A DNA stretch of 34,581 nucleotides, taken from the NCBI RefSeq assembly GCF_016919725.2, contig NZ_JAJERH010000043.1, positions 1 to 34,581 on the forward strand, given 5' to 3'. The notes below the pieces were generated by a model. It saw nothing but the letters and a program-made list of their open reading frames with translations. It ran no database searches and was not told the DNA's origin. This document shows positions 1 through 34,581 of the stretch, piece after piece (the first letter of the stretch is position 1; every line of letters begins with the position of its first letter). The position numbers and the translations under genes were made by a program. The stretch comes from Virgibacillus sp. AGTR (GTDB lineage Bacteria > Bacillota > Bacilli > Bacillales > Amphibacillaceae).

Positions 1-85
1 CGCGAGCCGAAAATCCACTTTGCAACGTGTTCTTCTTTGCAAAGTTAGTTGAGGCCGTGCCCGTGGAAAGCGAAGTAATTAGTCG
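1..85. repeat. Possible fragment of a dispersed GC-rich repeat
   Basis: The first 85 bases are richer in G and C than the surroundings and hold no convincing gene. Read on the minus strand they contain CTTTCCACGGGCACGGCCTC followed by direct GCAAAG motifs. From memory, very similar strings recur many times in Bacillaceae chromosomes as intergenic repeats. No second copy occurs in this window, so the repeat status rests on recall, not on the sequence itself. Confidence 0.25.
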
Positions 86-171
86 GAGCATTACCAATAT
101 ACATCAAACATTTCAAATAACTACTTGGTCTTAACGCAGTCATTGCACTGATTTTATACTTTCTTAACTTA

Positions 172-207
172 TAAAAAAATTCGGCAAATCGTTGACTTTG
201 CCGAATT
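172..207 (-). terminator. Intrinsic terminator after dtpT
   Basis: An 11-bp perfect stem (AATTCGGCAAA / TTTGCCGAATT) with an 8-base loop is followed on the minus strand by seven T residues. It lies 19 bases past the stop codon of the peptide transporter gene, the right place and orientation to end its transcript. Confidence 0.9.
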
Positions 208-225
208 TTCGTTAAAGTGCTCATT

Positions 226-1719
226 CTAACGAACACCTTTCATAAAGTGCTGAATTTTCGATGAAAGCATAAACAACATAGCACCTAATAGAATCGCAAT
301 TCCACCAATAACACCAAAATAAATGATTTCCGTTTCCGGTGTATATAGTTTTACAATTTGCGCATTAATTGCCTGTGCTGATGCATTGGATAAGAACCAA
401 AGGCTCATAGTTTGGGCTGAAAATGCTTCAGGTGCTAATTTGGTTGTAGCTGATAAACCAACTGGAGATAAGCAAAGTTCTCCTATAACAACAAGTAAAA
501 AGCTTAGCACTAACCAAACCGGACTAACTAGACTTTCTGTTCCATTCATTGACGCAGGTATGATCATTACTAAGAATGATAGACCGGCGAAAAGTAAGCC
601 TAAAGAGAATTTTTTCGAAGTAGATGGTTGTCGTTCACCCATCTTTACCCACAATCCAGCAAAAAAAGGAGCGAGTACGACAATAAATAATGGATTTAAG
701 GATTGGAACCAGGAGGACTGAAGTTCGATTCCTAAAAAGCTAAGATCTGTTCGTTTATCTGCGTATTCTGCTAAAATAATGGAACCTTGCTCTTGGATAG
801 CCCAGAACATAATTGCCGCAATAAATAATGGAATATAAGCTAATAAACGTGATTTCTCATCCGCATCTGTTTTCGGACTCCGATACATCACAATAAAGTA
901 TAATGTAGGAATGATAATACCTAGAAAGCTGACCAAGTACGTAAATCGATTAATCGTTAGTATACCTGCAGGAATTGTAATGGCACCAACGATGATAATA
1001 GCTACTGCACCTAAGCCAATACGTGTAAAAACTTTTTTCTTCTCGTCTCTTTCTAATGGATTTGGAACATACGTACCGGCTAGCCCAAGATACTTTCTTT
1101 TCGTGGCTAAAAATACAGCTAGCCCAAGAAGCATACCAACAGCTGCTACACCAAATCCTAAATGATAATTATATTCTTGACCTAATGTTCCAACAATTAA
1201 AGGTGCTATTAACGCTCCCATATTAATTCCCATATAGAATATACTGAATCCAGAGTCACGACGCACATCTGAAGGGCTGTATAAATCACCAACAACACTA
1301 GATACGTTTGGTTTTAATAATCCTGTACCGACAACAATTAGAAACATAGAAATAAATAATGCAGTAGTTCCAGCCGGAAGCGCTAATACAAGGTGACCGG
1401 CCATGATTAACACACCACCATAGAACACGGTTTGCTGCGTACCAAGCAAGCGGTCCGCAATCCATCCACCTATTATCCCAGACATATACACTAAGGAGCC
1501 GTATATTGCCATTATTGATTTAGCTGTTCCATCATCAATACCAAGACCACCACTGGCCACCTCTGTATACATATAATAGAGTAATAGCGCTCGCATTCCA
1601 TAATAGGAAAAGCGTTCCCAAAATTCAGTGAAGAACAGGGTAAATAAACCCTTGGGATGTCCAAAAAATCCCTTTTGCGGGACACTTTGTACAATTTCTT
1701 CTTTGCTATATCTTGACAT
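226..1719 (-). CDS. dtpT: POT/PTR2-family proton-dependent oligopeptide transporter (DtpT-like)
   Basis: A 497-residue polytopic membrane protein of the major facilitator superfamily, expected to import di- and tripeptides with protons. The family hallmark is near the N-terminus: EFWERFSYYGMRALL, containing the ExxERFxYY motif in the first membrane helix. Long hydrophobic helices follow to the end, and the length fits the bacterial family (about 450-500). The start ATG at 1719 has a GAAGGAG ribosome binding site ten bases upstream. The gene is monocistronic: its own promoter lies near 1783-1811 and a strong terminator near 172-207. Substrate range cannot be read from the sequence. The family assignment is very secure; the symbol dtpT is by similarity of name and role. 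Confidence 0.95.
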   Translation of the reverse strand: MSRYSKEEIVQSVPQKGFFGHPKGLFTLFFTEFWERFSYYGMRALLLYYMYTEVASGGLGIDDGTAKSIMAIYGSLVYMSGIIGGWIADRLLGTQQTVFYGGVLIMAGHLVLALPAGTTALFISMFLIVVGTGLLKPNVSSVVGDLYSPSDVRRDSGFSIFYMGINMGALIAPLIVGTLGQEYNYHLGFGVAAVGMLLGLAVFLATKRKYLGLAGTYVPNPLERDEKKKVFTRIGLGAVAIIIVGAITIPAGILTINRFTYLVSFLGIIIPTLYFIVMYRSPKTDADEKSRLLAYIPLFIAAIMFWAIQEQGSIILAEYADKRTDLSFLGIELQSSWFQSLNPLFIVVLAPFFAGLWVKMGERQPSTSKKFSLGLLFAGLSFLVMIIPASMNGTESLVSPVWLVLSFLLVVIGELCLSPVGLSATTKLAPEAFSAQTMSLWFLSNASAQAINAQIVKLYTPETEIIYFGVIGGIAILLGAMLFMLSSKIQHFMKGVR

Positions 1720-1782
1720 GATAGTAAAAACTCCTTCGTCTTCCTTCAGAATAAACTGACAATTGTTTTTTTCGACAGAATT

Positions 1783-1811
1783 ATGTTACTCCTCTTATTA
1801 CCATTCGTCAA
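1783..1811 (-). promoter_or_regulatory. Probable sigma-A promoter of dtpT
   Basis: On the minus strand, TTGACG (1811-1806) and TAACAT (1788-1783) are separated by 17 bases, about 65 bases before the dtpT start codon. The -35 box matches 5 of 6 consensus bases and the -10 box 4 of 6. The rest of 1720-2016 shows AT-rich sequence and tandem CAGTATAT-type motifs near 1855 but no gene. Confidence 0.5.
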
Positions 1812-2016
1812 ACGTCATAATTTAACAAATTTTAAGAAGTATTTCAGTATATACAGTATATGTCAGTCTTATGTAAAATTAAAGTAATAAAATGGAAATA
1901 TTTCTTGATTATTATAATAATAAACAATACTCCATGACCCCTTAAGTAGATATAGTTAAAGGGAATAATGAAATAAGGGCGATATAGTTATAATGTTACA
2001 CTTTATTAACATTTCA

Positions 2017-2151
2017 TTATTTGTCTGAGAATTTGTTCATTTCCATGATAAATTCCAGCAATCCCTTTATCCCTTCCATATTCGCAAACAAAAGCATCAA
2101 AGCAACCGCATTTACTGCTAATCCAATAAATAACCACTTTAAGAAATACAT
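2017..2151 (-). CDS. Small single-pass membrane peptide, unknown function
   Basis: A 44-residue peptide starting MYFLKWLFIGLAVNAVALML, with one hydrophobic helix covering roughly residues 3-25 and a short charged C-terminal tail (ending NKFSDK). The open frame extends further upstream, but the ATG at 2151 is preceded at the right distance by GGAGAGGG. The upstream extension would also run through a terminator hairpin, so it is not coding. It lies between niaR and dtpT and is transcribed in the same direction as both, but the terminator at 2182-2226 separates it from niaR. I do not recognise a family. Confidence 0.5.
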   Translation of the reverse strand: MYFLKWLFIGLAVNAVALMLLFANMEGIKGLLEFIMEMNKFSDK

Positions 2152-2181
2152 ATTCCCTCTCCTCTCTATTCTAAAAAACAT

Positions 2182-2226
2182 AAAAACCTGACCGTTTACA
2201 CCAAATAACAACGTGTACATGTCAGG
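2182..2226 (-). terminator. Intrinsic terminator after niaR
   Basis: On the minus strand CCTGAC-ATG-TACAC and GTGTA-AACG-GTCAGG form an interrupted stem (6 plus 5 bp), followed by TTTTT. It lies about 130 bases after the niaR stop codon and would end the nifS-niaR transcript before the small membrane peptide gene. Confidence 0.7.
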
Positions 2227-2354
2227 AGAATATAATTGTGAGAAAGATATGGAATCCTCACACTTTATTAGTTTATGAATCACTATTTTTCAATTATGAC
2301 AATTCTTGAGGATATATGTATTTCTAGCTTATTTGCTAAAGGATGAGATGCTAT

Positions 2355-2894
2355 TCATTTATTTTCAATCAGAAAGCCTGCTTCTTTCAATGCATTTTCT
2401 GCTTCAACTAATTGTTGTTCGTTAGCTGCTATTAACGTATGAATATGAACCCCGTCAGTAAGTTCGGAAAGATATGCTGCACCAGTTGTTGAGATTTTTT
2501 CAATAAATTGGGCTACTTCTTTCCGATTTGATACCATAATAGATGCTGTTAAATCACCATAAACACTATGTTCAATCTTTACATCTTTAACGGTAATACC
2601 ATGGTCAACAAGTAAGTGAAGCTCTTCTTCTGTTCTTTCGGGAGTATGTTGACACGCAACAGTTCGTTCTACACCACCAATAGAACTATGTGGAATATAT
2701 ACGTATCCTTGACTTGTTGCAATAATTGGTTCATTCCTTGCTTTTAATAATGTGATATCACTAACGATTACTTGACGGCTTACATTTGCTAATTTTGCTA
2801 GTTCCCCACCAGTCGTTGGTTCATTATTTGCTTTTAGCTTTGCTAGGATAGCTTTTCTTCTTTCATCACCAAGCATTTTTTTCTTTTCATTCAA
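2355..2894 (-). CDS. niaR: NiaR/YrxA-type niacin-responsive repressor of NAD synthesis
   Basis: A 179-residue transcriptional repressor with an N-terminal helix-turn-helix (about residues 8-65; NVSRQVIVSDITLLKARNEP) and a C-terminal 3H domain containing the conserved histidines (HSVYGD, HIHT). In Bacillus subtilis the orthologue YrxA represses nadBCA and nifS when nicotinate is available. An open frame begins at a GTG at 2903, but I prefer the TTG at 2894. GGTGATC, complementary to the 16S 3' end, lies just before it. The resulting N-terminus MNEKKKMLGDERR also has the same length as the B. subtilis one as I recall it. It follows nifS after 53 bases in the same direction, so it is probably co-transcribed and autoregulated through the palindrome at 4142-4153. 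Confidence 0.93.
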   Translation of the reverse strand: MNEKKKMLGDERRKAILAKLKANNEPTTGGELAKLANVSRQVIVSDITLLKARNEPIIATSQGYVYIPHSSIGGVERTVACQHTPERTEEELHLLVDHGITVKDVKIEHSVYGDLTASIMVSNRKEVAQFIEKISTTGAAYLSELTDGVHIHTLIAANEQQLVEAENALKEAGFLIENK

Positions 2895-2947
2895 TCTGAT
2901 CACCGTCCATTATCTCATTCATCCATGTTAACGATTCATTGAAAACA

Positions 2948-4066
2948 CTATTTCGCCAACTTTCTTAATAGCTGCGCAAGTTGAATCACATCATCCAACG
3001 TAGTATCTTGTCCAAACGAGATTCGAATAAATTCTCTTTGCTTCTCTTCCATAACCCCCATAGCAATTATTGTCCTTGCTGGAGATTGAAGTTCCTGATG
3101 ACAAGCACTTCCCGTTGATATATGAAACCCTCTACGATTACATTCTAACATAACCCACTGACCCTCACGTCCATTAACCGTTAGACCAATTACATGCGGA
3201 AGTTGAACATCAGAGGGTGACTCAAATATCGTAAACCGTTTCTCCCAATTGCTACCTAAGTGTTCAAAAAAGGTAGTTCTCAACTGATACATCTTTTTCC
3301 AATCTTTATTCGTTAATTTTAATGCTGCTGCTACAAAAGCAGCAATCCCTGGTGTATTAACGGTGCCTCCCCTGATTCCACGTTCATGCGTTTCGTTTGG
3401 AAATATTCCTGTAACTCGATATTCAGGTCGTATAAATACTGCTCCCACACCCTTTGGACCATATATTTTATGCGAGGAAAGAGACATTGCATCAACAAAT
3501 GGACTAATGGATGCTATGTCTATCTTACCAAATGACTGAACACAATCACTATGTAAAAGAATGTTCTGTCCTCTTACCTGCTTAGATATTGCTTCAATTG
3601 GCTGAATGGAACCAATTTCACTATTAGCATGCCCAACTGAAATTAGAATCGTATCATTCTGAATGGCATCTGTTAAAGCATAAAAATCTAGTTGCCCATT
3701 TTGCAAGAAGGGAATTTCGGTTATTTTGAATCCCGCTTTCCTTAGATATGCTGTACTTGAAAAAACAGAGGAATGCTCCGCCATTGTTGTTATAATATGT
3801 TTCCCCCTATCTTGTCGGCTCAATGCTAGCGTAATAATAGCTATGTGATTGGCTTCTGTACCGCCTGAAGTAAAATAAATACCATCTGAAGAAACATGTA
3901 GTATAGACGCCAGTTTATCTCTACAGCTTTCCAATAGCCCTTTAGCTTTTGTTCCTTGATCATGAAGACTACTTGTGTTGCCCCAATAACTTAAGGCTGT
4001 CTCTTGGTATATTGCTAACACCTCTGGATCGATAGGTGTTGTAGCTGCATAATCGAAGTATTTCAC
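2948..4066 (-). CDS. nifS: NifS-like cysteine desulfurase of the NAD locus
   Basis: A 372-residue PLP-dependent class V aminotransferase-fold enzyme that mobilises sulfur from cysteine. The PLP lysine lies in SSHKIYGPKGVG and the catalytic cysteine in STGSACHQ; TSGGTEANH binds the cofactor phosphate. In Bacillus this paralogue, encoded divergently from nadBCA, supplies sulfur for the 4Fe-4S cluster of quinolinate synthase NadA. The same arrangement here supports that specific role rather than general Suf/Isc function. The ATG at 4066 has an AGAAGGGAG ribosome binding site. Transcription probably starts from TTGACA-N18-TAAAAT (4148-4119, minus strand), whose -35 box lies inside the NiaR palindrome. 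Confidence 0.95.
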   Translation of the reverse strand: MKYFDYAATTPIDPEVLAIYQETALSYWGNTSSLHDQGTKAKGLLESCRDKLASILHVSSDGIYFTSGGTEANHIAIITLALSRQDRGKHIITTMAEHSSVFSSTAYLRKAGFKITEIPFLQNGQLDFYALTDAIQNDTILISVGHANSEIGSIQPIEAISKQVRGQNILLHSDCVQSFGKIDIASISPFVDAMSLSSHKIYGPKGVGAVFIRPEYRVTGIFPNETHERGIRGGTVNTPGIAAFVAAALKLTNKDWKKMYQLRTTFFEHLGSNWEKRFTIFESPSDVQLPHVIGLTVNGREGQWVMLECNRRGFHISTGSACHQELQSPARTIIAMGVMEEKQREFIRISFGQDTTLDDVIQLAQLLRKLAK

Positions 4067-4110
4067 ATGAATCTCTCCCTTCTGTACGAAGTCCTACTAT
4101 TCTATAACAC

Positions 4111-4139
4111 TTGTAATTATTTTAATTATGTGTAATCAT
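4111..4139 (+). promoter_or_regulatory. Probable nadBCA promoter
   Basis: TTGTAA (4111-4116) and AATCAT (4134-4139) are 17 bases apart, each matching 4 of 6 consensus bases. The palindrome GTGTCAAGACAC begins three bases downstream, over the expected transcription start, as suits a repressible promoter. This is a modest match and the exact start is inferred. Confidence 0.4.
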
Positions 4140-4148
4140 ATGTGTCAA
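4119..4148 (-). promoter_or_regulatory. Probable nifS-niaR promoter
   Basis: On the minus strand a perfect TTGACA (4148-4143) is followed after 18 bases by TAAAAT (4124-4119, 5 of 6). It lies about 55 bases upstream of the nifS start codon. It overlaps the divergent nadB promoter, and its -35 box is part of the palindrome at 4142-4153. Confidence 0.6.
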
Positions 4149-4153
4149 GACAC
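4142..4153. promoter_or_regulatory. Putative NiaR operator
   Basis: GTGTCAAGACAC is an inverted repeat (GTGTC-AA-GACAC) in the 112-base space between the divergent nifS and nadB genes, continued by CCTGT. NiaR/YrxA of Bacillus is known to repress both directions here. The site covers the nifS -35 box and the nadB start region. Assignment combines the palindrome seen with known family biology; binding is inferred. Confidence 0.6.
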
Positions 4154-4178
4154 CTGTAAATTAACAGGAGGAAAGACA

Positions 4179-5717
4179 ATGAATAAAATCGATGTCATTA
4201 TTGTAGGGAGCGGGATTGCTGCATTGCAATTAGCTTATAAACTCAGTAATCACAAACATGTGATGATTATCACAAAAGGTCAAGTTAAGGACAGTAATTC
4301 TTTCATGGCACAAGGTGGGATTGCCGCCGCTATCGCAAAAACGGATTCTCCGCAGCAACATTTTCATGACACAATGACAGCTGGGGAGGGGCATGGAAAT
4401 GAGTATCGTGTAAACGATCTTGTTGAAGAAGGTAAAAAAGTTATTGAAGAATTAATTGACGCCGGTGCTCCTTTTGATTTAGAGGCTGATGGATCATTGT
4501 CATTAGGTGTTGAGGGTGCACACCGAGTCCCTAGAATACTACATTCAGGTGGAGATCAAACAGGAAAGAAGCTTGTGAATTTCTTACTAGAATCATTACA
4601 AGCTTCTGATCACATCACATGGATGGAGAATGTAATGGTAATGGATTTGATTTTAAATAGGGATGGTAAATGTATTGGCATAAAAGCCAAGAACAGCAAT
4701 GAGGAATTGCTGGAATTTTACGCTCCACATGTTGTATTAGCTTCCGGTGGTGCAGGTGGCTTATTCACGCAATCCTCAAACCACCCAACCATCTTAGGAG
4801 ATGGAATTGCTTTAGCCTATCGAGCAGGTGCAAGCGTAGGTGACTTAGAATTTTTACAATTCCACCCAACACTTTTATCGGCAAATGGTAAAACAGTAGG
4901 ACTTATTTCAGAAGCTGTTAGAGGGGCAGGTGCCATATTAGTTAATGATCGAGGCGAGCGAATAATGGAGGGAATCCATGACCAGCAAGATTTAGGGCCA
5001 AGACATGTTGTGGCCCATGAAATATTTAAACAGGTAACATCTGGGAAATACGTATTTTTAGATATAACTACTATTCATAATTTCAAAAAACGATTCCCTT
5101 CTATTTCGCAGTTATGTAAAGCACATCATGTTGATTTGAGTAAAGGAAAAATACCAGTGTTACCAGGGTCTCACTTCATGATGGGCGGTGTTGTTACAGA
5201 TAGATGGGGATGCACATCAATAAAAGGGCTTTATGCGATAGGTGAAGTAGCATGCAGTGGCGTTCATGGTGCCAACCGCCTAGCGAGTAACTCACTACTA
5301 GAGGGCTTTGTATACGGAAGTCGACTCTCTATGTTTCTATTAAAAACGAAAGTAGAAGAATATCCTAAAGATTTTGTTCCTGCCCCAGATAACAAGAACC
5401 CACTTGAATCACTTCCTTTTACAAGGAAAGAGCTGCAGGAAAAACTGACACATTATGTTGGCATAATTCGAAATAATGATAGCCTTCAACACCATTTCGC
5501 TTGGTTAAATTCCTTTTCAATCGACCCTTTTGCAAATATTGATCAGTGTAGAAGAGCGGATATACAGACTTATTTCATGTGGATTAATTCCGTATTAATG
5601 ACCCAGTCAGCTCTTATCAGAACCGAAAGCAGAGGTGGTCATATCCGTTCCGATTTTCCGAATAAAGACTACAAACGCTGGCTAAGAAAAAGTATTATCC
5701 ATTACCGAAAAAAGTGA
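4179..5717 (+). CDS. nadB: L-aspartate oxidase NadB
   Basis: A 512-residue FAD enzyme that oxidises L-aspartate to iminoaspartate, the first step of de novo NAD synthesis. The N-terminal dinucleotide motif (IIVGSGIAALQLA), SFMAQGGIAAA, GAHRVPRILHSGGDQTG, LGPRHVVAHEI with the expected catalytic Arg, and SHFMMGGV with the substrate-binding His are all present. The start is the ATG at 4179 with AGGAGG seven bases upstream; an upstream in-frame ATG at 4128 would put the operator inside the coding region. The last codons and the TGA stop lie within a dispersed repeat (5710-5833), so the extreme C-terminus may have been altered by its arrival. First gene of nadBCA. Confidence 0.97.
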   Translation: MNKIDVIIVGSGIAALQLAYKLSNHKHVMIITKGQVKDSNSFMAQGGIAAAIAKTDSPQQHFHDTMTAGEGHGNEYRVNDLVEEGKKVIEELIDAGAPFDLEADGSLSLGVEGAHRVPRILHSGGDQTGKKLVNFLLESLQASDHITWMENVMVMDLILNRDGKCIGIKAKNSNEELLEFYAPHVVLASGGAGGLFTQSSNHPTILGDGIALAYRAGASVGDLEFLQFHPTLLSANGKTVGLISEAVRGAGAILVNDRGERIMEGIHDQQDLGPRHVVAHEIFKQVTSGKYVFLDITTIHNFKKRFPSISQLCKAHHVDLSKGKIPVLPGSHFMMGGVVTDRWGCTSIKGLYAIGEVACSGVHGANRLASNSLLEGFVYGSRLSMFLLKTKVEEYPKDFVPAPDNKNPLESLPFTRKELQEKLTHYVGIIRNNDSLQHHFAWLNSFSIDPFANIDQCRRADIQTYFMWINSVLMTQSALIRTESRGGHIRSDFPNKDYKRWLRKSIIHYRKK

Positions 5718-5833
5718 AACTTCAATCCATGGAGGTTTTGTTTATCCCCCACGGATTGTTAGTACCACAAGGGTATAACCTAAGGACTTTGAACCCATCG
5801 GACATTAATTGGCGGTTATATGCGAGATAAACG
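5710..5833 (+). repeat. Dispersed structured repeat, short copy
   Basis: This copy shares its left end (AAAAGTGAAACTTCAATC), its centre (AGTACCACAAGGGTAT) and its right end (GGTTATATGCG) with a longer copy at 29113-29297. It starts with a hairpin (CAATCCATGG / CCACGGATTG) whose two arms have changed together relative to the other copy. It lacks about 60 internal bases that the long copy has, consistent with loss between its ACTGSCAGTT arms. It fills the nadB-nadC gap and its first bases include the nadB stop codon. Confidence 0.8.
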
Positions 5834-5854
5834 AAAACATGGAGGTTAATTATA

Positions 5855-6697
5855 GTGAACACCATGAAGCTAAAATCTATGCTTGAAAGCTTTTTTTTAG
5901 AGGATATTGGTAATGGAGATATATCGTCACAAGCTTTGTTTCAACCTAACAAAGAGGGGGATTTACATCTTGTGGCAAAACGCGCAGGAACATTTTGTGG
6001 AGAAGCGGTTATTGAAATAGGGTTCTCCATCATAAATCCTTTGATTAACTGCAACATTCACATAAAGGACGGAGAATTTATTACCGCAGGAACCGAAATT
6101 GCACACATTAGCGGTCCAATTATTGAACTGCTTCAAGCGGAAAGAGTTGTACTTAATCTGATTCAGCGCATGAGTGGCGTTGCTACCATGACAGCAAATG
6201 CTGTGAAATTAATAGAAGGAACAGAAGCAAAAATTTGTGATACGAGAAAAACCACTCCTGGATTACGCATGTTAGAAAAATATGCAGTTCAATGTGGTGG
6301 TGGTTATAATCATCGTTTTGGCCTGTATGATGCGGTAATGCTAAAAGATAATCACATAGCATTTGCTGGAACGATTACCGATGCAGTACAAACAGTTAAA
6401 AAGCGATTAGGACACACCACAAAAATTGAAGTGGAGATAGAAACAGAGAAACAGTTAATGGAAGCTATTACAAATAAAGTAGATATTATTATGTTTGACA
6501 ATTGTTCACCGGAAATAATTAAAGATTGGCTACAATATGTTCCTGAAGGTATCATCACAGAAGCTTCAGGAGGAATACAAATAGAGCAATTACATGACTA
6601 TGCAACAAGCGGAATTGATTATATTTCTTTAGGCTATCTAACTCACTCTGTCAAAGCGTTAGATATAAGTGCAACTGTAAAAATTAGAAACGTATAA
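5855..6697 (+). CDS. nadC: Nicotinate-nucleotide pyrophosphorylase (quinolinate phosphoribosyltransferase) NadC
   Basis: A 280-residue enzyme converting quinolinate and PRPP to nicotinate mononucleotide. Family signatures are CDTRKTTPGLRMLEKYAV, MLKDNH, KIEVEIE and EASGGI, covering the PRPP and quinolinate binding residues. It starts with GTG at 5855, nine bases after GGAGG; an ATG three codons downstream is less well placed. It is the middle gene of nadBCA. The gap to nadB (137 bases) is unusually wide because of the dispersed repeat, while nadA follows after only 19 bases. Confidence 0.97.
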   Translation: MNTMKLKSMLESFFLEDIGNGDISSQALFQPNKEGDLHLVAKRAGTFCGEAVIEIGFSIINPLINCNIHIKDGEFITAGTEIAHISGPIIELLQAERVVLNLIQRMSGVATMTANAVKLIEGTEAKICDTRKTTPGLRMLEKYAVQCGGGYNHRFGLYDAVMLKDNHIAFAGTITDAVQTVKKRLGHTTKIEVEIETEKQLMEAITNKVDIIMFDNCSPEIIKDWLQYVPEGIITEASGGIQIEQLHDYATSGIDYISLGYLTHSVKALDISATVKIRNV

Positions 6698-6716
6698 ATC
6701 GGAAGGGGAATTTTAA

Positions 6717-7820
6717 ATGGAATTACTCCAAACGTTAATAGGTTCTCATACTATTCCAGAGAAGTACCTTCATTTATCTAAAGCAGAAATGGAGGAAAGC
6801 GTACAACATATTAAAAAAGACCTCGGGGATTCGCTATTTATCCCTGGTCATCATTATCAAAAGGATGAGGTCATTCAATTTGCGGATGCTGTTGGCGATT
6901 CACTTCAGTTAGCACAGGTATCCGCTAAAAATTCCAATGCAAACTATATTGTATTTTGTGGTGTACATTTTATGGCGGAAACCGCTGATATTCTTACAAC
7001 TGCTAATCAAACTGTTTACTTGCCAGACATGCGAGCAGGTTGTTCGATGGCTGATATGGCTGATATTTACCAAACAGAAAGAGCATGGTCAAAGCTAACT
7101 GATTTATTTGGGGAATCTATTTTGCCATTAACATATGTTAATTCAACAGCTGCTATTAAAGCATTCGTCGGCAAAAATGATGGTGCTACCGTTACTTCTT
7201 CTAATGCGCATAAAATGGTACAGTGGGCATTTTCCCAAAAGGAAAGAATACTTTTTCTTCCAGACCAACATTTAGGAAGAAATACAGCAGCTGATATTGG
7301 CATCGAACCTCATGAAATGGCAGTTTGGGATCCTATTAAAGACGAATTGCAATTTACGGAAAATGTAGATGATATTAAAGTTATTTTGTGGAAGGGCCAT
7401 TGCTCTGTACACGAAAATTTTACGTTAACAAACATTGAACAAGTAAGGAATTCCTATCCAGATATGAATATTATTGTTCATCCTGAATGTCGAAAAGAGG
7501 TCGTAGACGCCTCCGATTTTAATGGTAGCACGAAATCGATTATTGAAATCATAGAACAGGCCAAGTCTGGTACTTCATGGGCAATTGGTACAGAAATGAA
7601 TCTTGTACAACGGATTATTCATCAACATCCTGATAAGCGTATTATTTCTTTAAATCCTCACATGTGTCCCTGCTTAACCATGAACAGAATAGATTTACCA
7701 CATCTACTTTGGTCGCTAGAAGCTATTATCGAGGGACAGCCAATAAATAAAATAATTGTTCCGCAAGATGTGTCAACATATGCAACATTTGCGCTTCAAC
7801 GAATGCTGGATCGTGCATAA
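6717..7820 (+). CDS. nadA: Quinolinate synthase NadA (4Fe-4S)
   Basis: A 367-residue enzyme that condenses iminoaspartate with dihydroxyacetone phosphate to quinolinate. [14 protein letters not shown] and VNSTAAIKA are substrate-site motifs. Cysteines 109 (AGCSMAD), 229 (KGHCSVH) and 319 (MCPCLTMN) match the three cluster-ligating cysteines of the Bacillus type, whose length is also about 368. The start ATG has AAGGGGA upstream. As the last gene of nadBCA, its cluster is the likely beneficiary of the divergent NifS. No clear terminator follows directly; the nearest strong hairpin is at 8062-8112. Confidence 0.97.
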
Positions 7821-7838
7821 TGTTAAATAAGAAAGCGT

Positions 7839-8036
7839 GAACCTAGCAACGCATATGGTCTACAGGCGAATAATATTGTATGCTTTTAAATCAATCTGAA
7901 ATATGGGTTGCTTTCCGCGAACCTAGCTAAAACTGTTAACCAAAAATCGCTTAGCAGTGTTGATCTTAGGACTTTCTGACTACGTAGGTATCACACATGA
8001 TTTTTCTGCTAGGATAACTGTACGGCGATATGCGTT
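7839..8036. repeat. Structured gene-free element after nadA
   Basis: The space 7821-8252 holds no gene. Within it AACGCATAT (7848-7856) and ATATGCGTT (8028-8036) form a perfect 9-bp inverted pair about 170 bases apart, enclosing smaller inverted pairs (CTTAGCAG / CTGCTAGG, GCATA / TATGC). GAACCTAGC occurs twice, exactly 80 bases apart (7839 and 7919). This looks like a folded element or mobile repeat, but I do not recognise it and no second copy is present here. Confidence 0.4.
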
Positions 8037-8050
8037 CCTTTTTGTAGGAA

Positions 8051-8112
8051 TCAAAAGACAAAACTCTGAACTACGATCCACTTATAGCTTCACCCGATTA
8101 TAGTTCAGAGTT
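8051..8112 (-). terminator. Terminator of the secreted nuclease gene
   Basis: A perfect 12-bp inverted repeat (AACTCTGAACTA at 8062-8073, TAGTTCAGAGTT at 8101-8112) is followed on the minus strand by the T-rich TTGTCTTTTG. It lies 141 bases past the nuclease stop codon. The loop is long (27 bases). It might also stop nadBCA readthrough in the plus direction, where the following bases are less T-rich. Confidence 0.65.
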
Positions 8113-8252
8113 CTCTTATCTCTACTTTCTTTTACTTCGACCTTCTTCTAGCATAACTAGAAAACATACTTTATCGGTTCAACCTCTTAATGAGCAAAAA
8201 CACTCATTTTAGCGACTTCCGAGTATACTAGTTGCTTTATCTATACAAAGAT

Positions 8253-11200
8253 TTACATTTCATTGTTTTTCACACAAACAAATAAAAATAGTTTGTGGTA
8301 TGAAGCCATATCAAAGGTTGCTGAACCTGAACCATTCGTAACCACTAAGGTTACTTCTTTCTCCCGAAGTAAGTCAACCTGTCTTTTGGTTAAGAATAAG
8401 ACTCGATATTTCCAACCATTTTCAATATTTATTGTTAAACGGACGCCATCGTCTAGCTCTTTTATCTCTCTCGTATAGACCGTAGCAACGCCAAAATCTC
8501 GCTTCGGTTCAATTTCTATCTCTGGTTGCTCTCCAGGATCGCCCGGTTCTTTATCTGTTTCCGAAATTCTCCCCTCAGAGGTATACGTAAACGGATGATC
8601 TGGATTACTGTTTAAGCTTTTTACAAAATCAACGGTTGCATCAATATCTGCCGGACCAGCAACAGGATTTTGTCCTAAATCTTTAATTGGCCCCTCAGAA
8701 GTCCCCATGAAATTATTTACTGTTAGTGTATATACTTCATCTCTGTCAATTTGGGTACCATCTGGTAAGGTTACTTTCACTACTTCATTTAATGTTGAAT
8801 TCCATGTATAATGCAAGCCACTCACACTATAATCTGGTCCATACTGCGAAGAAATCTGTTCATTCAATATCGTGTAAATATCATCTCCGGTTACTTCAAC
8901 GGTCATCAACGTATTTCCAAATGGCTGAATATTATATAAATCTCCCCATGTCACTTCACCAGCAAGAAGATCATCACGGATTCCTCCGCCATTCATCATT
9001 GCAAAGTCACTATCCATGGCCCAATTCATAGCATCAGCGAGTAAATTCCCTAATCCATGATCTCCATCAACAATGTAATCACCAGTTAAATCAGTGGCAT
9101 TATATCCGATTACGTCATTCAAAATTGGCCCAATTTGATTTTGATACTTCTCCAATATCGCGGTAACATCTTCATCTGGCGTATATTTACTTTGATCAAC
9201 AAATACTATCTCCGCCTCTTTTTGAATAATATCGCCAGTTTTACGATCGATTTCTAAATCAATATCAGCAAACGCCTTTCCATATTCTGAAGCTTGGACA
9301 ATTAACTTATTATCTACCATACCATCAACAACTTGATGGTTATGAGCTGCAAGAATTACGTCCACAGCATCATCCACATTTCTGGCTAAATCAGCAGCCT
9401 CTCCTGTCGCACCGTCACCATCTTGCTCTGCTGGAATATGTGCGAGGATAACAATTGATTCGACTCCTTGTCGTTGCAACTCCGCAACCGCATCATTTAC
9501 AGCAATCGTCGGATCAGTAAATTCAATATCTTGTATTCCTTCAGGCATGACAATATTAGCTGTCTCCTCTGTCGTAACACCGATAAAGCCAATATCTACA
9601 CCATCTACTTTTTCAATGTAGTATGGAGATAACATAGGATCACCACTTCCTTTATACACACAATTTGCACAAAGCAGTGGAAAATCCATACCGTCATATT
9701 CAGGAGTACCTTTTCCTTCAGGATGCTCTCCGCCATTTACCATTCTCAGCAGTTCCTCTGTTCCTTCATCGAACTCGTGATTTCCAACAGAGCCAACGTC
9801 AAACCCGATCGTCTCCATAACTTCAACGGTTGGTTCATCCTGTAATAAACCTGATACAGGTGAACTACCGCCTATCATATCACCTGCATGTACGACGAAA
9901 GAATTAGGGTGATCCTGCTCTCTTTCTTTAATAGCGGAAGTAACATAGTCGATCCTTCCATACATCTTTGATACGCCATCGCCATCAGGATCTAATTCAT
10001 ATTCCTGATCGATCTTCCCATGTAAATCATTAAATCCAAGTAACTGTACTTGTAAATTTTCATCTACTCGGTCCCCAGCAGGAGTATATCCATAGGATTC
10101 TGCCTCTTCAGGACTTGCAAAAAATACACGTTTTTCAACTGGTACATCTGCCCAATTATCTGGTACAACATACTCCTTTGTATCCGAATTACCTACATAT
10201 CGTTGGAAGCCTTTCTGATCATCATTTGCTCGAAAAACAAACGGCAATTCCAATAAAGGTTTTTCTGGATTCCAAATACCAAGCCCGTTATCCTTTGCAT
10301 CCTTTACAGCAGCCTGATATTCTGGATAAACCTCTTCATTAAATGGTGCAATAAAATACGTTGAAGCGAAACCCTGTTCAACCATTTCTAAATTAATATT
10401 CATTCCATCTTCTTTGCGAATAACCTCTGCTAATAATCTCCCATAATCGTCTGTTGGTGTGTCGCCAAGCCGAATGATTACCTCATCACCTGGCTGGATT
10501 AAATCATTCATATAAGCAGTCGCAGCATCCCCATGAAATTTTTGATTTTCATTTATCTCATCTCTAGCTGGGTCATCATTATGGGCTACATAGGTTTCCG
10601 GTGTATCCATATTAACAAATCTAACTCTTGTTTCACCTAATACTGGATTAGCAATACGAATAGTATCCCCATCTGTTACACGCTCAACTGTCGTTTCATA
10701 CTCGCCTGCAGCAGATGGTGGATCAGGTTGTTCTGCAGCTAGTTGAAAATCACTTTGCTCCGTTGGAATCAATTGATAGCTGTTATATTGACTGACGATT
10801 CCTGTCACGTCATACCACTTCTCTTCAGCTATTTGAGTGACATCTAATGCATTTTCCATGACGCGTAAAGTTGTTCCATTAAAATCTCCATCAATAAAGG
10901 AGATATTATATCCTCCACCAGCCGGACTCTCTGGAATACTTGAAAGAAAGCCATTCACACGTACAAGCTCACCTTCAAGCGATTCTGCAGTAGTTTCATT
11001 TTGTAATGCTTCTAAGCTTACTTCTTGAATCTCAGGTAGTTGCTGATCTGTTCCCAATACTTCTACACTGGAAGGAACGATCTCTTTTAGCCCATTGTAA
11101 GAATCTAACTGGCCAACAACCTTGATTAGATCCCCCTTATTTACATCTGGTAATTCACCTTGTTCAAAAGAGAATAGATTAATGCCGCCAGTATCATCCT

Positions 11201-11948
11201 GAATGTATGTTGTAAATTGAGTACCATTACTAATAGCATCATTATTTACTGTAACAATTCCTTCTACAGTTACAGCTGTTCTATCATTAAGCTGCCTAGC
11301 TTCATCAATGGTAATTAAATCAGGATTCTCTGGATCAGGTTCACCTGGTTCACCCGGATCAACGCCATCTACGGTATGATCACCGAGATATGCAAATGTA
11401 TCCTTGTCATAATTGGTCCACTGTCCCTCGTCATAGTTGGAAACAGGAGCAATAACGGATGAATTCCTTACTAGTGTTACATCCTTCGCAAAATTACGAT
11501 CATCCCCAATTATACCAATAACATCCAAATTACTAGCATTTTGTTGCAAAGCAATGGAATCGTTCCCATTGAAATTAATTACATTACCATTTGTTTGATC
11601 TGCCACCTCTAATACTGCCTCATCTGCATTTGGATGAGCAATTACATATGCATCGTCATGTGCCAACGTACCATCCAATGTCATTGTTTGACTAGGCTCA
11701 TTAGCACCATTACTATAAAGCGCCAATTGATAGCCTGACAAATCCACTTCTTCCCCTGTACCATTATAAATTTCAATGGCCTTATTATAGGAGCTACCTT
11801 CGATATACTCTGATATAAACAACTCTTCCGTTGTTTCTCCGTCGTCTGTCGCGGCCACAGATGTACTTAATACTGGTGAAAAATTCATTAAAATCAACGT
11901 AAAAATAAGAACCAAATAAAAAGACTGTTTCACCCGTAATTTTCGCAT
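8253..11948 (-). CDS. yhcR: Secreted multidomain nuclease/5'-nucleotidase, YhcR-like
   Basis: A 1231-residue exported protein. Order: signal peptide (about 1-32, hydrophobic core ending STSVAA), lamin-tail domain (about 43-190), Pro/Glu-rich linker, OB-fold region (about 205-405), staphylococcal-nuclease domain (about 419-575; TDGDTIRI, DTPETY), metallophosphatase (about 636-880; FNDLHG, GDMIGG, GNHEFD, AAHNHQ) and 5'-nucleotidase C-terminal domain (about 943-1124; NGGGIRDD). This matches Bacillus subtilis YhcR, a Ca-dependent sugar-non-specific nuclease at the cell surface. The ATG at 11948 is chosen because AAGGAGG precedes it; the frame opens at 11984 with no ribosome site. Unlike YhcR as I recall it, there is no LPxT sorting motif; a short domain of about 75 residues follows the last linker instead. 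It would scavenge phosphate and nucleosides from extracellular DNA/RNA. Confidence 0.92.
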   Translation of the reverse strand: MRKLRVKQSFYLVLIFTLILMNFSPVLSTSVAATDDGETTEELFISEYIEGSSYNKAIEIYNGTGEEVDLSGYQLALYSNGANEPSQTMTLDGTLAHDDAYVIAHPNADEAVLEVADQTNGNVINFNGNDSIALQQNASNLDVIGIIGDDRNFAKDVTLVRNSSVIAPVSNYDEGQWTNYDKDTFAYLGDHTVDGVDPGEPGEPDPENPDLITIDEARQLNDRTAVTVEGIVTVNNDAISNGTQFTTYIQDDTGGINLFSFEQGELPDVNKGDLIKVVGQLDSYNGLKEIVPSSVEVLGTDQQLPEIQEVSLEALQNETTAESLEGELVRVNGFLSSIPESPAGGGYNISFIDGDFNGTTLRVMENALDVTQIAEEKWYDVTGIVSQYNSYQLIPTEQSDFQLAAEQPDPPSAAGEYETTVERVTDGDTIRIANPVLGETRVRFVNMDTPETYVAHNDDPARDEINENQKFHGDAATAYMNDLIQPGDEVIIRLGDTPTDDYGRLLAEVIRKEDGMNINLEMVEQGFASTYFIAPFNEEVYPEYQAAVKDAKDNGLGIWNPEKPLLELPFVFRANDDQKGFQRYVGNSDTKEYVVPDNWADVPVEKRVFFASPEEAESYGYTPAGDRVDENLQVQLLGFNDLHGKIDQEYELDPDGDGVSKMYGRIDYVTSAIKEREQDHPNSFVVHAGDMIGGSSPVSGLLQDEPTVEVMETIGFDVGSVGNHEFDEGTEELLRMVNGGEHPEGKGTPEYDGMDFPLLCANCVYKGSGDPMLSPYYIEKVDGVDIGFIGVTTEETANIVMPEGIQDIEFTDPTIAVNDAVAELQRQGVESIVILAHIPAEQDGDGATGEAADLARNVDDAVDVILAAHNHQVVDGMVDNKLIVQASEYGKAFADIDLEIDRKTGDIIQKEAEIVFVDQSKYTPDEDVTAILEKYQNQIGPILNDVIGYNATDLTGDYIVDGDHGLGNLLADAMNWAMDSDFAMMNGGGIRDDLLAGEVTWGDLYNIQPFGNTLMTVEVTGDDIYTILNEQISSQYGPDYSVSGLHYTWNSTLNEVVKVTLPDGTQIDRDEVYTLTVNNFMGTSEGPIKDLGQNPVAGPADIDATVDFVKSLNSNPDHPFTYTSEGRISETDKEPGDPGEQPEIEIEPKRDFGVATVYTREIKELDDGVRLTINIENGWKYRVLFLTKRQVDLLREKEVTLVVTNGSGSATFDMASYHKLFLFVCVKNNEM

Positions 11949-11978
11949 CTTCTCCCTCCTTAAGGATAAATAATTTAT

Positions 11979-12003
11979 TGTCATGTATTACGTTGACATG
12001 ACA
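11979..12003. promoter_or_regulatory. Inverted repeat upstream of the nuclease gene
   Basis: TGTCATGT (11979-11986) and ACATGACA (11996-12003) form a perfect 8-bp inverted repeat with a 9-base spacer, 31 bases upstream of the chosen nuclease start. It could be an operator or a leader hairpin. It does not resemble a Pho box that I can recognise. Confidence 0.35.
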
Positions 12004-12142
12004 CACTTTTACTATCGCATAACAAACATTGATAATCTATAATAAATTAGTAAATTTTTGGTAAATTCAAAACTATATTACTATTAATTCTCTAAAATAG
12101 TAAATAAGTACCATGAACACAGATTAACTGATGTTGATGGAC

Positions 12143-12171
12143 TTGCAAAAACAACCATACTTATCTATAAT
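12143..12171 (+). promoter_or_regulatory. Sigma-A promoter of tRNA-Ala
   Basis: TTGCAA (12143-12148) and a perfect TATAAT (12166-12171) are separated by exactly 17 bases. The tRNA begins 13 bases after the -10 box, so the 5' leader would be only a few bases long. Confidence 0.85.
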
Positions 12172-12183
12172 CAATTTATGTAC

Positions 12184-12256
12184 GGGGCATTAGCTCAGCT
12201 GGGAGAGCGCTTCGCTGGCAGCGAAGAGGTCAGCGGTTCGAGCCCGCTATGCTCCA
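12184..12256 (+). tRNA. tRNA-Ala, anticodon GGC
   Basis: A 73-base cloverleaf: acceptor GGGGCAT / ATGCTCC with one G-T pair, D-arm GCTC-AGCTGGGA-GAGC, anticodon stem CTTCG / CGAAG with loop CTGGCAG (anticodon GGC, reading GCC and GCU), T-arm AGCGG-TTCGAGC-CCGCT, and discriminator A. CCA is not encoded; TTA follows. It is a single-gene transcription unit with its own promoter and terminator. Confidence 0.98.
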
Positions 12257-12281
12257 TTAATTTAATCATGATCCACATATA

Positions 12282-12328
12282 AAAAATACAAACTTAGCCA
12301 ATTGGTGGATAAGTTTGTATTTTTCTTT
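12282..12328 (+). terminator. Terminator of tRNA-Ala
   Basis: A 15-bp AT-rich inverted repeat (left arm 12282-12296, right arm 12310-12324, core ATACAAACTTA / TAAGTTTGTAT) with a 13-base loop ends in a T-run, 25 bases after the tRNA. The following 290 bases up to the coat gene show no gene or RNA that I can support. Confidence 0.9.
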
Positions 12329-12619
12329 ATTTAGATACTATGCTACTTATGTGATTTAACAAACATAATACATCTGACATGCTCCTCTATTAGAGAACTG
12401 TACCTGCTTATTGTTTGCATTCCATAATCTTTCATTATCCATACAAACGCCCACCTGAATTAGCTTTCCTTATACAAGCACAGTTTTTGGGATATTCACT
12501 TTACAATTAGATAATTACATCCAGAACCCTTAGCTATATATATTAAATAGACTACTATCCTTAACACGATTACCCTTTCTAAGAATATACTATATAAAAA
12601 TCGTATGGAGGTGATTGGA

Positions 12620-12835
12620 TTGAGTAAAAACAGTGAAAAAAACAGTAATAATGCCCCAGGTCAAATTGTAGATTTCCTTTTAGATGCTACACTAAAAAAA
12701 CATGGGGCATCGTTAAAGACAAAAGAATTAGATGAAAAGGATAAAGAAATGGTCAGAAATATGGTTAATCAATTAAGAAAAAATGTGGAAGAATTTACGC
12801 AAGAAAATAAAGATACCAATGAAAACAAGGAATAA
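12620..12835 (+). CDS. CotW-like spore coat protein
   Basis: A 71-residue hydrophilic, charged protein. Its middle part (KKHGASLKTKELDEKDKEMV followed by NMVNQLRKNVEEF) resembles the N-terminal half of Bacillus subtilis CotW (KHG...DEEKEMLLNLV), a spore coat/crust component encoded in cotVWXYZ. The frame opens at an ATG at 12605, but that codon is part of the ribosome binding site GGAGGTGAT; the TTG at 12620 is the better start. A CotX-like gene follows 247 bases downstream, the usual companion. Possible weak sigma-K elements (AACA, then AATATACTA) lie upstream near 12563-12592. Family assignment is by eye and moderate. Confidence 0.7.
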   Translation: MSKNSEKNSNNAPGQIVDFLLDATLKKHGASLKTKELDEKDKEMVRNMVNQLRKNVEEFTQENKDTNENKE

Positions 12836-12920
12836 TAGTTATTAAACTATATTGGATACTAGACAAATAAACTATTTATAAAATTAACTTCCTTCCTATA
12901 TATGGTATAGCATGCATAAT

Positions 12921-12965
12921 GAAGCCTGGTAAATCAATGGATATGTACCGGGCTTCACCTCTTTC
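12921..12965 (+). terminator. Probable terminator between the coat genes
   Basis: GAAGCCTGGTA (12921-12931) pairs with TACCGGGCTTC (12946-12956), 11 bp with one G-T pair and a 14-base loop. The tail ACCTCTTTCT is pyrimidine-rich but not a clean T-run. It suggests the two coat genes have separate transcripts. Confidence 0.55.
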
Positions 12966-13042
12966 TGAGAAAAATATCTATCTATAGCAATAAATAGGTA
13001 GTATATCTTAGTACAATCACCCTTCCTATTTCCACTCTTAAT

Positions 13043-13051
13043 CATAAAATA
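13043..13051 (+). promoter_or_regulatory. Sigma-K-like -10 element of the cotX-like gene
   Basis: CATAAAATA fits the mother-cell sigma-K -10 pattern CATAnnnTA and lies 31 bases before the start codon. No AC-containing -35 element sits at the ideal 16-17 base distance, so the match is partial; it is supported mainly by the nature of the gene. Confidence 0.35.
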
Positions 13052-13082
13052 TTCTAAACGAGAAGAAGGAGGAAATAATAGT

Positions 13083-13676
13083 ATGCCTAGATCAAGAGCA
13101 TTTGATGATGTAAGAGACCATAGGAGAAAATGCGATTGCCATCGATTTAAGGATATCTGTGATAGCTGCGATAGACGCGATAAACACCATCATTGCGATC
13201 GTGACAGATTCGATGATCGTTTTGATTCATGTGACAAGAGCTGTGGCGATGACAAAAAATGGAGAGCACTAGACACTTCCATGTGTCACCCATTTGATAA
13301 AGATTCCACGGTGGATCAGGAGGCAAGTGGAGAATTAAATAATGTGCAAAAGTCTCTCGAATCCATTATTATTAAGGATTCCTGTGATGTAGAGGTATCC
13401 TCATCAGATATCCAAGCTGCACTTAATCTCCAAGTTGCGCTTCAGGTAGCAATTGCTATCGTAATTAGCATTTCGATTGCAGATGGTCATAAAGCAGACG
13501 AAATAACTCAAGATCTGTTCGCAAAATTAAAATCTAGCCAAATTAACAAACAACAAGTTTATATTGAAAACTCACGCGGAGTAGAAGTATCCACAACGGA
13601 TACTGATATTGCTATTAACATCCAAGTTCTATTACAAGTATTGATTGCATTAGTAATTAGATTAGATATTTTATAG
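13083..13676 (+). CDS. cotX: CotX-like spore coat protein with two CotX/CotV domains
   Basis: A 197-residue protein in two parts. Residues 1-80 are rich in Asp, His, Arg and Cys (CDCHRFKDICDSCDRRD), suited to metal binding or disulfide cross-linking. The C-terminal part holds two copies of the spore coat X/V domain (about 95-140 and 155-197), each a SSDIQAALNLQVALQVAIAI-type hydrophobic, amyloid-like strand region (second copy TDTDIAINIQVLLQVLIALV). CotX of Bacillus subtilis assembles the insoluble fraction and crust of the spore coat. GGAGG precedes the ATG. It follows a CotW-like gene, as in cotVWXYZ, and ends at a strong terminator. Confidence 0.9.
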   Translation: MPRSRAFDDVRDHRRKCDCHRFKDICDSCDRRDKHHHCDRDRFDDRFDSCDKSCGDDKKWRALDTSMCHPFDKDSTVDQEASGELNNVQKSLESIIIKDSCDVEVSSSDIQAALNLQVALQVAIAIVISISIADGHKADEITQDLFAKLKSSQINKQQVYIENSRGVEVSTTDTDIAINIQVLLQVLIALVIRLDIL

Positions 13677-13713
13677 TTCTAATAAAAAATATATCACTCC
13701 TACAGAAACAAAG

Positions 13714-13755
13714 GCTATCCCAAATGTCTACGAAGCATTTGGGGTAGCTTTTTTT
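13714..13755 (+). terminator. Terminator of the cotX-like gene
   Basis: GCTATCCCAAATG (13714-13726) pairs with CATTTGGGGTAGC (13736-13748), 13 bp with one wobble, followed by seven T residues. The remaining 200 bases to the permease stop codon show nothing further. Confidence 0.95.
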
Positions 13756-13953
13756 GTCACGGTAAAATGGCAATTTATAATTTTTTCACTTCGATTCCTG
13801 TAACTTATCGTACATAAGAAACCTAGAATCATACCGGAGAAATTCGCTTTCAACGAAATTACATCCTTCTTCACCTAAATCAATAAAGCTTGCACTTCAA
13901 TTTACACAAATAACTCTAATACCAAGCATTCAAAATAATGTTTATCAGTCTTG

Positions 13954-14664
13954 CTATCCAGCAGTCTCCTTCTTTTTATAAAACCAGGTCGTTAACAGCC
14001 AAATTCCTATTCCCCATACCAAAATGATAGCTAAATAACCCCAAATATCTTCGATACCTGCCCCAAGCTGCACTTCTTTTGCCAATTCTGCCAGTTGAAC
14101 ATTTGGTAAGTATTCAATAAAGGACAGAATTGGATAAGTATTGATTAATGTTTGTAACAACGTACTAAAACCGAATAAAAAGATAATTGGTAACGTAATG
14201 ACAGATGCTTCTACAACTGATTTCGTTAATAATCCCATTAGTGTACCAAGACCAATATAAAAAACAGATGAGATTATCAGTGCAATAGCAATGAGACTTA
14301 TACTTGATGGCTCATAATCTATTAATCTTGCTGATAGTATGATGGTTAGAAGTGTCAATAAAAAAGTAACTAAGCTCTTACCACCAAATATCTCTAGAAT
14401 AGTTGCGGGAGAAAGCATTAAACCACGCAAGGTATTTTTTTCTTTTTCTTCAGCAATAATGGCACTTTGCACAAATACTCCGATTGTAGAGAACGAAAGA
14501 TTAATAACTAGATAAATCATATCTATAGAAAGCTCATCCATTCTCGAATATAGCACAGCAATTAATAGTGGCATTAGCATTGAGGAAGTAATAAACATAT
14601 TCTTCGATAAATCCTTTAAATCCTTTAGAAAGATAGCGTACATTCTTTTCATTGAAAAAGTCAT
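13954..14664 (-). CDS. ABC-2 type exporter permease
   Basis: A 236-residue membrane protein with about six hydrophobic helices and the ABC-2 permease pattern: a short cytoplasmic N-terminus (FLKDLKDLSKN), then EEKEKNTLRGLMLSPA before helix 3, typical of NatB/YhaP-like half transporters. It would form the channel of an exporter with the ATPase encoded just upstream. Their frames overlap by four bases (ATGA), so translation is coupled. Substrate is unknown; such systems in Firmicutes export bacteriocins, drugs, sodium or lipids. The start is the ATG at 14664; GGGAGGAAAC precedes it. Confidence 0.88.
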   Translation of the reverse strand: MTFSMKRMYAIFLKDLKDLSKNMFITSSMLMPLLIAVLYSRMDELSIDMIYLVINLSFSTIGVFVQSAIIAEEKEKNTLRGLMLSPATILEIFGGKSLVTFLLTLLTIILSARLIDYEPSSISLIAIALIISSVFYIGLGTLMGLLTKSVVEASVITLPIIFLFGFSTLLQTLINTYPILSFIEYLPNVQLAELAKEVQLGAGIEDIWGYLAIILVWGIGIWLLTTWFYKKKETAG

Positions 14665-15509
14665 ACCAGTTTCCTCCCTGTTAGTTCTACAAATATATCT
14701 CCAAGTGTTGGTTCATTGGAATGAATAGAGACTACTTGATCTGATGCAAAATAATCGTATATGTCCTTTGCTCCTTCTGGACCAGCTGGTACATTAATTT
14801 CTCTACCATCTTTTAGTTCAATGCATACGGAAGCTTCCGCAAATTGCCTACGAAGCTTTTTCGGTTGATCTAGCAACTGAATTCTTCCTTGATGAAGAAA
14901 TGCTACACGGTCACAAATGTTTTCAGCTTCATTCATATCATGCGTTGTTAAAAAAATCGTTGTCCCCTCCTTGTTCAGTTCACGTAATCCTTGATGAATA
15001 AGTGCTGAATTGGCAGGGTCTAGAGCAGACGTCGGTTCGTCAAGAAATAAAAGCGCTGGCTTGTGCAGTAATGCCCTTGCCAAAATGACGCGTTGAAACA
15101 TCCCCTTTGACAACTTAGCTACCTGCTTTTTTCGTTCTTCAGAGAGACTTACCATTTCCAATACCTCTCCAATCCGTTTCGTTGAAACTTGATACAGCTG
15201 ACAATATAGATTTAAATTATCCTCAATAGATAATCGACTATATAGCCCACTATTATCTGTAATTACTCCAAATTCACGTCGGTACTGTGGTTTATTTAAA
15301 GATGATGCTGGTTTTCCAAAAACCGTGGCCTCTCCAGATGTTTGTAATAATTGGCCAGTTAAAATTTTAATAGTGGTCGTTTTCCCAGCTCCACTTGGCC
15401 CCAAAAATCCAAACGTTTTTCCTTTTTCCACCGTAAAATTTACATCTTCTAATGCAGCTTGATTGCCATAAATCTTAGCAAGTGATTTTACCTGTATAAT
15501 ATGTTCCAT
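14661..15509 (-). CDS. ABC transporter ATP-binding protein
   Basis: A 282-residue ATPase with Walker A GPSGAGKTT, Q-loop region, signature LSKGM, Walker B LLFLDEPTSALD and the switch His in LTTHDMNEAE. The C-terminal 65 residues form the extension common in ABC-2 exporter ATPases (ending EPTLGDIFVELTGRKLV). It pairs with the overlapping permease gene. Upstream is a gene for a LytTR regulator, suggesting one operon. The start ATG has AGGAGG eight bases upstream, but that site abuts and partly lies in a perfect hairpin (15519-15558), which may limit translation. Confidence 0.93.
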   Translation of the reverse strand: MEHIIQVKSLAKIYGNQAALEDVNFTVEKGKTFGFLGPSGAGKTTTIKILTGQLLQTSGEATVFGKPASSLNKPQYRREFGVITDNSGLYSRLSIEDNLNLYCQLYQVSTKRIGEVLEMVSLSEERKKQVAKLSKGMFQRVILARALLHKPALLFLDEPTSALDPANSALIHQGLRELNKEGTTIFLTTHDMNEAENICDRVAFLHQGRIQLLDQPKKLRRQFAEASVCIELKDGREINVPAGPEGAKDIYDYFASDQVVSIHSNEPTLGDIFVELTGRKLV

Positions 15510-15518
15510 TCATTTTCC

Positions 15519-15558
15519 TCCTATGCTGATAACTGTTTCGTGTAACCTCAGCATAGGA
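15519..15558 (-). promoter_or_regulatory. Hairpin overlapping the ribosome binding site of the ABC ATPase gene
   Basis: A perfect 11-bp inverted repeat (TCCTATGCTGA at 15558-15548 and TCAGCATAGGA at 15529-15519 on the minus strand) has an 18-base loop. The 3' arm ends within AGGAGG, so folding in the mRNA would hide part of the ribosome binding site. As DNA it could instead be an operator. There is no T-run, so it is not a terminator. Confidence 0.5.
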
Positions 15559-15620
15559 AAAAATCTGCAATTCAGCAGTATTTTTACCGTGAATGGAGCC
15601 ATTGAATGGATGAATGGAGT

Positions 15621-16658
15621 CTATTTCATTCCTAACATATCCTTCAATTGTGCCATTTTTGATTTGGACAATGGAATGGAGGTCTTTTCTTTATTATTTA
15701 GAATTAAACTATAACTATTACGTGTCCATGTTATGACTTCACGTACCTTTTGCAAATTAACTATATAAGAGCGATGGCAGCGAAAGAATCCAAAATGCTC
15801 CAAGCGGCTTTCCAATTCATTTAATGTAGATGCACTAGTGAAGAGATTACCATTACTGTATATGTGAGATTGTCCATCATTACTCTCAATATAATCAATC
15901 TCAGGAGGATCAAATAGCACGATTTTGTCATTTACTTTCGTTGGTATTTTATTTAACTGAAAAGGCTGTACTTCTGCTTCAAGCATTGGATCGTCTAATA
16001 TCGAATCACTTTCTCCTTTCTCTGTAGGAATTTGTTGTAAACCTGATTCATCTATACGAAGAACTTGATCAGCAATAGTTAGCGCACTTTCCAAATTACC
16101 AGTTAGTATAAGAACACCCTTCCCTTCATGCTGCAATCTTCTCGTAATAGAAATAAATACTTGTCTTGTTTCAACATCGACGTTTAAATCTGGTTCTTCA
16201 AAAATATATAACTCAGCATGCTGAAGCAATTGTTTTCCAAAACGGACGCGCTGTTTTTCAGAATACGTTAGCGTTTTTATTTTTTGGTTTTGTTTATCTT
16301 GCAGCTGCGTGATACGCAAAAGTTGATCAATCGTTTGATTACTATCGTAAATTGCTCGATAGAATGAGAAATAGTCTCTTACTTTTAATCTGTCATATAT
16401 CCCGTCCTCATAGAAGGCTAGGACCACTCCTGATAAAAATAGATTTCTATTTTCCATTATTGTAACGCCATTGATACGAATTTCCCCCTTCGATGCCAGC
16501 GTTTTACCAGAAATTATTTCTAACAGCACTTTTCTTATATTTAATGTGGAATAAACAGCAGTAATATCTCCTTTCTCTATAGTAAGATTAAATATCGGAA
16601 ATATGATAGAATCTTTTGTTCGCTTTTCTAGACTATGTATTACTAATAGGCCTGCCAT
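15621..16658 (-). CDS. LytTR DNA-binding regulator fused to a degenerate ABC ATPase domain
   Basis: A 345-residue protein. Residues 1-215 follow the layout of an ABC ATPase but the Walker A position reads YSTLNIRKV (about 36-44), lacking the GxxGxGK core, and the signature is LTYSE (130-134). Walker B is kept (LYIFEEPD, 150-157). Residues 237-343 are a LytTR DNA-binding domain (FFRCHRSYIVNL, IPLSKSKMAQLK). It precedes an ABC exporter operon by 111 bases on the same strand. It may sense the state of the transporter or compete for its permease, then control the operon; that is inference. ATG at 16658 has AAGGAG upstream. Confidence 0.88.
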   Translation of the reverse strand: MAGLLVIHSLEKRTKDSIIFPIFNLTIEKGDITAVYSTLNIRKVLLEIISGKTLASKGEIRINGVTIMENRNLFLSGVVLAFYEDGIYDRLKVRDYFSFYRAIYDSNQTIDQLLRITQLQDKQNQKIKTLTYSEKQRVRFGKQLLQHAELYIFEEPDLNVDVETRQVFISITRRLQHEGKGVLILTGNLESALTIADQVLRIDESGLQQIPTEKGESDSILDDPMLEAEVQPFQLNKIPTKVNDKIVLFDPPEIDYIESNDGQSHIYSNGNLFTSASTLNELESRLEHFGFFRCHRSYIVNLQKVREVITWTRNSYSLILNNKEKTSIPLSKSKMAQLKDMLGMK

Positions 16659-16728
16659 TCGATTTCTCCTTACGTTCTGTATTTTCGTTTATCCTTTTAG
16701 TAGTAGTATTAGTTTACTAGATTATGGC

Positions 16729-16759
16729 ATTATACTCTATATTCTTTTCCCCATGACAA
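16729..16759 (-). promoter_or_regulatory. Possible promoter of the LytTR-ABC operon
   Basis: On the minus strand a perfect TATAAT (16734-16729) lies 71 bases before the start codon. TTGTCA (16759-16754) is 19 bases upstream, wider than ideal. The rest of 16659-17027 holds the divergent glycosyltransferase promoter and no gene. Confidence 0.4.
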
Positions 16760-16929
16760 ATACAATAGATCATTAATCAGCCACTCGCTAAAACTTAATA
16801 ACTTTAAAAGTTAATTGATTACTAGGACTTACAGAAATAATAATGACTATTAAATCCGCCAACGTCTTTATTTAGTTTTACCTCTTTGCTAAAAGTAATT
16901 TTGTTACTTCTATCCTAAATTAAGCCATG

Positions 16930-16958
16930 CACTTAAGCGACTTAAAAAGCATATACTA
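16930..16958 (+). promoter_or_regulatory. Sigma-K-type promoter of the GT2 gene
   Basis: CACT (16930-16933) and CATATACTA (16950-16958) are separated by 16 bases, matching the sigma-K pattern mACm-N16-CATAnnnTA at the -10 fully and at the AC core of the -35. It lies 69 bases upstream of the start codon. Sigma-K acts only in the mother cell late in sporulation, where coat and crust genes are expressed. Confidence 0.55.
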
Positions 16959-17027
16959 TATAGATTTTCTGTATATGGCACCTACACTATTCGATTTTTT
17001 AATACTATGCAAAGGTGGCGGTCTATA

Positions 17028-18347
17028 ATGTTGAAAGATATATCAGCCATTATCATCTTTCCTTTCAATCAAAAAGTATTCTATAAAATGATAGCTTCTT
17101 TACGTGCTCTTCATAAGAGAATAAATTCTGTTATTGTATTTCAAGAAGAAAATGTAGTTTTAGATAGTAGTCAGTTTAGTGATTGGTCTATCCATTTTGA
17201 TTTTGTTCCTATTAAGAATGACTTAGAAAAAGAACTAAATAATGTGATAGATCAGATGATTACCCCCTATGCTTTATTTCTAAGTCACACACATTGTCTA
17301 TCTCCACATATCTCCTCAGAAAAGCTTCAGCTTAAACAACCAAAGACAGTGTTAGCAACGTGCTGCCATGACCATCATAGTATTATTTATCTGCCACTTT
17401 TCGTATCGACTGCGTATATTAAAAAAATAGGTGGGTTCTCCAACGTTAAAACTCCATTTAAAGAAGCCTTTTTGCCTGCTTGGATTGCGAATATAGATAA
17501 ATCATGTCAAGTTAACAAAGAAGGTTTGATTAAGCAAGCATGGCAAACAGTCACCTCTACAAATAAGGAAAAACAATTAATGATAGAAAAATACCAATTA
17601 GAAAAAAATAAACGAAGTTCTCCTTCTCTTACTGTATTAATCTCAAATTATAATATGGAAAAATATGTAGAAACCGCCGTTGCTTCATGCACTTTACAAA
17701 TAGAACCATTTGATCAAATACTAATCATCGATGATGGCTCTACAGATAACTCCTTAAATAAACTATTACAATGGGATAATAGAGAACAGGTAAGATTATT
17801 TACCAAAAATAATGGAGGCAAGGCTAAAGCCTTAAATAAACTACTACCTTATGTTACATCTGAATTTATAGTAGAGCTTGATGCCGATGATTGGCTAGAT
17901 CCTAATGCAGTATCCATTGTAAAAAAGTACTTATTAAAGCTCTCGAAGGAAACATCCGTGCTCTACGGTAATTTTAGGAGATGGAAACAAGTAAATGAAG
18001 ACATACTTTTTAAAGGAATAAGTAAGGGGAAAAGCGTTGACGGAGAAGCTGAGTTGATGTCTTATTCATTCCCTCTCGGACCGAGGATATATCGAACATC
18101 GATTTTAAAAAAAGTAGGTGGCTTTCCAGTAATCGATTTTGAAAGTGGAAGGCTGTATGAAGATGTAAGCATCTTATTGCAATTAGTAAAGCAATCTAAG
18201 CTACATTATCAGGATTTTACGATTTATAATATTAGAGAACACAAAGAAAGTATTACCAAAAATAACGGTAGCAAATGGAATGAGTTTATTAACAACATAA
18301 TTCCTAGGATAAATAATAAAAGTCCTAAAATAAATGAAAAGGATTGA
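17028..18347 (+). CDS. Family 2 glycosyltransferase with a degenerate N-terminal GT-A-like half
   Basis: A 439-residue cytoplasmic protein. Residues 201-400 are a GT2 domain (LTVLISNYNMEKYV, IIDDGSTDN, the metal-binding DxD in ELDADDW at about 284-289, and LYEDVSI as the likely base region). Residues 4-150 look like a second, eroded GT-A fold: it keeps an IKKIGGF-type motif but has LSHTHC where a DxD would be. ATG at 17028 follows AAGGTGGCGG; the in-frame ATG at 17007 precedes that site. It opens the glycan cluster, next to coat genes and behind a sigma-K-like promoter. Bacillus subtilis CgeD, a sigma-K-controlled spore protein, is a possible analogue, unproven. Confidence 0.88.
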   Translation: MLKDISAIIIFPFNQKVFYKMIASLRALHKRINSVIVFQEENVVLDSSQFSDWSIHFDFVPIKNDLEKELNNVIDQMITPYALFLSHTHCLSPHISSEKLQLKQPKTVLATCCHDHHSIIYLPLFVSTAYIKKIGGFSNVKTPFKEAFLPAWIANIDKSCQVNKEGLIKQAWQTVTSTNKEKQLMIEKYQLEKNKRSSPSLTVLISNYNMEKYVETAVASCTLQIEPFDQILIIDDGSTDNSLNKLLQWDNREQVRLFTKNNGGKAKALNKLLPYVTSEFIVELDADDWLDPNAVSIVKKYLLKLSKETSVLYGNFRRWKQVNEDILFKGISKGKSVDGEAELMSYSFPLGPRIYRTSILKKVGGFPVIDFESGRLYEDVSILLQLVKQSKLHYQDFTIYNIREHKESITKNNGSKWNEFINNIIPRINNKSPKINEKD

Positions 18348-18469
18348 ATAAGTATTACTTATATATAGCCGACTATAGCTTCTTCACTACTTGTTATTGT
18401 AAATTATAAATGATTAAGTAATCAAAAAAATCATTAGAGCTTATTAATAGTCCTAAGAAAGCAAAGCAT

Positions 18470-18517
18470 AAAAACGCCCATAAGACTAGTTCATTACTCC
18501 TCTACAATTATGGGCGT
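18470..18517 (-). terminator. Terminator of the minus-strand glycan operon
   Basis: ACGCCCATAA (18517-18508 on the minus strand) pairs perfectly with TTATGGGCGT (18483-18474), followed by TTTTTAT on the minus strand, 19 bases after the aminotransferase stop codon. The stem could also weakly stop the converging GT2 transcript. Confidence 0.85.
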
Positions 18518-18535
18518 AATTAGTTTATCTATGGC

Positions 18536-19666
18536 TTATAGACCGCTATTTAAAAAGTTTAAAACCTTTTCAATCACATACTCTTGTTTTTGAATAGATA
18601 GCATTGGATATATAGGCAACGCAAGTATTCTATTAGCTACTTTTTCTGCTATCGGGAAATCCCCTTCTTTATATTCGAGATAATGAAAAGCCTGCTGCAA
18701 ATGTAAAGGAATTGGATAATAAATAGCAGAGGCAATTCCATAATTTCTTAATTCTAGTGCAAGTTCGTCTCTTTTATCTAATTCAATACAATACTGATGG
18801 AAAGTATGCGCTTTGTTATTTGGTATTACTGGGCTTTTCACAAATTCCTTAAAGTTATCTGTATACCGCCTTGCAACCTCCCTTCGCTGATGCAGGAAAA
18901 TATCTAAATAAGATAATTTAATTAATAAAATAGCAGCTTGAAATTCATCAAGCCTACTGTTCATACCAATTGATGAATGATAATATTTTTCCTTACTACC
19001 ATGATTTCTGAGTTTACAAATTTGTTCATAAACCTTTTTTTGATTCGTAGTTATCATTCCTGCGTCACCAAATGCCCCGAGATTTTTTGAAGGAAAAAAA
19101 GAGAAGCAAGCAATATCTCCAATCGATCCTACTCTTTTTCTATCATCTTCTGCTCCAATTGCCTGACAAGCATCTTCAATCACCTTCAAGTTATATTTTT
19201 TAGCTATATCTATGATTTCTTTCATTCTAGCAATTTGACCATATAAATGTACTACAAGAATGGCTTTTGTTTTTTCCGTAATTTGTTCTTCAATTTTTGC
19301 AGGATCTATATTATATGTTTCTTCTTCAATATCTACAAAAACAGGAGTAGCACCGACTTGTGCGATGGCTTCACCAGTAGCAAAGAAAGTAAACGGAGTA
19401 GTAATTACTTCATCTCCGTCCCCAACATTTAAAGCTTTAAGGGACAATTCTAACGCATCAGTGCCATTTGCTACTCCGGCACCATACGATGCTCCTACAT
19501 ATTTCGCTATTGCCTTTTCTAATTTCTCTCCTTTTTCTCCTAGTATATACTCACCGCTATCTAAGACATCACCTAACGTCTCGATAATTGGACTTCTTAT
19601 TAGATATAATTCTTCTTTTAAATCTACCATTGGAATAGGGGTTAATTTGTTATTGTTAAACATCAT
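18536..19666 (-). CDS. DegT/DnrJ/EryC1 sugar aminotransferase, WbpE-like
   Basis: A 376-residue PLP enzyme that transaminates a keto-sugar nucleotide. It shows the family layout: PMVDLKEE at the N-terminus, [22 protein letters not shown] with the PLP Asp, and the Schiff-base Lys in [15 protein letters not shown]. Its N-terminal and active-site motifs fit WbpE, which makes UDP-GlcNAc3NA from the 3-keto-uronate, and also SpsC-type spore polysaccharide enzymes. The start overlaps the stop of the upstream dehydrogenase gene by four bases, and AAAGGAGGAG lies just inside that gene. A second ATG directly follows and is equally possible. Partner enzymes WbpA-, WbpB-, WbpD- and WbpI-like are all in this window. 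Confidence 0.9.
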
Positions 19667-20985
19667 AACTCCTCCTTTGGCTTTTCATTACCTATACTCC
19701 TATAAGTAATCCCCAGACTACTGATCTCATTTTTATTTAGTTTATTTCGGCCATCTAAAACTAGCATACAATTTTTGAACTCTTCAAAACTTAAATCAGT
19801 ATAAGCATCATGAAAAGCCTGAAGGATTACAACATCAATTTCAGAAACAAATTTATCCTGTAAAGATAAAGGCGAAGCTCCATATGATTTAATTTCTTCA
19901 TTCGTAAATAAAGGATCATTTACAAATACATTTGATCGCATATTCGTTAGTTGGTCCATTAAAAGTAATGTTGTAGACTTAGTTGGTTCCTTTACATTTT
20001 CTCTATACGATAATCCTAGAATGAGAATATTTTTGTCTGTTAAGCTTCCAAGTTCCTTTTCAATCTTAGCAATAGCATAATTAGCCATACGATCATTAAT
20101 TGTCCTTGCCAACCGTGTCATTCCTTGTTTCAAACCTTTATTAATAAAAAAATATGGATATATTGGAATACAATGTCCTCCAACACCAATTCCAGGTGTG
20201 TGTAAATGTGAATATGGCTGACTATTACTTGCTACTATTACTTCTGACATATTTACGCCTTTTGTTTCTGCAAACTGAGCTAGCTCATTTGCAAGTGCAA
20301 TATTCACATCACGATATACACATTCTGCAATTTTAGAAAACTCAGCTGTTTCTATTGAGCTCACTTCAATCAATTCACAATGTAAAGCATTTTTATAAAA
20401 TTTTACAGCTAATTCCAAACTCTTTTCATTAACTCCACCAACAACCTTTGGATATTTTTTTAAATCTTCTATTATTCGATTGGAATAAACTCTCTCTGGA
20501 CTATAAGCGAGGTAGAAATCTTCTCCTAAGCGTAAACCAGATAGCTCTTCTATCTTTTTACCAAACCGATGTTGTGTATCACCAGGAGGAATAGTCGTTT
20601 CAAAAATAACTAGTGTACCTTTTTTAATCCCACTAGCTATATCTTTAACGGCAGCATCTATCAATTGATAATCTACATTGTACTGATTATCGATTAGTAC
20701 AGGGACAATTACAACAACTATATCCGATTTCGTAACAGCTTCTGCTGTCACAGTGGTTGCAGATAAGTTCTTGCTTTTATGAGCTGTCAAAACCAACTTA
20801 TCTAAGCCAGGTTCATTAACAATATGAGATTTACCTTGATTAATTGTAGCGACAACATCCTTATTTATATCCGATCCATAGACATTATAATTATTATTCG
20901 CAAATACTGCAGCCAGCGTTAATCCAATTTTCCCAAGTCCAATTACTGCCACATTCGCTAATGCTTCTTGTTGATTTGTTATCAT
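19663..20985 (-). CDS. UDP-sugar 6-dehydrogenase, WbpA/WecC family
   Basis: A 440-residue NAD enzyme that oxidises C6 of a UDP-HexNAc to the uronate in two steps. Present are the N-terminal Rossmann motif ([12 protein letters not shown]), [15 protein letters not shown], the catalytic Cys in [13 protein letters not shown] and the C-terminal domain [20 protein letters not shown] and the inserted [18 protein letters not shown] favour the GlcNAc/ManNAc branch over UDP-glucose dehydrogenase, but substrate is inference. Translationally coupled to the WbpE-like gene downstream. A start at ATG 20985 follows GAGGGTG. It would supply UDP-GlcNAcA to the WbpB-like oxidoreductase at the far end of the cluster. 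Confidence 0.92.
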
Positions 20986-21095
20986 TATTCACCCTCATTT
21001 CTACAAAGAAAGATACTATAACATACGAATCCACTTGTAGAATGACTGTACATTAGCACTTATAAGGATAAAATCAACTACCGCCTCTAAAACTA

Positions 21096-22103
21096 CTACT
21101 TTAGTTCGTTATAAATATCAAGATAACGTTGTGCGACTATTGGAGAATCATGATATGTCTCAATATATTTTCTTCCCCTTTTTCCAAGCTTATTCCAGCT
21201 CTTTGGTCTTTGGATTAGTTCTTTTAGTACGCTTGTAATCGTAGAAGGATTCGCATTTATGATTGGGGTATTACCGGGGTATTTAGTCACTAGGTCTTCC
21301 CTTAAATAGCAAATAACAGGCTTTCCGAAGGCCATTGCCTCAGAACTAATATACCCGCTAGCCCCAATTCGTAACTGATCAATAACAATATCAGCTTGGG
21401 ACAGCAGATTCCTTGTCTCTTCATATGTAATCCCTTCAAGCAATTTAAACTGAAAAGGTATTCCTGATTCCTTTAAATCATGAACAGCTTGTAAAATAAA
21501 TTCTGTCCCCTTAAGATCGCGCGAGGTAGGAGCATGAACAACAAGTGGAGATGTTTTTCGTGGGTCAGGGTACTTTGGCTTAAAATTACGGACATTAATA
21601 GTATGTGGAATAATATGTGTATGTTTATACATGTGTGAAATATACCCTTCCAATTCAGGGTCTTGGACAACGGCATGATCAATATAGCCTGAAAGAGTAA
21701 ATACATTGCTATATATTTTTTCTTCCGTCCATTCAGGTTTCACACGAACATATGGGTTTAAACGCTTTGCAACGGACAATACGCGAATATCAGAACCATG
21801 ATGATGTACGATCATTTTCTTACCTGCTTGCTTTAACATGGCTAGATCCCTTTTATCAGAAAAAAAAGTTTCACCAAAATGAAAGTGAAAGATGTCATAG
21901 GTTTGCATCGCTTCTTCTAAAAATTCGTTGATTCTTTTTTCCCTTTCCGTAGGTGGTAATAAATTTAAATGTAGGCACATATCTGGTTGAAACTTGTATA
22001 TATTGTCGTTAAAATGGCATGCTGTCGCCTCGACTCCTTTTGCTCGTAATGCCCGACATAATTCAATCATAGGGGCACCATAAGGTAAATGTAAGACTTT
22101 CAT
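21096..22103 (-). CDS. GT4-type glycosyltransferase
   Basis: A 335-residue protein of the GT-B fold. N-terminal half: KVLHLPYGAPMIELCRALR, then DIFHFHFGET and KKMIVHHHGSDIR at positions usual for the acceptor domain. C-terminal nucleotide-sugar domain: VVHAPTSRDLKGTEFILQA, DIVIDQLRIGASGYISSEAM and the FGKPVICY loop. No signal peptide or membrane helix. ATG at 22103 has GAGGAG upstream. It is 110 bases upstream of the dehydrogenase gene and probably in the same operon. It is distinct from the three paralogous GT4 enzymes further on. Donor and acceptor are unknown. Confidence 0.88.
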   Translation of the reverse strand: MKVLHLPYGAPMIELCRALRAKGVEATACHFNDNIYKFQPDMCLHLNLLPPTEREKRINEFLEEAMQTYDIFHFHFGETFFSDKRDLAMLKQAGKKMIVHHHGSDIRVLSVAKRLNPYVRVKPEWTEEKIYSNVFTLSGYIDHAVVQDPELEGYISHMYKHTHIIPHTINVRNFKPKYPDPRKTSPLVVHAPTSRDLKGTEFILQAVHDLKESGIPFQFKLLEGITYEETRNLLSQADIVIDQLRIGASGYISSEAMAFGKPVICYLREDLVTKYPGNTPIINANPSTITSVLKELIQRPKSWNKLGKRGRKYIETYHDSPIVAQRYLDIYNELK

Positions 22104-22257
22104 TAGAATTCTCCTCGTATATTAATATTTAGGCGTTATGTTTTCGCCCATTGTTTCCTATTCATTCTTATTTCTTAAATATTTTACGTGCGTTAAACCC
22201 GTCGCTTTACACTACAAACGGACACTTTCCGATGGCTAATTAGCACTATTCTACCAA

Positions 22258-23475
22258 TTATCCATCCATTAATTTTTTATACACTTTAAATAGTCTATTT
22301 TCCATATGCTCCCAACTGAACATAGACTCCATTATCTCTCGTGCATGATAACTCATCTCATCAAGCTTATGATTTTCTAAATAAAGTAAAGCTTCTACGT
22401 AATCTTGTGCATCAGCCTTTAGTTTGGGGACAACGTAACCACATCGATACGTTTGAATAAATTCAGCCATATCTTTGCATTGATTTACTAAAACAGGAAC
22501 ACCATTGTTTAAATAACTAAAGAACTTATTTGGCATAGCAAATCTGTTATTTAAAGAATGGCTGACGTCTAAATCAATCCACCCTATATCTGCATCTTTC
22601 ATAGCTTTTGGTATGGAATCATAATGCTGCCAACCAACAAATTCAATATGATCATTAATATTCGTTAGGTTGTAATGATTATTATCGTATTTATCTGCCT
22701 TCCATCCCCCAATTATTTTGGCTTTTACAGGCATTTGCTTATTAACTAATTCCAATATATGAACAAATTTATCAAAGCTCCCTCTCTTTTTATTTACTGT
22801 GCCTTCATACACAAGCGTTAATTCGGAATTGTTCGTTTTCTTCGGTACATAATCCCTAGCTAACGGTGGAGAATTATAAATTATTTCTATAGGGAGATTG
22901 AGATTAAAGGATAAATACCACTCTTTAATTGATTCAGATACAGTTACCAAATAATCTAACTCTTTTAGCATTATTTTCAGCATCTGAATTTTTATTTTCA
23001 ACGTTTGGATAGGCTGTTTTAAAAGGGGGTCAGGTTCTAATTCATGACTATCATAAACAAGTTTGCATCGTTTTCCTTGAGACATGAATGCACGTTTGAT
23101 CAAAATACCAGAATATAAAGAAAAAAATTCATGTGCATGATAAATATCAGCATCCTGCTCAATCCCTAGTTGTGTTAACGGATCTGAAAACTGATTATTC
23201 TTTTTCGACTGGAGGTTATAATGCAATGTTTTTATATTTTTTTCCGGGAACATTTGCTCATATGTAACTATCTTTATGCCTTCATAATAAAACGTTTTTT
23301 CTAGAAAACGTTCAGTAAATGTACTACCGTCAATATCAAATAAATACCCCTCTATTCTGGGCACAATCATCGTTACACGATACCCTTGTTTTAACAGGCT
23401 CTTCGCTTCCTTTTTAAAAATACGAGCATCCAGAAAAGGATGCTCCGTTAATAAAAAACAAACATCTGTATGCAT
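22258..23475 (-). CDS. GT4 glycosyltransferase, paralogue A
   Basis: A 405-residue GT-B glycosyltransferase. It begins with CFLLTEHPFLDARIFKKEAK and shares this and a VDGxxF-type insert with two other proteins in the window (23508-24701 and 26623-27840). The donor-site region reads DADIGWIDLDVSHSLNN followed by MPNKFFSYLNNGVPVLV. Cytoplasmic, no membrane segments. The ATG at 23475 follows GGGAGGG, 32 bases after the stop of paralogue B, so the two are co-transcribed. The paralogues presumably add related sugars to the same glycan. Confidence 0.9.
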   Translation of the reverse strand: MHTDVCFLLTEHPFLDARIFKKEAKSLLKQGYRVTMIVPRIEGYLFDIDGSTFTERFLEKTFYYEGIKIVTYEQMFPEKNIKTLHYNLQSKKNNQFSDPLTQLGIEQDADIYHAHEFFSLYSGILIKRAFMSQGKRCKLVYDSHELEPDPLLKQPIQTLKIKIQMLKIMLKELDYLVTVSESIKEWYLSFNLNLPIEIIYNSPPLARDYVPKKTNNSELTLVYEGTVNKKRGSFDKFVHILELVNKQMPVKAKIIGGWKADKYDNNHYNLTNINDHIEFVGWQHYDSIPKAMKDADIGWIDLDVSHSLNNRFAMPNKFFSYLNNGVPVLVNQCKDMAEFIQTYRCGYVVPKLKADAQDYVEALLYLENHKLDEMSYHAREIMESMFSWEHMENRLFKVYKKLMDG

Positions 23476-23507
23476 TATTACCCTCCCAATAATAGCCTCA
23501 ATTCATT

Positions 23508-24701
23508 CTATAACAGAAAATACGGTTGTCGGTTTCCAACTAAGGATTGATAAACCGCCAATAAACGTTTTTCCATATGGCTCCAGCTATAGGTTTCTTG
23601 CATAACGTTTCTTGCATTCTTACTCATTATCTGCCATTCATTCGGGTATTGGTGCAAATATTTTATCGCATCTATATAATCCAAATAGCTAGGATTTCGT
23701 TTATTAATCACCATTCCACAGTAATACGTTCTAATAAATTTCTCTAGATCACTACATTTATTTCCTATAACAGGGATGCCATTGTTTAAATAACTAAATA
23801 ATTTAGCAGGCATGGTAAAGGCATTATTAAGTGAATGTGATGGATCAAGATCTATTAACCCAATATCTACATCCTCCATGGCTTTCAGTAGATCATGATA
23901 ATTAATCCAACCAAATAGCTCTATCCTTGATTGTAAATGTTTTGGTATGGAAAGTGTTTCCCCGTATCTTGGGCCACCAATGATCTTAAAGTGAATATCA
24001 TTATCTTCATTGTAAAAATCCGTTATTGCTTTTATTTTCTCAAAGGTTTCTTTTGATATATTTCCTTCATGTGCTACCACAAGTGAATGATTAGACCCAT
24101 TTTTTTTCTTGATATTTGGTGTTAATGATGGCGCATTATACACGACCTCTATGGATAGCAATGGATCTATAGATAAGTACCAGGATTTAATCGATTCAGA
24201 TACTGTAACAATGTAATCAACCTCTTTTAAATTATCTTGGAGTGTCCTCATCCATCTTTGCTTTGTTTCAGCATTGATTTTTAAAGAGAATGGGTCTGGA
24301 ATTATTTGTCTGCTGTCATATATTAATTTAACCTTTTTATTGTTCTGCTGTCTTAAAGCACACTTAATTTCTTTACCATATGTAAATGAATTCAACTCAT
24401 GGGCATGATAGAAATCTGCATTCTCTTTCAATCCTAATTGATAAAGAGGATCAGATAAATAATTAACGGATCTTTTTTCACTATCATAGGTAACAACTTT
24501 AATGCCTTGATAATAAAAAACCTTATCACGAAATTGCTTGGAAAATGGTTTTCCATCGACATGAAATAGCAGACCGCCTTTTCGTGGTGCAATAATCGTA
24601 ACATCAAAACCATGATTTAAAAGGCTTTTGGCCTCACATTCAAATATACGTGAATCTAGAAAAGGAAGGTAACATAGCAACATACATACCTTTTGATTCA
24701 A
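23508..24701 (-). CDS. GT4 glycosyltransferase, paralogue B (TTG start)
   Basis: A 397-residue GT-B enzyme, like paralogue A along the whole length (YLPFLDSRIFECEAKSLLNH; DVDIGLIDLDPSHSLNN; MPAKLFSYLNNGIPVI). It starts with TTG at 24701, six bases after GGGGGA; no ATG is better placed. It is the first gene of the minus-strand operon that runs to the terminator at 18470, and faces an SDR gene across 148 bases. It is the most divergent of the three: the ERGSF/KRGSK segment following the YEG motif in the others is altered to ISKETFEK. Donor unknown. Confidence 0.9.
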   Translation of the reverse strand: MNQKVCMLLCYLPFLDSRIFECEAKSLLNHGFDVTIIAPRKGGLLFHVDGKPFSKQFRDKVFYYQGIKVVTYDSEKRSVNYLSDPLYQLGLKENADFYHAHELNSFTYGKEIKCALRQQNNKKVKLIYDSRQIIPDPFSLKINAETKQRWMRTLQDNLKEVDYIVTVSESIKSWYLSIDPLLSIEVVYNAPSLTPNIKKKNGSNHSLVVAHEGNISKETFEKIKAITDFYNEDNDIHFKIIGGPRYGETLSIPKHLQSRIELFGWINYHDLLKAMEDVDIGLIDLDPSHSLNNAFTMPAKLFSYLNNGIPVIGNKCSDLEKFIRTYYCGMVINKRNPSYLDYIDAIKYLHQYPNEWQIMSKNARNVMQETYSWSHMEKRLLAVYQSLVGNRQPYFLL

Positions 24702-24849
24702 AAAAATCCCCCTATCTTTACTGTCTGAATTGAATATAGTCCTTCTTTCTACTTAATAAAGTATTAACACTCTAAATAAAATATTCATACATATAATTGA
24801 AATATGTGATGTATTTTTCACCGCTACATGAAATATTGGAGGATAACTT

Positions 24850-25605
24850 ATGGATTTACAATTACAAGGTAAGAAAGTACTTGTTACTGGTGGAACAAAA
24901 GGAATTGGTAAAGCAATAGCAGAAGCCTTCCTAAAGGAAGGGGCCAAGGTGGGTATTGTAGCTAGAAATAAGTTAGAACTAGAAGCAGTAAAAAAGGAAC
25001 TTGGTGTCAAGATTTATACAAAAGATATCGCAAATAATCAGCAAAGAGAACAATTAATATCTGATTTTATAAACGATTTTAATACAATAGATGTTCTTGT
25101 TAATAATGCAGGGGCTAGCTATGGAAAAAGTATTTTAGAAACACCCCCCAATCTCTTTAATGAAGCGATGAATCTCAACTTTATCGCTGCTGTTCATTTA
25201 AGTCAATTAGCAAGTCAGCACATGATTGCTGAAGGGTCCGGAGTAATTATAAACATCTCTTCTATTTACGGAAAGGAATCAGGGGGAGTTCCAGCTTATA
25301 ACGCTTCAAAATCCGCTTTAAATAGTTTCACAAAATCGTTTAGCTCTGAAGTAATAAAACATAATATTCGTGTTAATGGTATTGCTCCAGGTGCTATTTT
25401 CCACCCCAACAAGGAATGGAAACGACGAATTAAAAACGACCCACACTTCTTAGACAATTATGCACAAGCTAACATACCAGCAGGAAGACTTGGTAAACCA
25501 GAGGAGATAGGAAATACTGCTGTTTTTCTTGCATCAAATAAAGCTTCGTGGATCGTTGGATCTACAATTAGTGTAGACGGTGGACAGTCACGATTGAATT
25601 ATTAA
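24850..25605 (+). CDS. Classical short-chain dehydrogenase/reductase
   Basis: A 251-residue NAD(P) oxidoreductase of the FabG/glucose-dehydrogenase type. It shows the cofactor motif TGGTKGIG, the structural NNAG, the catalytic Ser in INISSIYG, YNASK with catalytic Tyr and Lys, and the C-terminal STISVDGG. ATG at 24850 has TGGAGG upstream. It is followed after 7 bases of non-coding DNA (25 to the chosen start) by an extended SDR gene in the same direction. Within the cluster it may reduce a keto-sugar or an unrelated carbonyl; the sequence does not say which. Confidence 0.9.
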   Translation: MDLQLQGKKVLVTGGTKGIGKAIAEAFLKEGAKVGIVARNKLELEAVKKELGVKIYTKDIANNQQREQLISDFINDFNTIDVLVNNAGASYGKSILETPPNLFNEAMNLNFIAAVHLSQLASQHMIAEGSGVIINISSIYGKESGGVPAYNASKSALNSFTKSFSSEVIKHNIRVNGIAPGAIFHPNKEWKRRIKNDPHFLDNYAQANIPAGRLGKPEEIGNTAVFLASNKASWIVGSTISVDGGQSRLNY

Positions 25606-25630
25606 ATGAAACATGGAAGGGAAGGGCAAC

Positions 25631-26608
25631 ATGAAAAGGCAGTCACTTAAAAACAGTACTATTTTAGTCATTGGTGGAGCGGGCTTTATTGGAAGTCACT
25701 TAATAGATAAATTAATAGAAGAAAAAGCTAAAGAAATTATTATTTTGGATAATCTTTTTACCGGAAACAAAGAAAATTTAACCTCTGCTCTGGAAAAGAA
25801 TAATACAACGCTTTATATCGATAATGCCGAAAACCAAGAAACCCTAAACTATATTATGGAAGAACACGACATTGACATTGTTTTTAACTGTGCAACCAAA
25901 GCATTGAATTATTCGTTTATGAATCCAGCCAATGCCTTTTTAACAAATGTTATAGTTTTAAAAAATTTATTAGAATTACAACGAAAAAAGAAATTTAAAA
26001 CACTGTGTCATTTTTCATCATCAGAGGCATTTGGATCATCTCAGTATCAACCGATGGATGAAAATCATCCTTTAGCTCCTACAACAACTTATGCCGCCGG
26101 AAAAGCTGCTGCTGATTTGATGTTACAGTCTTATGTAACCATGTTTGATCTAGACGCATTTATTGTTCGGCCATTTAATAATTACGGGCCTAGACAAAAT
26201 TTCACAGGACCTCTAGCTGGGGTTATTCCTACAACGATTAGAAAAATACTTTCTAATGAAATTCCTGAAATTCATGGCAGTGGTCAACAAACAAGAGATT
26301 ATATATATGTGAAAGATACTGTCGATATCGTGACAACACTATATTCCGTAATTCCTCCAGGAGATTCTGTAAATATTACAACAGACCAACAGTTATCGAT
26401 TGAATATATAATGGAGACGATCATTGATGAAATGAATTATCAAGGAGAGATCCTTAGAAAACCAAATCGAAAAGCTGATGTTACCAGCCATAGGGGATCA
26501 ATGAAAAAATTGCAGAGCTTGATTGGCTCCTATAGTAAAACTGACTTTAAGGATGGTATTGCATTAACGATAAATTGGGTAAAACAGCAGGTCACTGAAA
26601 CGAACTAA
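25631..26608 (+). CDS. Extended SDR nucleotide-sugar epimerase/dehydratase family
   Basis: A 325-residue Rossmann enzyme: GGAGFIGSHL cofactor motif, DNLFTGNKEN, HFSSSEAFG with the catalytic Ser, YAAGKAAAD carrying Tyr and Lys, RPFNNYGPRQ and the substrate loop IHGSGQQTRDYIYVKD. This pattern is shared by UDP-glucose/UDP-GlcNAc 4-epimerases and related enzymes, so 4-epimerisation of a UDP-HexNAc is likely but not proven. The ATG at 25631 is chosen because AAGGGAAGGG precedes it; an in-frame ATG at 25613 lies within the binding-site region. It ends 14 bases from the converging paralogue C gene. Confidence 0.9.
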   Translation: MKRQSLKNSTILVIGGAGFIGSHLIDKLIEEKAKEIIILDNLFTGNKENLTSALEKNNTTLYIDNAENQETLNYIMEEHDIDIVFNCATKALNYSFMNPANAFLTNVIVLKNLLELQRKKKFKTLCHFSSSEAFGSSQYQPMDENHPLAPTTTYAAGKAAADLMLQSYVTMFDLDAFIVRPFNNYGPRQNFTGPLAGVIPTTIRKILSNEIPEIHGSGQQTRDYIYVKDTVDIVTTLYSVIPPGDSVNITTDQQLSIEYIMETIIDEMNYQGEILRKPNRKADVTSHRGSMKKLQSLIGSYSKTDFKDGIALTINWVKQQVTETN

Positions 26609-26622
26609 AAAAGAGCTTTACG

Positions 26623-27840
26623 CTAGTTATTGAGTAACTCATGATATACATTATCTAATCGGTTCTCCATTTTCTCCCAGCAATACGTTTCTTCCATTAC
26701 TTTTCTAGCGTTTAGACTCATTTGTTTCAATACCTTCTTATTATTGGCTAAATATAGCATAGCTTCAGCATAATCTGTAGCAGTAGCATCTCTTTTATTA
26801 ATTACTAAACCACATCGATGGGTTCGTAAAAAAGATTCCATCTCGTGGGAGCGGTTTACTACAATAGGAACACCATTATTTAAATAACTAAAGAATTTAT
26901 TCGGCATCGCATAGGAACGATTAAGTGATTCATGTAAATCTTCATAATCAATCCAACCTACTTCTACATCTTTCATATGTTGTGTAATAGAATAATAATC
27001 TACCCACCCAGTTAATTTAATTTTATCCTTTAAATGATTGGGAAGTTTAAATGTATCACCAAACCTCGTTCCACCTATAATTTTAAATTGAAATCCGATG
27101 GAATCAGCACATTTTTCTGTAATTTGTATTATTTTATCCTTACTTCCCCTTTTATAATCAATGTTACCTTCGTAACAGGCAATTAGACCATTTCCGGTAA
27201 AGTCCTTTGGTTGAAATTCTTTAACCAATGGATGCGAGTTATATATGACCTCTACAGAAAATGTGGGATCTTGGGAAAGAAACCAAGACTTTATCGAATG
27301 TGAAATGGTAATGATTTGATCAACTTCTTTCAGCATAATTAAAAGCTTCTCTTTCAAGTTATTGCGATGACTCTCATGGTTTTTAGGATCGAAAGGGTCT
27401 GGTGTTAATTCATGACTATCATAAATTAACTTTACTTCTTTATTCCTTTGCTTTAATAACCTTTTTACACCAATCCCAGCAAAAAGCGATAAATACTCAT
27501 GAGCATGATAAACGTCTGCATTTTGTTGTATACCAAGTTCTGTTAATGGGTTACTGAACCCTTGTTCCCACTTAGATACGGGAGCTACGACTTTGCTTAA
27601 TGGTGCTCTACTTTCTTCAAATGAATAAGTGACTATCTTAATTCCTTCATGCATAAATGATGAAGAAGTAAATTTATCTTTTATAGGAGTACCATCTATG
27701 TCAAACAAATATCCATCCTTTCTAGGAACAATTAATGTCACATCATAACCTAAATTTTTTAAACTTTTGGCTTCTCGTTTAAATATTCTAGAATCTAAAA
27801 ATGGGTGTTCTGCAACTAACATGCATACCTTTTCAGACAA
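26623..27840 (-). CDS. GT4 glycosyltransferase, paralogue C (TTG start)
   Basis: A 405-residue GT-B enzyme homologous over its full length to paralogues A and B (VAEHPFLDSRIFKREAK; VPRKDGYLFDIDG; HESLNRSYAMPNKFFSYLNN). It starts with TTG at 27840, nine bases after AGGAAAGGGG; the nearby ATG is out of frame. It forms its own minus-strand unit, separated from A and B by the plus-strand SDR pair, so the triplication was followed by rearrangement or the SDR pair was inserted. Divergent from the 2-epimerase gene. Confidence 0.9.
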   Translation of the reverse strand: MSEKVCMLVAEHPFLDSRIFKREAKSLKNLGYDVTLIVPRKDGYLFDIDGTPIKDKFTSSSFMHEGIKIVTYSFEESRAPLSKVVAPVSKWEQGFSNPLTELGIQQNADVYHAHEYLSLFAGIGVKRLLKQRNKEVKLIYDSHELTPDPFDPKNHESHRNNLKEKLLIMLKEVDQIITISHSIKSWFLSQDPTFSVEVIYNSHPLVKEFQPKDFTGNGLIACYEGNIDYKRGSKDKIIQITEKCADSIGFQFKIIGGTRFGDTFKLPNHLKDKIKLTGWVDYYSITQHMKDVEVGWIDYEDLHESLNRSYAMPNKFFSYLNNGVPIVVNRSHEMESFLRTHRCGLVINKRDATATDYAEAMLYLANNKKVLKQMSLNARKVMEETYCWEKMENRLDNVYHELLNN

Positions 27841-27936
27841 TTTTTCATGCCCCTTTCCTGTATTAAAATTGTTTTAGATATCTAACTCTATTATTCTATT
27901 TTTTTACTTTTCAAGTCATGTGCAGACTAGCGATAA

Positions 27937-27965
27937 GGATATAAAAAATCATAATTTTATACTGT
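27937..27965 (+). promoter_or_regulatory. Possible promoter of the 2-epimerase gene
   Basis: TATACTGT (27958-27965) lies 26 bases before the start codon. It fits a sigma-A -10 (TATACT, 5 of 6) but lacks a good -35; GGATATA 14 bases upstream (27937-27943) gives a partial fit to a sigma-E promoter instead. Which sigma factor uses it is open. Confidence 0.3.
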
Positions 27966-27991
27966 AAGCCTTATATAGAAAGGAGAAAGAA

Positions 27992-29065
27992 ATGCACATT
28001 TTAACTATAGTAGGCGCAAGGCCACAGTTTATCAAAGCATCCATGTTATCTAAAGCGATCAATTCCCAATCCAAAATAAAAGAAATCATGGTACACACAG
28101 GTCAACATTATGATGATAATATGTCTACCATCTTTTTTGACCAATTAAAGCTTGCTAAACCAGATTATTATTTAGGTATAGGTTCTGGCTCTCATGGTGA
28201 ACAAACTTCTAAAATGCTATTAGAATTAGAAAAGATTATGATGTCTGTTAAGCCTGATATTGTACTTGTATATGGAGATACGAATTCAACCCTTGCAGGA
28301 AGCATCGCTGCAGCAAAACTCCATATTCCCTTAGCTCATGTTGAGGCTGGTTTACGTAGTTTTAATAAAAAAATGCCTGAAGAAATTAATAGAGTGATTA
28401 CTGACCATTTATCAACATTGCTATTTTGTCCAACGCAAACTGCTATTAATAATTTAAAACACGAAGGCATCAACAGAGGTGTTTATTTAACGGGAGATAT
28501 TATGTATGATTCTATTCTTTACTTTAAAGATCATGCTATCCAACAATCTACCATTTTAGAAGATTTATCACTTACAAATAATAATTATTATCTTGCCACT
28601 GTTCATCGAGCAGAGAATACCGATCAACCCGAACATTTAAAACAAATACTAACTGCATTTCAACAATTAGCTAAAACAGTAGTCCTTCCATTACACCCTA
28701 GAACTAAAAGTAAAATTAAACAATATAAGTTAAATGAATTAATTGATTTACCTCATATCAAAACAGTAGAACCATTACATTATTTTGATATGTTAGCATT
28801 AACTGCTCAAGCAACAGCAGTTCTAACTGATTCTGGTGGTTTACAAAAAGAAGCCTATATGCTACAAATTCCGTGTATTACATTAAGGCAGGAAACAGAG
28901 TGGATTGAAACTGTACAGACCGGCTGGAATCAGCTAGCAGGATATAATACGAAACAAATAGTAAATAATGTCAGGAATCTAAAGACTCCTAATCATTCTC
29001 CTCCACGGTTTGGTGACGGAAAAGCAGCCTACGCTATTCACCATATTTTAATGAATGACTTTTAA
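27992..29065 (+). CDS. Non-hydrolysing UDP-sugar 2-epimerase, WbpI-like
   Basis: A 357-residue GT-B-fold epimerase (VGARPQFIKASMLSKAI, HTGQHYDDNMS, YGDTNSTLAG, HVEAGLRSFNKKMPEEINR, TVHRAENTD, LTDSGGLQKEA). Generic UDP-GlcNAc 2-epimerases carry TERPE in the substrate loop; this protein has ETEWIETVQTGWNQL, the form found, as I recall, in WbpI/WlbD enzymes acting on UDP-2,3-diacetamido-glucuronate. It is therefore the probable last step of UDP-ManNAc3NAcA synthesis. A start ATG follows AAAGGAG. Plain WecB/MnaA activity is the alternative. A dispersed repeat lies 47 bases downstream. Confidence 0.9.
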   Translation: MHILTIVGARPQFIKASMLSKAINSQSKIKEIMVHTGQHYDDNMSTIFFDQLKLAKPDYYLGIGSGSHGEQTSKMLLELEKIMMSVKPDIVLVYGDTNSTLAGSIAAAKLHIPLAHVEAGLRSFNKKMPEEINRVITDHLSTLLFCPTQTAINNLKHEGINRGVYLTGDIMYDSILYFKDHAIQQSTILEDLSLTNNNYYLATVHRAENTDQPEHLKQILTAFQQLAKTVVLPLHPRTKSKIKQYKLNELIDLPHIKTVEPLHYFDMLALTAQATAVLTDSGGLQKEAYMLQIPCITLRQETEWIETVQTGWNQLAGYNTKQIVNNVRNLKTPNHSPPRFGDGKAAYAIHHILMNDF

Positions 29066-29112
29066 TTTAAAATAGAAACCTGAGAAAATGAGACTAAATA
29101 TACAGATACAAT

Positions 29113-29297
29113 AAAAGTGAAACTTCAATCAGTTGGGAGTTTTTGTTTACCCCACTGATTGCTAGTACCACAAGGGTATGACCTAAAGGCACTGGAACCA
29201 ATCGGACATTTACTGGCAGTTGATCCCACACTTATCCATATCGGTTTCACTATTGCTTGAAGTGGGGATTTTACTGCCAGTTATATGCGGGATTAAC
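29113..29297 (+). repeat. Dispersed structured repeat, long copy
   Basis: Second copy of the element at 5710-5833, about 185 bases. It contains three nested inverted pairs: CAATCAGT-TGGG / CCCC-ACTGATTG at the left, ACTGGCAGT / ACTGCCAGT enclosing ATCCCACACTT / AAGTGGGGAT on the right, with the conserved AGTACCACAAGGGTATG between. Direct comparison with the short copy shows paired changes in the first stem. No open reading frame. It lies between the convergent 2-epimerase and C5-epimerase genes. Confidence 0.8.
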
Positions 29298-29328
29298 GAT
29301 GATCTTTCTTTCCAGAGCCCCTTGATAT

Positions 29329-29391
29329 CCCCAACTTAGGGGGAAACACAGACGCACTGCCCCTATTGTCTTACGCATCTCATAATAGGGG
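29329..29391. other. Hairpins in the 3' space between convergent genes
   Basis: Two GC-rich inverted repeats follow the dispersed repeat: CCCC-AACTTA-GGGG (29329-29342) and CCCCTATT / AATAGGGG (29360-29391, 16-base loop). Neither has a T-run, so they are weak terminator candidates. The rest of 29298-29489 shows no gene. Confidence 0.35.
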
Positions 29392-29489
29392 GAGCACTGC
29401 GATGTACAAGCCTACCTTCACATAGAATCGAGCTTCTATAACATTCTTTCCTATTTAGAGAACAATTCATTTGTATACTTTTATTTGAA

Positions 29490-30485
29490 TTATACAGTAA
29501 CTTTTCCGTCTAAATAGCCTTTCCATCTTTGTAATGCTTCGTTCATTTTTGCGTCCTTCTCTATCGAGTTTAATGCAGCTAATAAATGGATATGGGTAAT
29601 ATGATACCCCCACTTTGCTACATTTGGATAACCTCCATCCGTTGTATAATGCGTTAAATCATAAGCAGTGCGTGATCCCAAATCATATAAAGGTAACATT
29701 CTTTTTAGCGAAACAATTCCTTCTTGATATAATTTTTTTGTTTCCACATCACCACTTTGTTTATAAAGATCATATAACCCAATTAATGCAAACATGAAGC
29801 CATTCAAAATAAAACTAGGTGGATCTGTTGGACATTCTTCATAGAACATGTACTTGTCTTCAAACTTAGCTAGCACCCCATTGTTATTTGAAGGGATTTT
29901 AAACATTTTAGTGGCTTTTAATGCACTTTGCTCATACTTTTTATCTCTGGTAAACGCAGTAGCCCTAGATAAAACAGACATGACCATACCTAATCCAATA
30001 GCAGAATACCATGGAGACTTGATTTTATTTAACCTAACAGGGCAATAGTGAAGATCAAATTGATACGACCACCCTCCTTGTTCGTCTTGATGATGCATAA
30101 ACCAATCAGCTACTTTTAAAAATTTTTGCTTACTTGCATATTTCTTCTCTTTTAAATAAATGCTATAATGTTGCAGCCCATATTGAGCAATTGTAGAAGG
30201 ATTAAAATATTTTCCATACGTGTAAACTGTTTTGGGAATACCATTAATAAATTCAACATTCCAATTCTCTACACGATTTCTGTCATAATGTAAGTAATTA
30301 CCTTGATAATCATATTGATCTATTTCTAAATAACGAGCCTTCGTAATGAAAATTTTCAGCAAATTATCTGTTTCTAGCCACTCTTTTTCAACACCATAAC
30401 CTTTTTCTAGTAAAGTTATTGGAATTAGAAATTCATTACCAATTCTCTTCCCAACTGCTTCGAATTGATTATGCATCAAAACCAT
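29490..30485 (-). CDS. D-glucuronyl C5-epimerase (Glce) family protein
   Basis: A 331-residue protein matching the catalytic (alpha,alpha)6-barrel of heparan-sulfate glucuronyl C5-epimerases. Visible matches are STIAQYGLQHYSIYLKE (97-113), PPSFILNGFMFALIGLYDL (222-240), LPLYDLGSRTAYDLTHY (264-280), KWGYHITHIHLLAALNSI (291-308) and the end QRWKGYLDG. Two of the three active-site tyrosines (human 560 and 578, from memory) align with Tyr275 and Tyr294; the third (human 500, in EEYPTTP) is Cys218 here (EECPTDP). There is no signal peptide or membrane helix, so it acts in the cytoplasm. It is last in a three-gene operon after a CgeB-like glycosyltransferase and a WbpD-like acetyltransferase. Its likely role is inversion of C5 in a uronic acid of the glycan; the substrate is unknown. 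Confidence 0.88.
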   Translation of the reverse strand: MVLMHNQFEAVGKRIGNEFLIPITLLEKGYGVEKEWLETDNLLKIFITKARYLEIDQYDYQGNYLHYDRNRVENWNVEFINGIPKTVYTYGKYFNPSTIAQYGLQHYSIYLKEKKYASKQKFLKVADWFMHHQDEQGGWSYQFDLHYCPVRLNKIKSPWYSAIGLGMVMSVLSRATAFTRDKKYEQSALKATKMFKIPSNNNGVLAKFEDKYMFYEECPTDPPSFILNGFMFALIGLYDLYKQSGDVETKKLYQEGIVSLKRMLPLYDLGSRTAYDLTHYTTDGGYPNVAKWGYHITHIHLLAALNSIEKDAKMNEALQRWKGYLDGKVTV

Positions 30486-30517
30486 AATATCTTCTATCTG
30501 CTTTGTATTTATCTATA

Positions 30518-31207
30518 TCAACTCTCTTCTGATAAATCTATTTTTTTTGCGGGTATGCCTACAGCTATTACACCATTTTCTAAATGCTTTGTAACAACAG
30601 AACCTGCACCGACTATCGTGTTGTTTCCAATATTGACCCCCGGTAGTAATGATGCATTGTTTCCAATTTTGGCACCATTTTTAATAAAAGGTCCCTTTAG
30701 GCTATAACTTCGCGCTCCCATATACTTATCATTAGACATTGATACACAGGGACCAACAAATACATTATTTTCTATTATAGTATCCCCTGTAATATATGCC
30801 ATTGTTTGAATGGTACAAGAGTCTCCAATTTGTGTATTTAGTTCAACTATCGCTGCTCTACCGATAACCGTTTTATCACCGACTATCGTATTTTCTCTGA
30901 TACTTGCATGATCACCAATGAATACCTCTTCGCCAACTTGAGTACCAGCGTAGATGGATACTAGATGACCAATCCGTGTACCAGCTTTAATTACTAACTC
31001 GGTAGTATTCGACGTTTTCCGCATTCTTTGGTTAATAGCTGGCTTGATACCAAGAACACAATTACAGCCAATCATTACATTGTTATCAATTTTTGTTCCC
31101 TCTAAGATCACAGAGTTATGGCCAATTACAACATTCTCTCCAACTGTGACGTGATCCTCAATTGTAACATGATGACCAATCTGAGTGCTTTCAGGTATAG
31201 AAGACAA
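30518..31207 (-). CDS. Left-handed beta-helix N-acetyltransferase, WbpD/WlbB-like
   Basis: About 229 residues made of hexapeptide repeats (IGHHVTIEDHVTVGENVVIG and so on) forming a left-handed beta-helix acyltransferase. GPCVSMSNDKYM and GAKIGNNASLLPGVNIG resemble WbpD/WlbB, which acetylate the 3-amino group of UDP-GlcNAc3NA. I place the start at the TTG at 31207, seven bases after GGGAGG. An ATG at 31222 overlaps the stop of the upstream gene (TAATG) but has no ribosome site of its own, and its first codons are that site. Operon order: CgeB-like glycosyltransferase, this gene, C5-epimerase. Confidence 0.88.
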   Translation of the reverse strand: MSSIPESTQIGHHVTIEDHVTVGENVVIGHNSVILEGTKIDNNVMIGCNCVLGIKPAINQRMRKTSNTTELVIKAGTRIGHLVSIYAGTQVGEEVFIGDHASIRENTIVGDKTVIGRAAIVELNTQIGDSCTIQTMAYITGDTIIENNVFVGPCVSMSNDKYMGARSYSLKGPFIKNGAKIGNNASLLPGVNIGNNTIVGAGSVVTKHLENGVIAVGIPAKKIDLSEES

Positions 31208-31221
31208 ACAAAAACCTCCCA

Positions 31222-32145
31222 TTATTGTGATTGAAGTATCTTTTCTATTTTCTTAACTAATTGTTGTGCTCGGTGTTGAACAGTATGGTGTTGATGAATA
31301 AACCGGTATCCTTGTTCAATAATTTGTTTCCGTTCCGTTTCATGAGCTAAAAAATATGCTGCCTTTTCTTCAAAATCATTTTCATCGATTGCGACAAAAT
31401 GTACTCCTGGAATAAAGCCTATATCTTCTAATTCTTTAAAGGTAGGGGCTAATAGCAATGTTTTACAAGCAAGTGCTTCAAAATATTTTAGAACTGGATA
31501 ATTATGTCTAGATGGACAAGTAAAAAATAGCTTTGATCTGTTCAATTCTTTTGCATAATTCTGCTCAATCATCTTTTCTTGTTCTTTCCCTCTGAAACTT
31601 TGATAACCTGGATGCCTGTAATAAATGAAATCAGCATTCCCCTCATACGTCTTTATAATTTTTTGCCTTAAGGGATACGTATCACTTACCGCTCCCATCA
31701 ATAATAAATTGAAATCTTTTTTTAACTTATAGTCTTTACATACATCTATATTGACGAAATGCGGAAACCATTCCATTTTATCTTGAAATTCAGGATATAA
31801 TGTTAAAAATTTATCTCTAATGACAGAAAACAAGTAGTCTATATTATTTTTATTAATAAAATTTCGTCTAAGGCTTATAAAGCGATGAACATCATTTACA
31901 AATAACCCAGTTGGTATATCAATATGAGCAAGGCCTTTTATCTTTGGTGACATGTGTCGATCAATATCATTTAAAAGTAAGATAAAATCTGGTCTAGTTT
32001 CTAGCTGCCTTAAAATATAGTCAATGTGTCCAGGCTTTCTCCATATTGTTAAATGTACAACATTTTTAAGCTCTTGTTCTAAATAAAAATAATTTCTGTT
32101 AATCATTTTTGAAGTGTCTTTTGCAATGAATAGTAAATTAATCAG
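31222..32145 (-). CDS. CgeB-like (Glyco_trans_1_2) glycosyltransferase, probable CTG start
   Basis: A GT-B glycosyltransferase of about 307 residues. The C-terminal domain (FFTCPSRHNYPVLKYFEALA, then LAPTFKELEDIGF and GVHFVAIDENDFEEKA) is the type found in the spore maturation protein CgeB. The first ATG in frame (32106) gives 294 residues but removes the first beta-strand. Upstream codons read INLLFIAKDTSKMINRNY, a standard Rossmann opening, and AAGGAG (32158-32153) stands seven bases before a CTG at 32145. I therefore extend the gene to that rare start codon. First gene of the C5-epimerase operon, divergent from the WbpB-like gene. Confidence 0.8.
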   Translation of the reverse strand: MINLLFIAKDTSKMINRNYFYLEQELKNVVHLTIWRKPGHIDYILRQLETRPDFILLLNDIDRHMSPKIKGLAHIDIPTGLFVNDVHRFISLRRNFINKNNIDYLFSVIRDKFLTLYPEFQDKMEWFPHFVNIDVCKDYKLKKDFNLLLMGAVSDTYPLRQKIIKTYEGNADFIYYRHPGYQSFRGKEQEKMIEQNYAKELNRSKLFFTCPSRHNYPVLKYFEALACKTLLLAPTFKELEDIGFIPGVHFVAIDENDFEEKAAYFLAHETERKQIIEQGYRFIHQHHTVQHRAQQLVKKIEKILQSQ

Positions 32146-32276
32146 GATAACACTCCTTCACAAAATTACTAACTGGTTAACTGCCAATTTTGAAGTTTGT
32201 CGTTATGACAGTCTACCTCGCTTTCTAGCTAATGCATAATATGTAAATAACTCGTATTCAAAGTGAGGAGAATTAT

Positions 32277-33206
32277 ATGAGAGTTGGTGTAATTGGAACT
32301 GGTAATATGGGAGAGAATCATATACGAACGTATTCGTCTATGTATCATCACTGCCAACTAATAGGTATATATGATATAGATGAAACGAAAAGAAATGAAA
32401 TTGCTAAAAAATACAATATTAAGCCTTTCCCATCATTGGATAATCTCTTAAAAGAAGTTGACGCTGTTAGTATAGCTGTCCCAACTAAGTTTCATTATGA
32501 TATTGGTTTAAAGTGTATTGATAATAAAGTACACATGTTATTAGAAAAACCTATGACCAGTACAGTAGAACAGGCAGAAGATTTACTTTATAAATCTTCA
32601 AAAGCAGGAGTCATACTTCAAGTAGGACACATTGAGCTTTTTAATCCATTAATTCAGGAACTTCTAAAGGTATTGGAAAATAAAAAAATAATTGGAATTG
32701 AATTTCAACGAATGAGTCCCTACCATGAAAGAATCAAAAATATCGATGTTGTAGAGGATTTAATGATTCACGACCTTTATATTTTGCAAGAAATTCTTAA
32801 AGAAGATAAACTCATGGATGTTCAGGCGTTAGGAAAGATAATTGACGGTACAATTAAACATGCTGTTGTCATTGCCACATCTAGGCAAGAGGTTATCGTA
32901 CAGCTGACTGCTAGTTTTAAATCAAAAAGTAAAGTTAGAACCATTCAAATCCTCACTGAAGATGATTTTATTGAAGTCAATTTATTAAAAAAAGAAATCA
33001 ACATACGAAGCTCTATTCTAACCAAAACTATTAAGGTGGATGATTCCATCCATCCATTACAAGTACAGCTAACTGATTTCATAAACTGTATTAAGGTCAA
33101 AAGAGAACCTTCTGTATCAGGAAATGAAGGAATAAAAGCATTATTAATCACCAATCAAATTAGTAAGGAAATTAGCAAAATAAAAAACGAGAACAAATAT
33201 TTATAG
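32277..33206 (+). CDS. Gfo/Idh/MocA oxidoreductase, WbpB/GnnA-like UDP-sugar 3-dehydrogenase
   Basis: A 309-residue NAD enzyme with N-terminal Rossmann fold (VGVIGTGNMGENHIRTY), the family's EKPMT motif with catalytic Lys, GHIELFNPL and DLMIHDLYI in the substrate domain. Enzymes with this pattern (WbpB/WlbA on UDP-GlcNAcA, or GnnA on UDP-GlcNAc) oxidise C3 to a ketone, which a DegT aminotransferase then aminates. With WbpA-, WbpE-, WbpD- and WbpI-like genes nearby, the WbpB role is the simpler reading; GnnA-like activity is the alternative. GTGAGGAG precedes the ATG. A partial sigma-K-like pair (TACC, then CATAATATG at 32235) lies upstream but misses the last -10 base. Confidence 0.88.
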   Translation: MRVGVIGTGNMGENHIRTYSSMYHHCQLIGIYDIDETKRNEIAKKYNIKPFPSLDNLLKEVDAVSIAVPTKFHYDIGLKCIDNKVHMLLEKPMTSTVEQAEDLLYKSSKAGVILQVGHIELFNPLIQELLKVLENKKIIGIEFQRMSPYHERIKNIDVVEDLMIHDLYILQEILKEDKLMDVQALGKIIDGTIKHAVVIATSRQEVIVQLTASFKSKSKVRTIQILTEDDFIEVNLLKKEINIRSSILTKTIKVDDSIHPLQVQLTDFINCIKVKREPSVSGNEGIKALLITNQISKEISKIKNENKYL

Positions 33207-33513
33207 AGAAAATTCAAATACCAACCAGTCTTAGAAAGTATGAATAATTAATATCTAATTTTATTTATATTCACTGGTTAATCATATCATTCATATAAAT
33301 ATTTATTTTCAAACTTGGGTACCGATGATTATTAAATCAAAACCATGCTATTACAAGAGTTAAAACCAAAACCACAATTGGATTATTTAAGTGTGGTTAT
33401 TATTGGTCAATTTAAAACAATTGTTTCTTCTTTATTAGTCATTCAATTTAAAATCATGTAATACGTTCTTTTTTCCCCTAAACTCTAAGAATTTTTGTAT
33501 ATCTAAATATTCT

Positions 33514-33545
33514 CTGAAACAGGCAATCTACTCCGCCTGTTTCAG
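33514..33545. repeat. Perfect 11-bp inverted repeat in a gene-free stretch
   Basis: CTGAAACAGGC (33514-33524) and GCCTGTTTCAG (33535-33545) flank a 10-base loop. Neither side has a T-run, so it is not a standard terminator. The stretch 33207-33890 is otherwise AT-rich without any open frame above 60 codons. A second small stem (AACCACA / TGTGGTT, 33370-33398) lies nearby. It may be the end of an eroded mobile element. Confidence 0.4.
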
Positions 33546-33899
33546 AAATTATATGCTGATTTTTCAGTACCAAGTCCCCTCTAATAAAAAAACACCAAAA
33601 ACGTCATTAACCTATTTGAGCCGAATTCAGTTGGTCTACTTTACTATGAATTTTTCTTAGACCTTATTGTAATGAAGATAGTGATTTCCTTTTAACTGGT
33701 TTGCTACAGGAACATCATGGACAATCTGTATTATTACCCTCCTGTAGATACTTAAACTACTCTTTCTTCACCATGATATTATAAGGATCTGTCCCTCTAC
33801 CGAACGGACAGTAAAAAGATTTCGTCCGAACTGATCCTGAGTAAACGACTTCCCCTCAGTTTGATGACATCTATACACTTTCTATACTCAGTAGTTCAA

Positions 33900-34416
33900 T
33901 GGTTTCGTTTCCTTAATATTCACCTGACAGACTCTCTTTCTGTGTTTTCCCTAACGCTCAATACTATAACTTTTAACTATACATGTGGTCACACGTCATA
34001 CCACCCCCTGTTGTACCTTTATTTCTGACTACTTGAAGATAAGCTTAATTGAGATTATTTCTTGAAAGAATCCTCTCTAACAGATGAAATACACCATCTT
34101 GGTTGTATCGGCTCGTTATCCTATAATTCTCACAGCACCCTCATAAAATCTCTTCAGGTAAGAATGAAAACTTTCCTCCCATGTAACTGCTAGATTTACT
34201 GTATGGGTTTCGGCAGTATTGGACTTTGTCTTATGTTACAGGCTTATCTGACCTAATCCAGCCTTCTATATAGTTTCTGTTCGTCAGTTCAGGAGTTTAC
34301 GTCCAGCTTCCTTCAGTCACTACCTCACGATAGCCACCTTTCCATTCGCTAACAATTCCTACTGCCAAGCCTGTAGCAGACTTTCAACGCCAAGTTTTCA
34401 CCCATGCACGGTGCAT
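33900..34416 (-). mobile_element. Decayed group II intron
   Basis: On the minus strand, sequence from about 34416 reads GCATGGGTGAAAAC, then AGTCTGCTACAGGCT, CTGAAGGAAGCTGGAC, GACGAACAGAAACTATATAG and ACAAAGTCCAATACTGCC. The order and wording follow domain I of bacterial group II introns, including the Oceanobacillus iheyensis group IIC intron of known structure. A reverse-transcriptase remnant follows. The 5' end is estimated by alignment from memory (plus or minus ten bases); no convincing domain V or 3' end is visible, so the left border is arbitrary. The 5' end sits directly after a transcription terminator, as is typical of group IIC insertions. Confidence 0.75.
33982..34080 (-). pseudogene. 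Group II intron reverse transcriptase/maturase fragment
   Basis: The frame starting at 34080 on the minus strand reads LERILSRNNLN, a TAA stop, then AYLQVVRNKG and a damaged form of the GVDGM motif (TTGGGM). This is the N-terminal part of an intron-encoded reverse transcriptase. Further fragments (NIKETKP; KVY with EGK) continue in shifted frames to about 33890, after which homology is lost. There is a nonsense codon, a small deletion, frameshifts and loss of all catalytic parts, so it cannot make an active protein. Confidence 0.75.
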
Positions 34417-34420
34417 AACT

Positions 34421-34449
34421 AAGAAAAACCGGGCAAAAACCAGCCCGGT
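34421..34449 (-). terminator. Terminator of the right-edge gene, next to the intron
   Basis: On the minus strand ACCGGGC (34449-34443) pairs with GCCCGGT (34434-34428), followed by TTTT. It lies 20 bases after the stop codon of the partial CxxC gene and only a few bases before the group II intron begins. Confidence 0.9.
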
Positions 34450-34468
34450 CCTTTCCTGTTTGCCATAG

Positions 34469-34581
34469 CTAGAGCACATCCGATAGTTTGTATTCGTGTC
34501 CTTGTACTCCTTTATAATACTCCGGATATATTTCTCCTCCACATTGTTCACAGCTGAATCTTGGTGGCGTAGTTGGGTCTC
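34469..34581 (-). CDS. C-terminal end of a small CxxC protein (partial)
   Basis: The last 36 residues of a gene entering from the right edge: DPTTPPRFSCEQCGGEIYPE, continuing through a YYKGVQG-type segment to a stop at 34469. One CxxC pair (CEQC) suggests half of a zinc ribbon or knuckle. Small proteins with this ending occur in Bacillaceae, as far as I recall, without known function. Codon 1 of the visible frame begins at 34579. The beginning of the gene is outside the window. Confidence 0.6.
   Translation of the reverse strand, partial: DPTTPPRFSCEQCGGEIYPEYYKGVQGHEYKLSDVL

Follow-up and report, generated by a model that had tools for sequence, protein, structure and literature searches.

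We identified in Virgibacillus sp. AGTR a bacterial C5-epimerase homologue of the GLCE type in which a cysteine stands at the position of human Tyr500 and which, by sequence comparison, keeps the other residues listed as catalytic, belongs to a single Cys-bearing clade and recurs in a Wbp-type sugar cluster close to CotX or CotZ spore-coat genes. The gene lies on contig NZ_JAJERH010000043.1, analysed over its whole length of 34,581 nt (the window). GLCE itself is the source of iduronic acid in heparan sulfate. To our favoured reading we give about even chances: an active C5-epimerase in the mother-cell cytoplasm whose substrate is a glycan-borne 2,3-diacetamido uronic acid and in which Cys218 alters the shape of the pocket and does not serve as acid or base. 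Somewhat more tentative, and rather more apt to be wrong than right, is its most specific form, a glycan-level enzyme that converts 2,3-diacetamido-mannuronic acid to the L-gulo product GulNAc3NAcA, wholly in the mother-cell cytoplasm, for a spore-crust polymer.

29490..30485, minus strand: C5-epimerase homologue (GLCE type), 331 aa, Cys218 at the place of Tyr500 (Pfam, PDB, AlphaFold2 model)
29834-29832 (29832..29834), minus strand: codon TGT of Cys218 (sequence)

The reading frame opens with an ATG start codon, and a Pfam profile search placed the C5-epim_C domain (PF06662) in it at 187.6 bits (E 2.1e-55, cut-off 23.3). Among solved structures, a phmmer search against PDB sequences ranked human GLCE (6hzz, 6i01) and the zebrafish enzyme (4pw2) first, with E-values of 5e-59 to 1.7e-58, followed by xylose isomerases at 0.03 or worse. 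Residues 4–114 and 120–328 were matched in the phmmer alignment to 21–139 and 313–522 of the human construct; about 170 GLCE residues between the two matched parts are missing from the bacterial protein. An AlphaFold2 model built from 15 sequences reached a mean pLDDT of 88.1 and a pTM of 0.83, with ten-residue blocks at 94–96 over residues 201–230 and at 74–88 over residues 271–300, which include Y275 and Y294; it took the place of a first model (7 sequences, pLDDT 71.7, residues 199–218 and 270–287 below 50), which was dropped. The domains that GLCE has ahead of the helical domain (a beta-hairpin and a beta-sandwich) were not found in the 331-aa protein, in whose model a short strand-rich N-terminal part remains. 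Searched with Foldseek, the model retrieved eight GLCE chains (7.7e-22 to 4.6e-21), with a polysaccharide lyase next at 5.4e-4; TM-scores by target against the eight chains were 0.52–0.54. The original prediction had placed the protein in the heparan-sulfate C5-epimerase family and proposed modelling its structure, and profile, PDB matches and modelled fold all agree with that placement. The protein is a variant within the known GLCE family; neither its fold nor its chemistry is new.

The motif YEECPTDP aligns with YEEYPTTP of GLCE, which puts Cys218 at the Tyr500 position, as had been predicted together with its TGT codon, and neither the PDB nor the family alignments contained a substitute tyrosine at this site. 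The key residues of the human enzyme, as given in PMC13308652, are E499, Y500, N510, Y560 and Y578. In the numbering of that paper, E217, N228, Y275 and Y294 align with E499, N510, Y560 and Y578 (the spacing agrees when gaps are allowed for); all five catalytic residues on the list except Tyr500 are therefore kept, among them the Glu499/Tyr578 pair and the two tyrosines, 275 and 294, that had been singled out from the sequence. A review (PMC12834895) describes Tyr578 as the base and Glu499 as the acid of GLCE.

The replacement is shared by close homologues. Another tyrosine at the site, or close homologues that all carry tyrosine, had been named as grounds for abandoning the prediction; no other tyrosine was found there, and six of six related loci retrieved by tblastn (52–80% identity) had Cys, the peptide patterns of this search not containing the EECP motif. 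Family searches in overlapping samples of 150 relatives and of the order (397 genomes), the class (398) and the phylum (398) gave matches at E 1e-3 or better in 25, 34, 19 and 20 genomes, respectively. Together with the related-locus scan they yielded 19 full-length Cys proteins, including that of the window, and one broken copy. One of the genomes sampled, G001, belongs to the same genus as the window genome. On a 41-row tree the 19 Cys rows needed a single change, with a clade support of 95/88 that is rough, the bootstrap being not fully settled; the clade appeared in 96% of 200 bootstrap trees, and none of 500 label shuffles was as low in changes. The underlying large alignment is limited to hits above 225 bits and omits L095, L097 and the duplicate loci L011, L012, L018 and L037, and the tree further excludes L024, L025, L042, L043, L062, L075 and L081. 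With 19 full-length proteins in one clade, a mutation of this strain or a sequencing error is out as the cause of the cysteine. Since the branches next to the clade, L008 and then the zebrafish enzyme, both carry Tyr, tyrosine is likely the older state at site 218; L008, the closest Tyr protein, belongs to a different family within the order and is 46% identical (51% over 294 residues in another alignment). Among the 20 Cys loci, counting the broken copy L136, 15 use TGT and 5 use TGC, so that the cysteine is kept as an amino acid rather than as DNA.

In the wider family site 218 is mainly Tyr, with Phe (L039), Thr (L078), Val (L080) and Ile (L081) as exceptions. E217, N228, Y275 and Y294 were invariant in 20 aligned sequences; in the larger alignment L078, L080 and L039 retain all four, L081 is without Y294 but has E, N and Y275, and L075 is without all four. 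The residues other than 218 that are listed as catalytic, and the motifs around them, were invariant in seven clade members aligned separately as well as in those 20 sequences. Viral contigs contributed 15 epimerase loci, with Tyr in 14, Val in one (L172, which had no Wbp gene in the flanks examined) and Cys in none. Proteins from four plasmid and 16 phage records gave no match at 60% identity or above; four of the plasmid and phage matches, read by eye, had Tyr in three cases and Met in one. GLCE relatives sampled in three further groups (22, 14 and 4 genomes) added nothing new.

The original prediction had offered three options: a cysteine acid/base, a different uronic acid, or lost activity. 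We consider it improbable that activity has been lost and that the protein now serves for binding or as a scaffold. Such a loss would be in keeping with the impairment of GLCE enzymes mutated in their tyrosines and with genome G002, in which the cluster is intact around a broken epimerase frame; it fits badly with the invariance of the other listed catalytic residues and of nearby motifs, both in the seven clade members and in the 20 sequences. A cysteine-based epimerase, with Cys218 as catalytic acid/base, is in our judgement very unlikely. Cys is the sole replacement within the clade and is maintained with both codons, as this option would lead one to expect, but the counterparts of the base Tyr578 and the acid Glu499 (PMC12834895) are both present, and the Thr, Val, Phe and Ile of relatives mean that a titratable group is not general at the site. 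Since Val, Ile and Phe are unable to pass on protons, site 218 need not hold the acid/base; with Glu217 and Tyr294 retained, a proton-transferring cysteine is not needed. We favour the remaining option, a different uronic acid, and the surrounding genes bear directly on it:

17007..18347, plus strand: family-2 glycosyltransferase at the cluster end (PF00535)
18536..19666, minus strand: WbpE-like DegT aminotransferase (PF01041, 406.7 bits; PDB 7b0d 1e-109, QdtB 7e-99, WbpE 3nyu 5e-83)
19663..20985, minus strand: WbpA-like nucleotide-sugar 6-dehydrogenase (PF03721/PF00984/PF03720; TIGR03026, 346 bits; best PDB match 4r16)
21096..22103, minus strand: glycosyltransferase GT_e, recurring in the cluster (Pfam matches under cut-off)
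22258..23475, minus strand: glycosyltransferase GT_d
23508..24701, minus strand: glycosyltransferase GT_c, absent from several Cys loci
24850..25605, plus strand: short-chain dehydrogenase, SDR (PF13561)
25613..26608, plus strand: sugar nucleotide enzyme of the NAD-dependent epimerase/dehydratase type, NADep (PF01370/PF16363)
26623..27840, minus strand: glycosyltransferase GT_b, recurring in the cluster (PF13439/PF13692)
27992..29065, plus strand: predicted UDP-GlcNAc3NAcA 2-epimerase, WbpI type, Trp304/Ala16/Tyr94 (PDB 8sxv; diagnostic residues as described in PMC10622841)
30518..31222, minus strand: WbpD-like hexapeptide N-acetyltransferase, presumably for 3-N-acetylation (PF00132; PDB matches including QdtC 3fs8 and 3mqg)
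31222..32106, minus strand: glycosyltransferase GT_a (PF13524)
32277..33206, plus strand: WbpB-like Gfo/Idh/MocA 3-dehydrogenase (PF01408; PDB 7bvj)

The epimerase gene is thus surrounded by WbpA-, WbpE-, WbpI-, WbpD- and WbpB-like genes, six glycosyltransferase genes, SDR and NADep. The acetyltransferase gene lies 32 bases upstream of it on the shared strand, and GT_a shares the strand of WbpD and the epimerase both in the window and in most Cys loci. By homology alone, the gene set of the UDP-ManNAc3NAcA pathway (6-dehydrogenase, 3-dehydrogenase, 3-aminotransferase, N-acetyltransferase and 2-epimerase) is complete in the window. Some NCBIfam cut-offs were not reached: the WbpB-like protein reached 218 bits with NF040723 (UDP-GlcNAc 3-dehydrogenase; cut-off 450), NADep attained no NCBIfam cut-off among the matches listed, and the WbpA-like protein, the sole nucleotide-sugar dehydrogenase of the cluster, is under the cut-off of its equivalog model.

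The 2-epimerase is the most telling member. Its best PDB match was the UDP-2,3-diacetamido-glucuronic acid 2-epimerase of T. thermophilus (8sxv, 1.4e-116), ahead of UDP-GlcNAc 2-epimerases at 1.4e-92 or worse. Compared with UDP-GlcNAc epimerases, the T. thermophilus enzyme is described as having Trp307 where these have Arg, Ala18 in place of Leu/Met and Tyr96 in place of His/Gln (PMC10622841), and the window protein has the same UDP-GlcNAc3NAcA residue set in Trp304, Ala16 and Tyr94. The Trp was present in all WbpI proteins found at Cys loci, with Ala replaced by Ser in seven and Tyr by Phe in L007. By contrast, the Tyr-type sister locus L112 has the E/M/H/R set of an ordinary 2-epimerase and carries an ABC-2 transporter pair in its cluster. 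Judging from the WbpI residues and from homology, the cluster very probably makes UDP-ManNAc3NAcA, and ManNAc3NAcA is the only uronic acid with a full route traceable in it.

The cluster also recurs. WbpA-, WbpB-, WbpD- and WbpI-like genes stood beside the epimerase, within the stretch examined, in 17 of the 20 Cys loci (window, L098-L111, L113, L114, L136, L006 and L007), all picked up via the epimerase, so that clusters lacking it fall outside the count. WbpE was found in 15 of the 17 full loci; in the other two, in G030 and G002, the stretch ends before it. Gene order is somewhat variable, and GT_c, SDR or NADep is absent in some loci. At L113 we found WbpD and WbpI, and at L006 and L007 WbpI only. 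The proposed link between a Cys clade and WbpB/E/D/I genes therefore holds for a single clade and for most of its loci, with fewer of the genes at the deepest branches (L005/L113, L006, L007).

The converse, that a Wbp-type setting goes with Cys, failed as a strict rule: L117, L137 and L140 are Tyr-type and lie near Trp-type WbpI genes too, so the cysteine is unnecessary for that setting. A looser association is present. In a table of 43 epimerase loci, a residue other than Tyr occupied site 218 in 22 of 25 loci with a Trp-type WbpI and in 1 of 18 without; the comparison became 4/7 against 1/18 with the Cys clade counted once (Fisher p 0.012) and 3/6 against 1/18 with that clade left out (p 0.035), in a test that ignores kinship and for which residues were entered by hand. 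The table excludes L128 (degenerate), L136 (broken), phage and viral loci and members without a neighbourhood, and counts duplicates once. The cysteine thus partly tracks the sugar, and the idea that residue 218 provides room in the pocket would, on these comparisons, amount to a tendency. A parallel is described for the 2-epimerase, where the change from Met/Leu to Ala gives space for a flipped Tyr (PMC10622841).

Against this background it is quite unlikely that the enzyme performs the ordinary GlcA to IdoA conversion of GLCE in the same glycan, with Cys as a neutral change at a tolerant site. The relatives characterised in the papers cited do act on GlcA, as far as these describe them (PMC13308652, PMC12834895, PMC4432689), and both the retained E217, N228, Y275 and Y294 and the variability of site 218 in the family accord with such an activity. 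However, the cluster dehydrogenase scored higher with the UDP-ManNAc dehydrogenase model (NF040825, 285 bits) than with TuaD (NF047673, 129 bits), both under their cut-offs, the other sugar genes suit a HexNAc3NAcA, and the cysteine is conserved as an amino acid via both codons.

The genomic surroundings point to the spore:

13083..13676, plus strand: CotX/CotV-domain spore coat protein (PF07552, 141.6 bits)
13954-16658: ABC transporter and LytTR protein, between CotX and the cluster

The CotX gene lies 16.2 kb from the epimerase and is the sole CotX locus of that genome. Whole-genome searches found CotX in 14 of the 17 Cys-type genomes, as a single locus in all but G063; in 13 of the 14 it was on the contig of the epimerase and no more than 16.3 kb away (in 12 of them, no more than 7.7 kb), the exception being G425, where it is on another contig. 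Each of the three genomes lacking CotX (G001, G056 and G025) carries an additional member of the CotZ family within 13 kb, so that CotX or an extra CotZ was found within 16.3 kb of the epimerase in 16 of 17 genomes, counts that are inflated by common ancestry. We scanned upstream regions with patterns based on what we take to be the sigma-K consensus. In 106 upstream regions of cluster genes, CATANNNTA boxes occurred 40 times against a mean of 12.7 after shuffling (none of 100 shuffles was as high) and full sigma-K-like sites nine times against 1.1; sigma-E-like and sigma-A-like patterns were not in excess in these regions, and the count of a reversed control pattern was slightly up (19 against 11.9). 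Compared with neighbouring genes, -10 boxes were found in 40 of 115 cluster regions against 42 of 246 (p 2e-4), and full sigma-K sites in 16 of 115 against 20 of 246, a marginal difference (p 0.067). Within the flanks, boxes per region numbered 0.76 before coat-like genes (21 regions) and 0.20 before other genes. The window scanned alone gave no excess (3 against 1.66, a count reached in 23 of 100 shuffles, and 32 against 37.8). The genome does possess a sigma-K gene (379.7 bits). Taken by itself, a spore setting for the cluster is probable.

A vegetative, teichuronic-type wall polymer without any spore glycan is unlikely, though ManNAc3NAcA is described in a teichuronic-like polymer of Streptomyces griseus (PMC13274773) and an ABC transporter adjoins the cluster in the window. 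The proximity of CotX or an extra CotZ, the excess of CATANNNTA boxes and the recurring genes, among which we found no flippase, polymerase or exporter, all argue against it, as does the Tyr-type sister cluster with its ABC-2 pair. For the window transporter, the ATPase alone was matched among the ten other flank sets, and only once (G063).

Hydropathy analysis revealed no evident membrane segment or signal in the epimerase, in line with the predicted lack of an export signal. The cytoplasmic action that had been deduced from this agrees with our reading, to which the spore setting adds that the cytoplasm would most likely be that of the sporulating mother cell; a glycan made and finished there would explain why an export signal is absent. 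Membrane segments were likewise not evident in the 14 cluster proteins of the window, whose highest hydropathy values, 1.83 and 1.56, belong to the nucleotide-binding N-termini of WbpA and NADep. Their apparent solubility would also suit an inversion of C5 on the UDP-sugar instead of on the chain, and nucleotide-level epimerisation occurs for other sugars. That alternative is nevertheless highly improbable given that GLCE enzymes use GlcA that is already polymerised (PMC13308652).

The favoured reading, an active epimerase with an altered pocket, would run as follows. In the C5-epim_C family an ancestral Tyr would have changed once to Cys and then been retained. In the mother-cell cytoplasm of sporulating Bacillaceae, a soluble pathway would make UDP-ManNAc3NAcA (2,3-diacetamido-2,3-dideoxy-mannuronic acid) for a glycan of the crust, the outermost spore layer. 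Glycosyltransferases would first place the uronic acid in the chain, and the epimerase would then invert C5, an order suggested by the behaviour of the GLCE family as PMC13308652 describes it. Tyr294 and Glu217 would remove and return the C5 proton as in GLCE, with Asn228 and Tyr275 perhaps assisting in holding the sugar, and ManNAc3NAcA would become L-GulNAc3NAcA, or GlcNAc3NAcA its L-ido form. By its smaller size Cys218 most likely leaves space for an acetamido group at the point where a tyrosine would pack against GlcA.

Several known systems share parts of this arrangement. The animal GLCE/Hsepi enzymes (human 6hzz, zebrafish 4pw2) have the helical-domain fold and the equivalents of E499, N510, Y560 and Y578 in common with the bacterial protein, which differs from them in Cys218, its 331 aa with about 170 residues fewer, the lack of an evident signal or anchor, and its sugar neighbourhood. 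RED65_08024 of Bermanella marisrubri, likened here by its description, is the one characterised bacterial GLCE relative named in the papers cited, active on GlcA and reported as having an unknown native target (PMC4432689). Agl32 of Halobacterium salinarum is described as a C5-epimerase that acts on a short lipid-linked glycan before export; unlike our protein, it has no GLCE catalytic residues at matching positions according to its authors, who infer a distinct mechanism (PMC13308652). The WbpA/B/E/D/I pathway of P. aeruginosa and T. thermophilus comprises the same five enzyme types and the diagnostic WbpI residues, whereas here a C5-epimerase gene sits beside the acetyltransferase gene and spore-coat genes lie near. 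The sps/crust genes of B. subtilis are described as a spore-surface sugar pathway of the mother cell and the sigma-K class (PMC7439481, PMC4191935), and crust sugars as influencing adhesion and hydrophilicity (PMC7439481); sps makes legionaminic acid, and the accounts in these two papers describe no GLCE-type epimerase there. A literature search, with subscription papers mostly outside it, found neither a guluronic or diacetamido C5-epimerase, nor one for ManNAc3NAcA, nor a C5-epimerase linked to Bacillus spores. The apparent link of the cluster to the spore is new here, and the substrate and activity are those we infer above.

An altered-pocket branch in a defined genetic setting names a candidate sugar (ManNAc3NAcA) and a candidate place (the spore surface), and thereby makes two questions testable: what bacterial GLCE relatives act on, and whether Tyr500 acts as a proton donor or serves as a wall of the pocket. 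If the favoured reading is true, the GLCE type of epimerase would extend beyond GlcA to another sugar, and the endospore coat would contain a uronic acid epimerised at C5; the enzyme would then be available as a biocatalyst for making rare diamino uronic acids of L-gulo or L-ido form, and spore-coat chemistry would gain a new acidic sugar.

A further conserved feature precedes the wbpB-like gene:

32211..32243, plus strand: promoter-like element GTCYAYCT...CATANNNTR before wbpB, conserved; the window copy ends ATG, not ATA

Of 17 Cys loci scanned, 15 have this element before wbpB, with GTC 24 nt ahead of CATA. The derived pattern GTCYAWYY-N16/17-CATANNNTA gave eight matches across three whole genomes (2, 4 and 2) against five for a reversed control (2, 2 and 1) and was dropped as a mark of a wider regulon; inside the cluster lay two of four matches in G056, one of two in G035 and none in G000. 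Finally, at the cluster end, the flanks of ten genomes contained a DUF2642-like family in eight and a conserved 70-aa family in eight; scanning one member of each gave no match for the 70-aa family and a score just above the DUF2642 cut-off for the first.

GLCE-family genes carrying other residues at site 218, the position of Cys218 in the window protein and of Tyr500 in human GLCE, were also found near a Trp-type WbpI, the 2-epimerase with the Trp reported for UDP-GlcNAc3NAcA that leads to ManNAc3NAcA. The loci and their residues were as follows.

Residue at site 218 of GLCE-family genes near a Trp-type WbpI
L117: Tyr
L131: Thr
L133: Val
L135: Ile/Val
L137: Tyr

This recurrent proximity suggests that bacterial relatives of GLCE may commonly act on ManNAc3NAcA.

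At the cluster end of locus L158, two genes each had homologues in 8 of the 10 flank sets (the extended flanks of 10 genomes, grouped into protein families), and their products are candidate crust proteins.

L158:19162-19536, DUF2642 protein
L158:19550-19762, conserved 70-aa protein without a Pfam match

A plasmid version of a spore-type glycan cluster is L140, on Priestia megaterium plasmid NZ_CP151784.1, where a Tyr-type epimerase is encoded together with a Trp-type WbpI. The same locus also encodes a DUF2642 protein and has two DegT genes; a further small protein there looks by eye like family 2 of the flank sets.

A C5-epim_C protein (L138:5806-7488; 121 bits) is encoded by Pseudomonas phage vB_Pae_CF23a, whose record was among the 15 from P. 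aeruginosa phages that matched. Read by eye, its site 218 is occupied by Met and its sequence includes an apparent signal peptide; the gene directly before it encodes a tailspike-like tail protein. Since mannuronic versus guluronic sugars distinguish P. aeruginosa O2-serogroup antigens, according to a figure legend in PMC4815439, an O-antigen-modifying role of the phage protein is possible. A C5-epim_C-like protein encoded on an IMG/VR viral contig (L172:1-1062) likewise has an apparent signal peptide; its residue at site 218 is Val, and the fetched flanks contained no Wbp gene.

Upstream of wbpB, we noted a promoter-like element in the window and at homologous sites.

Window 32211-32243, GTCYAYCT + CATANNNTR

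Several Cys loci carry a similar GTCCAA element ahead of wbpA, which was not seen in the window. In genome G002, of the same genus as the window's, a stop interrupts the epimerase frame (L136/L024) within an otherwise present cluster, reflecting either natural loss or a sequence error. Elsewhere in the window, a 1243-aa protein (8253-11984, reverse strand) combines lamin-tail, OB-fold, staphylococcal-nuclease and 5'-nucleotidase/metallophosphatase domains.
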